A DNA stretch of 64,000 nucleotides from Scatophagus argus (taxonomy: Eukaryota; Chordata; Actinopteri; Scatophagidae). The stretch's first letter is position 1; each line of letters begins with the position of its first letter. This document shows positions 1 through 64,000 of the stretch, in pieces. The stretch is from the NCBI RefSeq assembly GCF_020382885.2, contig NC_058516.1:12743362-12807361 (forward strand), in the 5' to 3' direction. Made by a program: the position numbers and the translations under genes. The notes under the pieces were generated by a model that saw only the letters and a program-made list of their open reading frames with translations, made no database searches and was not told the DNA's origin.

Positions 1-2150
1 TAAATTGGCTATTTGCAAACGAGAGACAGTTAGAATGTGGTTCAGCACCCATATTTCTACACACAGTCTTTTAAGTCACACACAGTTGCTCTGTTCATTT
101 GTTCACAATCCTTGAGTTCTCTGCTGTGAAGGTGCTGAAAGGGAACTCTCATACAGTTAAGTCTTACATTTAACACCTGCTGGAAATCAGTAGTTAGTTC
201 CAACTTAACAAGCAGTGAAGAAGAAAGGTACTTTTCTCTCTCTTTCTGTGATCTGGAATTTGTTCTCCCTCCTCCAAAATAGAGGATCTTTCGGTGCAAG
301 CCAAGTCTTCTCTTTCACCTTGTGTCATAAACTTTACACACTTTACACACTGAAATATATAGGATAATTTAATTGCAAAGTGTTGTGGAAGTGCACACAG
401 CAGCGGTTTGTTATTAGTTTGTTTTTATTTTAAGACAATTGACAGGCACATTCTTACATAGCCATGTGATCTATTATTGTGCAAATAATAATAATGATGA
501 ACAAAATCAACAATAGTACCACTAATAATCAGCATGTTCAGCAATCACAATTGACATAGCTGAATCAGTAAGGGCCTCTTGTATATGTTATATATATATC
601 TTGTACATGTATGTCTAATGAAGAGGACCCGAAGTACCACCCTGTGCACTGAGCCTAAAGTCTATACATAAAACACATAAACAAAAGATATACACGAAAC
701 AGTGCACATTAATTTTTTCTAAAAAGATTTCAGGTTTGGAGATATCGGTTATAGAAATGTCAACCTTCTCCCAAATACAACAGTATCTCTCCTTCCATAA
801 GCTTAAGTCATTAATCATCATCAGGAATGCCAGAGGGTCTGTTAATTCAACCGAAAGCCCTCTACACTGTTTGCTCAACCTGTTGAATAACAGATGCAGA
901 TTAACTACAGATTAAAAGTCTTAAAAAGCTATAAGGGCTTTAAAATTCTATTATAGTTATGGTATATGTCCAGTTTTGTCACTACAATGACAAGACTCTT
1001 TGTCCAGCATGTTCACTCAAACCATTCCAGAACTGGGTTAATGCATGCTAACGGTTTTACTATAGACAGAAATTCTCTTGCTAATAATTTAAAATCCTGG
1101 TATACATTTTAAAAGGGTCTTTGATGTGGTAATCATAAAATGTCTGTGTAATGCAGATCTATCTGTTTATATTAAAATGTGTTATTTTATACCTAGGTTC
1201 CTGTTGATGGACCTGGACTCTATACTGGCCCTGTCTTCACTGCTGCTTCTACTGGCCCCCTGTTTTCTACATAGACACACACACGCAATAGTGGGACTGA
1301 CACATAGTCCCATTGTTCGACTGATAAATTATTGCCATCATTGCCATTATGGTGGCTTATTTATTTGCTAAGAAATTAATAAATACGGCAGACATACAAT
1401 CATGGGAACCATGAAGACAAGTCTGGCTTCAGATGTTGAAACTATGTTTGACTGATTTTATACTCACAGAACCTCACTTTTTAAAAATAATTCACTATGC
1501 TCATAACAGAGTAGCAAATAGTGGCTGTTTGTTAGGATTTGCAAAGAGTCTCCATCATAATAAAAGTGGGTGGCATGTATGTATGTATGTATGATGATAT
1601 ATATGTTATAGTAGCATTTCAGCCTGATATATATTAGCTGATCAATAATTTACTTAAACCATAGACCACACATGAGTTTCTCTATAATGGATTTGTCACT
1701 GATCACAGCACAGCAGAGGCTGGGCTGTAAATGAAAAGTTATCACATAAATGTCTGTTTGGTTAGCAACTTTTCTGTTGCTCCTGATATTACATCTGTGG
1801 CTTGGTCTCCTAACAAAACATTTCTCATAAAAGACGCTGTTAAACATTATGGAACTAACCTTCTGAAAATGTGTAAATGAAAATAAAGATAATATTTATG
1901 TTACATGGTAGAGGAAGACACTTTGTGTTTTTTGGTAATAGTGCCCATTGAATGTGATTAGAGCTTCTTTCTGTCAGCTTAGTCTCCCCTCTTTATGCAA
2001 CAGGGGAGCATGCTGGCCTCCATTTCTGCTCTCCAGCTTTTCACTGTATTCTGAAAAATTCGATATTTTTCTTATTGTTAACAAATACCATGAAAAGATT
2101 CAAGGCAACAATAAACTGAGGCTATTGACACATACTGTGTTTGTATCCAA
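1..2150. other. No recognised gene; A/T-rich intergenic DNA
   Basis: Both strands hold only short open frames with no recognisable protein motif. A small GTAT microsatellite lies at about 1575-1593. I see no LINE, LTR, tRNA or snRNA signature here. Confidence 0.6.
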
Positions 2151-2164
2151 AGCCTGCAGCTTTG

Positions 2165-2580
2165 TGTGGGTTTATCCTCTGGAGGGTCCTCCTCACTTCT
2201 GGGGTCACTCTGAGGGACTCTTCACCAGGTGGGGGGTGAGTCTGGTGCTGAGGGGGGTGTCCGGATCCTCAAAGTGGGCAAAGAAGTTGTTGAGAGCATC
2301 AGGCAGAGAGGGGTCCCTGGGACATTGTGCATCTTTGGTGTTCAAGTCTGTGATGCATTTTATGCCCCTCCACATGCTCCGTGGGTCCCTAGATGTAAAA
2401 TGTCCCTGGATTCTCTGGGCCTCTTCACTCCTGCAGTCAGCTCTCTTCTCACCACGAATGCCAGTCTGTACTCTGACCTAAACGCAGCATCCCTGGCCTT
2501 TAGCAGAGACCGATCCTCCACGTTCAAGATACAAGATAGGTTTATTTGTCACATACACAATCAAAAAGTATTTCACATGC
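2165..2580 (-). mobile_element. L2-type LINE fragment (linker region plus 3' tail)
   Basis: Read on the minus strand, about 2165-2520 gives a degraded stretch resembling the region between endonuclease and reverse transcriptase of fish L2 elements. It has a KARDAAFRS-like motif and a later 'LPDALN/S-F-ARFE'-like motif, with several stops. About 2522-2580 resembles the 3' untranslated end of such a LINE, the stretch that reads 'TTTATTTGTCACATACAC' on the plus strand. It is a dead, internally deleted copy beside satellite A. The family level (L2/CR1 group) is more secure than any subfamily. Confidence 0.6.
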
Positions 2581-2585
2581 AATGA

Positions 2586-4887
2586 CTCAAGTTTACTGAC
2601 TGAAACCAGGTTTTAGTGAGTGCTTCTTGTGAAATCAGCAAAAATTTGAGAGTAACAGACGTCAAATGTTTTCTGTCTAATTCAGTCAGGTTTGACTAAT
2701 ACTAAACCAAGAACTTGATTGCGCACACTTCTGTGAGAAAACTATACTCAAAATGGCAAAAATCATGTTTCCTCACTGAAAACAGCTTTTAAAGTGCTGC
2801 TTGTGAGATCAGCTAGAACTTGAGAGAAACAGAATTCAAACCATGTTTTCTGTCAAATGACTCAATTCAAATGACTACATCTAAACCAAAAACTTGATTG
2901 TGTGAAGAAACTGTACTTCACATGCAATGACTCAAGTTTACTGACTGAAACTAAGTTTTAGTTAGTGCTTCTTGTGAAATCAGCTGGAATATGAGGAAAA
3001 ACAGAGGTCAAACCATGTTGTCTGTCTAATTCAGTCACATCTGACTGATACTAAACCAGAAAGTTGATTGTACACAGTTCTGTGAGAAAGCTACACTCAA
3101 AAGGACAAAACACGTTTTCTCACTGAAAACAGGTTTGAAAGTGCTTTGCGTGAAATCAGCTGGAATTTGAGAGAAACAGAGGTCAAAAACATGTTTTCTA
3201 TCTAATTCAGTCACATTTGCCAAATAATAAATCAAAAATTTGATTGTGCATAGTTCTGTGAAGAAACTACATCACATGCTATGACTCAAATTTACTAACT
3301 GAAACCAGGTTTTAGTGAGTGCTTCTTGTGAAATCAGCTGGAATTTGAGAGAAACAGATCTCAAACACATTTTCTTTCTATTTCAGTCACATTTGATTTG
3401 AATACTACGCCAAAAAGTTGATTCTGCACAGGGCTGTGAAGAAGCTGCTCTCAAAATGCTGAAAAAGAAGTTTGCTCGCTCAAAAAAGGCGATAAAATAT
3501 TTGTGATGTAATATTTGTGAACACATGTTTGCTGTCTAATTCAGTCAAATTTTACTAATAATAAGCCAAAAACCTGACTGTGCACAGGTCTGTAAGAAAA
3601 CTGCACTCAAAATGTGTCCTCACTGAAGAAAGTGCATTGTGTGAGATGAGCTGGAATTTGCGACGAACAGAGATCAAACCATGTTTTCTGTCTAATTCAG
3701 CCACTTTTGACAATTTCTAAATATCTAAAAACTTGATTGTACACACTTCTGTGAGACAACTGCGCTCAACATGGCTAAACTCAAGTTTCCTCACTGAAAA
3801 TGGGTTTTAAGGTCTGTTTTGTGACATCACCTGAAATTTGAGAGAAACTGAGGTCAAACCATGTTCTCAGTCTTATTGTCACACTTGACTACATCTACGG
3901 CAAAAATGAATGTGCTCTCTTCTGTGAGGAAACTGCACTCAACATGGTGAAACTCAAAGCGTAGATAATGCATACTTCTGTGAGAAAACTGCACTCAAAA
4001 TGCTGAAACTCAAGTTAACTCACTGAAATCAGGCCATGAAAGACTTGCTCTGTGATGACCTGGAAATTGAGAGAACCAAAGGTCAAACTATGTTTTCTGA
4101 GTAATTCAGTCACATTTGACTATTTCTCAGCCAAAAACTTGATTGTGCACAGTTCTGTGAAGAAACTGCACTCAGAATGCTTAAACTCATGTTTCCTCCC
4201 TGAAAACAGGTTTTGAGGTGCTTCTTGTGATATCAACTGGAATTTGAGAGAAACTGAGGTCAAACCATGTTTTCTGTCTAATTCAGTTACATTTGCCTCA
4301 AACTGAGCCAAAAACTTCACTGTGCACAGTTCTGTGAGAAAACTGTACTCAAAAAGGGAAAAGTCATGTTTCTTTACTGAATAAGGGTTTACAGTGCTTC
4401 TTGTGAAATAAGCTGGAACATGAGAGAAACAGACATGAAACCGTGTTTTCTGTCTAGTTCGGTCACATCTGAGTAATACTAAGCCAAAAAGTTGACTGTG
4501 CACAGTTCTGTGAAGAAACTGCACTCAAAATGCTTAAACTCAAGTTAAATCACTAATCACAGGCCATAAAGTACTTCCTCTGTGATCACCTGAAAATTGA
4601 GAGAACCAAAGGTCAAACCATGTTTTCGGTCTAATTCAGTCACATTTCACTAAAACTAAGCCAAGAACTTGATTTGTCACAACCCTCTGAGAAAAGTGTT
4701 CTCAAGATGTTGAAACTCATGTTTCCTCCCTGAAAACAGGCTTTAAAGTGCTCCTCGTGAAATCAGCTGGAATTTGAGATAAACAAAGAAAAACTATGTT
4801 TACAGCACTGTGACAGAAGTGTACTCATATTTGGTTATTTGTATGCCAATTACTTGATTGTGCACGGTTCTATGAAGAACCTGAACT
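2586..4887. repeat. Satellite A, ~176-bp tandem repeat, about 12-13 monomers
   Basis: A diverged monomer recurs with landmarks such as CCATGTTTTCTGTCTAATTC. Copies of that landmark fall near 2661, 2838, 3010, 3189, 3363, 3520, 3675, 3855, 4085, 4262, 4437 and 4613. Most spacings are 172-180 bp; a few are 155-157 or about 230 where monomers are shortened or extended. Each monomer also carries 'GTGCACAGTTCTGTGAG' and 'AAATCAGCTGGAATTTGAG' blocks. Open frames inside it on either strand are chance. The same satellite resumes at 5939-6299, 7727-7748 and 8472-8830, so the later elements inserted into one older array. Confidence 0.9.
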
Positions 4888-5061
4888 TAACATCCTCATT
4901 CCACAGACAATGATCCGCAAACTCAGTACTCTCGGATTGATCTCCACCCTCTGCAATTGAGTAATGGAATTCCTGACGGACAGGCTGCAGACTGTAAAGA
5001 TCCACAACATTTCCTCCTCCCCCATCACCCTAAGCACTGGCTCCCCTCAGGGCTGTGTGTA
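4888..5061 (+). mobile_element. L2-type LINE fragment, reverse transcriptase motif B region
   Basis: The plus-strand translation contains 'EFLTDR-QTVKIHN' followed by 'STGSPQGCV', which is reverse transcriptase motif B of L2/CR1-group LINEs, with an internal stop. The frame is cut at 5061 by unrelated sequence. The C-terminal part of the same kind of element reappears at 5775-5938. A sister fragment with nearly the same motif lies on the minus strand at about 32262-32460. Confidence 0.7.
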
Positions 5062-5774
5062 ACCCAGTGGAAACAGATATTCCTTATTTTATGAAGAAGA
5101 ATTTAATTTGACCCAAAGCGTATGCTTTTATTGTCCTGTTAGTTTAAGGTTCACTCAGTTAGGTTTATTTCAAGTTTTTTGGTTGATTTATGTGCCTATC
5201 AACTTTATTTTATTGTTATTGGTCGAACTACGCAGTAACGAAATGCGATAGGCAGGTGGAAGCAAGTCCCACCCCTTTCACATAGCAGTTGCAGAAAAGA
5301 AAAAAAAAAAACATACGTGAGTAGCGAGAGAAGCTGCAAGAGAACACGGGTACACGAGTGAGAAATGAAGAGTAAATTCCTGTCAGTTATTCCATACAAG
5401 TTGGTTGTAACCATTTAAACGTGTTTGGAGTGATACTAGAGACGACTGAGATGACCCCGAAGCCTGTTGACTTAGGGTTTATTGTGAGCAGACCGTCTTG
5501 GTGAGTTATTTTCAGCTAGGCTAATGTAGCAAATGGCGGCCTGAGTCGGTTCATCATGCTGCGTCTTAGAGTGTGTGCCATCACTGTCTGGTTAATGTGC
5601 TACATGCAAAAGGTGATAGTTATGACTGTGTTCTGTTAAAAATTTCATGTGCATTGAAGGGCGCATATCTCAATGTTTAGTGAGAAAAATGAGTGTGAAC
5701 CGTAGCTGTATTTTCATTTTTCATTGCAACTAATATATGTATTGTTGAGTATATTTAACACTATTAGTATCCTG
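5062..5774. other. Unclassified ~0.7-kb insertion inside an L2 fragment
   Basis: This stretch separates two pieces of one L2 fragment and matches nothing else in the window. I see no long ORF, no clear terminal inverted repeat and no target duplication. A donor-like GGTGAGT lies near 5500 and an A-run near 5290-5310. It may be a solo LTR or the untranslated part of another element, but neither is shown. Confidence 0.4.
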
Positions 5775-5938
5775 CAGTTCGGGCCAGACTGTGTGACACA
5801 GCCTATCCACAACCACGGACATTTACACCTCCAGATGCAGGAAAAGGGCCTCCTGCATCATGAAGGACCCCACCCACCCCTCACACAAACTGTTTGCCCC
5901 TCTCCCCTCAGGCAGGAGGCTGCGGAGGGGACACACAC
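5775..5938 (+). mobile_element. L2-type LINE fragment, ORF2 C-terminus
   Basis: The plus-strand translation contains 'KDPTHPSHKLFAPLPSGRRLR'-like sequence. This is the conserved extreme C-terminal block of fish L2 ORF2 ('DPSHP-HKLF-LLPSGRRYR'). It probably belongs to the same copy as 4888-5061, with the intervening part deleted or displaced. It joins satellite A abruptly at about 5939. Confidence 0.7.
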
Positions 5939-6299
5939 AGTCACATTTAACTAGATCTAAGCCAAAACCTCGATTGTGCACTGTTCTGTGAGTAAACTTC
6001 ACTCAAAATGTTGAGACTCAAGTTTAGTCACTGAAAACAGACCATAAAGTGCTTGCTCTGTGATGAGGTGGAATGTCAGAGAAAAAGAGGTCAAACCATG
6101 TTTTCTGTCTAATTCAGAAAACACATTTGACTAATACTAAGCCAAAAACGTGATTGTGAACAGGTTGAACAGGTCTGTGAGAAAACTGTACTCAAAATGC
6201 TGAAACTGAAGTGAACTCACTGAAAACAGGCCATGAAATACTTGCTGTGTGATGACGTAGAGTTTGAGGGGAAAAGAAGTTAAAATCATGGTTTCTGTC
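5939..6299. repeat. Satellite A, continued
   Basis: About two monomers carry the same blocks as 2586-4887, for example 'CCATGTTTTCTGTCTAATTC' near 6098. The array is cut at 6300, in mid-monomer, by an LTR element. A tail of the same monomer resumes at 7727. Confidence 0.85.
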
Positions 6300-7726
6300 T
6301 GTTGGGACCTCTAGCCGTGTGTTCATGAGAACAATAGAGAGGCCTACATGTAACCCATAAAGCCTGAGTTAGAGTGACTAACCGTTAGAGACCCCCACCC
6401 ATGACGTACACCAAGTCGTAAATTCCTCAATTCGAACTCAGGACCGGCACGGACATTGGCTGTGTGCCAGCCATCTCCACAGGGGTCCAAGGTGACGTCA
6501 CTCAGGTAATAAAAGCTCACTGCGACCCTCAGTCGCTGCTTTTTCCCGTGCACAAGGACAGTGGAGAACTGTGAAGTTTTCTGCAACTTGGTCGCCGAAA
6601 GGGAGCAACTCCTCAAACGTTTGAGTATCGTTATTTCAAATCCTAGGTCACAGTCTCTCGCAGGCCGAGAAATAGACTGCAGTGTGTGTCGTTTTTTTTC
6701 TTTTTTTTTTCGACGTGGATTGCCACAGCCAACTGATCGCATGCGAACCGTGCACCGCGTGCGCCGACTTTGTTAAAGCGAAACAAAGTTTGTTTATTCA
6801 CTGGTGATTTCCCCGCTGGCGCCGAGGGATCAATACTCCGCATCACCTGAGACACGGATCACCAGCATCCCACTGAGGACAACTCTGCGAACGTTCAAGC
6901 GGACTATTAACTTTCCAACTTCGAAGTGTCGGAGCAACGCAAAGTAAGAGGCTTATGTCTGGGCAGAGATAGTGTAAAGTAGAGTCGTTTACACATGTTT
7001 TCTATAACTTGTAAGTGCTGCATTTATTGATTTGGGGTTACCGATCATCCACTTCCGCCAGTTCAGCAAGACCACGCGTCACCAGTTAAAAGACCAATAG
7101 CTGAGCAGATAAGCTCCGGTTTGCTGACTCCGCTATTGTGTGGTGATACGCGGGACTCCAAAGAATTGGAGTGGATTATTTTATTTTATTGGGTGTGTTT
7201 CCTGCTCTTTCATTTCTATCTTCTTCCTCACACTCCTCTTTCTGAACAGTGAGGCGAAAGTCCGAGCTCGCGATCACGAACCGTAACAAAGGGGTACGTG
7301 GCGCCCAAAGGCTTTCGCCCATTGTTCTCTTCTGTGGACACGTAAGCCACACCCCGTGGGTTATCACCACCTGGGTTTTGCTGAGTCATCACTTGCGTGT
7401 TCATTTACTGCTTTGTTTCCTGAGTCACCCTTCAAATCCTAGGTCAGGTTGTGGAAGGGTTTTGGATTTTATTTCTTCACCAACTTTTGGTTTTTTGTGT
7501 GCTGGCACAGGGGTCCGGGGTCGTCAACCACATCCTGCTGTGCCCTCCTGTGTTTATTGATGTCCCTGAAAGTATGAGTCTACACTGGATCCTAGGTCAG
7601 GTTGTTCATTTTGTGTGCTGATTTCCCCTCATGTAGTCAGTCGCCATCTTGGTTGTAGTTTCTCCACTCACATGGCCATTCGCCATTTTGGTTGTAGTTT
7701 CCCCATTCATGCCATCTTGTTTGTTG
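6300..7726 (+). mobile_element. Long LTR, copy 1 (3' truncated)
   Basis: It starts TGTTGGGA and matches the 1.9-kb LTR at 9968-11860 over most of its length. Shared features are a CRE-like TGACGTCA at 6493-6500, a TATA-like TAATAAAAG at 6507-6515, the block around the GTAAGA donor-like site near 6940, and the 'CCAATAGCTGAGCAGATAAG' block near 7090. It lacks the last ~0.4 kb, including the poly(A) signal, and runs straight into satellite A at about 7727. No gag or pol is attached, so I read it as a damaged solo LTR. Confidence 0.7.
6493..6515 (+). promoter_or_regulatory. CRE-like palindrome and TATA-like box in LTR copy 1
   Basis: TGACGTCA at 6493-6500 is followed six bases later by TAATAAAAG at 6507-6515. 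The same pair with the same spacing occurs in the other two LTR copies (10160-10182 and 35119-35141). This points to a conserved core promoter. Confidence 0.55.
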
Positions 7727-7748
7727 TCACATTTGACTACGTCTAAGC

Positions 7749-8471
7749 CAGTGCTTCTCAATTATTTTCTGTTACGCCCCCCCCCCCCAGCAAGAAGAAA
7801 ACAATTCGCGCCCCCCCACCCCACCACCCACTCTCCACCGCAACTATAAATAATAGTAATAATAATATGTAATAATATGTAATAATATGATGCTCACAGT
7901 GCTCGCTGGTTTACTGAAGTAGCATTCACAAAGCGGGATGATTGTTGGCAATATTCGGCACGTTCTCGCTGAAAAAACTCCAGCGGCTTATCAGCATGAT
8001 TGGGATGTAATGTCTTCAAGTGGCACCTTAATTTATTTGGCTTCATGCTGTCCGCTGCCAGCATTTTTATTCACAGTAAACACACTGCTCTTTCCTCGTC
8101 TCACACTGTAGTCACAGTGAAGCCAAGCGCTACATATGCTTCGTCATATTTCCTCGTCTTAGCTTTCGGGTGAGTTACTTTTGTCTCATTATCTTCGTCT
8201 CTCTCCGCCTTTCTTTTCATCCCTGTTAAAAATTTCTTCATGTTGTGTCTTAAGGGTTCGTTTACTGCACTTCATATCGCCTGCTCGGTGCAAAAAAACC
8301 GCTACACCATAGAGCTAATACTCCCTGCGCACACTCTGACAATGAGAGCGCCACTGCCAATTACTGTAGTGGATGTGCAATTACACTTTATTCTAGTACG
8401 GCAAAAAAAGCATGTTCCCCAGGGTCACCCCGATGCCAGGTGGGGCGCGCCCCACTATTTGAGAAGGACTG
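7749..8471 (-). mobile_element. Non-autonomous hAT transposon with 8-bp target duplication
   Basis: The ends are CAGTGCTTCTCAA at 7749 and TTGAGAAGGACTG ending at 8471. These form inverted repeats matching at 12 of 13 positions. They are flanked by the identical 8-mer GTCTAAGC at 7741-7748 and 8472-8479, and an 8-bp target duplication is diagnostic of hAT. It sits inside a satellite A monomer. Next to the ends, C-rich (about 7778-7790) and GGGGCGCGCC (about 8443-8452) subterminal blocks occur. Internally it keeps only a wrecked N-terminal transposase piece, so it depends on an autonomous relative. Orientation is taken from that remnant. Confidence 0.92.
7894..8241 (-). pseudogene. hAT transposase N-terminus with BED zinc-finger remnant (ZBED5-like)
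   Basis: From an ATG at 8241 downward the minus strand reads a basic leader followed by 'KTRKYDEAYVALGF'. A stop and frame damage follow, then 'MKPNKLRCHLKTLHPNHADK' and 'FFQRERAEY', ending at a stop at 7894-7896. The block 'P-KL-RHL-T-HP' is the second half of a BED finger as found in Charlie/ZBED5-type hAT transposases. The first CxxC half falls in the damaged stretch. The catalytic domain is absent. This places the element in hAT, and the Charlie-like assignment is an inference. Confidence 0.7.
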
Positions 8472-8830
8472 GTCTAAGCCAACACCTGGATTGTGCACAG
8501 ATATTTGAGACAACTGTACTTAAATGCTGAAACTTGTGTTAACTCACTAAAAATAGGTCATAAAGTACTTGCTCTGTCACCAGCTAGAACTTGAGAAATA
8601 AAGAGGTCAAACCATGTTTTCTGTCTAATTCAGTCACATTTGACTAATACCAAGCCAAAACCTTTATTGTGCACAGGTCTGTGAGAAAACTGCACTCAAA
8701 ATGCGGAAACTCATTTTTACTCACCAAAAACAGGTTTTAAAGTGTTTCTCGTGAGACAAGCTAGAACTTCAGAAAAACAGAGGTCAAACCATGTTTTCTC
8801 GACAGAAAACACGTTTGTTTTCTAGACAGA
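8472..8830. repeat. Satellite A, last segment
   Basis: It resumes after the hAT element at GTCTAAGCCAACACC and carries about two monomers (landmark 'CCATGTTTTCTGTCTAATTC' near 8612 and a partial one near 8790). It ends where the 5' region of a CR1-like LINE begins, at about 8831. Confidence 0.8.
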
Positions 8831-9967
8831 CAAACGTGTTTGGCTGGATTCGGGAAGCTGTAAGCTCCAGTTGAGAATCTGGTATTGACGTTGATGCCGG
8901 TGCACAACTGGACTTCCTGTTGTGGTTAAGCGTCCTACGTCATTTCCTGTTGTTGTGTGTTAGTGGTGGTACGAGCAGCTCCGTCTGCGCTTTAATTAAA
9001 GATCGCTTAAGTTGTTCTAATATTCGCTGTAGCGAGTAATTTCACACTGTTACCCTGATCGTTTGTTCTAGTCATAGACTTCGTCACTCACTTTATTAAT
9101 TTGACGCTAATCTTATAACCGATTAGTAAATTCCTCTAAGCTATCTTATCCTGTTTATTAGCGATGGCTTCTCTGTCTTCCTCTCGCTCTCCTGCTCTCT
9201 CCTGCTTGGTGTGTCAAATGTTTAGTTATTCCTCTGCCTCCTTTAGTGAAAGTGGTAAATGTAATAAATGTAGTTTACTTGTAGCGCTGGAGGCGAGGCT
9301 TAGTGAATTAGAAGCACGGCTCCGCACCATGGAAACAAAGTCTCTAGCTACTGTTGTTAGTCAGCCCCCATTAGCCGGTGCGGACCGATCTAGTGTAGCT
9401 CATAGCCTCGTAGGTCCCGAGCAGCCGGGAAACCAGCTGCTTAAAACTTATAAAGTTACTATTATGGGCGATTTCAACATCCACGTGGATGATAGTAATG
9501 ATAGCCTTCGTGCAGCATTTATCTCTCTCTTAAATTCAATCGGCTGTCAGTGTGTACATGAACCCACTCATTGCTTCAATCACACTCTTGACCTTGTTCT
9601 GACATATGGTATTGATGTAGAACATTTAATATTCTTTGAACAAAATCCTCTTCTGTCTGACCATTGTTTAATAACTTTTGAGTTTATGTTATTTGACTTC
9701 ATACTACCAAGAAAAAACTCCTACTCTAGGTACTTGTCTGATAGTGCTATGGCAAAATTTAAAGAAATGCCATTCCTCCAAACTTATTGAATCTCGCTCA
9801 ATCTGGCAAGACAGTCTTAGATTATATTAGAGACAAAATTCAGCACCTACTGACCTCAGCTGATCCTGATGTAACATCAAACATTAGTGTCTTAGAACCA
9901 ACAGTAGAAACAGATATTCATCTTGACTGCTTTTCACCTATTGATCCCCATCAGCTATACTCACTCA
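8831..9967 (+). mobile_element. CR1-like LINE copy 1, 5' part
   Basis: The 5' untranslated region (about 8831-9163) is followed by a shortened ORF1 fused to the end of the endonuclease. It belongs to the same family as the element at 25958-30822. The element continues after the solo LTR, from 11861 to about 14163. The total is a decayed, internally deleted LINE. Confidence 0.75.
9164..9967 (+). pseudogene. CR1-like ORF1-ORF2 deletion fusion
   Basis: Translation starts with the ORF1 N-terminus: a CxxC...CxxC pair (CLVC, CNKC) and a short LEARLSELEARL coiled coil. At about residue 93 it jumps directly into the ORF2 endonuclease at 'IMGDFNIHVDD', '[10 protein letters not shown]' and 'LLSDHCLI'. 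The esterase part of ORF1 and most of the endonuclease are therefore deleted in frame. The frame ends at 9788-9790. A second short frame to about 9967 continues the linker before the reverse transcriptase and is cut by the LTR inserted at 9968. It cannot make a working protein. Confidence 0.8.
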
Positions 9968-10159
9968 TGTTGGGATCTCTGGCCATGCGCTCTGGAGAAC
10001 AATAGAGCGGCCTACATGTAACCAATAAAGCCTGAGTTAGAGTGACCAACTGTTAGAGACCCCACTAATGATGTGCAACTAGTCATAAATTCCTGAGTTT
10101 AAACTCAGAACCGGCACGGACATTGGCTGCGTGCCAGCCATCTCCACGGGGGTCCGAGG

Positions 10160-10182
10160 TGACGTCACTCAGGTAATAAAAG
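10160..10182 (+). promoter_or_regulatory. CRE-like palindrome plus TATA-like box of LTR copy 2
   Basis: TGACGTCA at 10160-10167 is followed by TAATAAAAG at 10174-10182. Both are conserved in sequence and spacing in three LTR copies that have otherwise drifted. By position this would be the LTR's own core promoter, with transcription starting near 10205. Confidence 0.55.
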
Positions 10183-11582
10183 GTCACTGCGACCATCAGC
10201 ATGCGCTTTTTCCCCGTGCGTGCTGTGACAGTGAGAGCTGCTCCAGGCTCTCCAAATGTCCAAACCGCCAAAAGGGAGCAACAATCAAACGTTTTGATTA
10301 ATATCATTTTAGATCCCGGGTCACAGGTCTGCAACTCGCAGGCCGAGAAACAGACTGCTGTATTTTCTCCGTAACTTTTCCTTTTTTCCTTTTACCGACG
10401 TGGATCGCTGAACAATCAGCTGATCGCACGTTAACGAGCCGCGCGCCGACTTTGTTAAGGACGAAACAAAGTTTGTTTAACCTCGTCAACGGTGATTTTC
10501 TCCGCTGCCGCCGAGAGATCAACACTCCGCATCATCAGAATAACGGACCGCCAGCATCCCGCCGAGGACGACGCTGCGAACGTTTAAGCGGATCATTCTT
10601 TCAAACTCCGAATGATCGGAGCAACGCAACGTAAGAGGCTTATGTCTGGGCAGAGATAGTGTAACGTAGGATTGTTTACACATGCTTTCTGTAACTTTTA
10701 AGTGCTGCATTCATTGATTTTAGTTTCCGGTCGGCCATTTCCGCCGGTCCAGCGAGACCGCGCGTCACCAGTTAAAGGACCAATAGCTGAGCAGATAAGC
10801 TCCGGTTTACTGACTCCGCTACTGTGTGGTGACACGCGAGTTTCTAAAGAATTAGAGTGGATTATTTTATTGGGTTGTGTTTTCTTGTATTTTCATTTCT
10901 ATCTTCCCTCACACTCTTCTTTCTGAACGGTGAGGCGAAAGTCCGAGCACGCGATCGCGAACCGTAACCAAGGGGTACGTGGCGCTCAAAGGCTTCCGCC
11001 CATTGTTCCCTTCTGTGACCACATAAGCAACATCACGTTGGCTATCACCATCTTGGCTCTGAATAATGCGGCCGGCGTATTCTTCGGTAGTCATTTGGAG
11101 TTTTGCTGAGTCATCACATGCGTGTGACTAGTTTTGTTTGCTGAGTCATCCTTTATGTGGTTGTTGATCCTGGTGTGCTGACCCCTCCTCATGTGGTCCT
11201 CCACCATTCTGGTTGTAGTTCCTCCACTCACGTGGCCATCCGCCATCGTAATTGTAGTCAGCCACTAGCTTGTTGTTAGCTGCTATCTTGTTAGCTGCTA
11301 TCTTGCTAACCGCCATTTTGTTTGTTTTTAGCCACTAGCTTGTTAGCCGCTACCTGGCTAGCTTGTTAGCCTCCATACTGTTGTCATCATCTCTTTCTCA
11401 CACACCCATACATACACACACACACACACACACTCCTGTATATATGCACACCTATGTATAGATATACTCTTGCTGCTGTACCTGTGTTATCTTAGTTAAT
11501 AGTTAATGTGTGTTGATAAAACTTAGATTATAATAGTGTTTATTACAAAGTGATACTTATCTATGGATGGTTGTTGCTGTTT

Positions 11583-11625
11583 AATAAATCCTGTTATAGT
11601 TTAACCTGTCGTTGTCTGTGGTTAT
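11583..11625 (+). terminator. Poly(A) signal of LTR copy 2
   Basis: AATAAA at 11583-11588 is followed within 30 bp by a GT-rich run (GTCGTTGTCTGTGG, about 11608-11621). The same arrangement occurs in copy 3 at 37176-37181. Confidence 0.5.
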
Positions 11626-11860
11626 TGTGTATGTACTTGTAATAACAGCTGAATTCATGACAGCCAGTGCTCGGATTCATCCTTCACAATTTTAAGAGAC
11701 TGTTTTCCCATTAATTAATTTGGCTATTGGTCCCTGGTAACAGGGTGGTGCCCCGATATTTATGTGTATTAAGTATACACTGATTTTACTTTAATGATTA
11801 TTCCCCATAATCATTGACTCTTTGCCAATAACCAAATTGCTCCTACTAAGTCGCACAACA

Positions 11861-13393
11861 CTCATATATTCATCCAAGCCAACAACATGCCTCTTAGACC
11901 CCATCCCTACCAAACTTCTCAAAGAAGCTTTACCCTTACTTAGCACCTGTCTATTAGACATGATCAATCTGTTCCTGATAACAGGCTATGTACCCCAGTC
12001 CTTTAAAATAGCTGTAGTCAAACCTCTCCTTAAAAAACACACACTTGATCCAGAGGTTTTAAGCAACTATAGACCAATATCTAACCTTCCATTTCTTTCC
12101 AAGATCTTTGAAAGAACAGTCGCCAATCAGTTATATGACTTTCTTCAAAATAATAACTTATTTGAAACTTTTCAATCTGGCTTTAGAGCTCATCATAGCA
12201 CAGAAATGGCATTGGTCAAAGTCACAAATGACCTCCTCCTGGCATCAGACAAGGGATTTATCTCTGTCCTTGTACTGTTAGACCTTAGTGCTGCATTTGA
12301 CACCATTGACCACTCTATATTACCGCACAGATTGGAACACCTAATTGGCATCAAAGGAACTGCATTAAGCTGGTTTCAGTCTTATTTATCAGATCGATTT
12401 CAATTTGTTCATGTTAATGATACATCGTCCACACTCACATAGGTTAGTCATGGAGTTCCCCAAGGTTCTGTCCTTGGGCCAATATTATTCAGCCTGTATA
12501 TGCTCCCCATTGGTGACATTATTAGGAAACACTCCATACATTTTCATTGTTATGCGGATGACACACAATTGTACTTATCAATGAAACCAGATGAAACAAA
12601 TCAGCTAGTCAAGCTTCAGGCATGTCTTAAAGACATAAAAACCTGGATGACCAGCAACTTCCTACTTCTAAATTCAGACAAAACCGAAGTTATTGTTCTG
12701 GGCCCCGAACACCATAGAAATAACTTATGCAGTGATATTGCATTGATAGATGGCTTAGCCGTGGCCTCAAGCTCCAATGTAAGAAATTTAGGAGTTATCT
12801 TTGACCAGGACATGTCCTTTAACTCGCACATAGCAAATATTTCAAAGACTGCATTCTTTCACCTCCGCAATATCGCAAAGATTAGGCACATCCTGAGTCA
12901 GAAAGATGCAGAAAAATTAGTCCATGCATTCATTACCTCTAGACTGGATTACTGTAACTCTCTTCTATCAGGCTGCCCCAGTAAATCCATAAAGACTCTC
13001 CAGCTAATCCAGAAAGCTGCAGCACGACTACTGACAAGAACCAGCATGAGAGACCATATTTCTCCTGTTCTGGCTTCTCTACATTGGCTACCTGTAAAAT
13101 TCAGGATAGATTTTAAAATTCTCCTCCTCACTTATAAAGCCCTGAACGGTCAGGCACCATCCTATCTTAAAGAGTTAATAGTACCCTATTATCCCACCAG
13201 AACTTTGCGTTCCCAAAATGCAGGGCTACTTGTGGTTCCTAGAGTCCTCAAAAGTAGATTGGGAACCAGAGCCTTTAGTTATCAAGCTCCTCTACTATGG
13301 AACCATCTTCCGGTTTCAGTCCGGGAGGCGGACACCCTCTCTATATTTAAGAGTAGACTAAAAACTTTCCTCTTTGATAAAGCTTATAGTTAG
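11861..13393 (+). pseudogene. CR1-like ORF2, reverse transcriptase half (one in-frame stop)
   Basis: Reverse transcriptase motifs run in order: '[14 protein letters not shown]', '[14 protein letters not shown]', '[15 protein letters not shown]', motif A '[13 protein letters not shown]', motif B '[13 protein letters not shown]', motif C YADD and the thumb motif 'NLGVIFD'. They lead to the conserved C-terminus '[10 protein letters not shown]'. One TAG at 12440-12442 interrupts the frame just before motif B; otherwise it is open. The endonuclease part lies upstream of the solo LTR and is mostly deleted. The length of this half is normal for the family. Confidence 0.88.
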
Positions 13394-14163
13394 GGCTGGC
13401 CTAGGCCGGCCCCTAGTTATGCTGCTATAGGCTTAGACTGCCGGGGGCCCTCCCATGACGCACTGAGCTCTTTCTTCCTCTCCCTCTCCTTCTGCACACA
13501 TTCATGTCCCATTAATGCATATTACTAACTCAACTTCTTCCCTGGAGTCCCTGTGCTTTCTTGTCCCGCAGATTCCTATCGATCATGACTGAACCTCCTG
13601 CTGCGGTCCTGCTGTCGTCCTGCTCAAAACCTACTGCAATTACTACTGTTTAGTCATAATCTGATTTAAATCTGTTACGACTCTGTACAGCTACTACCAT
13701 TATTGTTACTACCATTGTTATCAAAATCACCATAATACCTTCTGTATACTTCAATGTCATTATCATTATCTACATTCCGATACTTCTGGCATTATTACTG
13801 CTGCTATGCATCTCTGCTTGTGTGCTCCTTCTCTCACACCCCACCCCCTCTGCCTCTCTCCCTTGCTCTCTCTCTCGCTCTCCTGCTCTCTCTCTCTCTC
13901 TCTCTCCTTCTCTCTCAACCCAACCGGTCAAGGCAGATGGCCGCCCATCTTGAGCCGGGGTCTGCTCCGAGGTTTCTGCCTTCTAAAAGGCAGTTTTTCC
14001 TCGCCACTGTCTCCAAGTGCTTGCTCAAGGGGGAATGTTGGGCTCTCTCTATTTTACAATTTAATTAAAGAGTTTGGTCTAGACCTGCTGAAATTGGAAA
14101 GTGTCATGAGATAACTTTTGTTGTGAATTGGCGCTATATAAATAAACTGAATTGAATTGAAAA
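13394..14163 (+). mobile_element. CR1-like LINE copy 1, 3' untranslated region and tail
   Basis: It ends with 'GGCGCTATATAAATAAACTG' and short AATTG-type repeats, the typical 3' end of this LINE family. A CT-rich low-complexity run lies at about 13845-13915. Satellite B begins immediately after. Confidence 0.75.
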
Positions 14164-15219
14164 CTAAACTGAATTGAATCTGACGTCATAGTCATGTATA
14201 ACTTGGACAGTCTTTAATGGTCAAAGACATTTTCACAGATGGCTTTGAAGTGTCTGACATCATCATCACAAGTACCATTGAAGTTCAACAACAGTCAATG
14301 ACATTTTCACAGACGGCTTTGAAGTGTCTGAGATCATCATCACAAGAACAATTGAAGTAAAACAACAAAGACATTTTCACAGATCGCTTTGAAGTCTCTG
14401 ACATCATGATCACAATAAACATTCAAGTTAAATAACAGTCAATTACATTTTCACACATGGCTTTGAAGTCTCTGACATCGTGGATACCGAGGACTTTGAC
14501 GTTTTATGACAACGACTTTTTCACAGATGGAACTGAAGTCTCTGATTTCATATTCACCCATATCTTGGATGTTCTTGACATCCAAAGACATTTTCACAGA
14601 TGGCTTTGAAGTGTCTGACATCATCATCACAAGTACCATTCAAGTTCAACTACAGTCAACAACATTTTCACAGATTGCTTTGATGTGTTTGAGATGAACA
14701 TCACAAGTACCATTGAAGTGAAACAACAGTCAACAACATTTTCACAGATGGCTTTGAAGTCTATGACATCATCATCACAAAAACATTCAAGTTAAATAAC
14801 AGTCAAATACATTTTCACACATGGCTTTGAAGTCTCAGACATCATGGACACTGATAACTTTGACGTTTTATGACGACGACTTTTTCATAGATGGACGTGA
14901 AGTCTCAGATTTCATAGTCACCCATAACGTGGATGTACTTTACATCCAAAGACATTTTCACAGAACAGATGGCTTTGAAGTGTCTGACATCATCATCACA
15001 AGTACCATTGAAGTTCAACTACAGTCAACAACATTTTCACAGATTGCTTTGATGTGTTTGACATCATCATCACAAGTACCATTGAAGTTAAACAACAGTC
15101 AACAACATTTTCACAGATGGCTTTGAAGTGTCTGAGATCATCATCACAAGAACAATTGAAGTAAAACAACAAAGACATTTTCACAGATCGCTTTGAAGTC
15201 TCTGACATCATCATCACAA
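14164..15219. repeat. Satellite B, ~75-bp tandem repeat, first block
   Basis: The monomer is about 75 bp and centred on 'GACATTTTCACAGATGGCTT', 'GAAGTGTCTGACATCATCAT' and 'CACAAGTACCATTGAAGTT'. Spacing between successive GACATTTTCACAG landmarks is about 70-80 bp. Because 75 is a multiple of three, open frames persist through many monomers on both strands, but their products are simple repeats. The array continues at 18347-20330 and 23789-25957, so it was about 5.2 kb before transposons split it. Confidence 0.92.
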
Positions 15220-15500
15220 TGTTATGACCGGCTCAAAGTCACAACACATTAAGGTAAAATGATACTAGATCTGATGCAAGAAAAGCATATTTATTTACAT
15301 CAAAAGATAGTTAACACAAACAAAGGCTGGGATCCTGTGCCAGGGAGATGAGAGAGAGAGAGGGCGGAGAAAAGAGCCACTTATATAGGCCACACCCACA
15401 GCTTGATGCAGGTGCCCTGCATCATCTCTCAGGAAACTGCACCTAAAACACAGACAGACACACATACAAGGGACAGCAAAATATACAATGGCACGTAACA
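15220..15500 (-). mobile_element. 3' LTR of the Gmr1-like element
   Basis: Read on the minus strand it starts TGTTACG at 15500 and ends CATAACA at 15220, giving TGTTA/TAACA inverted ends over 281 bp. Directly upstream in element orientation is a purine tract, AAGGGAGGGGG (complement of 15501-15511), a good polypurine tract. Satellite B abuts the outer end at 15219. The 5' LTR, gag and protease are missing. Confidence 0.8.
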
Positions 15501-15543
15501 CCCCCTCCCTTAAGATGACAGCCCTGCTGTCAGCATCAACCTC

Positions 15544-18340
15544 CTAGGTTACGCGAGAGAGGGCATCAGCAACAACATTATCGCACCCCTTCTTGTGCCG
15601 AATCTCTATATTAAAGTTCTGGGCCATAAGAGCCCGCCGCATGAGCCGTTGGTTGTGGTTGTACATGCGGCTTAGAAAGACTAGAGGGTTGTGATCAGTA
15701 AAGATCAACACCGGCTGTGGTGTTGAGCCAACGTAAGCCTCAAAATGTTGGAGGGCCCAAAGCATGGCTAAAGCTTCTTTTTCAATAATGCTGTACCTAA
15801 AAAAAAATAACAAACAGGGTGATCAATACCCGAGGAATCCTCCTGCAGCAGTACAGCACCAGCACCAGTTCCGCTTGCATCAACCTCTAACTTAAATGGC
15901 ACTGCAAAATTAGGAGCCGACAACACTGAAGAAGAGCTGAGAAAAGCTTTCACGGACTGAAAAGCCAGCTCACAATTGGTGTCCCACAATAGATCCTTGG
16001 TGGGGCTAAGGAGATCAGTCAAAGGAGACACAATGGCAGCAAAATTACGGCAGAACCCTCTATAATAACCAGCTAGCCCAAGGAAGCGACGCAGTTCCCG
16101 CTTAGTGGTGGGAACAGGGAACTCAGCAATAGCTGTTATTTTGGCATCTACTGGCCGCACTTGTCCCTGACCAACCTTCTTGCCAAGATAAGTGATGGTG
16201 GCCTTGGCAAACTCACATTTTGCTAGATTCAGGGTGAGGGATGCATCCTGCAGGCACTGAAACACAACAGACAAGGTTTCCACGTGGGATTGCCAGTCAG
16301 CAGAATAGACCACCACATCATCAAGATAGGCTTCACAGTTTGCCACACCAGACAGCACTATTTGCATAAGGCGCTGAAAGGTGGCAGGGGCATTGCGCAT
16401 ACCAAATGCCATGACCGTGTACTGCATGAAACTATCTGGTGTCACAAATGCAGAAATCTCAGATGCACGTGGCGTTAAAGGTACCTGCCAGTAGCCCTTT
16501 AACAGGTCCAGCTTGGTGACGTAGCGAGCAGCTCCAACTCTATCGATGCAATCTTCTATGCGAGGAAGAGGAAAAGAGTCTGGTTTGGTTACAGCATTAG
16601 GTTTCCGGAAATCAGTACAAAAGCGTGATGTTCCATCAGACTTTGGTACTAATAAACATGGAGAGCTCCAGGCACTAGAGCTGGGAACAGCCAGGTCATG
16701 CTGTTGCAAGTACTCAACCTCTTTTTGCATTTGAGCTCTTTTGGTGGGATTCACACGGTAGGCATGCTGCTTAATAGGAGGACAGTCACCAACATCAATG
16801 TCATCCTGTAACACTGTGGTTTGGGTCGGTACATCTGAGAACAGCATGTGATTACTTTCAATTAACTTGAGGATGTCACTCTTATCTGTCCCAGAAAGAT
16901 GACACAAGTAATTCTCCAAATCACTCAACACTTGGGAGTTTGACAGCCGAGCACACAGAACAGGATCATCTTGCATCACTAGATCATCATCCTGAGGAGA
17001 ATAACATGGCAGTACTGCTGTTAAAGCTACAGGCAACCCCTTAGCTGGAGGGGAATGGGTAGTTTCATTGAGCCGGGCACAGTAGGGCTTGAGCATGTTC
17101 ACATGACATACACGAGTTTTTCGTCTCCTATCAGGAGTACGGATAACATAATCTGTTTCACTCAGTTTCTTTTCAATTACATAAGGGCCAGTAAACTTGG
17201 CCTGAAGCACTGAACCAGAAATAGGAAGAAAAACCAGCACAGGATCTTCAGGTTTAAAACTGCGTCTAACAGCACTCTTATCAAAGTGAGCCTTCATTTT
17301 AGATTGGGAGCCAGACAGTGATTCTTTCGCTACCTCACAGGCATGATGAAGACGTTCTCTGAAAGAACTGACATAGTCCAGCACGTTTTGGACAGGAGAA
17401 GTAACCCCCGTCAGCTGCTCACGCAACAACTTCAACGGTCCACGAACTGTGTGGCCAAATACCAATTCTGCAGGACTGAAACCCAGTGACTACTGAACAG
17501 TCTCTCGAACAGCAAAAAGCAGGAATGGTATACCTTCATCCCATTCCTTACCAGTTTCAAGACAGTAAGCACGCAACATTGTCTTCAGGGTCTGGTGGAA
17601 GCGCTCTAGTGCCCCCTGGCTCTCTGGGTGGTAGGCACTGGAGACCTGATGTTTCACAGCCAACTCTTCCAACACCTGAGAAAACACTTTCGACATAAAG
17701 TTAGTACCCTGGTCTGTTTGAATTACCTTTGGCAACCCAAAAGTGGTACAGAATTTCATCAGTTCTTTTACTACCACCTTAGCTTTAAGAGAACGCAGTG
17801 GGATTGCCTCAGGGTATCGAGTTGCAGCACACATTAAGGTCAAGAGAAACTGGTGACCAGATTTTGACTTGGGTAACGGGCCAACACAATCTATGAGGAG
17901 TCTCTCAAAGGGCTCCCCCATCACAGGTATAGGATGAAGTGGAGCCTGTGGGATCACTTGGTTTGGTTTCCCAACCAACTGGCATGTATGACATGAGTGG
18001 CAATATTGGGAAACATCACGTTTCAAACCAGGCCAGAAGAAATGCTTTAATATGCGATAGTAAGTTTTAGCTATCCCTAGATGACCAGACAAAACATTAT
18101 CATGAGCTAAGCTCAATATCTGTGCCCGGTAACCAGCAGGGACAACAATCTGATGTACATCATTACACTCACTGTCATCAGCTGAAGGAGCCCACTTGCG
18201 CATGAGGATACCATCCTCCCAGTAGTAAGCCACCCGAGAGGCACCCATCTCATCTTTAGGCAATGCTGCTGCTACACACTTAGCCAAGGAAGGATCGGCC
18301 TTCTGAGCCTCTACCAACTGCTCCCTGCCAACCTTTAACT
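15544..18340 (-). pseudogene. Gmr1-like Ty3/Gypsy pol fragment: integrase, then RT and RNase H
   Basis: In minus-strand order the integrase comes first. It shows the HHCC finger (H..GH, then CHSCHTC), the DDE core 'LIDCVGPL', 'IQTDQGTNF' and 'LERFHQTL', and an integrase C-terminal block ending 'VCHVNMLKPY'. The reverse transcriptase follows ('CTDFRKPNAVT', 'TKLDLLKGYWQVPL', YLDD), then RNase H ('LEVDASGTGAGAVL', 'FTDHNPLVF', 'NVVADALSR'). This integrase-before-RT order is known from Gmr1-type Ty3/Gypsy elements. An in-frame TAG lies at 17490-17492. A frame change with a short deletion near 15800 separates RNase H. The 5' end is lost at about 18346, inside the integrase leader. Confidence 0.9.
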
Positions 18341-18346
18341 TTTGAA

Positions 18347-20330
18347 GTGTCTGACTTCATAGTCATGTATAATTTGGACAGTCTTTAATAGTCAAAGACA
18401 TTTTCACAGATGGCTTTAAAGTCGGCTTTGAAGTGTCTGAGATCATCATCACAAGAACAATTGAAGTAAAACAACAAAGACATTTTCACAGATCGCTTTG
18501 AAGTCTCTGACATCATCATCACAAAAACATTCAAGTTAAACAACAGTCAAATGCATTTTCAGAATCAGAATCAGAATCAGAATCAGCTTTATTTGCCAAG
18601 TATGTGTGACCATACAAGGAATTTGACTCCGGATTTTTCTCTGTCCTGTGCACCATACAAAATACAAAATAGCAATAATAATAATAAAATGAAGAATAAA
18701 ATATTTACAAGAAAAAACTTGGATGGTCTATAACAGAAAAGACATTGTCACAGATTGCATTGAAGTGTCTGACATCATCATCACCAATAACATTGAATTT
18801 CTATACCAGTCAACGACATTCTCACAGATGGCTTTGAAGTGTCTGACTTCATAGTCACTTACGACTTGGATGGTCTATAACAGAAAAGACATTTTCACAG
18901 ATGGCTTTGAAGTGTCTGAGATCATCATCACAAGTAACATTGAAGTTCAACTACAGTCAACAACATTTTCACAGATTGCTTTGATGTGTTTGAGATTAAC
19001 ATCACAAGTACCATTGAAGTTAAACAACAGTCAACAACATTTTCACAGATGGCTTTGAAGTCTCTGACTTCATCGTCACCCATAACTTGAACGTTCTATA
19101 ACAGTCAACGACATTTTAACACATGGCTCTGAAGTCTCTTACTTAATAGTCACTCATAACTTGGACGTTCTTGACATCTGAAGCCATTTTCACAGATTGC
19201 TTTGAAGTCTCTGACATCACCATTACCAATGAGTTTGAATTTCTATGACAGTCAAAGACATTTTCACAGATGGCTTTGAAGACTCTTACTTCATCATCAC
19301 CCATAACTTGAACCTTCTATAACAGTCAACGACATTTTAACACATGGCTTTGGAGTCTCTGTTATCATCATCACAAATAACATTGAAGTTAAATCACAGT
19401 CAAATACATTTTCACAGATCGCTCTGAAGTCTCTGACATCATGGACACCGATAACTTTGACGTTTTATGACGACAACTTTTTCACAGATGGAACTGAAAT
19501 CTCTGACTTCATAGTCACCCATAACTTGGACGTTCTTGACATCTGAAGCCATTTTCACAGATTGCATTGAAGTTTCTGACATCACCATTACGAATAAGTT
19601 TGAATTTCTATGACAGTCTAAGACATTGTCACAGATTGCATTGAAGTCTCAGACATCATCATCACCAATAACATTGAATTTCTATACCAGTCAACGACAT
19701 TCTCACAGATGGCTTTGAAGTTTCCGACTTCATAGTCACTTACGACTTGGATGGTCTATAACAGAAAAGACATTTTCACAGATGGCTTTGAAATGTCTGA
19801 GATCATCATCACAAGTAACATTGAAGTTAAACAACAGCCAACAACATTTTCACACATGGCTTTGATGTGTTTGAGTTCATCATCACAAGAACAATTGAAG
19901 TAAAACAACAAAGACACTTTCACAGATGGCTTTGAAGTCTCTGACATCATCATCACAAAAATATTCAAGTTAAACAACAGTCAAATGCATTTTCGCACAT
20001 GGCTTTGAAGTCTCTGACATCGTGGATACAGATGACTTTGACGTTTTATGACAACGACTTTTTCACAGATGGATCTGAAGTCTCTGACTTCATATTCACC
20101 CATATCTTGGATGTTCTTGACATCCAAAGACATTTTCACAGATGGCTTTGAAGTGTCTGACTTCATAGTCACTTACGACTTGGACGGTCTATAACAGTCA
20201 AAGACATTTTCACACATGGCTTTGAAGTGTTTGAGATCATCATCACAAGTACCATTGAAGTTAAACAACAGTCAACAACATTTTCACACATGGCTTTGAA
20301 GTCTCTGACTTCATCGTCACCCATAACTTG
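18347..20330. repeat. Satellite B, second block
   Basis: The ~75-bp monomers match 14164-15219, with variants carrying 'CATAACTTGGACGTTCT' and 'GATGACTTTGACGTTTTATG'. The block resumes mid-monomer after the Gmr1-like fragment and is interrupted by a LINE tail at 18557-18716. It ends at the tail of the L2 element at 20331. Confidence 0.9.
18557..18716 (-). mobile_element. L2-type LINE 3' end, severely 5'-truncated
   Basis: Four GAATCA repeats are followed by 'GCTTTATTTGCCAAGTATG' and 'AAGGAATTTGACTCCGG', matching the 3' end of the L2 copy at 48157-50365 almost base for base. Only about 160 bp inserted, with no coding sequence. Satellite B continues on both sides. Confidence 0.85.
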
Positions 20331-23300
20331 AATCAGAATCAGAATCAGAATTCCTTTATTTATCCCTGGAGGGAAATTCTTGTTTTTACAGACATTGCAC
20401 ATGCAGTATTCTCGACCAAGAAAGGAGAAAAGTGCAGAGTATTAAAAATAGGATAAACTTAATAAAGATAGGATAAACAAAACTAAAATCTCAAAGTACA
20501 GGTATTTACAAAAAACTGTATTCCAATTTTTATGAAAATTTAAAATACAGGTATGTACATGTGTAAAAAGCCAATATGTACATTGTATATATACAATGAG
20601 TGTGTCCGTCACAGTGCTGAGTTTAACAGTTTGATGGCGACAGGCAGGAATGATTTCCTGTGTCGCTCTGTGGTGCATCGTGGCAGTATGAGTCTGTTGC
20701 TGAACGAGCTCCTGTAGCCAATCAGCACATTGTGGAGAGGGTGAGAGGGAAAGTCCAGTATAGTTCTTATTTTGGACAACATCCTCCTCTCAGACACCAC
20801 TGTCAGAGAGTCCAGTTCCTCTCCCACAACATGGCTGGCCTTCTTGATGATTCTATTGAGTCTGTTAGTGTCCCTCACCCTCAGGCAGCTGCCCCAGCAG
20901 GCAACAGCATATGTGATGGCACTGGACACCACCAACTCATAGAACATCCTCAGCATCGTCCTGCAGATGTTGAAGAACCTCAGCCGCCTCAGAAAGTAGA
21001 GGCGGCTCTGGCCCTTTCTGTAGACCATGTCCACGTTCTTGCACCAGTCCAGCTTGTGGTCTAAGTACACCCCCAGGTATTTGTACTCCTCCACCACCTC
21101 CACAGTGTCCCCTTGAATGTTGATAGGGGTCACTGGAGCCTTAGTCCTCCTCAGGTCCACCACCAGTTCTTTGGTCTTTGTCACATTGAGCTGTAGGTGG
21201 TTTTTCCCGCTCCATGTGACAAAGTTGTCCACTACCGTCCTGTACTCTCTCTCATCCCCCCCAGTAATACACCCAACCACTGCAGAGTCATCAGAAAATT
21301 TCTGAAGATGGCAGGACTCTGTGCAGTGTGTAAAGTCTGTGGTGTAGATAGTGAAGAGGAAGGGAGAGAGGACAGTCCCCTGTGGAGCCCCGGTGTTGCT
21401 GATCACTTCATCTGACAGGCAGCACTTCAGGCGTACATACTGCGGTCTGCCCGTCAGATAGTCTGCGATCCAGGACACCAGTGGGGCATCCACCCGCATC
21501 GCTGTCAGCTTCTCAGCCAGCAGAGCCGGCCTGATGGTGTCAAACGCACTCGAGAAATCGAAGAACGTGATTCTCACAGTGCTTGCCGGCTTGTCCAGGT
21601 GAGTGTAGACTCTGTTCAGCAGGTAGATGATGGCATCGTCCACTCCAAGGCGGGGCTGGTAGGCGAACTGAAGGGGATCCTGAAGCGGTTGGACCATGGG
21701 CCTGAGCTGCTCCAGGACGAGTCTTTCCAGGGTCTTCATGATGTGTGACGTCAGAGCCACAGGCCTGTAGTCCTTGGGGTCGCTGGGACGCGGCGTCTTC
21801 AGGACAGGAACGAGGCATGACGTCTTCCACACCACGGGGACCCTCTGAAGACTCAGACTCAGGTTGAAGACATGATGGAGTACTCCGCTTAGCTGGGGGG
21901 CACAGGCTTTCAGGACCCTGGGGCTCACACCATCTGGGCCTGCAGCTTTGCCTGCACGGAGTCTCTGCAGCTGTCTTCTCACCTGGTCAGCTGTGAAGGT
22001 CATCGTTGGGGTGATGGGTGGGGGAGGAGTGCTTGTGGTACCCAGGTGAGAGTGGTCCACCCAGGCTTCTGGGGACGAGGTGTGAGCGAGGCCATCCAGA
22101 TGGAATGTGGGGGGAGGGAGAGAGGCTGGAGTGGCTGGTTGCTGCAGCCGTATTGCTGAGGAGTCGTTTGAAGTGTGAATTGGGGTCCCTGTGTCGAATC
22201 TGTTAAAGAACTGATTCAGCTCATTCGCCCGTTCCACACTGCCATCAACTCCTCCGCTGTTTGGCCCGTAACCTGTGATGGTCCTCATGCCACTCCACAC
22301 CTCTCTCATGTTGTTCTGCTGGAGTTTCCACTCCAGCTTCCTCCGGTACCTCTCCTTTGCCTCCTTGATCTTTATTCTCAGGGTGCGCTGGATAGCTCTC
22401 ACCTCCTCCCTATTGCCTGCTCTGAAAGCCCTCTTCTTGTTGTTGAGGATGGCTTTGATGTCCTTGGTTACCCACGGCTTGTTGTTGGGGTAACACTTTA
22501 CAGTTTTGGTTGGGACAATGGTGTCCACACAGAAGTTTATGTAGGCAGTGATGCACTCAGTGAGCCCATCAATGTCCTGGCCGTGGGGCTCACAGAGTGC
22601 CTGCCAGTCTGTCACCTCAAAACAGCCCTGGAGTGTCTCATTCGCCTCGACTGTCCATCTCCTCACAGTCCTTGAAGTTGTGGGCAGACGCTTTACGAGA
22701 GGCACATAGCAGGGGGAGAGGTGGATCAGGTTGTGATCTGACCTGCCTAGTGGGGGGAGGGGGGAAGAGCTGTAACAATCCTTTGCATTAGCATACAGCA
22801 GATCTATTGTTCTTCCCTCTCTGGTAGGACAGTTCACAAACTGGGTGAAAGTGGGGAGTGTTTTGTCCAGGTTAGTATGGTTGAAATCACCCGAGATTGC
22901 AATGAATGCACTCGGGTGCTGAGTCTGTATCCGGGCTATTGCAGAGTGAATAGTGTCAGATGTCCTGCTGGGGTTTGCAGAGGGGGGAACATAAACAGTT
23001 ACCATGACAACATGTGAAAACTCCCTGGGCAAGTAATATGGACGTAGTCCAACGGCACAAAGTTCCACATCCGGGCTGCAGATGCGCTCCTTCACCGTGA
23101 TGTGAGCTGGATTACACCACCGGTTGTTAACAAGCACGGCAAGCCCTCCCCCTTTGTGCTTACCGCTGGTAGCGCAGTCTCTGTCCGCACGGACCGTATG
23201 GAAGCCCGTTACCGTCACATTGTCGTCGGGTATGTCCTGGTGCAGCCATGTCTCCGTAAAGCACATCAAACTGCACTCCCGGTATTCCCTCTGACTCTGC

Positions 23301-23788
23301 GACGGTGCCGTCAGTTCGTCCATCTTATTCCCGAGTGACCTCACATTTCCCATGACGATAGAGGGGAGACACGGCTTAAACTTTCTAGTCATAAGCCTCC
23401 GCTGTTTCAAAGCTTCCCTCTTCCTCCGTAACTTTTTATTTCCCCTGCATCCCCTGTGCGTTTTAATCCGGCATTTAGCAGGGATTTCTCTCGGTGTTTT
23501 CCCTGGAGCGGTGGTCGGCTTCAGGTCCATCAGCTGATCCCGAGTGTAAACAATGCGGGCAGCGAGGAGTTTCATCGCCGCTCCGAAAAGTGTATTTCAG
23601 CGACGAACAAAACACCAAAAAGACACACAACTTTCCTGGTGTGTGGTAGATAGAAAAACAGTGTAGTCCAGAGTAAAAGAAAGTAAAAGGAGTCGCGAAA
23701 AAATAATAAAATAGTAGAAAACAGTGAGAAAGATCGGGAGCGTCTGTAACAGGCTGCACACGTATCGACGCATGCGCACTGATTCGTT
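20331..23788 (-). mobile_element. Apparently full-length L2-type LINE
   Basis: The 3' end at low coordinate carries AATCAG repeats and a 3' untranslated region. The single long ORF is 20609-23575, and the 5' untranslated region reaches about 23788. On both sides satellite B resumes at matching points of its monomer (CATAACTTGAA on the left, CGTTCTATAACAG on the right). The insertion was therefore clean, with little or no target duplication, as is usual for L2. Confidence 0.85.
20609..23575 (-). CDS. L2-type LINE ORF2: endonuclease-reverse transcriptase, 988 aa, unbroken
   Basis: This is the retrotransposon's own replication protein. It begins at an ATG (complement of 23573-23575) with a basic leader of about 70 residues. 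An APE-type endonuclease follows at about residues 72-290: 'GNVRSLGNK', 'CFTETWL', 'TVYVPPSAN', 'ISGDFNH' and 'GRSDHNLIHL', all catalytic residues present. The reverse transcriptase spans about 530-800: 'AAGPDGVSPRVLK', motif A 'FFDFSSAFDTI', motif B 'NTGAPQGTVLSPFLF', motif C FSDD and thumb 'YKYLGVYLDHKLDW'. The C-terminal block is 'SHPLHNVLIGYRSSF'. No stop or frameshift occurs over 988 codons, a normal length for an L2 ORF2. No ORF1 is seen upstream, which is usual for many L2 elements. It may still be competent or only recently silent. Confidence 0.93.
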   Translation of the reverse strand: MKLLAARIVYTRDQLMDLKPTTAPGKTPREIPAKCRIKTHRGCRGNKKLRRKREALKQRRLMTRKFKPCLPSIVMGNVRSLGNKMDELTAPSQSQREYRECSLMCFTETWLHQDIPDDNVTVTGFHTVRADRDCATSGKHKGGGLAVLVNNRWCNPAHITVKERICSPDVELCAVGLRPYYLPREFSHVVMVTVYVPPSANPSRTSDTIHSAIARIQTQHPSAFIAISGDFNHTNLDKTLPTFTQFVNCPTREGRTIDLLYANAKDCYSSSPLPPLGRSDHNLIHLSPCYVPLVKRLPTTSRTVRRWTVEANETLQGCFEVTDWQALCEPHGQDIDGLTECITAYINFCVDTIVPTKTVKCYPNNKPWVTKDIKAILNNKKRAFRAGNREEVRAIQRTLRIKIKEAKERYRRKLEWKLQQNNMREVWSGMRTITGYGPNSGGVDGSVERANELNQFFNRFDTGTPIHTSNDSSAIRLQQPATPASLPPPTFHLDGLAHTSSPEAWVDHSHLGTTSTPPPPITPTMTFTADQVRRQLQRLRAGKAAGPDGVSPRVLKACAPQLSGVLHHVFNLSLSLQRVPVVWKTSCLVPVLKTPRPSDPKDYRPVALTSHIMKTLERLVLEQLRPMVQPLQDPLQFAYQPRLGVDDAIIYLLNRVYTHLDKPASTVRITFFDFSSAFDTIRPALLAEKLTAMRVDAPLVSWIADYLTGRPQYVRLKCCLSDEVISNTGAPQGTVLSPFLFTIYTTDFTHCTESCHLQKFSDDSAVVGCITGGDEREYRTVVDNFVTWSGKNHLQLNVTKTKELVVDLRRTKAPVTPINIQGDTVEVVEEYKYLGVYLDHKLDWCKNVDMVYRKGQSRLYFLRRLRFFNICRTMLRMFYELVVSSAITYAVACWGSCLRVRDTNRLNRIIKKASHVVGEELDSLTVVSERRMLSKIRTILDFPSHPLHNVLIGYRSSFSNRLILPRCTTERHRKSFLPVAIKLLNSAL

Positions 23789-25957
23789 CTATAACAGTCA
23801 ACGACATTTTAACAGATGGCTCTGAAGTCTCTTACTTAATAGTCACTCATAACTTGGACGTTCTTGACATCTGAAGCCATTTTCACAGATTGCTTTGAAG
23901 TCTCTGACATCACCATTACCAATGAGTTTGAATTTCTATGACAGTCAAAGACATTTTCACAGATGGCTTTGAAGTCTCTTACTTCATCATCACCCATAAC
24001 TTGAACCTTCTATAACAGTCAACGACATTTTAACACATGGCTTTGGAGTCTCTGTTATCATCATCACAAATAACATTGAAGTTAAATCACAGCCAAAAAC
24101 ATTTTCACAGATCGCATTGAAGTCTCTGACATCGTGGATACCGATGACTTTGACGTTTTATGACAACGACTTTTTCACAGATGGAACTGAAGTCTCTGAC
24201 TTCATATTCACCCATATCTTGGATGTTCTTGGCATCCAAAGACATTTTCACAGATTGCTTTGAAGTGTCTGACATCATCATCACAAGTAACATTGAAGTT
24301 AAACAACAGCCAACAACATTTTCACAGATGGCTTTGATGTGTTTGAGTTCATCATCACAAGTACCATTGAAGTTAAACAACAGTCAACAACATTTTCACA
24401 GATGGCCTTGATGTGTTTGAGATCATCATCACAAGTCCCACTGAACTTAAACAACAGTCAACAACATTTTCACAGATGACTTTGAAGTGTCTGAGATCAT
24501 CATCACAAGAACAATTGAAGTAAAACAACAAAGACACTTTCACAGATCGCTTTGAAGTCTCTGAAATCATCATCACAAAAATATTCAAGTTAAACAACAG
24601 TCAAATGCATTTTCGCACATGGCTTTGAAGTCTCTGACATCGTGGATACCGATGACTTTGACGTTTTATGACAACGACTTTTTCACAGATGGATCTGAAG
24701 TCTCTGACTTCATAGTCACTTACGACTTGGACGGTCTATAACAGTCAAAGACATTTTCACACATGGCTTTGAAGTCTCTTACTTCATCATCACCCATAAC
24801 TTGAACATTCTATAACAGTCAAAGACATTTTAACACATGGCTTTGGAGTCTCTGTTATCATCATCACAAATAACATTGAAGTTAAATCACAGCCAAAAAC
24901 ATTTTCACAGATCGCTCTGAAGTCTCTGACATCGTGGATACCGATGACTTTGACGTTTTATGACAACGACTTTTTCACAGATGGAAGTGAAGTCTCAGAT
25001 TTCATAGTCACCCATAACGTAGATGTACTTTACATCTGAAGCCATTTTCACAGATGGCTTTGAAGTCTCTGACATCATCATCACAAAAATATTCAAGTTA
25101 AACAACAGTCAAATGCATTTTCGCACATGGCTTTGAAGTCTCTGACATCGTGGATACCGATGACTTTGACGTTTTATGACAACGACTTTTTCACAGATGG
25201 ATCTGAAGTCTCTGACTTCATATTCACCCATATCTTGGATGTTCTTGACATCCAAAGACATTTTCACAGATGGCTTTGAAGTGTCTGACTTCATAGTCAC
25301 TTACGACTTGGACGGTCTATAACAGTCAAAGACATTTTCACACATGGCTTTGAAGTATCTTACTTCATCATCACCCATAACTTGAACATTCTATAACAGT
25401 CAAAGACATTTTAACACATGGCTTTGGAGTCTCTGTTATCATCATCACAAATAACATTGAAGTTAAATCACAGCCAAAAACATTTTCACAGATCGCTCTG
25501 AAGTCTCTGACATCGTGGATACCGATGACTTTGACGTTTTATGACAACGACTTTTTCACAGATGGAACTGAAGTCTCTGACTTCATATTCACCCATATCT
25601 TGGATGTTCTTGACATCCAAAGACATTTTCACAGATTGCTTTGAAGTGTCTGACATCATCATCACAAAAACATTCAAGTTAAATAACAGTCAAATACATT
25701 TTCACACATGGCTTTGAAGTCTCAGACATCATGGACACCGATAACTTTGACGTTTTATGACGACGACTTTTTCATAGATGGAAGTGAAGTCTCAGATTTC
25801 ATAGTCACCCATAACGTGGATGTACTTTACATCCAAAGACATTTTCACAGATGGCTTTGAAGTGTCTGACATCATCATCACAAGTACCATTGAAGTTCAA
25901 CAACAGTCAACGACATTTTCACAGACGGCTTTGAAGTGTCTGAGATCATCATCACTA
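23789..25957. repeat. Satellite B, third block
   Basis: The ~75-bp monomers include higher-order variants. A group of several monomers with 'CATCGTGGATACCGATGACT' recurs at about 24130, 24640, 24930, 25147 and 25510. The block ends where the CR1-like LINE 5' region starts, at about 25958. Confidence 0.9.
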
Positions 25958-26220
25958 CTGTAGGACCTCCTGCGTTGGGTAACGTATTGCGTATTGCGTC
26001 ACTTCCTGTTCTCGCACTACTCATTCACTTGCTAGCGTTTGGTGTTCGGTGGTATTGGTGTACTTCAGTCGACATATTTTGTGTTAGCTTTTACTGTGGT
26101 TGGTTCTTACAAATAAGTACACAAGCACTTTAGGAAAAGTTTTTTAACCGCACGATCATCTAGATTCTTTCCTTTCCCGATCCCCGTCCTGTTTGTCATT
26201 GAGCTTCGCTTAGTGCTAAC

Positions 26221-27117
26221 ATGGCTTCTTCCACTCACTCTCCCTCTGCCTCTCCCTCTCCCGTCTTCTGTAAGGTGTGTGAAATGTTTAGCTATTCCTC
26301 TGCCTCCTTTAGTGAGAGTGAGATGTGTAGAAAGTGTAGCTTATTCATAGCCTTGGAGGCGAGGCTAAATGAGTTAGAGGCCCGGCTTCGTACTGTAGAT
26401 CATAGTCCATTAGTCGCAACAGCTAGCCAGCAGCAGTTAGCCTGTGCGGATCAGCCTACTTTAGCTGATGTCAGCCGCCCCCCGGCAGCCCCCGAGCAGC
26501 CGGGAAGTCAGGGTGGTTGGGTGGCGGTTCGAAAGAAGCGTAGTCCAAAACAAAGGCCCGTGGTTCACCACCAACCGCTTCATGTGTCTAACCGCTTTTC
26601 CCCACTCAGCGACACACCCGCTGAGAAACCGACCCTGGTTATTGGCGATTCTGTTTTGCGATATGTGAAGCCGACACCAGCAACCATAGTCAAATGCATC
26701 CCGGGGGCCAGAGCGGGCGACATAGAGGGCAATTTAAAGCTGCTGGCGAGAGATAAGAGTAAATACGGTAAGATTATAATTCACGTCGGCGCTAATGACA
26801 CTTGGCTACGCCTGTCGGAGGTCACCAAAGTCAATATTGAGTCGGTGTGTAATTTGGCAAAAACCATGTCGGACTCCGTAGCATTCTCTGGTCCCCTCCC
26901 GAATCTGACCAGTGATGATATGTTTAGCCGCATGTCATCGCTCCGTCGCTGGCTGTCACGGTGGTGTCCAGAAAACAACGTGGCCTTTATAGATAACTGG
27001 GAGACTTTCTGGGGAAAACCTGGCCTCATTAGCAGAGACGGCATTCATCCCACTTGGGGTGGTGCGGCTCTTATTTCTACCAATATGGCCAAGTTTATTA
27101 GACAACCAACACCCTGA
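26221..27117 (+). CDS. CR1-like LINE ORF1: zinc-binding/coiled-coil/SGNH esterase, 298 aa
   Basis: This is the retrotransposon's accessory protein. It opens with an ATG and a CxxC...CxxC pair (Cys17/20 and Cys36/39), then a short coiled coil at about residues 41-58. A linker leads to a complete SGNH-type esterase: block I '[10 protein letters not shown]' (Ser144), the glycine block 'GARAGDI' (about 162-168), block III 'HVGANDTW' (Gly190, Asn192) and block V 'RDGIHPT' (Asp273, His276). Such esterase ORF1s are known from CR1/L2-group LINEs of fish. No stop or frameshift is present. The stop is a TGA in the same frame as ORF2. Confidence 0.88.
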
Positions 27118-29992
27118 CAACCCAGGGTCGAGGCCAGGAAGCAGAGTCGCTGTCTTACACACTTCTCTGCTGCTTCTGTAGGACTGCCGCCCTCCGTTAA
27201 AATTAGAATAAATAAAAATATAAATGCACACAGTAATACTAAGATTAATAATCCCATAGAAATAGTGTCAGTGCCTCGTCCTCCCATAGTCCAACCAGCA
27301 CAAAATTTAAGAAGTGTTAATCATAATAACCTCATAAAAATACAAACTAGCAAATATTTAGAGCCAAAAAATAGGACAGTCAGATGTGGATTGTTAAATA
27401 TACGATCCCTCCACTCTAAATCCCTCCTAGTCAGTGATCTAATTATTGATCATCAGTCTGATATATTCTGCCTCACTGAGACTTGGTTACGGGATGAAGA
27501 ATATGTTAGTTTAAATGAATCAACTCCATCTGGTTATATTAACTATCATGTTCCTCGAGGCACAGGCCGAGGAGGAGGACTGGCAGCAATCTACCACTCC
27601 AGTCTTCAGATTAACCCCAAACCTAAATCTATCTATAGCTCATTTGAGAGTCTCACTCTCAGCCTGTCTCACCAAAACTGGAAGTCAGAAAAGCCAGTTT
27701 TATTAGTTGTTGTGTATCGCCCACCTGCTGCTGCTTACTCAGAGTTCCTGTCTGAGTTTTCTGACTTCTTATCTAGTTTAGTGCTCAGCACAGATAAAGT
27801 CATTATAGCAGGTGACTTCAACATTCATATGGATGTTGACTCTGACAGTCTTAAGACAGGCTTTAGTTCACTCTTAGATTCAATAGGTTTCCTTCAGATA
27901 GTGAATGAACCAACACACTGCCACAATCACACACTCGATCTGGTTCTCACCTATGGCCTAGAAACTAAGAACCTGTCAGTTGCCCCTCAAAACCCTCTCC
28001 TTTCAGACCATTCGCTTGTAGTTTTTGAACTAACTTTAGAAGACTTTACAGCACACAACAAAAAGGTCTATTACACCAGATGCCTCTCTGAAGATAGTGT
28101 AGACAGAATTAGGGATGCAATCCCATCACAGCTCCCCTCAGCTCCATGTACCAGTACAACAGAGTGTACGGATTTAAACGTTACTCCTGCAGTAATTGAT
28201 TCCTTTGTCAACAACACTGCAGCCACGTTGCACACAGTTTTAGATATGGTTGCCCCACTGAGAAAGAAGGTTAGAAATCATAGGAGGCTAGCTCCTTGGT
28301 ATAATTCAAATTTACGAAAACTTAAACAAACATCAAGACGGATGGAGAGGAAGTGGTACTCCTCCAAATCAGCTGAATCCCAGAGAGCCTGGAAAGATAG
28401 TCTATTGACATACAAAAAGGCCCTTCGTGAAGCCAGAACTGCCTATTATTCAACATTAATAGAGAAAAACAAGAACAACCCACATTTTCTCTTTAACACT
28501 GTAGCCAGGCTGACCAAGAGTCACAGCTCTGTTGAACCTTGTATTCCTGCAGCTCTTAGCAGTGAAGACTTCATGAGTTTCTTCACCAATAAAATCAATA
28601 ACATTAGAGAAAAAATCAATAAAGATCTTCCCAGAATAGCCAATATAGTGCCATCTCTAGTAATCTCTTTTAATCCTACTCCATCCCTGGACAGGTTCCT
28701 GCCCATAGACCTCCCCGAGCTGACCTCCAGCATTAACAAATCTAACCCAACTACATGTCTCTTAGACCCCATCCCAACTAAGCTCCTCAAGGACGTCTTT
28801 CCCTTGATTGGCGTTTCCCTCTTAGATCAGATAAACTTATCCTTAACAACAGGTTATGTACCACAGGCGTTTAAAACCGCTGTTATTAGACCTTTACTTA
28901 AAAAACCTTCACTTGACCCAGACATCTTAGCAAACTATATGCTGATATCCAACCTCCCGTTCTTATCTAAAATACTCGAAAGAGTGGTTGCAAATCAGTT
29001 GATTGATCACCTACACAGGTACAGTCTCTTTGAGATGTTTCAGTCTGGTTTTAGAGCCCATCACAGCACAGAAACAGCACTGGTTAAAGTCACAAATGAC
29101 CTCCTCATGGCATCAGACCGGGGGCTTGTCTCCATACTTGTTTTGCTAGATCTCAGTGCTGCTTTCGACACTGTAGATCACAGCATTTTATTACACAGAT
29201 TAGAACATGAGACTAGGATCATAGGGACTGCGCTATGCTGGTTCAAATCATATTTAACAGATAGATTTCACTTTGCTCAAGTTAATAATGTTTCCTCTTC
29301 ATATATAAGGGTTAGCCTCGGTGTTCCACAAGGTTCAGTGCTTGGGCCGATCCTGTTCACCTTATACATGCTCCCTCTAGGAAATATTATTCAGAAACAT
29401 GGCATAAACTTTCATTGTTATGCTGATGACACTCAGCTGTACTTATCCTTAAAGCCTGAAGAAACAGAGCCGTTAGCCAGACTCCAGGCATGTCTTAAGG
29501 ACATAAAGGACTGGATGACCTCCAATTTTTTATTATTAAACTCAGACAAAACTGAGATCATTGTTCTAGGCCCCAAACACCTTAGAAATAGAATAGCTGA
29601 TAATATTCTCTCTCTGGACGGCATTACTTTGGCCTCCAGTATCCTCCGTTATCTTCGATCAGGACGTGTCATTTATTCATCACATTAAACAGACCTCTAA
29701 GACCGCCTTCTTTAAAATTCTCCTACTTACATATAAGGCCCTAAATGGACTAGCCCCATCATACCTGCAGGATCTAATAGTCCCATATATTCCCAATAGA
29801 TCACTCAGATCACAGAGTGCGGGTTTACTTACAGTTCCCAGAATTCATAAAAGTAGAACGGGAGGACGAGCCTTTAGCTATCAGGCACCCCTGCTGTGGA
29901 ACCAGTTGCCAACCTGGGTTCGACAGGCAGATACCACCTCCACTTTTAAGACTAAACTTAAAACCTTTCTGTTCAGTAAAGCATATAGTTAG
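27118..29992 (+). pseudogene. CR1-like LINE ORF2: endonuclease-RT, frameshifted with a deletion
   Basis: The frame is open directly from the ORF1 TGA and enters a complete APE endonuclease: '[10 protein letters not shown]', 'CLTETWL', 'VVYRPPAA', 'AGDFNIHMD' and '[10 protein letters not shown]'. The reverse transcriptase then runs through motif A '[13 protein letters not shown]', motif B '[13 protein letters not shown]' and YADD. Near 29640 a small deletion shifts the frame, which stops at 29686-29688. About 245 bp of the thumb are also missing at 29715, bounded by a short TTT microhomology. The C-terminus 'TFLFSKAYS' is in another frame, ending at 29992. The usual NYRPIS motif reads NYMLIS. 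Confidence 0.88.
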
Positions 29993-30831
29993 CACCAAAT
30001 AAAGTGTGTAGGGCTGGTAGGCATAGTTTCACTCACCTCATGCTATATAGCCATAGGTAGAATAGGTCTGACTAACTGTTAATCTTTAAATCTCTATCAT
30101 AGCTAAGCTGCTATAGGCCTATGCTGCCGGGGGACACAAACATGATCCACCAAGCAGTTCCCCCTCCTCCTTTTCCTCTTCTATCCTCTCCCCTCGTCAG
30201 ATTAACATGCAGTTCATTATTTTATGTCACTAACTGTGTGACCAGTTCTCCTCGTAGTCTTCTGTCTCTCCCTCCCTCTCTCTCTCTCTCTCTCTCTCTG
30301 TATCCTTCTGCAGGTATCTCTCCATCCAGATCTTCATGTTGAACTGTAGCCGGCTCTATGACCAACCCAATGATGATGATGACACCTGCCTGTCATTCTT
30401 CTGTGTACTGACTACCGGCGGGGTGGCTCTCCCTAAGGGCCGAAATCAGTTCATTATAATTTTCATTACTTGTGAAATGTTAAAATCATATTGAGGTGGT
30501 AGCAAAAGTGAAACTAAACAGTTGAGATTTTCTTTTACTTATCTTTTTAGTAATGTAATTTCTCATGTTGTAAATTGCTTTCCTGCCTGTACAACATCCA
30601 TTGCACGTCTGCCCGTCCTGGGTGAGGGATCCCTCCTCTGTTGCTCACCCTGAGGTCTCTTCCATTTTTTCCTGTTAAAGGTTTTTCTGGGAGTTTTTCC
30701 TTAGTCGATGTGAGGGTCGAAGGGCAGAGGATGTTGCTGATGTTATGTTAAGCCCTTTGAGACAAACTGCTTGTAAAAATGGGCTATACAAATAAAGTTG
30801 ACTTGAATTGACTTGACTTTCTCTCCCTCCA

Positions 30832-32258
30832 GATCAACTTATCTTTAACAACAGGTTATGTACCACCGGCGTTTAAAGCTCCTGTCATTAGACCTTTACT
30901 TAAAAAACCTTCACTTGACCCAGACATCTTAGCAAACTATAGGCCAATATCCAACCTCCCGTTTTTATCTAAAATACTTGAAAGAGTGGTTGCAAATCAG
31001 TTAATTGATCACCTACACAGGAACAGTCTCTTTGAAATGTTTCAGTCTGGTTTCAGAGCCCATCACAGCACAGAAACAGCACTGGTTAAAGTCACAAATG
31101 ACCTCCTCATGGCATCATGGAATAGCTGATAATATTGTCTCTCTGGATGGCATTATTTTGGCCCCCAGTACGACTGCGAGGAACCTCGGTATTATCTTCG
31201 ATCAGAACGTGTCATTTATCCATCACATTAAACAGACCTCTAAGACCGCCTTATTTCACCTCCGTAATATTGCTAAGATTAGGAGTGTCCTCTCTCAGAG
31301 TGATGCTGAAAAACTTGTCCATGCTTTTGTTACTTCTAGGCTGGATTACTGCAGCTCACTATTGTCAGGATGTCCAAATGACTTTATTAATAGCCTGCAG
31401 TTGTTCCAGAATGCAGCAGCTAGAGTTTTGACAGGAATCAGTAAAAGGGATCATATCTCCCCCATCTTAGCTTCTCTTCACTGGCTTCCAGTAAAATTCA
31501 GAATAGACTTTAAAATTCTCCTACTTACATATAAGGCCCTAAATGGACTAGCCCCATCATACCTGCAGGATCTAATAGTCCCATATATTCCCAATAGATC
31601 ACTCAGATCACAGAGTGCAAGTTTACTTGCAGTTCCCAGAATTCCTAAAAGTAGAATGGGAGGACGAGCCTTTAGCTATCAGGCACCCCTGCTGTGGAAC
31701 CAGTTGCCAATCTGGGTTCGACAGGCAGACACCACCTCCACTTTCAAGACTAAACTTAAAACCTTTCTGTTTAGTAAAACATATAGTTAGCCCCAAATAA
31801 AATGTGTAGGGCTGGTAGGCATAGTTACACTCACCTCATGATATATAGCCACAGGTAGAATAGGTGTGACCAACTGTTAATCTTTAAATCTCTATCATAG
31901 CTATGCTGCTATAGGCCTATGCTGCCGGGGGACACAAACATGATCCACCAAGCAGTTTCCCCTCCTCCTTTTCCCCTTCTATCCTCTCCCCTCGTCAGAT
32001 TAACATACAATTCATTATTTTATGTCACTAACTGTGTCCAGTTCTCCTCGTAGTTTTGTGTCTTTCCCTTCCTTTCTTTCTCTCTCTCTCTATATCTTTC
32101 TGCAGGTATCTCTCCATCCAGATCTTCATGTTGAACTGTAGCCGGCTCTATGACTGACCCAATGTCTACTGTTGACATCTGCCTGTCATTCTTCTGTGCA
32201 CCAACTATGGGAGGGGTGGTTCTCCCTTGCAGGCTGAAATTGAACTGAATAGAATTGA
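30832..32258 (+). pseudogene. CR1-like LINE copy 3: partial ORF2 and 3' end
   Basis: This is a 5'-truncated copy in the same orientation as its neighbour. It has reverse transcriptase from '[13 protein letters not shown]' to '[12 protein letters not shown]', then an internal deletion at about 31118 that removes motifs A to C. The thumb and C-terminus follow ('RNLGIIFDQNVSF' to 'TFLFSKTYS', ending 31790), then the 3' untranslated region to about 32258. It retains the segment that copy 2 has lost, which makes the two deletions easy to delimit. Confidence 0.85.
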
Positions 32259-32261
32259 TAG

Positions 32262-32481
32262 GATAGTGATTTTCACTGTATTATCCGCAAACTTCACAAT
32301 CAGGCAGCTTGGATGTTGCGCTGAGCAGTAGTGTGTTAGCAGGGTGAACAAAAGGGGGCTCAGCACACAGCCCTGGGGAGAGCCAGTGCTGAGGGTGATG
32401 GGGGAGGAGGAGATGTTGTGGATCTTCATGGTCTGCGGCCTGGCCGTCATGTTTGTCCTTTGTGATGTATGATGTTTATTG
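32262..32481 (-). mobile_element. L2-type LINE fragment, RT motifs B-C
   Basis: The minus-strand frame shows 'SPITLSTGSPQGCVLSPLL' followed by 'LIVKFADN'. This is motif B and a mutated motif C (FADN instead of FADD) of an L2-type reverse transcriptase. The sequence is closely similar to the fragment at 4888-5061 but on the opposite strand. Confidence 0.7.
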
Positions 32482-32485
32482 CATG

Positions 32486-33947
32486 TGTGGCCAAATGGGG
32501 AGGCAGGAGGAAAGTTGCCCGACAACGCCACCTGAGGAATTGCACCCCAGGAAGTAAACTTCAGTCAGCACGTCTATTACAATAAGGTCACACAGGTTTG
32601 TCACACTGGAAGGACATCCAAAATGAAAAAAACAATATTTATTTGATAATAACAGCAATGTTTAAAATCATACAAAACTATACCCCTTGTAGCCTGAGTG
32701 TCAAAATAATAACCAAAGCTGAAGGCAGCAACAAAATTGACAGGTTTTGCAGACAGATAAAGGCAAAGGAAAAAAGGGGTCCAAACCAAAAAAAAACCAC
32801 TACAAACCAAATCACCACGTGCCACGCCAAAAGATAAGTAGTGAAAGGAAAACCACCACCAGGGACGTCTGCCACTCCACTCCTGCCCTGGAAAAAAGAA
32901 ACAAACCAAATTATAACACCGCATATGAAAAAGAGGGGACACTCAGGCAGACAGAAATATACAGAAGGCCAATATTAAAACACAACACACGCACATAACA
33001 CTAACCCACCCAAACCAGACCACACAATAAGAAGAACCCCCTTGACCAACTAAATCATTAATTAGAACAAAATAAACAAATATACAAACAAACAAAAAAA
33101 AGAACAAACAGAGAATAACACAAGCTTAACCCCCCCCCCCAACTAAATAAACAACCACAGAAACAATTGGCAATCAACAAATTCAACATAAGGGGAGAAC
33201 GATGAACTAAATAAAAAAAAAAAACAAAATCAATCAGAACGGGAGTGATAGTGGAGTGAGGAACCTGAAACTGCATCACATCACGGACGGCATTGGTAGG
33301 AACTGCTTCCCACACTACCAGTCCCCAGAGACGGAGTAGAGACGGAGCGACTGCACCGGGGCTGGAGACGGCGAATCGCCGTCTTACAGAATGCTCAGCT
33401 GATGGACCATTTCACTGGCGGAGCTTGCAACCCCCGCGGAGCGCCAGAGCCGAAGAAAAGGTGCTAACTATGGCCTCAGTGCTGCAGCAGGACAGAGAAC
33501 GGGGTCACTGACTCAAGCTACCACCCAGCGGACAAAGTGAACGACAGAACAAGAGGGGAAGCTTACCCAGATGAAGAAGACTCACGCACACCCTGCGCAC
33601 TATGCAGGCACGTCTGACGGCGAGGGCAGAGAGCGCACACCACCAAACGATCCTCAGGAGGGACCACACACAACACAGCAGACACCGCTATAAATGAAGA
33701 GATAGCAACCGCCGTCACGATGTTAATGCCCAACTTACTCAGTCATAGCAGCACCTCAACTTACCGTGTGGATCACCGTTTGGTGCCGATCACCGCAGTA
33801 CCAGACGAAAACCTCCGGCCGCGAACGCCGAACAACAATGTGTGCGCCGGTGTGAACGCGGCCAATTAACAGGTAACGCCCCCTGCGCAATCAGAGTCAG
33901 GTGGGACAATTGGACGTGGAGGTTGGAGCAACACTCCACCTGCCACA
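32486..33947 (-). mobile_element. Solo LTR of a Gypsy family related to the 39670-47829 element
   Basis: The ends are TGTGGC and GCCACA, exact inverted repeats identical to those of the intact Gypsy element. The LTR is flanked by CATG on both sides (32482-32485 and 33948-33951), a 4-bp duplication like the intact element's. Its low-coordinate end shares 'GACAACGCCACCTG' and a 'CCCCAGGAA' block with the reverse complement of that element's LTR end, so it lies in minus orientation. At 1462 bp it is similar in size (1330-1347 bp). Open frames here and the A-rich tract at 32750-33230 are not genes. Confidence 0.78.
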
Positions 33948-33951
33948 CATG

Positions 33952-34185
33952 TATGTTTCTCTCTCTCTCTTTCATCCTCTCTGTCCTGTCTACCTCTTCT
34001 TCTCCTCTTTTACCCAGTCTACTATCAGCTGGGTGGTTCTCCTTTGTGAGCCAGGTCCTGCTCAAGGTTTCTTCCTGTTAAAAGCGAGTTTTTCCTTGCC
34101 ACTGTCTGCTTGCTCGTGAGATCAGGCTCTGGGTTTCTGTAAAGCACCTGGAGACAATTTCGATTGAATTAAATTGAATTGTATG
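33952..34185 (+). mobile_element. CR1-like LINE 3' end fragment
   Basis: A CT-rich start is followed by 'GCTCAAGGTTTCTTCCTGTT', 'GAGTTTTTCCTTGCCACTGT' and an ATTGAATTAAATTG tail, the same 3' signature as the other CR1-like copies. No coding part is present. Confidence 0.75.
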
Positions 34186-34983
34186 GATGTGACTTGTTTA
34201 TGAAACTTGAGGTGTGCAGACAGATACATAGGCATTTATTTAATACACTAATCAAGATGTAGTGCTGATATGAAAAAATAAATAACTATGATGTCTGTGT
34301 GTGTCTGTACGTATTATTATTTACCACCAATCTGTAAAATTGCGTCCTTAAATTGTAATGGATTAACTGCATTAATGTGTAAATAATCACAATTAATCAC
34401 AGAGTAAAAGGTGGAACTTTTTTCTCTACACAGAATATTATTTTTCTATAATTGCATTCAAGCTTAAAATTTTTAAATTTGATAGAAAAATGATATTTTT
34501 GCATAATTTCACCCGATTACCATTAACACTGGAAAAGTGTTAATGGTATTTTTTGTTCAAAAATGCATATATATATATATATATATATACCAAGGGTTGT
34601 ACAAGGGTTAAATATTCTTAATGGGTACTGAATCCATGACTTCCTTCCTTCATACATTGTTAATCTTCCATTTTGTGTACTGTTTTAGCTTCAGCAACAT
34701 TGCCACCAATATGTACAGGTAAATACAATGCTACTGACTGTGACTGTTGTGCTTCTCCATGGTTTACAGAGAATGTCCTTGACATATGGATGAAGCACAT
34801 CAGGGGCTGTTAAGATAACTCATGTTATGGTTTGGTACTACACTGAAAAAATGAACTTGCACTGACATTTTTAAAGTAAATTTTACTGCTGAAATATACA
34901 ACTCACTTGCCAGTATCATATAAAATTTACTTATTATGCAACTTTACATTTGTGAAGATATTATTGTGTGTTTGAGGGTTTTT
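34186..34983. other. No gene; A/T-rich with a hairpin and a TA microsatellite
   Basis: A perfect 12-bp inverted repeat, TACCATTAACAC with its complement and a 7-base loop, occupies 34518-34548. TA repeats lie at 34567-34589. I see no coding or RNA gene signature. Confidence 0.6.
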
Positions 34984-35118
34984 TTGCTCTGGAGAACAAT
35001 AGAGAGGCCTACATGTAACCCAAGAGACCTGAGCTAGAGTGACGAACCGTTAGAGACCCCACCCATGACGTACACCTAGTCGTAAATTCTTGAATTCGAA
35101 CTCCACAGGGGTCCGAGG

Positions 35119-35141
35119 TGACGTCACTCAGGTAATAAAAG
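35119..35141 (+). promoter_or_regulatory. CRE-like palindrome and TATA-like box in LTR copy 3
   Basis: TGACGTCA at 35119-35126 and TAATAAAAG at 35133-35141 keep the same six-base gap as in copies 1 and 2. Confidence 0.55.
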
Positions 35142-35746
35142 TTCACTGCAACCCTCAGTCGTTGCTTTTTCCCTGTGCTTGCTGTGACAAGGAGAGCTAT
35201 TCCAGGCTCTCTGAGGTGTCCAGCTCACCGAAAGGGAGCAACAGTCAAACGTTTCATTATTATCATCACTTTAAAATCCTAGGTCACAGTTCTTAAACTC
35301 GCAGGCCGAGAAACAGACTGCTGTGTTTATTTTGTAACTTTTCCCTTTTTTCCTTCTGCCGACGTGGATTGCTGCAATCAGCTGATCACACGTTAACGAG
35401 CCGTGTGCCGACTTTGTTGAAGTAGTTTTTAGTTTTTAGTTAGTTTTTTCTTCATCTGTGATTTTCTCCGCTGCCGCCATGGGACCCACAGTGATATGCC
35501 ACATCGCCAAAGGAGCGAAACAACCAATCGCCAGCACCCCGCTGAGGACAACGCGGCGAATGTTTAAGTGGACTAATAATTTTCCAACTTCGAAGGACCG
35601 GAGCAACTCACAGTAAGAAGCTTATGGACGGAGGCATTATTAAGGCAGACGCATTATTAGGCAGAGACAGTGTAAAGTAGGGTTATTTACACATGATTTT
35701 CTTTGACTTAAATGTGCTGCAATCATTTAATTTTTGTTACCAGCAT

Positions 35747-36381
35747 TAAGATAAGATAAGATGAACTTTATTGATCCCGCAGTGGGGAAATTCACCTGTT
35801 GTGGCAGCTCACAAGAACACAAGAAGAGTGCAAAAAGTGTGCATAAACAGTTACAAAAAAATATAGAGGTGAAATAAATTAACAATTTACAAGGTAAGTA
35901 AAAATAGTACACTATAAAGCTATATACAAGTCCTCATAAGGGAAGAAAGAGGACTAGACCATAGAATTATACAGTCTAACAGCAGCGGGAATGAAAGACC
36001 TGCGGTAGCGCTCCTTCCTACACTGAGGGTGTAGCAGTCTGCCACTGAAGGAGCTGTTCAGAGCCTCCACTGTCTGATGCAGAGGATGAGAGGTGTTGTC
36101 CATGATGGATGTCAGCTTGGCTAACATCCTCCTCTCACCCACCTGCTCCACGGAGTCCAGTGGGCAGCCCAGGACAGAGCTGGCCCTCCTGACCAGCTTA
36201 TTTAGTCTCTTCCTGTCCCGGTCCGTGCTGCCCGGTCCCCAACAGACCACAGCATACTGAATAGCAGAGGCTACCACAGAGTCATAAAAAGTCCTTAGGA
36301 GGGGCCTGCACACTCCAAAGGACCTCAGTCTCCTCAGAAGGTGGAGGCGACTTTGGCCCTTCTTGTACAGGGCATCGGTGT
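35747..36381 (-). pseudogene. L2-type LINE fragment: ORF2 C-terminus and 3' tail
   Basis: The 3' end at low coordinate reads AAGATAAGATAAG then 'TTTATTGATCCCGCAG'. On the minus strand 36313-35954 is an open frame of 119 codons: 'AIQYAVVCWGPGSTDRDRKR', 'RASSVLGCPLDSV' and 'SHPLHQTVEALNSSFSG', the conserved C-terminal block of an L2-type ORF2. It is 5'-truncated. It inserted into LTR copy 3. Confidence 0.82.
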
Positions 36382-37425
36382 TATGTGTTATTAAGATAGA
36401 GTTGCTAACGTGTGACTCTCATTTATATGTGCTGCAATCATTTAATTTGTGTACCGTATTATTGAGATAGAGTTGCTAATGTGTGATTTTCGCTTGTAGG
36501 TGCCGTACTCATTTAATTTTTGTTACCGATCATCCAAATCCTTCAGTTCCGTGAGCTTGCGCGTCACCAGTTAAAAGACCAATATCTGAGCAGATAAACT
36601 TCGGTTTACTGACTCCAAGTGGTGATAGTGTGAGACTCAAAAGAACTGAAGTGGTGATCTTTACTGGATTCTTAATTCATTAAGTTCCTCTTCTATCCTT
36701 ATCTCTCTCACACATTTTTACATGGGCATGAGTCCGAGCACGCAATCACGAATCTCCTCACGAGACACGTGACGCTCAAGGATCTTTGCCTTTGTAGTGT
36801 TTGTTTGCCACGTCAGCCATATTATGTGGGCAATCGCCACCTTGGCTCTGAGCTGCACATCCTGCGTGCCACTCTATCGCCATCTTGGTCTTGCTGACAT
36901 CACTCACGCGACGACCCGCCATCGTGGCTTCGAGGGACACCCCCCCCCACGTCATCCCTCTGCCATCCTGGTCTCCACCGCTATCTCTCTCTCACTCTCT
37001 CTGACACACACACACACACACACACTCCTGTATATATATATACCCATGTATAGATATACTCTTGCTGCTGTACCTATGTTATCTTTAGTTGATAGTTAAT
37101 GTGTGTTGATAAAACTTGGATTATAATAGTGTTAATTACAAAGTGATACTTATCTCTGGATGGTTATTGCTGGTTAATAAATCCTGTTATGGTTTAACCT
37201 GTCGTTGTCTGTGGTTATTGTGAATGTACCTATAATAACAGCTGAATTCATGACAGTCAGTACTTGGATTCATCCTTCATAATTTTAAGAGACTGTTATT
37301 TCCTATTAATTAATTTGGCTATTGGTCCCTGGTGACGGTGGTGCCCCGATTTTGCTTTAATGATTATTCCCCATAATCATTGATTATTCAGCCAATAACC
37401 AAATTGCTCCTACTAGTGCACAACA

Positions 37426-37904
37426 ACAGGTAAGTCATTATGGACTTTGTGGACTGGTGTGAGCGCAACTAATTGCACTTAAACACCAGTAAAACGAAGG
37501 ACGTGGTAATTGGTAATTGACTTCCAAAGAAGAACACTACCACATGCACTGGTGAACATCCAGGGCTCGAACATTCAGATGGTGGACAGTTTTAAGTATC
37601 TGGGTGTCGACTTCAACCATAAATTGGACTGGTTTGCCCTGTACAAGATGGGCCAAAGTTGCCTCCACCTTCTGAGGAGAATGAGTGTACAGGTCCCTGT
37701 TACAGACATTTTATGACCCTGTGGTAGTCTCTGCTATTCACTATGCTGTGGTCTGCTGGGGACCGGGCAGCATGGGCCGGGACAGGAAGAGACTGAACAA
37801 GCTGGCCAGGAGGGCCAGCTCTGTCCTGAGCTTCCCACTGGACTCTGTGGAGGAGGTGGGTGAGAGAAAGACATTAGCCAAGCTGACAACTATCATGGAC
37901 TCAA
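37426..37904 (+). pseudogene. L2-type LINE fragment, thumb to C-terminus (first part)
   Basis: The translation shows 'DFVDWCERN', 'NIQGSNIQMVDSFKYLGVDF', 'HYAVVCWGPGSMGRDRKR' and 'RASSVLSFPLDSVEEVGER', with frame breaks near 37515 and 37700. It is the same subfamily as 35747-36381 but on the plus strand. It is cut at 'TIMD' by a CR1 tail and continues at 38428. Confidence 0.8.
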
Positions 37905-38427
37905 TTCAGTTCAATTCAATTTTACTTAAAGTGCCAGTTCATAACACCGTTATCTCAAGACACTTTACAGGTGTGTAAACAACACATTCACAAAAAAAGA
38001 GAATTGAATCAGAAAGAAACAGGTCCCAGGGCAAAACCCCAGTAAGCATTTGGCGACAGTGGCGAGGAAAAACTTCCTTCTAACAGGCAGAAACCTTGAG
38101 TAGAACTAGACGTGTAGACGGCCTTCTGCTGTGACTGCCTGAGAGAGAGAGAGAGGGGGAGAGGAGAGAATGGGAGATGGAGAGAGACAGGAGAGGGGGA
38201 GAGGAGAGACAGGGAGATGGAGAGAGAAAGAAGAGGGGGAGATAGAAAGAAAAATGAGAGGGAGAGAGGAGAGACAGGGAGGATAGAGAGAACAGTGCAG
38301 AGCAGGAGCAGCAGGATCTGGGTAGGACCATGGGGAGAGCTCAGGATCCAGCAGCGGTACCAGGCCTCAGGAGGGCAGGGTAGGAGATTCTGGATCCAGC
38401 AGCATGCTCTGGAAGGGCTGAGAAAAG
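37905..38427 (-). mobile_element. CR1-like LINE 3' end inserted in the L2 fragment
   Basis: It starts with AATTCAGTTCAATTCAATT (tail, reversed), then 'GGCGACAGTGGCGAGGAAAA' and GAGA-rich low complexity at 38140-38290. ATGGA flanks it on both sides (about 37899-37903 and 38425-38430). Rejoining the flanks restores the L2 sequence ATGGACAACACCTC. Long minus-strand frames here come from the GAGA repeat. Confidence 0.75.
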
Positions 38428-38560
38428 ATGGAGACAACACCTCTCACCCTCTGCATCAGACAGCTGGGGCTCTGAGCAGCTCCTTCAGCGACTCAGTGTA
38501 GGAAGGAACTACAGCAGGTCCTTCATTCCCACTGCTGTTAGACTGTACAACTCAACATGC
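38428..38560 (+). mobile_element. L2-type LINE fragment, C-terminus (second part)
   Basis: It continues 37426-37904 with 'NTSHPLHQTAGALSSSFSDS' followed by the damaged terminal block near 38520-38555. Confidence 0.7.
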
Positions 38561-38564
38561 ACCT

Positions 38565-38733
38565 AAGCTCAATTTTGAGTGTCATGGCAAAGGGTGTGAA
38601 TACTTATGTATATGTTACATTATTTTTTTCATTTTTAACAAATTTGCAAAAAAATCACGCAAACTTGTTTTGCTTCATCATTATGAGGTATTTTGTAAAA
38701 ATTTTGAGGGATACTTTACTATCATCCATTTTG
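38565..38733 (+). mobile_element. Tc1/mariner-type transposon end, left part
   Basis: 'GTGTGAATACTTATGTATAT', 'AACAAATTTGCAAAAAA' and 'CATTATGAGGTATTTTGTA' resemble the non-coding end of fish Tc1-like elements. It is interrupted by Rex3 and resumes at 39168. Confidence 0.65.
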
Positions 38734-39167
38734 GAATGGGTCATGACCGAAAGAACGAGATCTCGGATACAAGCGGCTGAAATGAGCTTTCTTCGCAGGG
38801 TGGCGGGGCGCTCCCTTAGGGATAGGGTGAGGAGCTCTGTCACCCGGGAGGAGCTCGGAGTAGAGCCGCTGCTCCTCCACATCGAAAGGAGCCAGTTGAG
38901 GTGGCTCGGGCATTTGTTCCGGATGCCCCCTGGACGCCTTCCTGGGGAGGTGTGCTGGGCATGCCCCTCTGGGAGGAGGCCCCGAGGAAGACCCAGGGCA
39001 CGTTGGAGGGACTATGTCACTCAGCTGGCCTGGGAACGCCTTGGGGTCCACCCGGAAGAGCTGGAGGAAGTGTCTGGGGAGAGGGAAGTCTGGGCATCCC
39101 TGCTCAAGCTGCTGCCCCCGCGACCCGGTCCCGGATAAAGCGGAAGAAGATGGATGGATGGATGGAC
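38734..39167 (+). pseudogene. Rex3-type (RTE clade) LINE, 3' fragment
   Basis: The plus-strand frame reads 'RSRIQAAEMSFLRRVAGRSL', 'REELGVEPLLLHIERSQLRW', 'GRRPRGRPRARWRDYV' and 'VWASLLKLLPPRPGP', then stops and ends in GGATGGATGGATGG. Rex3/RTE elements of fish end in this way. Only about 435 bp of the C-terminus survive, and they sit inside a Tc1-like end. Confidence 0.8.
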
Positions 39168-39211
39168 TGTAACATAAAATGTGGAAAAAGTGAGGCATCC
39201 GGATGCACTGT
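39168..39211 (+). mobile_element. Tc1/mariner-type transposon end, right part
   Basis: 'ATGTGGAAAAAGTGAGG' and the terminal 'CCGGATGCACTGTA' continue the Tc1-like end at 38565-38733. Confidence 0.65.
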
Positions 39212-39608
39212 ATGTTTGGTAGGTAGGAAGGTAAAGTGGTGAAAAGAAAGTGTACACTTAAACTGATACTGACTTTTTAAGTTGTCTAAAGCACATGTTG
39301 CTGCTGACCCTGCCTACAGCATGGCACTGTTTAGATTACCTGTGTTCCTGCTGCTTCTCTTACCGCTGTTTCATCAGCAGTAACTTAACAGGACCCCTCC
39401 ACAGCTGAAAGAGAATACGAAACAGTCAAAATAATGCAGAACCTGAAAGAACAAACAGTGAAACAGGAGAAAAACAAATTTTCAAAGCTCTTAGGATTAC
39501 AATGTAGAAATTAGTACAGCCAGTTTAATAGATGTTACTATTCCAAAAAGTTTGTTTTTTCAGTGAGTATGCATCATATAGACTTCACATTATCCTTTCA
39601 CTTTACAG
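39212..39608. other. Probable intron or upstream region of the recombinase-like gene
   Basis: No repeat is recognised. A pyrimidine-rich tract with AG near 39608 (CTTTCACTTTACAG) forms a good splice acceptor for the exon at 39609. A 38-codon open stretch at about 39391-39504 after an acceptor-like AACAG could be an earlier exon, but it lacks a clear donor. A 19-codon hydrophobic frame at 39321 is too short to interpret. Confidence 0.4.
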
Positions 39609-39669
39609 GCATCCTTGAGAGGGAGAAGAGCAGGGAGGCACTTGAGCATGTGTATGGGTTTATTGCCTG
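39609..39669 (+). pseudogene. Recombinase-like gene, exon 1, 5' piece
   Basis: It follows the acceptor TTTACAG and starts with two bases of a split codon. It encodes 'ILEREKSREALEHVYGFIA' and the first two bases of the next Cys codon. The exon is cut at 39669 by the Gypsy element, and CCTG (39666-39669) is the target duplication. The coding sequence resumes at 47834 after the second CCTG. Confidence 0.65.
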
Positions 39670-41016
39670 TGTGGCCAGGTGGGTTGTTTCCTCCCCACCG
39701 CTGTATGGCGCTGTCCCACGGTTCCAGTGTGCTGATTGTGGGGCGGCCCCGCAGCTATTTAAGCCGGCAGGTGGCTGCGCTTTCTCTCTCTTCTTCCTCC
39801 TTGTGCGGCGGTGGCCTGCAGCAGTAGCTGTGGTGAACGTGGGTGCCGTGGTGCTCCGGTATCCAGGTATGTGTTTTGTCTGTTCTGTCTGTGCACCAAG
39901 GTACGTTGCAGTCATAGCGGCTGTGATTTGTTTTGCAGCGTGCGTTGTGGCGGCGTGTATGCGGTGGGGCTGTCGTGTCCTCTTGCCTGGGTCCGCCTGC
40001 GGTGTTGGCACGGTAGGTTGTTGCAATATTGTGCTAGCTAGATCTCTCTGTGCTGACGCTGTTTTCTTTTCTTGATCTGCAGCGGTGGTTGTGACGGGGG
40101 TGGCTCACCCACCGTTAGCGTGGCCTCCTTTCCCTCCCCTTTTTATCGGTGCACCGGGTAGGTGCTGCTGTTCTGGTGGCGCTGCTGTTCTGGTGGCGCT
40201 GCTGTTCCGGTTGGGCTGCTGTTCCGGTTGGGCCGCTGTTTTGGACGCGTCGTCGCTCGGGACGCGAAGTCGTTCCGGACACGGAGCTTGTGCTTCCGAG
40301 GGACTGTTCAAAGACTGAATTGAATGCGTTGATGGCGGTTGGTGTTTTATTCTGGGTTTTGTTTCTTTGGATTATTACTTTGATCTATTGTGTAAATTTA
40401 GGTTTAATTTTTGTATATTCATATTTCTGTGTATTGTTTTTGGGTTAAAATTAGTTAGTTTAGTTAGTAGTTACTGAGTTTTTCCTTTTCCCTTTTTTTT
40501 ATTTTTCTTTCTTGTTTTGTTTGTTGGAGTGTGTGAGTGTCTGTATTTTAAGTTGCCGTGTTGTTGGGTCCCTGTCATTAATTTCTTTCTCTTTGTGTTT
40601 GCTGTACAGGAGCTGTGGCCTGGTGGTGGCGGTGGTCCCCATTTCCTGGTGCTGGGTTTTGTCTTCCCATCCTTATTTTATTAGATTGCAGTGTCACGGT
40701 GTGTAGGTTGCTCCCTTTTCTTTTCTTTCCACCTCCAGTACACCACAGCCCTGTTCACTCTTGGGGTTGATTTTGCAGGGCCCCAACATATCTTGCTTGT
40801 ACTAGGCAACACATAGTGCTCATGACCAAATTTTATTGTGTGCTTGTTTTTTTTCTTTTGTGGTTTAATAATAAAAAAAGTTGTTCTTTCTACCTGTCCC
40901 TTGCCCTGTGTGTGACTCGGACCTGTGTGCATTTCCTGGGGTTGAGGCACCTCTCCTCCAGGTGGCGTTGTCAGCAACTGTCATTTATTTAGACTTACCT
41001 CCTGAACTCTGCCACA
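39670..41016 (+). repeat. 5' LTR of the Gypsy element, 1347 bp
   Basis: It starts TGTGGC and ends GCCACA. It contains a short internal tandem motif around 40165-40240 (GCTGTTCTGGTGGCGCT-like) with one more copy than the 3' LTR, which accounts for the 17-bp size difference. AATAAA-type signal 'AATAATAAAAAAAG' lies near 40868-40881. The long ORFs inside are duplicated exactly in the 3' LTR and are not genes. Confidence 0.95.
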
Positions 41017-41019
41017 TTC

Positions 41020-41037
41020 TGGCGTTGTCGGCAGGAT
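41020..41037 (+). other. Primer-binding site, complementary to tRNA-Ser
   Basis: TGGCGTTGTCGGCAGGAT lies three bases after the LTR. It matches the complement of the 3' end of vertebrate tRNA-Ser (AGA/TGA type, including CCA) at 17 of 18 positions as I recall that tRNA, with the mismatch at the seventh base. Confidence 0.7.
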
Positions 41038-41230
41038 CACGCATTTAAAAGGGCAAGGGCGGGTTGTTTTTCTCATTGTTTGTTCGTGTTGTCTGTTTTT
41101 TTTTGTGTGTGTGTTACGGGTTTATATATTTTTGTATAATTTTGCTTAACAGAACCAGAACAGCAGCATCTACTCAGGTTGTATTACCTGTTTGCCACAG
41201 CTACCTGTTGGTGGCCAGCCTGTGGCTGTC

Positions 41231-42310
41231 ATGGAGGAGGAGGTGCAGCAGCTCAGAGAGCTGGTGATGCAGCTGAAGGCGGATAATGAGCGGTTGCTCC
41301 GTGAACGGGGTGCCTCCCAGGCGGGTCCAGGAGAGGTGAGTGCAGCTTCCTCTGCTCCAGCTGGCCAAGCGACACGGCCGGCAGTCGCTGAGCGGTTGAT
41401 TTTGATCCCTAGAGATCGCAGGTGTCCCATGTTTAATGGTAGGACAGGCATGGGTGTCGATGAGTGGATGGAGGAGGTACAGACATGCATGCGTGCTCGA
41501 CATCTATCTGCTACTGATCAGGCTTTGTTCCTTTTTGATCACTTGGAAGGTGAGGCTAAGGAAGAGATTAAGTTTCGATCTAGTGTCGAGCGAGGGGACC
41601 CAGATCGGGTTTTTGCCATCCTAAGGGAACTTTATGGTTGTGTTCAGCCTTATGTTACCCTACAGCAAGCCTTTTTTTCTAGGAAGCAGCAGGAGGGGGA
41701 GACATTGCATGAGTTTTCCCTTGCTCTCCTGGCCTTGATGGAGCAGGTTAAGCAGTGTGCACCTGATGGCGTGCCTAATGCCGAAGTTCTCCTTCGTGAC
41801 CAGTTTACTGAGCATGTTCTTGACGGGGCTCTTCGTCGGGAACTGAAGCAGGTGATCCGCCGCCAGCCCACGGCTACTCTGTTGGAGGTACGTAGTGAGG
41901 CTATTAGGTGGGAAAGAGAGGGTCTCCCTGGGGGTGCTAGAGGACGCAGTTATTCACTTCCATCTGCTTATGGTCTTCAGTGTGGTGTCCAAGGTAGTTC
42001 TTACCCAGCTCCTCGTGTTACACCCCAGCAGCCAGAGTTAGGTGAGTTGAGGGATCTTCTGAAGCGTCAGCAGGAACAGTTGGATCAGCTCACCCAGACT
42101 GTTGTTTCACTTCAGGCTGCCCGATCACAATCTAATGTCCGGCCCCCTCGGAGTGGCCCTTTGATTTGTCGAAGGTGCCACCAGCCAGGTCATTTTGCTT
42201 GTGAGTGCAATGGCGAGCGGGTCCCTTCTCGGGCCCGGGCAAATTCTGTTGGTGACGCAACTCCCCACGCTGCTAGATCCGTCCATTCTTCTCACCAGTC
42301 GGAAAACTGA
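41231..42310 (+). CDS. Gypsy gag, 359 aa
   Basis: This is the structural protein of the retrotransposon particle. I choose the ATG at 41231, the first in frame after the primer-binding site, which begins 'MEEEVQQLRELVMQLK', a coiled coil. The middle matches the capsid-like domain of Gypsy gag ('FNGRTGMGVDEWMEEV', 'LFDHLEGEAKEEI', 'LLRDQFTEHVLDGALRREL'). A second coiled coil spans about residues 275-305. A single zinc knuckle, 'CRRCHQPGHFACEC' (C-x2-C-x4-H-x4-C), lies near the C-terminus. It overlaps pol by about 31 bases in the -1 frame and is intact. Confidence 0.92.
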   Translation: MEEEVQQLRELVMQLKADNERLLRERGASQAGPGEVSAASSAPAGQATRPAVAERLILIPRDRRCPMFNGRTGMGVDEWMEEVQTCMRARHLSATDQALFLFDHLEGEAKEEIKFRSSVERGDPDRVFAILRELYGCVQPYVTLQQAFFSRKQQEGETLHEFSLALLALMEQVKQCAPDGVPNAEVLLRDQFTEHVLDGALRRELKQVIRRQPTATLLEVRSEAIRWEREGLPGGARGRSYSLPSAYGLQCGVQGSSYPAPRVTPQQPELGELRDLLKRQQEQLDQLTQTVVSLQAARSQSNVRPPRSGPLICRRCHQPGHFACECNGERVPSRARANSVGDATPHAARSVHSSHQSEN

Positions 42311-45300
42311 AGCCCACTGAACTGCCGAGCCACAGCTCAGGTGGGGAGTCTTTTGGCTCACAAGATGGTGTGATTGCTAGTTTAATGTCATCTTGTCCAA
42401 ACATTAATGTATCGATTGGTGGCATTATTGTACCATGTTTGGTGGACACTGGGTCCATGGTGTCTACCCTCACGGAGAGTTTCTTTTTAGAGCATTTCGC
42501 ACCTTGGGGCCCGGATCGCCTTCGGTCTTGCCACTGGCTACAGCTTCGAGCAGCAAATGGCCTCTCTATCCCATATATAGGGTATCTGGAGCTGGAAGTT
42601 ACCTTGTGTGGTAAAGTGATACCTGGTTGTGGGGTTCTGGTGGTTAAGGATCCCCCTGGCGCTTTGTCTTCTGCTCCTGGTATCTTGGGGATGAATGTGA
42701 TTCGGAAATGTTATCAAGAGCTCTTTGGAGTACATGGCGCTTCCCTTTTTGAGTCTTCTCCTGTGTTGCAGGCACCTGGGCCAGTGGTGGAAGCATTGCA
42801 GAAGTGCCATCAGGCTGTTGCTCAAGGTCTTAGGGATCCGAGTGGCACTGTGCGAGTTCGGGGAAAGCGTGTGGTGCGCATACCAGGTGGGGCAATGAAG
42901 TTGGTCCCTGGCACCTGCCCAGAGCTGCGCCCTGGCAAGACTGCATTGTTTGAGCCTTTAGAGTCTGGTTTGCCTGCTGGGTTGCTGGCGTCACCATGTC
43001 TGGTCCAGGTCAAACGGGGTGTGACACATATTCCTGTGGTTAATGTCGGTACTGCTGAAGCCCTTCTTTACCCAAGAACAAGTCTTGGTGCCTTACGTGA
43101 TGCACAGGTGGTCAGTCTTCCTGTTGGTGTCACTGAAATCAGGTCGGTTGAGGCCGCTGTCATCCCAGATCGGGTAGAGGTTTTGGACCTGTCTGCACTA
43201 GGGGAATCTGAACAGATGGAGGTGAGGTCTTTGTTGAGGGAGTATAGTTCCATCTTTTCAGCTCATGATGGGGATTTGGGCTGTACAGATCTTCTCTGTC
43301 ATGACATCCCTTTACTGGATGATATCCCTGTGCGGCAGCGATACCGGCGCATTCCTCCATCGGAGTATGAGGCAGTAAAGGCTCATATCAATCAGCTTTT
43401 GGAGTCTCAGGTCATTAGGGAGAGTAGTAGCCCCTATGCTTCCCCTATTGTCCTTGTCCGGAAGAAGGATGGTAGCCTCCGTTTGTGTGTCGATTATCGT
43501 CTACTGAATAGTAAGACGAGGAAAGATGCTTTCCCTTTACCCCGTATTGAGGAGAGCCTGGATGCGTTGTCAGGAGCTCGCTGGTTTTCAACCATAGACC
43601 TGGCCAGTGGGTACAACCAGGTTCCGGTTTTGGAGCAGGACAGACCGAAAACAGCTTTTTGCACACCGTTTGGTCTCTTTGAGTTCAACAGGATGCCCTT
43701 TGGGTTGTGTAATGCACCTAGCACGTTCCAACGATTGATGCAGAGAATGTTTGGGGATCAGCAGGGGCAATCGCTTCTGCTTTATCTGGATGACATTATT
43801 GTCTTTTCCACCTCTGTCTCCCAGCATTTGCAGCGGTTGGAACTGGTTTTCGGCCGGCTCCAAAAAGAAGGGTTGAAGGCCAAGTTGGAGAAGTGTGCGT
43901 TCTTCCAGCGAGAGGTTACTTATCTGGGACATGTTATTTCTTCTGAGGGAGTCTCCACAGATCCGGCAAAAGTAGAGGCAGTGGCTAAATGGCAGCGTCC
44001 TACCAGTGTGTCTGAGCTGCGCTCATTTTTGGGCTTTGCCAGTTACTATCAGCGCTTTGTGGAGGGCTTTGCTAAATTAGCAGGCCCTCTGCATAAGTTA
44101 GTAGCAGATCTGTCTGGTGCTAAGTCCAGGAAGGGGCCTGGATCAGCCTTTGGTGCTGCATGGACTCCACAGTGTGAGGACAGCTTTGAAGCTCTAAAGG
44201 CTAGGCTGGTTGCAGCTCCTGTGTTGGCATATGCTGATTTTTCACAACCCTTTATCTTGGAGACTGATGCCAGCCATAGTGGGCTTGGAGCTGTGCTGTC
44301 GCAGGAGGTGAATGGTGTGGTTCGGCCTGTTGCTTACGCCAGTCGAGGGCTCCGGCCTACTGAACGTAACATGACAAATTATAGCTCGATGAAGCTGGAG
44401 TTTCTTGCACTGAAGTGGGCCATGACTGAGAAGTTCAGGGAATACCTGTTGGGGCACAAGTGTGTGGTATTCACTGACAACAACCCATTGAGCTACCTTC
44501 AGTCTGCTAAACTGGGGGCCACTGAGCATCGTTGGGCTGCTCAGTTGGCAGCTTTTGATTTTGATATTAAGTATCGCTCTGGGCGCAGTAATAAAAATGC
44601 TGACGCTCTTTCACGTCAGTATATGTCTGGGTCAGGTGTGGCTCACCAGTTTTCTGGCACCTTGGTTCCCGGTGTCCTTCAGCAGGTCTCATGTCCTGAT
44701 GCCGGGACACCTGTGACCCAATCTCTTGTTGCTGCCTTTCCCAGCCATTCAGTACCAGATGTTCGGGCCTTACAGGAGGCTGACTCTGTCATCAGGGAGG
44801 TTTTGGAGTTTTGGAGGAGGCAGGTTCGACCAACTTTTGCTGAACGGCATAAGTTGTCTCAGCCTGTTCTGGCCTTGCTGCGCCAGTGGGATCGACTGGT
44901 GGAGAAGGAAGGGGTGCTATATCGCCGGATTTTCCATCCAGATGGTGGAGAAGAGTCCCTCCAGCTCATTTTGCCAGCCGTTCTTAAACCGGAGGTCTTG
45001 AAGCAGTTGCATCAAGATCATGGCCATCAGGGCATCGACCGGACCACTGACTTGATACGGCAGCGTTGCTATTGGCCAGGTATGTTTTCTGACATTAAGC
45101 AGTGGGTCCAGGAGTGCGAACGGTGTCAGGTGGCTAAGGACTCTGGGGCTGTGTCGCATAGCTTTATGGGCCACTTGCTTGCATCCAGGCCTAATGAGAT
45201 TTTGGCCCTGGACTTTACCTTGTTGGAGCCCTCCAGGGGTGGGTATGAGAATGTCCTAGTGATGACGGATGTGTTTAGTAAATACACCGTGGCAGTACCC

Positions 45301-46446
45301 ACACGGGATCAGCGGGCCTCTACAGTGGCCCAGGTTCTTGTGGTTGAGTGGTTTTACAAGTTTGGTGTTCCGAGTCGGCTTCATTCTGATCAGGGTCGTA
45401 GTTTTGAGAGTTCATTGATCCATCAGTTGTGCTGCCTGTATAAGGTAGAAAGATCTCGCACAACTCCCTATCACCCGGCAGGGAATGGTCAATGTGAGCG
45501 GTTCAACAGAACCTTGCATAACCTCTTGCGTACCCTCCCAGTTTCACAGAAGCAGGACTGGGCCTCCTGTCTGCCACAAGTGCTCTTTTGTTATAATACC
45601 ACCCCTCATCAGGGCACGGGTGAATCTCCGTTTTTCCTCATGTTTGGAAGGGAGTCCCAGTTGCCAGTGGACTTCCTTTTGGGACGGGTTCCGAACCCTG
45701 TACCAGGGGAAGTACAGGATTGGGTGGCCGAGCATCAGGCCAGATTGAGAGTTGCTTTTGAGAATGCCCATGGGCGATTGCTGGCAGCCGCTGGTAGACG
45801 AAAGGGACGGCATGATCAGAATGTCCGAGACTTGCCACTATCAGTTGGGCAGCTAGTGTACCTGCGGGATTACAGCAGTAGAGGGCGCCATAAAATTAAA
45901 GATGTTTGGAGTTCAGTGGTCTATAAAGTGGTGAGAGCTCCCTCAGGGGAAGGTGTAGTTTACACCATTGCCCCTGTTAGTGACTTACAGAAGGTTCGGA
46001 TTGTGCACCGGGATGCAGTGAAGGCAGTGGTGCAGCCTGGACCTCTGCCTTGTGCCCCAGTGGCGCAGGCTCCATCTGCATTGGCTGCCACTGACAGTGA
46101 GCCGTCTGAAGAAGTGTGGTTGTTGGCCCCTGAGATCTCTTTACCAGTGACCCCAGCAGGACTTGATACTGTCGGGCCTATGAGTGTGCTGGATGCATCT
46201 CCACCAGAACCGGCTCCAGGGACGTCCTCTTCCCAGGGGAGCCTGTTGGCGGTGGGTTTTCCATCATCAGAGGACGGTCCCTGTTGTAGTCAGCAGACCT
46301 TGCGGCGTACTTCTCGCCCTACAGCAGGCCAGCACGGCAATGTACACCATCTTCCCCGGTCTGTTGGTCATCAGAACCATGCCCCCCCAGAGTCCTCTCA
46401 ATCTGTGTCTAGCGTGCAGGTGGCCCTGTTTCGGCCATGGCATTAA
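42277..46446 (+). CDS. Gypsy pol: protease, RT, RNase H, integrase
   Basis: The frame opens at 42277, inside gag in the -1 frame, and is unbroken to 46446. The first in-frame ATG is 42385, so expression probably depends on -1 frameshifting. Domains in order are: aspartic protease 'CLVDTGSMVSTL'; reverse transcriptase ('LRLCVDYRLLNSKTRKDAFP', 'FSTIDLASGYNQVPV', 'LLYLDDIIVF' with YLDD near 43783); RNase H ('LETDASHSGLGAVLSQE', 'FTDNNPLSYL', 'NADALSR'); integrase HHCC finger ('HGHQGIDRTT'...'CERC'); and DDE core ('LALDFTLLEP', 'LHSDQGRSFES', 'NGQCERFNRTL'). A proline-rich tail of about 130 residues follows the integrase C-terminal domain. This is the standard Gypsy order, unlike the Gmr1-like element at 15544-18340. 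No inactivating change is seen. Confidence 0.95.
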   Translation: MRPFFSPVGKLKPTELPSHSSGGESFGSQDGVIASLMSSCPNINVSIGGIIVPCLVDTGSMVSTLTESFFLEHFAPWGPDRLRSCHWLQLRAANGLSIPYIGYLELEVTLCGKVIPGCGVLVVKDPPGALSSAPGILGMNVIRKCYQELFGVHGASLFESSPVLQAPGPVVEALQKCHQAVAQGLRDPSGTVRVRGKRVVRIPGGAMKLVPGTCPELRPGKTALFEPLESGLPAGLLASPCLVQVKRGVTHIPVVNVGTAEALLYPRTSLGALRDAQVVSLPVGVTEIRSVEAAVIPDRVEVLDLSALGESEQMEVRSLLREYSSIFSAHDGDLGCTDLLCHDIPLLDDIPVRQRYRRIPPSEYEAVKAHINQLLESQVIRESSSPYASPIVLVRKKDGSLRLCVDYRLLNSKTRKDAFPLPRIEESLDALSGARWFSTIDLASGYNQVPVLEQDRPKTAFCTPFGLFEFNRMPFGLCNAPSTFQRLMQRMFGDQQGQSLLLYLDDIIVFSTSVSQHLQRLELVFGRLQKEGLKAKLEKCAFFQREVTYLGHVISSEGVSTDPAKVEAVAKWQRPTSVSELRSFLGFASYYQRFVEGFAKLAGPLHKLVADLSGAKSRKGPGSAFGAAWTPQCEDSFEALKARLVAAPVLAYADFSQPFILETDASHSGLGAVLSQEVNGVVRPVAYASRGLRPTERNMTNYSSMKLEFLALKWAMTEKFREYLLGHKCVVFTDNNPLSYLQSAKLGATEHRWAAQLAAFDFDIKYRSGRSNKNADALSRQYMSGSGVAHQFSGTLVPGVLQQVSCPDAGTPVTQSLVAAFPSHSVPDVRALQEADSVIREVLEFWRRQVRPTFAERHKLSQPVLALLRQWDRLVEKEGVLYRRIFHPDGGEESLQLILPAVLKPEVLKQLHQDHGHQGIDRTTDLIRQRCYWPGMFSDIKQWVQECERCQVAKDSGAVSHSFMGHLLASRPNEILALDFTLLEPSRGGYENVLVMTDVFSKYTVAVPTRDQRASTVAQVLVVEWFYKFGVPSRLHSDQGRSFESSLIHQLCCLYKVERSRTTPYHPAGNGQCERFNRTLHNLLRTLPVSQKQDWASCLPQVLFCYNTTPHQGTGESPFFLMFGRESQLPVDFLLGRVPNPVPGEVQDWVAEHQARLRVAFENAHGRLLAAAGRRKGRHDQNVRDLPLSVGQLVYLRDYSSRGRHKIKDVWSSVVYKVVRAPSGEGVVYTIAPVSDLQKVRIVHRDAVKAVVQPGPLPCAPVAQAPSALAATDSEPSEEVWLLAPEISLPVTPAGLDTVGPMSVLDASPPEPAPGTSSSQGSLLAVGFPSSEDGPCCSQQTLRRTSRPTAGQHGNVHHLPRSVGHQNHAPPESSQSVSSVQVALFRPWH

Positions 46447-46499
46447 TGCCTGTTTCTTTTTGTCATCGTCGGGGCGACGATTCAGCAGCCTGGAGTAGA

Positions 46500-47829
46500 T
46501 GTGGCCAGGTGGGTCGTTTCCTCCCCACCGCTGTATGGCGCTGTCCCACGGTTCCAGTGTGCTGATTGTGGGGCGGCCCCGCAGCTATTTAAGCCGGCAG
46601 GTGGCTGCGCTTTCTCTCTCTTCTTCCTCCTTGTGCGGCGGTGGCCTGCAGCAGTAGCTGTGGTGAACGTGGGTGCCGTGGTGCTCCGGTATCCAGGTAT
46701 GTGTTTTGTCTGTTCTGTCTGTGCACCAAGGTACGTTGCAGTCATAGCGGCTGTGATTTGTTTTGCAGCGTGCGTTGTGGCGGCGTGTATGCGGTGGGGC
46801 TGTCGTGTCCTCTTGCCTGGGTCCGCCTGCGGTGTTGGCACGGTAGGTTGTTGCAATATTGTGCTAGCTAGATCTCTCTGTGCTGACGCTGTTTTCTTTT
46901 CTTGATCTGCAGCGGTGGTTGTGACGGGGGTGGCTCACCCACCGTTAGCGTGGCCTCCTTTCCCTCCCCTTTTTATCGGTGCACCGGGTAGGTGCTGCTG
47001 TTCTGGTGGCGCTGCTGTTCCGGTTGCGCTGCTGTTCCGGTTGGGCCGCTGTTTTGGACGCGTCGTCGCTCGGGACGCGAAGTCGTTCCGGACACGGAGC
47101 TTGTGCTTCCGAGGGACTGTTCAAAGACTGAATTGAATGCGTTGATGGCGGTTGGTGTTTTATTCTGGGTTTTGTTTCTTTGGATTATTACTTTGATCTA
47201 TTGTGTAAATTTAGGTTTAATTTTTGTATATTCATATTTCTGTGTATTGTTTTTGGGTTAAAATTAGTTAGTTTAGTTAGTAGTTACTGAGTTTTTCCTT
47301 TTCCCTTTTTTTTATTTTTCTTTCTTGTTTTGTTTGTTGGAGTGTGTGAGTGTCTGTATTTTAAGTTGCCGTGTTGTTGGGTCCCTGTCATTAATTTCTT
47401 TCTCTTTGTGTTTGCTGTACAGGAGCTGTGGCCTGGTGGTGGCGGTGGTCCCCATTTCCTGGTGCTGGGTTTTGTCTTCACATCCTTATTTTATTAGATT
47501 GCAGTGTCACGGTGTGTAGGTTGCTCCCTTTTCTTTTCTTTCCACCTCCAGTACACCACAGCCCTGTTCACTCTTGGGGTTGATTTTGCAGGGCCCCAAC
47601 ATATCTTGCTTGTACTAGGCAACACATAGTGCTCATGACCAAATTTTATTGTGTGCTTGTTTTTTTTCTTTTGTGGTTTAATAATAAAAAAAGTTGTTCT
47701 TTCTACCTGTCCCTTGCCCTGTGTGTGACTCGGACCTGTGTGCATTTCCTGGGGTTGAGGCACCTCTCCTCCAGGTGGCGTTGTCAGCAACTGTCATTTA
47801 TTTAGACTTACCTCCTGAACTCTGCCACA
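46500..47829 (+). repeat. 3' LTR of the Gypsy element, 1330 bp
   Basis: It is nearly identical to 39670-41016. It begins TGTGGCCAGG at 46500 and ends GCCACA at 47829. The preceding 53 bp hold no strong polypurine tract: the bases just before it are GCCTGGAGTAGA. Confidence 0.95.
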
Positions 47830-47833
47830 CCTG

Positions 47834-47927
47834 CATTACTGGCCACAGGAAAGGGGTCATCACCAACCTTAAGGTCAAGGAGTTTTCCCAGGCAGAGGAG
47901 GATGAGTTGGGAAGGAGAATAATCCGG
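47834..47927 (+). pseudogene. Recombinase-like gene, exon 1, 3' piece (box I arginine)
   Basis: It completes the exon begun at 39609. It encodes 'ITGHRKGVITNLKVKEF' and 'SQAEEDELGRRIIR', and ends in CGG before a consensus donor GTAAGAG at 47928. The TGHRxG..xNL pattern is box I of tyrosine recombinases, with Arg as the first catalytic residue. Joining to 50370 is phase 0. Confidence 0.68.
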
Positions 47928-48156
47928 GTAAGAGAATGCATCATGGTACAGCTTGTAGAGTATTTCCCTTTTTATGTTCTGAATATAAACTACTGAATTT
48001 CAATAAAGTATCTTTCTATCTATCTGCTAAATTTCTTCCTCAATATAGACCCTAACTCCCTTTACATTACACGCATGGGTAACCATGACTACCTACAGCA
48101 TGCTTCCAAATATAGCATTTTCACTACATGTCTGTGTTTCCTTGCTTTATTCACAG
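47928..48156 (+). other. Intron of the recombinase-like gene, left of the L2 insertion
   Basis: It runs from the donor GTAAGAG to a strong pyrimidine tract and acceptor, TTTCCTTGCTTTATTCACAG, ending at 48156. A short 'TTTCAATAAAGTATC' with TATC repeats at about 47997-48030 is a tiny LINE tail. Exon 2 should follow at once, but the L2 element lies between. Confidence 0.6.
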
Positions 48157-48311
48157 AATCAGAATCAGAATCAGAATCAGAATCAGCTTTATTTGCCAAG
48201 TATGTGTGACCATACAAGGAATTTGACTCCGGATTTTTCTCTGTCCTGTGCACCATACAAAATACAAAAAAGCAATAATAATAATAAAAAGAAGAATAAA
48301 ATATTTACAAG

Positions 48312-48313
<2 letters not shown>

Positions 48314-48375
<62 letters not shown>
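48314..48375. repeat. TA dinucleotide microsatellite
   Basis: About 30 TA/AT repeats lie within the 3' untranslated region of the L2 element. The related tail at 18557-18716 lacks this expansion. Confidence 0.9.
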
Positions 48376-48381
<6 letters not shown>

Positions 48382-48441
48382 GTGCAAACAGTGGAATGAG
48401 GTAGTGCAAACAGTGTGATGGTTCACACAATGGCAGGTGGT

Positions 48442-50365
48442 TTATGGGGAGATCAGGGAGACAGCCTGGGGGAAGAAACTGTTTTTGTGTCTGGTGGTCT
48501 TGGCATACAGAGCTCTGTAACGCCTACCAGAGGGAAGCAGATCAAACAGTTTGTGTGCAGGGTGTGAGGGGTCTGCAGTGATGCTTCCTGCCCGTTTTTT
48601 GACCCTGGACTGGTATAAGTCCTGGATGGAGGGCAGGTCGGCCCCGATGATTTTTTCTGCAGACCTGATTGTCCGTTGCAGTCTGTTTCTGTCCTGTTTG
48701 GTGGCCGATCCAAACCAGACAGTGATGGAAGTGCAGAGAACAGACTGGACGATGGAGGTGTAGAAGATGGTCAGCAGCTCCTGAGGCAGGTTGAACTTTT
48801 TCAGCTGTCGCAGAAAATACAACCTCTGCTGGGCCTTTTTTCTGATTAGGTCTACGTGGGACTTCCACTTGAGATCCCGGGCGATTGTAGTTCCCAGGAA
48901 CTTAAAGGAGTCCACAGTAGACACTGTGTTGTTGAGAATGGTAAGAGGAGGTACGGTGGGTGGGTTCTTCCTAAAGTCCACTGTCATCTCCACAGTCTTG
49001 AGCGGGTTAAGCTCCAGGTTGTTCTGACCACACCAGAGGACCAGCTGGTCTACTTCACGTCTGTAGGCAGCCTCATCACCATCCTTGATGAGGCCAACTA
49101 CAGTTGTGTCGTCCGCAAACTTAAGTAGTTTTACGGACGGGTCCCCTGAGGAGCAGTCGTTAGTGTATAGGGAGAAGAGCAGCGGGGAAAGAACACACCC
49201 CTGGGGGGCGCCAGTACTGATGGTTCTGGTGCTGGAGGTGATGCTCCCCAGCCTCACCTGCTGCCTCCTGTCAGTGAGGAAGTTGTAGATCCACTGAGAG
49301 GTGGAGGTCGGCACTGTGAGCTGTGAGAGCTTCTGGCGGAGGATTTCTGGGATGATGGTGTTGAATGCAGAGCTGAAGTCCACAAACAGGATCCTGGCAT
49401 ATGTCCCTGGGGTGTCGAGGTGATGGAGGATGAAGTGCAGTCCCATGTTGACTGCGTCATCCACCGACCGGTTTGCCCGGTAGGCAAACTGCAGGGGGTC
49501 AAGCCGGGGGCCTGTGATGAACTTCAGGTGGTTCAGCACCAGCCTCTCAAAGGATTTCATGACCACAGACGTCAGGGCGACGGGTCTGTAGTCATTCAAC
49601 CCCGTGATGGTGGGTTTTTTGGGGACTGGGATGATGGTGGAACGTTTGAAGCAGGAGGGTACTTCACACAGCTCCAGAGATCTGTTGAAGATCTGGGTGA
49701 AGATGGGTGCCAGCTGGTCAGCGCAGATTCTCAGGCAGGAGGGGGACACTCTGTCAGGTCCTGGAGCCTTCCTGGTCTTCTGCCTCTGGAAGAGCCGATG
49801 CACCTCCTCCACATTGACCTTCAGTGCTGGTAGGAGGTCTGAGTTGAGGGGGGAGGGTGAGGTGTCAGGTATGGCACAGAGGTTGAGTGTTGTGGATGGG
49901 GTGGGAGAAGGGTGTGAAAAGCGGCAGTAGAAGCTGTTCAGCTCCTCTGCCAGTCCTTTGTTACCCACAGGGTGGGGGGATGGGCTCCTGTAGTTGGTGA
50001 TGTCTCTCAGGCCTTTCCACACTGAAGTAGGGTCGTTGGCTGAAAACCTGTTTTTCAGCTTCTCAGAGTAGCACCTCTTTGCAGCTCTGATCTCCCTTGT
50101 CAGTGTGTTCCTGGCCTGCTTGTACAGGGCCCTGTCCCCACTTCTGTGGGCCTCCTCCTTAGCCTGGCGCAGCTTCCTGAGTTTATTGGTGAACCATGGT
50201 TTGTTGTTGTTGTATGTGCAGAAGGTTTTGGTCTGCACACATGAGTCCTCACAAAAACTGATGTAGGATGTCACAGTGTCGGTCAGTTCATCCAGGTCTG
50301 TGGCTGCAGCCTCGAAGATGAGATGGACCATGCAGTGGTCAGAGAGTCCCAAAGCAGCACGGGAA
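48442..50365 (-). pseudogene. L2-type LINE ORF2, truncated but otherwise open
   Basis: From the endonuclease end 'LGLSDHCMVHLIF' the frame stays open for about 640 codons. It passes the linker ('NNNKPWFTNKLRKLRQAK'), RT motifs 'KAPGPDRVSPSCLR', 'LNDYRPVALTSVVMKSFERL', motif A 'FVDFSSAFNTI', motif B 'STGAPQGCVLSPLLFSLYT', motif C 'KFADDTTVVG' and thumb 'FKFLGTTIARDLKW'. It ends at the C-terminal block 'DPSHPAHKLFDLLPSGRR', with the stop at 48442. Motif A reads FNT rather than the usual FDT. It cannot move itself without the endonuclease. The apparent extension beyond 50365 is host exon read backwards. Confidence 0.85.
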
Positions 50366-50369
50366 ACAG

Positions 50370-50501
50370 GTGGAAGATCACAAAACCAAAGAGAGCTTTG
50401 GTCATGCCCAGATTCTGATTTCTTTTCAGGACTGCTGGGAGTCCTTTGGTCTTCCAGGGAGACCAACATTCTCCCCGATTCGAAGCAGCATAAGCACATG
50501 T
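50370..50501 (+). pseudogene. Recombinase-like gene, exon 2 (lysine and box II arginine)
   Basis: It is 132 bp, 44 codons, phase 0 at both ends. It starts GTGGAAGATCAC after ACAG and ends ACATGT before donor GTAAGA. It encodes 'VEDHKTKESFGHAQ' and 'DCWESFGLPGRPTFSPIRSS'. HKT is the hairpin lysine motif. 'PTFSPIRSS' aligns with box II, where the usual His of H-x-x-R is Ser. Compared with the family as I recall it, about 60 residues between AQ and FQDCW are absent, so the core is shortened. Its native acceptor pyrimidines now lie at 48135-48156, beyond the L2. Confidence 0.68.
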
Positions 50502-50595
50502 GTAAGATTTGTTTCATTTTCATCAAACTAATTAAAAACATGCACAATTCTGTTTTTGCACAACACTTAATGTTTTTGTCATCATTTTTTTGTAG

Positions 50596-51360
50596 GTTGG
50601 ACGGAGTGTGGAGGAGAGTAAAAGGGGAAACATCCACAGGCTGATGTTCCACTCAACGGCCACAGCAGAGAAATTTTATGAGGCTGACCTGGGCTTCAGT
50701 GAAGCTTTCCAAATGCGCAAAGAAACAGCCAGTGCACTTGCAAACACCTTCAAAAACAGATGCAGGACCTACAAGAACACAGAGAAAACAGACCATGCTG
50801 ATAAAGGCAACACTGTTTCCCAGGGTAAAGAGAATGAAGAGGGAGCAGAGAAGGGCAAAGAAAAGGGCAAGAGAAAGAAGATGACAAAAAGGCGTGGACA
50901 AGTCAGTGACAGTGAGCACACAGAGAGCAGTGACAGGAAGTGCTCACAGGAAGATGAGGAAGCCCACAAGGCCAAGAAGCATGCTGTGAGGAGTGCCAGA
51001 GTGCAGAATGAGAGCCAAAAGAAAACAAGAAAGGATGTAACACAGGTCAAAAGAAAGAAGATGTCAAAGAGTTGCTTACAAGTCAGTGACACTGACCACA
51101 CAGGGAGCAGTGACGGCAAAAGCTCACAGGGAGAAGGTGATGGAGATGAGGAGCATGTGCAGCAGGAAAGTGAAATACAACTCAGTCAGGTTACAAAAGA
51201 GGACTGTGGAACAGGAAAGAGTGATAAAAGGGTGACACAAGACAAAGACAATGACACAGAGAGACTAGATCAGATGACTGAAGTTATCTCGTCTTCTGAG
51301 GAGACAGAAGACGCGAAAAAAGACAACAGGAGAGCAAGTGCAACCGACAGTGAAATATGA
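50596..51360 (+). pseudogene. Recombinase-like gene, exon 3 (His-x8-Tyr) and charged tail
   Basis: It follows the acceptor TTTTTTTGTAG and continues in phase 0. It opens with 'VGRSVEESKRGNIH' and then 'RLMFHSTATAEKFYEADL': His and Tyr are nine residues apart, as in lambda integrase and XerD. 'FQMRKETASALANTF' closes the domain. The remaining ~190 residues are Lys/Glu/Ser-rich, with two similar blocks 'QVSDSEHTESSD' and 'QVSDTDHTGSSD' and basic 'KGKRKKMTKRR' signals that look nuclear. The frame ends at TGA 51358-51360, while a second frame continues from within it. Confidence 0.65.
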
Positions 51361-52333
51361 CAACACCAAAAAACGTCCCAGATTGTCCTGCAACCCAGTG
51401 AGGTCTTTAAGGACGGTGAAAAATTCGAACAAAAGACCCATGGCCAAGTATGGTTATCTCCAAAGGAAGGGAAAAGGATCTCCTCCTAAGAAATCAAGCC
51501 CCAAGCAGTTACTCTTACGAAACTGCCAGGTAGTGCTGCAGAGGGTGAATACTAAGACTTTGGAGGAACTGAAGAGACAGAGAAAGGGAAGGGCAAAAAA
51601 AGGTATCTCTCACCAGAAACCTCAGCATTTTATCAGATGGCCCAAAAAACACAAGAAAAACAAGACAGGAACAACAGAAGACATGAGAGGAAACCAAAAA
51701 GATGATTCACATCAGGCTGAAGTGAGAGCAGGAAGCAGAGAAGAACATCTTGCAGATAATGCTGTACCGGAAAAGGACAGAAAAGTAGATCCAGAAGACA
51801 GAGATGCACAGGCAGGAGACCAAGAAGGAGACCCAAACAACAGCAAATTACAGAACAGAGATCCAGAAGACAGTGCAGCACAAGGAGACAAAGATAATGA
51901 GCTAGAAAATGGAACGAAAATGGCACTAGGCCGAGACAGAGATCGGGGATACAGTTCAGAACAGACAGAAGACCAAGACGGTGATCCAAAAGAGAGTGCA
52001 ATACCATTAGGACACAAAGTAGAAAATTTGGAGGACAGCGCAAAACAGACAGGAGACCAAGAAGGAAATCCAGAAAATGGTGCAGTACAGATTGGAGAAA
52101 GAGAAAGTACTGAAATTTCAGAAAAAACAGGAAATCAAGAAGGACATCAAAACAAAAATGCAGCACAGACAGGAGACCAAGAAGGAGAACCAGAAGGTGA
52201 TGCAGAGCAGTCAGGAGACAGCGAAAGAGATCCAGAAAACTGTGTAGAACATATAAGAGACCAAGAAGGAGACTCGGAGGATGGTACAGTACAGACAGGA
52301 GACAGAAAAGGAGAGCCAGAAGAGGATGGGTGA
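51338..52333 (+). pseudogene. Frame-shifted C-terminal tail with acidic ~18-aa repeats
   Basis: This is a +1-shifted frame of 331 codons overlapping the end of exon 3's frame. A one-base change in the A-run at about 51315-51320 would connect the two. A basic stretch ('NTKKRPRLS', 'RKGKGSPPKKSSPK', 'RWPKKHKKNK') leads into degenerate repeats of about 17-20 residues of the type 'QTGDQEGDPED', seen about ten times to the stop at 52333. That the frame is open for 1 kb argues it was coding in a recent ancestor. Alternatively it is a separate repeat-born ORF. Confidence 0.5.
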
Positions 52334-52828
52334 ATTCTGTTATAGCACTGAAGAGGGCAGTAAGCAGAGGAGTGCATCCATCTTAAATCTTGAATTCTCA
52401 AGAGGAAGAGAGAAGGTGAGGTAGGTGATGCAGGTGCATTGGATTACGCAAATTGAGGAACAAAGCCTGCTTCAATTTGGAGAGAGCATGGAGATGCTGT
52501 TGGTATGAATTCAAAGATTATTTGTTTGGCACATGTACGTATCTTTAATAATTTAATTTAATCATGAGTGATTGTTTGATTTGATCTTAAAAGAAAAAAA
52601 ATCTTATTTATATGTATTAATTAGTAATTTTGATTTAAATGAACTGTGCAGAGTTGGTGGATTTGATTTAAAATATTCTGTCCTGTTATTTATGTTTAAG
52701 GTTATCAACCTGATTTGACCCTCCAAGCTGAATCTAAATAAAGCAAAAGGAAGAAATAGAGTTGTCCACTGTGTCCTTTTTCAAGTTTGGGCAGAAATTG
52801 AAGCAAAATATCTAAATAACTTGACAAC
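52334..52828 (+). terminator. 3' untranslated region and poly(A) signal of the recombinase-like gene
   Basis: Non-repetitive A/T-rich sequence ends with AATAAA at 52737-52742. A GTTGTCCACTGTGTCC stretch downstream (about 52761-52776) fits the GT-rich element. After about 52790 LINE sequence begins. Confidence 0.5.
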
Positions 52829-53600
52829 AATAGACCTGCTGTATGCTAACATAAGGGATTGTTACAGCTCTTCCCCCCTCCCCCCACCGGGCAGGTCAGA
52901 TCAGTTCACAACCTGATCCACCTCTCCACCTGCTATGAGCTTCTCGTAAAGCGTCTGCCCATAACTTGTCTGCAGAAAAGGCCCTCTATTTTCTGAGGCG
53001 GCTGAGGTCCTTCACCATCTGCAGGACGATGCTGAGGATGTTCTATGAGTCGGTGGTGTCCAGTGCCATCACATATGCTGTTGCCTGCTGGGGCAGCTGC
53101 CTGAGGGTGAGGGACACTAATCAACTCAATAGAGTCATTAAGAAGGCCAGCCATGTTGTGGGAGAGGAACTGGACTCTCTGACAGTGGTGTCTGAGAGGA
53201 GGATGTTGTCCAAAATAAGGACTATACTGGACTTTCCCTCTCACCCTCTCCACAAAGTGCTGATCAACTACAGGAGCTCGTTCAGCAACAGACTCTTACT
53301 CCCATGATGCACCACAGAGCGACACAGGAAATCATTCCTGCCTGTTGCCATCAAACTGTTAAACTCTGCACTGTGACGGACGCACATACTTTTATATATA
53401 CAATGTATATGTTTTACACATGTAAATACCTATATTTTTAGATTTTTAACACATGTAAATAACTGTATTTTTAGATTTATACTTATCTGTTGTTTATCCT
53501 ATTTTTATATCTTTCACTTGTCTTTCTTGGTCGGGAAAACTGCAGGTGCAATGTCTGTACGAAAAAGAATTTCCCTTCTGATTCTGATGCTGATTCTGAA
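52829..53600 (+). pseudogene. L2-type LINE, internally deleted, same family as 20331-23788
   Basis: It begins with the end of the endonuclease ('DLLYAN-RDCYSSSPLPP') and jumps near 52962 to the ORF2 C-terminus. That part reads 'ALYFLRRLRSFTICRTMLRM', 'SAITYAVACWGSCLRVRDTN' and 'SHPLHKVLINYRSSFSN', with a stop in the last block at 53305. The 3' end shows TTCTGATTCTGATGCTGATT repeats. The match to the intact L2 at 20609-23575 is close, which makes this a deletion derivative. Confidence 0.85.
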
Positions 53601-53919
53601 AGGTTTTTTTTTTCAAAACACTATAAATCCATCCGTTTCACAGCTACAGCCTCACTATCTCTCTTTCTTGTCTTTACTTTCTTCCTCCAGTTTTTATTAA
53701 CCTCAAAGTCATTAGGAGTCACACGCACACTGAACTTCAGAACTGAAGAAGGTTCTTGGATGAGAGGCTAAACGTCTTTAAGAACCCTAACTCCAGATGC
53801 CCTAAAAATTTACTACACAGACCATGACCTCGATGACTGAGAACCTTCACCAACATCAGTAGGCTAGTACTATCATTAGTACTTTCTCATGTCACGTCAG
53901 CATGCTTGTTCTTGTAAGG
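53601..53919. other. No gene recognised
   Basis: It includes 'CTTGGATGAGAGGCTAAACG' near 53755, a motif common in untranslated parts of fish retroelements. No coding potential is supported. Confidence 0.4.
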
Positions 53920-54230
53920 GACAGACCTACAAAATGGGATTAAACTAGTCAATTCTGAAACTAAAATTGTACTCTTGTACTCTCCACACACTTTAATGAC
54001 TGCCGCCTTGCAAAAGGGCACCTTCTCCGTGGGACTGTTGTGTGCAGAACGTCTGTGTACCACGCAGCCAGCTGGATGTGAACACCGGAGCAAGCTGAGT
54101 TTCATAGTGCCTTAGCGTGGCTTGGGAGACGCCATCAAGTCCTGGGGCTTTCCTTAATTTCAGCCACATGAAGAGCTTGTGGACATCCCTTTTGGTGATG
54201 GTGAGGGGGTGGAGGTGAGTGACGTTGGGA
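53920..54230 (-). pseudogene. L2/CR1-group LINE fragment, start of RT
   Basis: The minus strand reads 'HPLTITKRDVHKLFMWLKLR' then 'KAPGLDGVSQATLRHYETQL', the first reverse transcriptase block. A broken continuation 'EKVPFCKAAVIKV' follows. Frameshifts and stops follow. It is dead and short. Confidence 0.65.
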
Positions 54231-54342
54231 CAGCCTTATGGCAATGCACCATGTGCTGTGGAACTTGAAATTTGGGAATGTATTTTTATTTTTATTGTTT
54301 TTTCTTTACTTATTTATTTATTTTTTGCAATGACCTATTGAT

Positions 54343-54697
54343 TAGGACGGCATGGTGGTGTAGTGGTTAGCACTGTCGCCTCATAGCAAGAGGGTTCCAG
54401 GTTCGAGCCCTTCTGTGTGGAGATTGCATGTTCTCCAAGTGCCTGCGTGGGTTTTCTCCGGGTACTACGACTTCCTCCCACAATCCCAAAAACATGCCCA
54501 TTAGATTAATTGGCTACTCTACATTTCCCCTAGGTGTGAGTGTGAGAGTATGTGGTTGTCTGTCTTTGCGTGTCAGCCCTGCAAATAACTGGCAACCAGT
54601 CCAGGGTGTACCCCGCCTCTCGCCTGTAGTTAGCTGGAATAGGCTCGCTCTGCGACACAGAAGGATAAGCGGTACAGGAAATGGATGGATGGACCTA
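54343..54697 (+). mobile_element. tRNA-derived SINE (Mermaid-like), RTE-type tail
   Basis: The head carries A-box-like 'GTGTAGTGGTTAGCACTGTC' and B-box 'GGTTCGAGCCC', internal RNA polymerase III promoter elements of a tRNA-derived SINE. The body ('GCATGTTCTCCAAGTGCCTG', 'CAGTCCAGGGTGTACCCCGC') is the common fish SINE body. It ends in ATGGATGGATGG, the same tail as Rex3, which implies mobilisation by an RTE-type LINE. The family name is from memory. Confidence 0.82.
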
Positions 54698-55306
54698 TTG
54701 AATAGCTTTAGCTGAGACGTAATCATGCCACTGACAGGGACTTATCTTGCTGATTATGTTTCTGACTGTTGACTGCATTTTGACCCTCCAAATCTGTGGA
54801 TCGGACATCCCAAAAGTAGTCCAATTTTTCACTTGAAGCACTGTTACCTACTTGCAATTCACTCCTGGAACAATGAGGAAACACAAATACTTATGTGGTA
54901 TGGTTCTAATTCCAATCTGTCTCTCCACTTCCAATATGTTAATCTAACACACTTAAAGTGGTTAAGGGAGTGTTTGCCCTTTTTGGAATTTTTAACATTG
55001 GCCAGAAAACCCAAAGTGGAAGAATGCAGTGGTTTTGGATTCTTCCAAATCTTTTAACGGGTCAGAATACCCCGCTTGGAATCTTCTTTTTGGTGTTGTG
55101 CAATTACTAAAAGCAGACACCAGATGACACTGAAAAGGTTATTTAATCTGTGTTTTTTTGATTTAGAATCACCAATTGGAAGGGGAGGGACAACAGGCTT
55201 TTAACCACTCAGAAGCTAGTTCCAGATTGACTATATTGTTTCATGGTCTTTTCCAGAAATGAAATGCAACAAGCTAATATTGCTTCAAGTGCTTAAGATG
55301 GAATAT
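54698..55306. other. No gene recognised; left flank of the snRNA array
   Basis: The sequence is unique in the window and has no long ORF with recognisable content. The tandem array begins abruptly at about 55307, inside the CR1-like fragment. Confidence 0.5.
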
Positions 55307-55460
55307 TTTTAGGAATTCTGGGAACTGCAAGTAAGCCTGCACTCTGTGATCTGAGTGTTCTATTGGGAATATATGGCACTATTAGATCCTGCAGGTATGA
55401 TGGGGCTAGTCCATTTAGGGCCTTATGTTTCCCAGCCTGGGACCAATAAAGTATATCTAT

Positions 55461-56243
55461 CTATCTATATGTAAGTAGGAGAATTTTAAAGTCTATTCTG
55501 AATTTTACCGGAAGCCAGTGAAGAGAAGCTAAGATGGGGGAGATATGATCCCTTTTACTGATTCCTGTCAAAACTCTAGCTGCTGCATTCTGGATCAGCT
55601 GCAGGCTATTAATAGAGTCATTTGGACATCCTGATAATAGTGAGTTGCAGTAGTCCAGCCTAGAAGTAACAAAAGCATGGACAAGTTTTTCAGCATCACT
55701 CCGAGAGAGGACGCTCCTTGTCTTAGCAATGTTACGGAGGTGAAAGAAGGCGGTCTTGGAGATCTGCGTAATGTGATGGATAAATGACACGTCCTGATCG
55801 AAGAGAACGCCGAGGTTCCTCGCAGTCGTACTGGGGGCCAAAGTAATGCCCTCCAGAGAGAGAATATTATCAGCTGTTCTAGTTGTAAGATGTTTGGGGC
55901 CTAGAACAATGACCTCAGTTTTGTCTGAGTTTAATAATAAGAAGAAATTGGAGGTCACCCAGTCCTTTATGTCCTTAAGACATGCCTGGAGCCTGGCTAA
56001 CGGCTCGGTTTCTTCAGGCTTTGAGGATAAGTGCAGCTGAGTGTCATCAGCGTAACAACGAAAGTTTATGCCATGTTTCTGAATAATATTTCCTAGAGAG
56101 AGCATGTATAAGGTGAACAGGATCGGCCCAAGCACTGAACCCTGTGGAACACCGAGGTTAACCCTTGAATGTGAAGAGGAAACATCATTAACGTGAACAA
56201 AGTGAAATCTATCTGATAAATATGATTTAAACCAGCCCAGTGC
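55461..56243 (-). pseudogene. CR1-like ORF2 fragment in array unit 1
   Basis: The reverse transcriptase runs from 'LGWFKSYLSDRFHFV' through motif B '[13 protein letters not shown]', YADD and the thumb to 'FKILLLTY'. It is cut by a ~40-bp 'GGGACCAATAAAGTATATC' plus TATC insert at about 55437-55470. Sequence up to 56405 is open but not LINE-derived. It is an old insertion copied with the array. Confidence 0.85.
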
Positions 56244-56826
56244 GAGAGGTTTCTTGGTTCCTGGCAGTGGAGGCTTACGGCTCAAGCTCTCCCAGTGAGC
56301 GGATGACACCGCGCTGCTACTGGACAGCCACACGCGCTTGCTAAGATCGTTGGAGGTTTCCCAGGATCTTTGCCGAGTGGCGGAGGCAAAGCTCCGTTTC
56401 ACCAAATCCTCAGTTAAGTTTTGTGGGCGGCGGAAAGAGAGGGTGGGTGTGCCAGGGGTTTTTTCAATCTGCGTAGGTCCTCTGAAGATTCTGGGAGGTC
56501 AGCTTTGAGCGTGCGAAGAGTGCGACAGCCAACTGGACTGCGCGTTTAGCGCTAGCTCATGATAAACCGGGGCTGTGGAAGGCCAGGCGCCTGACTTTTA
56601 TAGGAAAGGTTCCGGTTCTGAAGGGAGACATTCTGCCGTCACCTTTATATCTTGCATACACGTACCCACTGCCAGTCGGTATGAGAGAGCCTCTTCTGCG
56701 GCCGGTGTTTGCTTTCACGTGGGGCGGGAGATAGGAGTTTGTGGCGCTAGCCGGGATAGAAACAGGCGGAATCATAATCACGTCGCCAAATATGTGCGTC
56801 CGCTGCACGGCACGCCACAAGTGCCT

Positions 56827-56841
56827 TACCATAACCGTAGT
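56827..56841 (+). promoter_or_regulatory. PSE-like element of U5 gene, unit 1
   Basis: TACCATAACCGTAGT resembles the vertebrate snRNA proximal sequence element (T/CACC-TAAC). It ends 46 bases before the U5 start, the expected place. A near-octamer TCTTGCATA lies about 235 bases upstream of U5 (about 56650), where a distal element would sit. Confidence 0.65.
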
Positions 56842-56887
56842 CGCTGGGACCACAGCGGTCTTCCCCGCCACTCAGGAGAGGGCCGCA

Positions 56888-57006
56888 CTACTCTGGTTTC
56901 TCTTCATAGCGCACAAGTCTTTCGCCTTTTACTAAAGACTTCCGTGGAGAGGAGCACCAACGAGTTGAAGCAATTTTTGACAGGCTTTGCTGTTCGGCTG
57001 AGCCTC
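56888..57006 (+). ncRNA. U5 spliceosomal snRNA, unit 1
   Basis: The 5' stem begins TACTCTGGTTTCTCTTCA. The invariant loop I, CGCCTTTTACTAAAG, is flanked by pairing arms AGTCTTT/AAGACTT, and the strand CCGTGGAGAGGA closes the main stem. The Sm site is AATTTTTGA, and the final hairpin pairs AGGCT with AGCCT. At about 119 nt it matches the usual 116-120. The U5 RNA holds exon ends during splicing. All hallmarks are intact. The first base is C where human U5 has A, so the exact start is approximate. Confidence 0.94.
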
Positions 57007-57121
57007 CAGCTTCTGTGAACGTCATTTGAGATGCTGCTAACGAGACTTAGGGCGGAGCCGTGGAGCGCTTGGCTAGAGGCTACCCAGCGACGGCCATTCA
57101 TATGCGCAGTTCAAATGGCTG

Positions 57122-57136
57122 CACCGCGACAAGTCA
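57122..57136 (+). promoter_or_regulatory. PSE-like element of U2 gene, unit 1
   Basis: CACCGCGACAAGTCA sits 46-60 bases upstream of U2, at the same distance as the U5 PSE-like site. It shares CACCGCGAC with the human U2 PSE as I recall it. Confidence 0.65.
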
Positions 57137-57181
57137 GCGCTCTCCCGGGAGGTGGCCTCCAGCAGAAAGCGGACGGGGCTC

Positions 57182-57368
57182 ATCGCTTCTCGGCCTTTTG
57201 GCTAAGATCAAGTGTAGTATCTGTTCTTATCAGTTTAATATCTGATACGTCCTCTATAAGGGGACAGCATATTAAATGGATTTTTAGCACTGGGAGCCGA
57301 AAAAGGGGCTTGCTCCGTTCGCTCCACGCATTGACCCGGTGTTGCAGCGCTGCCGGGAACGGTGCACC
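57182..57368 (+). ncRNA. U2 spliceosomal snRNA, unit 1
   Basis: It starts ATCGCTTCTCGGCCTTTTGG, with the GTAGTA branch-point pairing region at about 57214-57219. The Sm-type ATTTTTA follows, and the end is GGAACGGTGCACC. The 187 nt match the family's 187-190. The first ~70 bases equal human U2. Stem IIa is GTCCTC/GGGGAC. Stem IV is CCCGG/CCGGG, where human has CCUGG/CCAGG, so pairing is kept by compensating changes. It pairs with the branch site in the U2 snRNP and appears functional. Confidence 0.97.
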
Positions 57369-57381
57369 TTTCTCCTGCCTT

Positions 57382-57396
57382 GTCCAAAAGCAAAGA
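57382..57396 (+). terminator. snRNA 3' box after U2, unit 1
   Basis: GTCCAAAAGCAAAGA lies 13 bases after the U2 end and fits the vertebrate 3' box pattern GTTTNAAARNNAGA with two mismatches. The identical copy follows U2 in unit 2 at 59879-59893. Confidence 0.6.
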
Positions 57397-57529
57397 CTGA
57401 TTGCAAAATGACAGGCTTCCGCAGAACGTTGAGAGGTTTTTCGGCTTGCGGAGCCGCGCTTTGGAGCCAGTAGGTTTGCACAGGTTTCCGCAAGGGCCGA
57501 TTTTAATGTAGAAATGGGGAACTGATTCT

Positions 57530-58740
57530 CTAATTTCAATTTCAATTTATTTATCAAAATTGTCTGTAGATGCTTTACAGAGACCCGGAGCCTGAACCCC
57601 CGAGCAAGCAGACAGTGGCAAGGAAAAACTCCCTTTTTAAAGGAAGAAACCTTGAGCAGGACCAGGCTTGCAAGAGAGAACTATCCTTCTGATAGTCGGA
57701 CAGAGAGGATGAAAGAGAGAGTGTGCGCCTGTCGAACGCAGATTGGCAACTGGTTCCACAGCAGGGGTGCCTGATTAGATAAAGGCTCGTCCTCCCATTC
57801 CACTTTTAGGAATTCTGGGAACTGCAAGTAAGCCTGCACTCTGTGATCTGAGTGTTCTATTGGGAATATATGGCACTATTAGATCCTGCAGGTATGATGG
57901 GGCTAGTCCATTTAGGGCCTTATGTTTCCCAGCCTGGGACCAATAAAGTATATCTATCTATCTATATGTAAGTAGGAGAATTTTAAAGTCTATTCTGAAT
58001 TTTACCGGAAGCCAGTGAAGAGAAGCTAAGATGGGGGAGATATGATCCCTTTTACTGATTCCTGTCAAAACTCTAGCTGCTGCATTCTGGATCAGCTGCA
58101 GGCTATTAATAGAGTCATTTGGACATCCTGATAATAGTGAGTTGCAGTAGTCCAGCCTAGAAGTAACAAAAGCATGGACAAGTTTTTCAGCATCACTCCG
58201 AGAGAGGACGCTCCTTGTCTTAGCAATATTACGGAGGTGAAAGAAGGCGGTCTTGGAGATCTGCGTAATGTGATGGATAAATGACACGTCCTGATCGAAG
58301 AGAACGCCGAGGTTCCTCGCAGTCGTACTGGGGGCCAAAGTAATGCCGTCCAGAGAGAGAATATTATCAGCTGTTCTAGTTGTAAGATGTTTGGGGCCTA
58401 GAACAATGACCTCAGTTTTGTCTGAGTTTAATAATAAGAAGAAATTGGAGGTCACCCAGTCCTTTATGTCCTTAAGACATGCCTGGAGCCTGGCTAACGG
58501 CTCGGTTTCTTCAGGCTTTGAGGATAAGTGCAGCTGAGTGTCATCAGCGTAACAACGAAAGTTTATGCCATGTTTCTGAATAATATTTCCCAGAGAGAGC
58601 ATGTATAAGGTGAACAGGATCGGCCCAAGCACTGAACCCTGTGGAACACCGAGGTTAACCCTTGAATGTGAAGAGGAAACATCATTAACGTGAACAAAGT
58701 GAAATCTATCTGATAAATATGATTTAAACCAGCCCAGTGC
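57530..58740 (-). pseudogene. CR1-like LINE 3' fragment in array unit 2
   Basis: The 3' tail (TTTCAATTTCAATTTATTT on the plus strand) starts at about 57530. The 3' untranslated region follows, then the C-terminus of ORF2, and the frame at 57958-58740 is open through motif B and YADD. Unlike unit 1, this copy shows the whole truncated LINE, from its tail to the abrupt 5' end at 'ALGWFKSYL'. It is homogenised with the other units. Confidence 0.85.
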
Positions 58741-59323
58741 GAGAGGTTTCTTGGTTCCTGGCAGTGGAGGCTTACGGCTCAAGCTCTCCCAGTGAGCGGA
58801 TGACACCGCGCTGCTACTGGACAGCCACACGCGCTTGCTAAGATCGTTGGAGGTTTCCCAGGATCTTTGCCGAGTGGCGGAGGCAAAGCTCCGTTTCACC
58901 AAATCCTCAGTTAAGTTTTGTGGGCGGCGGAAAGAGAGGGTGGGTGTGCCAGGGGTTTTTTCAATCTGCGTAGGTCCTCTGAAGATTCTGGGAGGTCAGC
59001 TTTGAGCGTGCGAAGAGTGCGACAGCCAACTGGACTGCGCGTTTAGCGCTAGCTCATGATAAACCGGGGCTGTGGAAGGCCAGGCGCCTGACTTTTATAG
59101 GAAAGGTTCCGGTTCTGAAGGGAGACATTCTGCCGTCACCTTTATATCTTGCATACACGTACCCACTGCCAGTCGGTATGAGAGAGCCTCTTCTGCGGCC
59201 GGTGTTTGCTTTCACGTGGGGCGGGAGATAGGAGTTTGTGGCGCTAGCCGGGATAGAAACAGGCGGAATCATAATCACGTCGCCAAATATGTGCGTCCGC
59301 TGCACGGCACGCCACAAGTGCCT

Positions 59324-59338
59324 TACCATAACCGTAGT
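59324..59338 (+). promoter_or_regulatory. PSE-like element of U5 gene, unit 2
   Basis: TACCATAACCGTAGT, identical to the unit 1 site and at the same distance from U5. Confidence 0.65.
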
Positions 59339-59384
59339 CGCTGGGACCACAGCGGTCTTCCCCGCCACTCAGGAGAGGGCCGCA

Positions 59385-59503
59385 CTACTCTGGTTTCTCT
59401 TCATAGCGCACAAGTCTTTCGCCTTTTACTAAAGACTTCCGTGGAGAGGAGCACCAACGAGTTGAAGCAATTTTTGACAGGCTTTGCTGTTCGGCTGAGC
59501 CTC
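59385..59503 (+). ncRNA. U5 spliceosomal snRNA, unit 2
   Basis: It is identical to unit 1 over the gene, with loop I CGCCTTTTACTAAAG and Sm site AATTTTTGA intact. Confidence 0.94.
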
Positions 59504-59618
59504 CAGCTTCTGTGAACGTCATTTGAGATGCTGCTAACGAGACTTAGGGCGGAGCCGTGGAGCGCTTGGCTAGAGGCTACCCAGCGACGGCCATTCATAT
59601 GCGCAGTTCAAATGGCTG

Positions 59619-59633
59619 CACCGCGACAAGTCA
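59619..59633 (+). promoter_or_regulatory. PSE-like element of U2 gene, unit 2
   Basis: CACCGCGACAAGTCA, identical to unit 1. Confidence 0.65.
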
Positions 59634-59678
59634 GCGCTCTCCCGGGAGGTGGCCTCCAGCAGAAAGCGGACGGGGCTC

Positions 59679-59865
59679 ATCGCTTCTCGGCCTTTTGGCT
59701 AAGATCAAGTGTAGTATCTGTTCTTATCAGTTTAATATCTGATACGTCCTCTATAAGGGGACAGCATATTAAATGGATTTTTAGCACTGGGAGCCGAAAA
59801 AGGGGCTTGCTCCGTTCGCTCCACGCATTGACCCGGTGTTGCAGCGCTGCCGGGAACGGTGCACC
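59679..59865 (+). ncRNA. U2 spliceosomal snRNA, unit 2
   Basis: The 187 nt are identical to the unit 1 gene, including the branch-site region, Sm site and stem IV. The 3' box follows at 59879-59893. It is the second complete U2 gene of the array. Confidence 0.97.
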
Positions 59866-60026
59866 TTTCTCCTGCCTTGTCCAAAAGCAAAGACTGATTG
59901 CAAAATGACAGGCTTCCGCAGAACGTTGAGAGGTTTTTCGGCTTGCGGAGCCGCGCTTTGGAGCCAGTAGGTTTGCACAGGTTTCCGCAAGGGCCGATTT
60001 TAATGTAGAAATGGGGAACTGATTCT

Positions 60027-61236
60027 CTAATTTCAATTTCAATTTATTTATCAAAATTGTCTGTAGATGCTTTACAGAGACCCAGAGCCTGAACCCCCGA
60101 GCAAGCAGACAGTGGCAAGGAAAAACTCCCTTTTTAAAGGAAGAAACCTTGAGCAGGACCAGGCTTGCAAGAGAGAACTATCCTTCTGATAGTCGGACAG
60201 AGAGGATGAAAGAGAGAGTGTGCGCCTGTCCAACGCAGATTGGCAACTGGTTCCACAGCAGGGGTGCCTGATAGATAAAGGCTCGTCCTCCCATTCCACT
60301 TTTAGGAATTCTGGGAACTGCAAGTAAGCCTGCACTCTGTGATCTGAGTGTTCTATTGGGAATATATGGCACTATTAGATCCTGCAGGTATGATGGGGCT
60401 AGTCCATTTAGGGCCTTATGTTTCCCAGCCTGGGACCAATAAAGTATATCTATCTATCTATATGTAAGTAGGAGAATTTTAAAGTCTATTCTGAATTTTA
60501 CCGGAAGCCAGTGAAGAGAAGCTAAGATGGGGGAGATATGATCCCTTTTACTGATTCCTGTCAAAACTCTAGCTGCTGCATTCTGGATCAGCTGCAGGCT
60601 ATTAATAGAGTCATTTGGACATCCTGATAATAGTGAGTTGCAGTAGTCCAGCCTAGAAGTAACAAAAGCATGGACAAGTTTTTCAGCATCACTCCGAGAG
60701 AGGACGCTCCTTGTCTTAGCAATGTTACGGAGGTGAAAGAAGGCGGTCTTGGAGATCTGCGTAATGTGATGGATAAATGACACGTCCTGATCGAAGAGAA
60801 CGCCGAGGTTCCTCGCAGTCGTACTGGGGGCCAAAGTAATGCCCTCCAGAGAGAGAATATTATCAGCTGTTCTAGTTGTAAGATGTTTGGGGCCTAGAAC
60901 AATGACCTCAGTTTTGTCTGAGTTTAATAATAAGAAGAAATTGGAGGTCACCCAGTCCTTTATGTCCTTAAGACATGCCTGGAGCCTGGCTAACGGCTCG
61001 GTTTCTTCAGGCTTTGAGGATAAGTGCAGCTGAGTGTCATCAGCGTAACAACGAAAGTTTATGCCATGTTTCTGAATAATATTTCCCAGAGAGAGCATGT
61101 ATAAGGTGAACAGGATCGGCCCAAGCACTGAACCCTGTGGAACACCGAGGTTAACCCTTGAATGTGAAGAGGAAACATCATTAACGTGAACAAAGTGAAA
61201 TCTATCTGATAAATATGATTTAAACCAGCCCAGTGC
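60027..61236 (-). pseudogene. CR1-like LINE 3' fragment in array unit 3
   Basis: This is the same truncated LINE as in unit 2, with tail, 3' untranslated region and open partial ORF2 (60454-61236). It has a one-base difference in the 3' region (CCTGATAGAT against CCTGATTAGAT). Confidence 0.85.
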
Positions 61237-61819
61237 GAGAGGTTTCTTGGTTCCTGGCAGTGGAGGCTTACGGCTCAAGCTCTCCCAGTGAGCGGATGAC
61301 ACCGCGCTGCTACTGGACAGCCACACGCGCTTGCTAAGATCGTTGGAGGTTTCCCAGGATCTTTGCCGAGTGGCGGAGGCAAAGCTCCGTTTCACCAAAT
61401 CCTCAGTTAAGTTTTGTGGGCGGCGGAAAGAGAGGGTGGGTGTGCCAGGGGTTTTTTCAATCTGCGTAGGTCCTCTGAAGATTCTGGGAGGTCAGCTTTG
61501 AGCGTGCGAAGAGTGCGACAGCCAACTGGACTGCGCGTTTAGCGCTAGCTCATGATAAACCGGGGCTGTGGAAGGCCAGGCGCCTGACTTTTATAGGAAA
61601 GGTTCCGGTTCTGAAGGGAGACATTCTGCCGTCACCTTTATATCTTGCATACATGTACCCACTGCCAGTCGGTATGAGAGAGCCTCTTCTGCGGCCGGTG
61701 TTTGCTTTCACGTAGGGCGGGAGATAGGAGTTTGTGGCGCTAGCCGGGATAGAAACAGGCGGAATCATAATCACGTCGCCAAATATGTGCGTCCGCTGCA
61801 CGGCACGCCACAAGTGCCT

Positions 61820-61834
61820 TACCATAACCGTAGT
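61820..61834 (+). promoter_or_regulatory. PSE-like element of U5 gene, unit 3
   Basis: TACCATAACCGTAGT, as in units 1 and 2. Confidence 0.65.
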
Positions 61835-61880
61835 CGCTGGGACCACAGCGGTCTTCCCCGCCACTCAGGAGAGGGCCGCA

Positions 61881-61999
61881 CTACTCTGGTTTCTCTTCAT
61901 AGCGCACAAGTCTTTCGCCTTTTACTAAAGACTTCCGTGGAGAGGAGCACCAACGAGTTGAAGCAATTTTTGACAGGCTTTGCTGTTCGGCTGAGCCTC
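61881..61999 (+). ncRNA. U5 spliceosomal snRNA, unit 3
   Basis: It is a complete gene identical to the other two, the third U5 copy in the window. Confidence 0.94.
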
Positions 62000-62114
62000 C
62001 AGCTTCTGTGAACGTCATTTGAGATGCTGCTAACGAGACTTAGGGCGGAGCCGTGGAGCGCTTGGCTAGAGGCTACCCAGCGACGGCCATTCATATGCGC
62101 AGTTCAAATGGCTG

Positions 62115-62129
62115 CACCGCGACAAGTCA
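62115..62129 (+). promoter_or_regulatory. PSE-like element of the broken U2 gene, unit 3
   Basis: CACCGCGACAAGTCA remains intact upstream of the interrupted gene, so its promoter may still fire. Confidence 0.6.
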
Positions 62130-62174
62130 GCGCTCTCCCGGGAGGTGGCCTCCAGCAGAAAGCGGACGGGGCTC

Positions 62175-62226
62175 ATCGCTTCTCGGCCTTTTGGCTAAGA
62201 TCAAGTGTAGTATCTGTTCTTATCAG
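62175..62226 (+). pseudogene. U2 snRNA gene, first 52 nt, cut by hAT
   Basis: It begins ATCGCTTCTCGG and breaks after CTTATCAG, where the intact gene continues TTTAATATCTG. The rest of the gene probably lies beyond the hAT element, outside the window. Confidence 0.93.
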
Positions 62227-64000
62227 TAGTGATGGGATAATGATACCTCAAGGAGTGTATTGACACATTACACAAACTGTGTTGACACTGTATTGACACT
62301 GTGTTGGTCACTCAATAGTGACCTCTGCTGTAGATAAAAAATCATTGCAGGTAAACAAAGTGAAAAGATGGAAAAAAAAATTGCATGCTGTTAACCCAAC
62401 ATTAGCCTTGACATAATAATATAATAATATGTAAAATATAGCAAATGTATCTGTAATAACATTGGGAATTATAATGTTTAGCTTATGTATGGAATGTTGT
62501 TAACCAAAGTGTTCAATCATATGAAATAACACACTGAAAATGGATTAATTCATACATTTTTATTGAGGAATAAAAGTTTTTGAAGGGTCTGTGCTCCTAG
62601 GCGATTTCTCCTCTTAGACACCAGTTCCCCAGCCTTCGAAAACACACGTTCACAGGGAACTGATGAAGATGGCGTGCACAGATATTTGAGAGCTAGGAGA
62701 TATAAGTGTGGATATGTTTTCCGGTTGTTCTTCCAGTATTGTAATGGGTCTTGCGTTCGGGGTGTGTTTCCTTCCGCCAAGTAGCGTTGTACTTCAACAA
62801 TGGAATCTGCTGTAGAATTGCAGTTCATCCTATTCTCCTGAACTTCCATGTCAAGAGGTCTCCAGAGATTGTGCCCTAGCAGATGTTGTAGAAAAAATAT
62901 TATGTCATGTGATAATACAATAAACCATGGAAATATACATATAAATGCACAAAAGATTGTGTTTTCATACCTGAACTGGGTTCTGATCCATGTGCAGCAC
63001 TCACTTCTTCCGCTGGGTCAGGCTCATGGCTCCTCATTTCAGCGGCACACTCCGCTTTCAGTCTCTTCACAGCTTCTGTTGCTTTTAGTGGAGTAAAGAA
63101 CCCGACTGTTTTGAACCTGGGGTCCAAGAGTGTTGCCAGTGTCATCACACTGAGTGATTCCATGTTGCAGATGGATTCAGTTAGCCTCCTTTTAAGATTT
63201 TCTGCCAGTTCTTGAGCAGCTGGTTTTGTTAGCGTTGAGGTTTGATGTCGAAGCTCAATGTGGATCATTCTCATCAGTGGAATTACCTTGGACCCCGAGA
63301 CTCTTTTTTCCTCAGATAATTCTCTTGTCGCTTGTTCAAATGGAGAGAGCACCCTGAGCATCTCTTCAATTACATCAAAATCTTCAGGAGTCAGTGGCGT
63401 AATATCATGTCTCAGTGAGGCCAAAGACACCCAGACTGCCTCCTTCTGCTCAGTCATTCTCTCCAGCATGTGGTAGGTGCTGTTCCATCTTGTTGGCACC
63501 TCATTTATTAATTTATGCACTGGTGTTCCCAGCTGTTGCTGTATTTGAGCAAGCTTTTCTTTGGCCGTGGTGCTTGATCTAAAGTATGTCACAATTTGCC
63601 GTGTTTTGTTGCGTATATCTGTCAGTGTTATAATGGGATCACATGACTTTTTTACAATTAAATTGATTGAATGGGCAATACAAATAGTTTGCCGTATTTG
63701 CAGTATGCGAGCACATGAAATCATATTTGCTGCTGCATCAGTGACAAGACACCTGACCTTGCTCGCTATGCCCCACTCCTCCATAAGGCTCCTTTTAACT
63801 ATGGCCAAGTTATCTGCAGTGTGTTTCTGTGAGAAATGCTGCACTCCCAAGACTGATGTATGCAATTCATGGCTATCTTGGTCCACATAGTGGCAAGTAA
63901 CAGCAAGATAAGCCTCCATATTAATCGAGGTCCACATGTCAGCTGTTAAAGTCACAGCAATGGCACTCTGGAGGTCCTTTTTTGTTTTCTCCTTTTCCTC
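62227..64000 (-). mobile_element. hAT transposon (ZBED1/Ac-like), continues past the window
   Basis: The end begins TAGTGATGGGATAATG, a typical hAT terminus. Just inside it, short subterminal direct repeats (TGTTGACACTGTATTGACAC, about 62260-62305) resemble transposase-binding clusters. The transposase lies on the minus strand. The other terminus and the second copy of the 8-bp duplication, predicted CTTATCAG or a one- or two-base shift of it, lie beyond 64000. Confidence 0.85.
62550..64000 (-). CDS. hAT transposase, C-terminal two exons (partial at window edge)
   Basis: Two exons are joined by a 95-bp GT-AG intron (62876-62970). The upstream exon runs off the window at 64000 and the last exon is 62550-62875. 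Motifs are the first catalytic Asp in 'VTLTADMWTS', the second in 'CLVTDAAANM', 'CIAHSINLIVKK', 'PTRWNSTYHML' and the Glu region 'VLSPFEQATRELSEEKRV'. The hAT dimerisation domain follows: 'PLQYWKNN', 'LALKYLCTPSSSVPCERVFS' and 'KRRNRL'. The protein cuts and rejoins transposon ends in the nucleus. No stop or frameshift is seen, so the copy may be active. The BED zinc finger should lie further right. Confidence 0.92.

Follow-up and report, generated by a model that had tools for sequence, protein, structure and literature searches.

The locus and its parts

The window, that is, the whole stretch of 64,000 nucleotides from Scatophagus argus that was analysed, contains pieces of a gene lying among transposons (Table 1). 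The original prediction had described a hidden gene of the tyrosine-recombinase type, assembled by splicing from these pieces. The four pieces do exist and can be joined without a stop; TGHRKG, DHKT, SPIR and FHSTATAEKFY follow one another as described, giving the catalytic order R-K-R-H-Y, and the elements among which the pieces are scattered are a Ty3/Gypsy-type LTR retrotransposon and a LINE.

Table 1. Parts of the window copy and the elements inserted into it
Feature	Position	Strand	Basis
Remnant of core-binding-region exon, 15 codons (FTENVLDIWMKHIRG)	34763..34807	+	93% identity to the C21 exon in a tblastn search of the window, E 5e-6
Deletion of the rest of the core-binding exon and of the next exon	just after 34808		Comparison with C21
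5' part of the Arg I exon (catalytic Arg I itself lies in the 3' part)	39609..39669	+	Good acceptor before 39609
Ty3/Gypsy-type LTR retrotransposon inside the exon	39670..47829	+	LTRs, target-site duplication, empty site in C21
3' part of the same exon, TGHRKG (Arg I)	47834..47927	+	Good donor GTAAGA after 47927; no acceptor before 47834
LINE (reverse transcriptase) at intron/exon border	48157..50365	-	PF00078, E 6.5e-32; junctions compared with C21
Exon with catalytic Lys (DHKT) and Arg II (SPIR)	50370..50501	+	Good donor
Last exon, with His and Tyr of the catalytic set (FHSTATAEKFY) followed by charged tail	50596..51360	+	
Second tail ORF, next frame	51278..52333	+	Continuous with the first tail part in C21
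Possible former poly(A) signal, AATAAA	52737..52742	+	Read directly

The first two pieces of the catalytic region had been taken for separate exons. They are a single exon cut by the retrotransposon, because the insertion is bordered by a 4-bp duplication, CCTG (39666-39669 and 47830-47833), no GT or AG stands at its borders, and C21, a paralogue in the same genome, has an empty site. The target-site duplications and the missing splice signals likewise rule out the Gypsy gap as an intron. The two LTRs (39670-41016 and 46500-47829) share 1327 identities, with 3 mismatches and 17 gap columns, a likeness so close that the insertion may still be polymorphic, and the pol ORF extends from 42277 to 46446. 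The claim of consensus splice sites fails after 39669 and before 47834. The joins before 50370 and 50596 are in phase 0, as claimed, and recur with the same phases in the C21, C20 and C5a relatives, and the intron between 50501 and 50596 has good signals. An AG does precede 50370, as predicted, but it is the edge of the LINE insertion: ACAG flanks the LINE on both sides (48153-48156 and 50366-50369), a count by eye gives 5 pyrimidines, none of them T, in the 18 bases before this AG, and the tract of the original acceptor, which ends at 48156, is now 2.2 kb off.

The core is short at the point where it had been said to be, but by 40 residues compared with C21 (44 vs 84 codons) rather than by about 60, owing to an in-frame deletion of 120 nt around 50410-50415; 4 further residues (LLSG) are missing from the first exon through an in-frame 12-nt deletion in 39609-39669. 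The possibility that LISFQ is the tail of a lost intron was ruled out, since C21 has one continuous exon of 84 codons here. Both core deletions are in frame, for which the chance is about 1 in 9, and this could hint at some constraint. Further upstream, about 520 nt of C21 are without a counterpart between window positions 34808 and 34813, and a search of the window for C21's second zinc-finger and linker exons found no counterpart. In the last exon, the tail is frameshifted near 51313-51320 and reaches a stop at 51358-51360, and the second tail ORF contains repeats of about 42 nt at 52040-52328. Errors of assembly could account for the tail frameshifts, which sit in homopolymer runs.

Judged by its sequence, the window copy is a pseudogene, a dead member of its family, because it shows, relative to C21, deletions, a Gypsy-split exon, a frameshifted tail and a LINE inserted where an acceptor stood. 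Over 134 codons, it differs from C21 by 4 synonymous and 10 non-synonymous changes (dN/dS 0.68), as compared with a dN/dS of 0.09 for C21/C20b and 0.15 for C18a/C18b; 21 of the 28 pairs were saturated, and values with dS above 1 are rough. The window copy has changed neutrally since the duplication that separated it from C21, and the older branches bear the marks of purifying selection.

A gene family with a tyrosine-recombinase-like domain

The membership of the window gene in a gene family, proposed in the original prediction, is borne out by at least 22 further loci elsewhere in this genome, of which one or more look intact. The family gene has multiple exons, some of them zinc-finger-like, and also encodes a core-binding region, a catalytic domain resembling that of tyrosine recombinases and a charged tail with repeats. 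C21 and C5a, which are about 30% identical, agree in the positions and phases of their introns. The core-binding region is homologous in C21, C20a, C20b, C18a, C25, C37 and C5a. The tail had been regarded as a fusion special to the window locus; it is also carried by C21, C20a and C5a. All seven aligned rows have catalytic R, K, R and H, and six have Tyr; the Ser noted in place of the first His of H-x-x-R turned out to be a family-wide trait, as this position holds Ser or Asn in 7/7 rows.

The tyrosine-recombinase likeness extends to profile searches. Pfam Phage_integrase (PF00589) was matched by four of the seven aligned cores and was the best Pfam match of those rows, with E-values of 2.7e-5, 1.4e-4, 2.9e-3 and 0.015, all four being below the curated cut-off of 27.1 bits and the best just below it. 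In C28, the matched segment runs up to the Tyr, which falls on position 165 of the 172 in the profile. No PF00589 match was obtained for the window copy, C21 or C20a, so the Pfam comparison proposed originally gave matches within the family but none for the window copy itself, and it gave no support to a Crypton link: DUF3504, the model of which is contained in the Pfam library, was absent from the four families that the seven aligned rows matched with E-values up to 10.

Zinc-finger matches were weak and all below cut-off, to PF23320 (E 4.3e-4 in C5a and 1.5e-4 in C20a) and PF00096 (E 0.003 in C5a); the N-terminal piece of C20a also matches LemA (E 0.0016). A PDB search with the family profile returned no tyrosine recombinase, its sole weak match being a glutathione transferase, and searches of NCBIfam and PHROGs with the family alignment gave no informative match. 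Two one-member matches in PHROGs (E 1.5e-4 and 1.7e-3) were to families of unknown function. Nothing useful was found in phage records and IMG/VR viral contigs. The predicted fold of the last exon alone has a pLDDT of 58 and is not usable as a model.

Distribution of the family in the genome

The family clusters near chromosome ends and on small separate assembly contigs, where most of the other copies lie. Where copies on small contigs are nearly identical, they could represent alternative haplotypes or duplicates made in assembly. Copies are dispersed and of different ages. Five loci have one stop codon in common and are 96-100% identical in pairwise comparison over long parts of the fetched stretches, from which it follows that copies multiplied after the death of the gene. 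The best reading is that the family spread, at least partly, by segmental duplication.

Comparison with known systems

The family shares with tyrosine recombinases (PF00589) the order R, K, R, H, Y, with Tyr nine positions after His, and a conserved region N-terminal to the catalytic exons; it differs in the Asn or Ser for the first His, the zinc-finger-like exons, the introns and the repetitive tail. The first His of H-x-x-R varies within the tyrosine recombinase superfamily, and in type IB topoisomerases, which have the R-K-R-H-Y set, it is replaced. The family has the same set without the first His as these topoisomerases, from which it differs by a weak match to a SAM-like N-terminal domain in one row (PF13495, E 0.04, C5a). 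The tyrosine recombinases of DIRS and Ngaro retrotransposons are likewise present in fish genomes, whereas the present family is a multi-exon gene; by eye, no reverse transcriptase was seen among the plus-strand ORFs of at least 70 aa in the 10 kb around C5a. The Crypton-derived DUF3504 genes (ZMYM2-4, QRICH1, KCTD1, KIAA1958 and WOC) are likewise vertebrate genes of recombinase origin, and ZMYM also has zinc fingers. Many family copies keep the catalytic residues, whereas the vertebrate DUF3504 genes are reported to have lost most of the catalytic tetrad (PMC3212892).

The family is undescribed in the freely accessible literature searched, being named in none of the titles and abstract openings there; it resembles the cut-and-rejoin enzymes of viruses and transposons.

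Alternative explanations

Unrelated open stretches could by chance fit a tyrosine-recombinase pattern, and the window pieces alone indeed gave nothing convincing in Pfam, PHROGs or PDB. But homologous exons recur at many sites of the genome, and none of 2000 Markov-simulated sequences with the same dinucleotide content contained a stop-free run to equal the tail ORFs in length (254 and 351 codons), so the window gene is not a chance product; together with the purifying selection and the PF00589 matches, the paralogues refute this explanation. It is also very improbable that the gene is alive, its transposons spliced out as introns and its short core a derived form. The core is open and its 12-nt and 120-nt losses are in frame; however, the Gypsy borders are target-site duplications instead of splice sites, the acceptor of the Lys/Arg exon is parted from its pyrimidine tract, core-binding exons are deleted, the second zinc-finger and linker exons are without counterparts, and the changes since duplication are neutral. 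A pseudogene with many lesions takes the place of the working gene originally envisaged.

The family might instead be a self-moving transposon, Crypton-like and equipped with zinc fingers, and the window gene one of its decayed insertions. The many scattered copies, unequal in age, and the retained catalytic residues would suit such an element, as would the similarity between C18b and C37, which is split into pieces by inverted and repeated segments and does not run on without end; Cryptons, transposons with a tyrosine recombinase only, are reported to be present in medaka (PMC3212892). No element ends were noticed in the general comparison of family copies with each other. We consider a transposon unlikely in view of the multi-exon genes with conserved introns, the missing DUF3504 match, and the several copies alike over long parts, five with a shared stop, as in segmental duplication. 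A similarly doubtful proposal is a non-enzymatic DNA-binding derivative with a role in gene regulation, like DUF3504 in ZMYM, QRICH1 and KCTD1, a domain reported to lack most of the tetrad (PMC3212892). Catalytic Tyr has changed to Cys in C20a, and C5b is without Arg I, Lys, Arg II and Tyr; against this, eight loci out of 23, spread over four branches, combine all five residues with open catalytic exons, and none of the seven aligned rows departs from R, K, R and H.

Proposed explanation and significance

We therefore favor, with a probability of about 0.8, the explanation that the window locus belonged to a multi-copy gene family of fish, with a tyrosine-recombinase-type domain, and is now dead. 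The ancestral protein would have combined zinc-finger-like modules, a core-binding region, a catalytic domain with Arg, Lys, Arg, His and Tyr and with Asn or Ser for the first His of H-x-x-R, and a charged tail that is repetitive and varies between copies. One ancestral locus was duplicated into the window and C21 copies; the window copy lost N-terminal exons and 40 core codons and received a LINE at an acceptor, in whatever order, and the Gypsy element entered its exon recently. The family would be a resident one of recombinase origin, and not a currently self-moving element.

Tyrosine recombinases and type IB topoisomerases cleave DNA by attack of Tyr, which gives a 3'-phosphotyrosine. The best-preserved relatives may bind DNA through zinc fingers and the core-binding region and cleave it in the same way, recombinase activity in the family being putative. 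A bolder idea, to which we give little credence, is that catalytically competent fish tyrosine recombinases, targeted by their own zinc fingers, reside near chromosome ends and act on chromosome-end DNA, and that continual duplication and death leave wrecks like the window copy.

Few resident vertebrate genes are known to have kept the active site of a tyrosine recombinase intact. The window copy is itself no more than a fossil, but a family that combines conserved catalytic residues with zinc-finger-like modules and lies preferentially near chromosome ends offers candidates for a working vertebrate enzyme of this type. The best-preserved relatives are C5a above all and then C18a, C25 and C28, the catalytic exons of which are open, and this is also the order in which we rank them as candidates.

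State of the window copy

Joined and translated, the four window pieces of the tyrosine-recombinase-like gene give a single open frame in which TGHRKG, DHKT, SPIR and FHSTATAEKFY follow in that order, as the original prediction had it. The first two pieces, which it treated as separate exons, are actually parts of a single exon that a recent insertion has divided; splice dinucleotides are absent, as GT does not follow 39669 and AG does not precede 47834. Because the window pieces alone have no convincing family match in Pfam, PHROG or PDB, the claim had rested on pattern. The tail ORFs exceed chance: 254 codons were reached by none of 2000 Markov-simulated sequences (longest 207).

The insertion into the exon is a Gypsy element and is recent; its LTRs (39670-41016 and 46500-47829) share 1327 identities, with 3 mismatches and 17 gap columns. 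The domains matched by its ORF (42277-46446) are RT, RNase H and integrase, plus a weakly matched aspartyl protease. At the Lys/Arg exon, which carries DHKT and SPIR (Arg II), the original acceptor, pyrimidine tract plus AG, stops at 48156, and the bases preceding 50366 are LINE-derived. The close paralogue on contig C21 carries neither Gypsy element nor LINE, so an empty site is visible for each.

Features of the window and distances of gene clusters to contig ends
Feature	Window position	Strand	Distance to contig end	Remark
Gypsy LTR retrotransposon between first two pieces	39670-47829			LTRs, and CCTG on both sides
LINE on acceptor of Lys/Arg exon	48157-50365	minus		
snRNA tandem array	56888-62293			
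366-aa ORF	62900-64000	minus		runs off window
C24 (window)			413 kb	
C21			113 kb	
C20			50 and 35 kb	
C5			19 and 7 kb	
C7			12 kb	
C18			2.3-2.5 Mb	

Window positions 32276-51820 are colinear with 6444-11563 of C21 (reverse strand of stretch L009, plus L010), in blocks of 91-98% identity. Compared with C21, the window has two in-frame deletions, one of 12 nt in the Arg exon (the one with TGHRKG, Arg I) and one of 120 nt (40 codons) in the Lys/Arg exon. It also lacks about 520 nt including nearly all core-binding exons, of which 15 codons are left at 34763-34807. The second zinc-finger and linker exons of C21, used as queries without the first zinc-finger exon, found no window counterpart (no match at E <1.4). 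The window tail shifts frame near 51313-51320, whereas C21 stays in one frame across the same point; the C21 tail has a net 17-nt loss directly after FSEAFQ and a further shift downstream. The damage in the two copies lies at different sites. Frame shifts at homopolymers may reflect misassembly, an explanation that does not apply to the larger lesions. The window copy, proposed as a working gene, is a non-functional fossil.

The 134 codons compared between window and C21 contain 4 synonymous and 10 non-synonymous changes (dN/dS 0.68), near the 3 and 11 that site numbers predict with no selection. Elsewhere, dN/dS was 0.09 for C21/C20b (dS 3.0) and 0.15 for C18a/C18b (dS 1.4), both rough owing to such dS, 0.32 for C20a/C20b and 0.45 for C20b/C28; 21 of the 28 pairs were saturated.

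Relatives and probable tyrosine-recombinase membership

The genome search covered 570.7 Mb in 48 contigs, with the window at C24:12743362-12807361. The last exon retrieved the C21 paralogue and a tandem pair on C20, while the C21 and C5 cores gave at least 28 and 30 genomic matches, several of which are separate exons of the same copy. Merging such matches leaves at least 23 loci, namely the window, C21, the C20 pair and 19 others. One C4 match (E 0.93) was left out, and some retained loci (search E 0.01-0.3) were included on conserved motifs. The near-identical copies found on small contigs could represent duplicates from haplotypes or from assembly, which would inflate the count. On one small contig (G000:C26:3960-5691), two near-identical gene cores occupy opposite strands within 1.8 kb, as either a palindrome or an assembly artefact.

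In the relative C5a (L034), the parts that read open are two segments resembling zinc fingers, a linker carrying a coiled-coil-like C-x-x-C motif, the core-binding exons, the three catalytic exons and a repeat tail; the exon borders inspected in this partial gene model have AG and GT. Similar N-terminal segments lie upstream of C21 and C20, and window, C21, C20 and C5a all have phase-0 joins before the Lys/Arg and His/Tyr exons. Zinc-finger profile matches are weak and under cut-off (PF23320, 1.5e-4 and 4.3e-4; PF00096, 0.003), and LemA (0.0016) competes with them. The window tail has repeats of about 14 residues along with a pair of about 60, the C21 tail (L009/L010) several of about 60 and the C5a tail, by eye, repeats of about 36. 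Since unit and number vary among these copies, repeat turnover seems to be how the tail evolves.

Four catalytic residues are the same in all seven rows of the family alignment A1, namely Arg in GHR, Lys in HKT, Arg in TF-x-x-[IL]-R-S-S and His in M-[CF]-H; Tyr is present in six rows (Cys in C20a). PF00589 is the top Pfam match for four of the seven rows (E 2.7e-5, 1.4e-4, 2.9e-3 and 0.015), all under the curated 27.1 bits; the last of these rows is chimeric in its N-terminal part only, and its match falls in the catalytic part. The C28 Tyr, aligned to position 165 of the 172 in the profile, is the last residue of the C28 match. The other three rows, window and C21 included, had no PF00589 match, and the family profile found no recombinase among PDB sequences. 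Sequence evidence supports membership of the tyrosine-recombinase superfamily well, though short of structural proof.

All seven rows have Ser or Asn at the third residue before Arg II, where the first His of H-x-x-R would stand. Type IB topoisomerases likewise lack that His, so its absence does not rule out chemistry. In better-preserved relatives, DNA would most likely be bound through the zinc fingers and core-binding region, with strand cleavage probably dependent on Tyr. There are probably unnamed fish proteins with similar motifs, as the original prediction also held. A full-text literature search found the family named in no title or abstract opening. Cryptons, those of medaka included, and DUF3504 genes are treated in PMC3212892, whose abstract describes DUF3504 as without most of the catalytic tetrad; the rows of the present family had no DUF3504 match in the Pfam search.

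State of the copies, duplication and origin

All five catalytic residues and three open catalytic exons occur in eight of the 23 loci (L021, L023-L027, L030, L031), which represent four branches, since L023-L027 form one near-identical group; among the eight, inspection extended beyond the catalytic exons in C5a (L030/L034) only. By eye, the core-binding exon of C18b (L024/L035) is apparently broken by a repeat. C21 retains the five residues and has a frameshift after the core. Tyr is missing from C20a, and Arg I, Lys, Arg II and Tyr are missing from C5b; a 1-nt frameshift interrupts C20b. In L057, L058, L059, L060 and L066, the second half or all of the Lys/Arg exon is missing, and the His/Tyr exon was not found in the fetched stretches.

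Five further loci (L028, L029, L033, L054 and L055, on C28, C33, C7, C31 and C40) share an identical in-frame stop in the Lys/Arg exon and are pairwise 96-100% identical over long parts of the fetched stretches. This shared stop and similarity imply that they multiplied after gene death, though some of the copies may instead be assembly duplicates. Simple segmental duplication fits C18b and C37 poorly, as they are alike only piecewise, with inverted and repeated segments in between. Introns, shared flanks and post-mortem duplications make a resident gene family more probable than an element that moved in the past. Six clusters lie on large contigs, five of them within 414 kb of an end, with a probability of about 3e-7 under random placement (24 chromosomes assumed, cut-off picked post hoc). 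Small contigs of 32-231 kb, unplaced on chromosomes, hold 13 of the 23 loci.

Other features of the window

The snRNA array consists of units of about 2.5 kb that contain U5 and U2 genes in each case; the U5 genes number three, and of the U2 genes two are full and a third is weaker and shortened. LINE reverse-transcriptase fragments lie on the opposite strand. The 366-aa ORF bears a weak likeness to hAT transposase (PF14372, E 5.8e-4).
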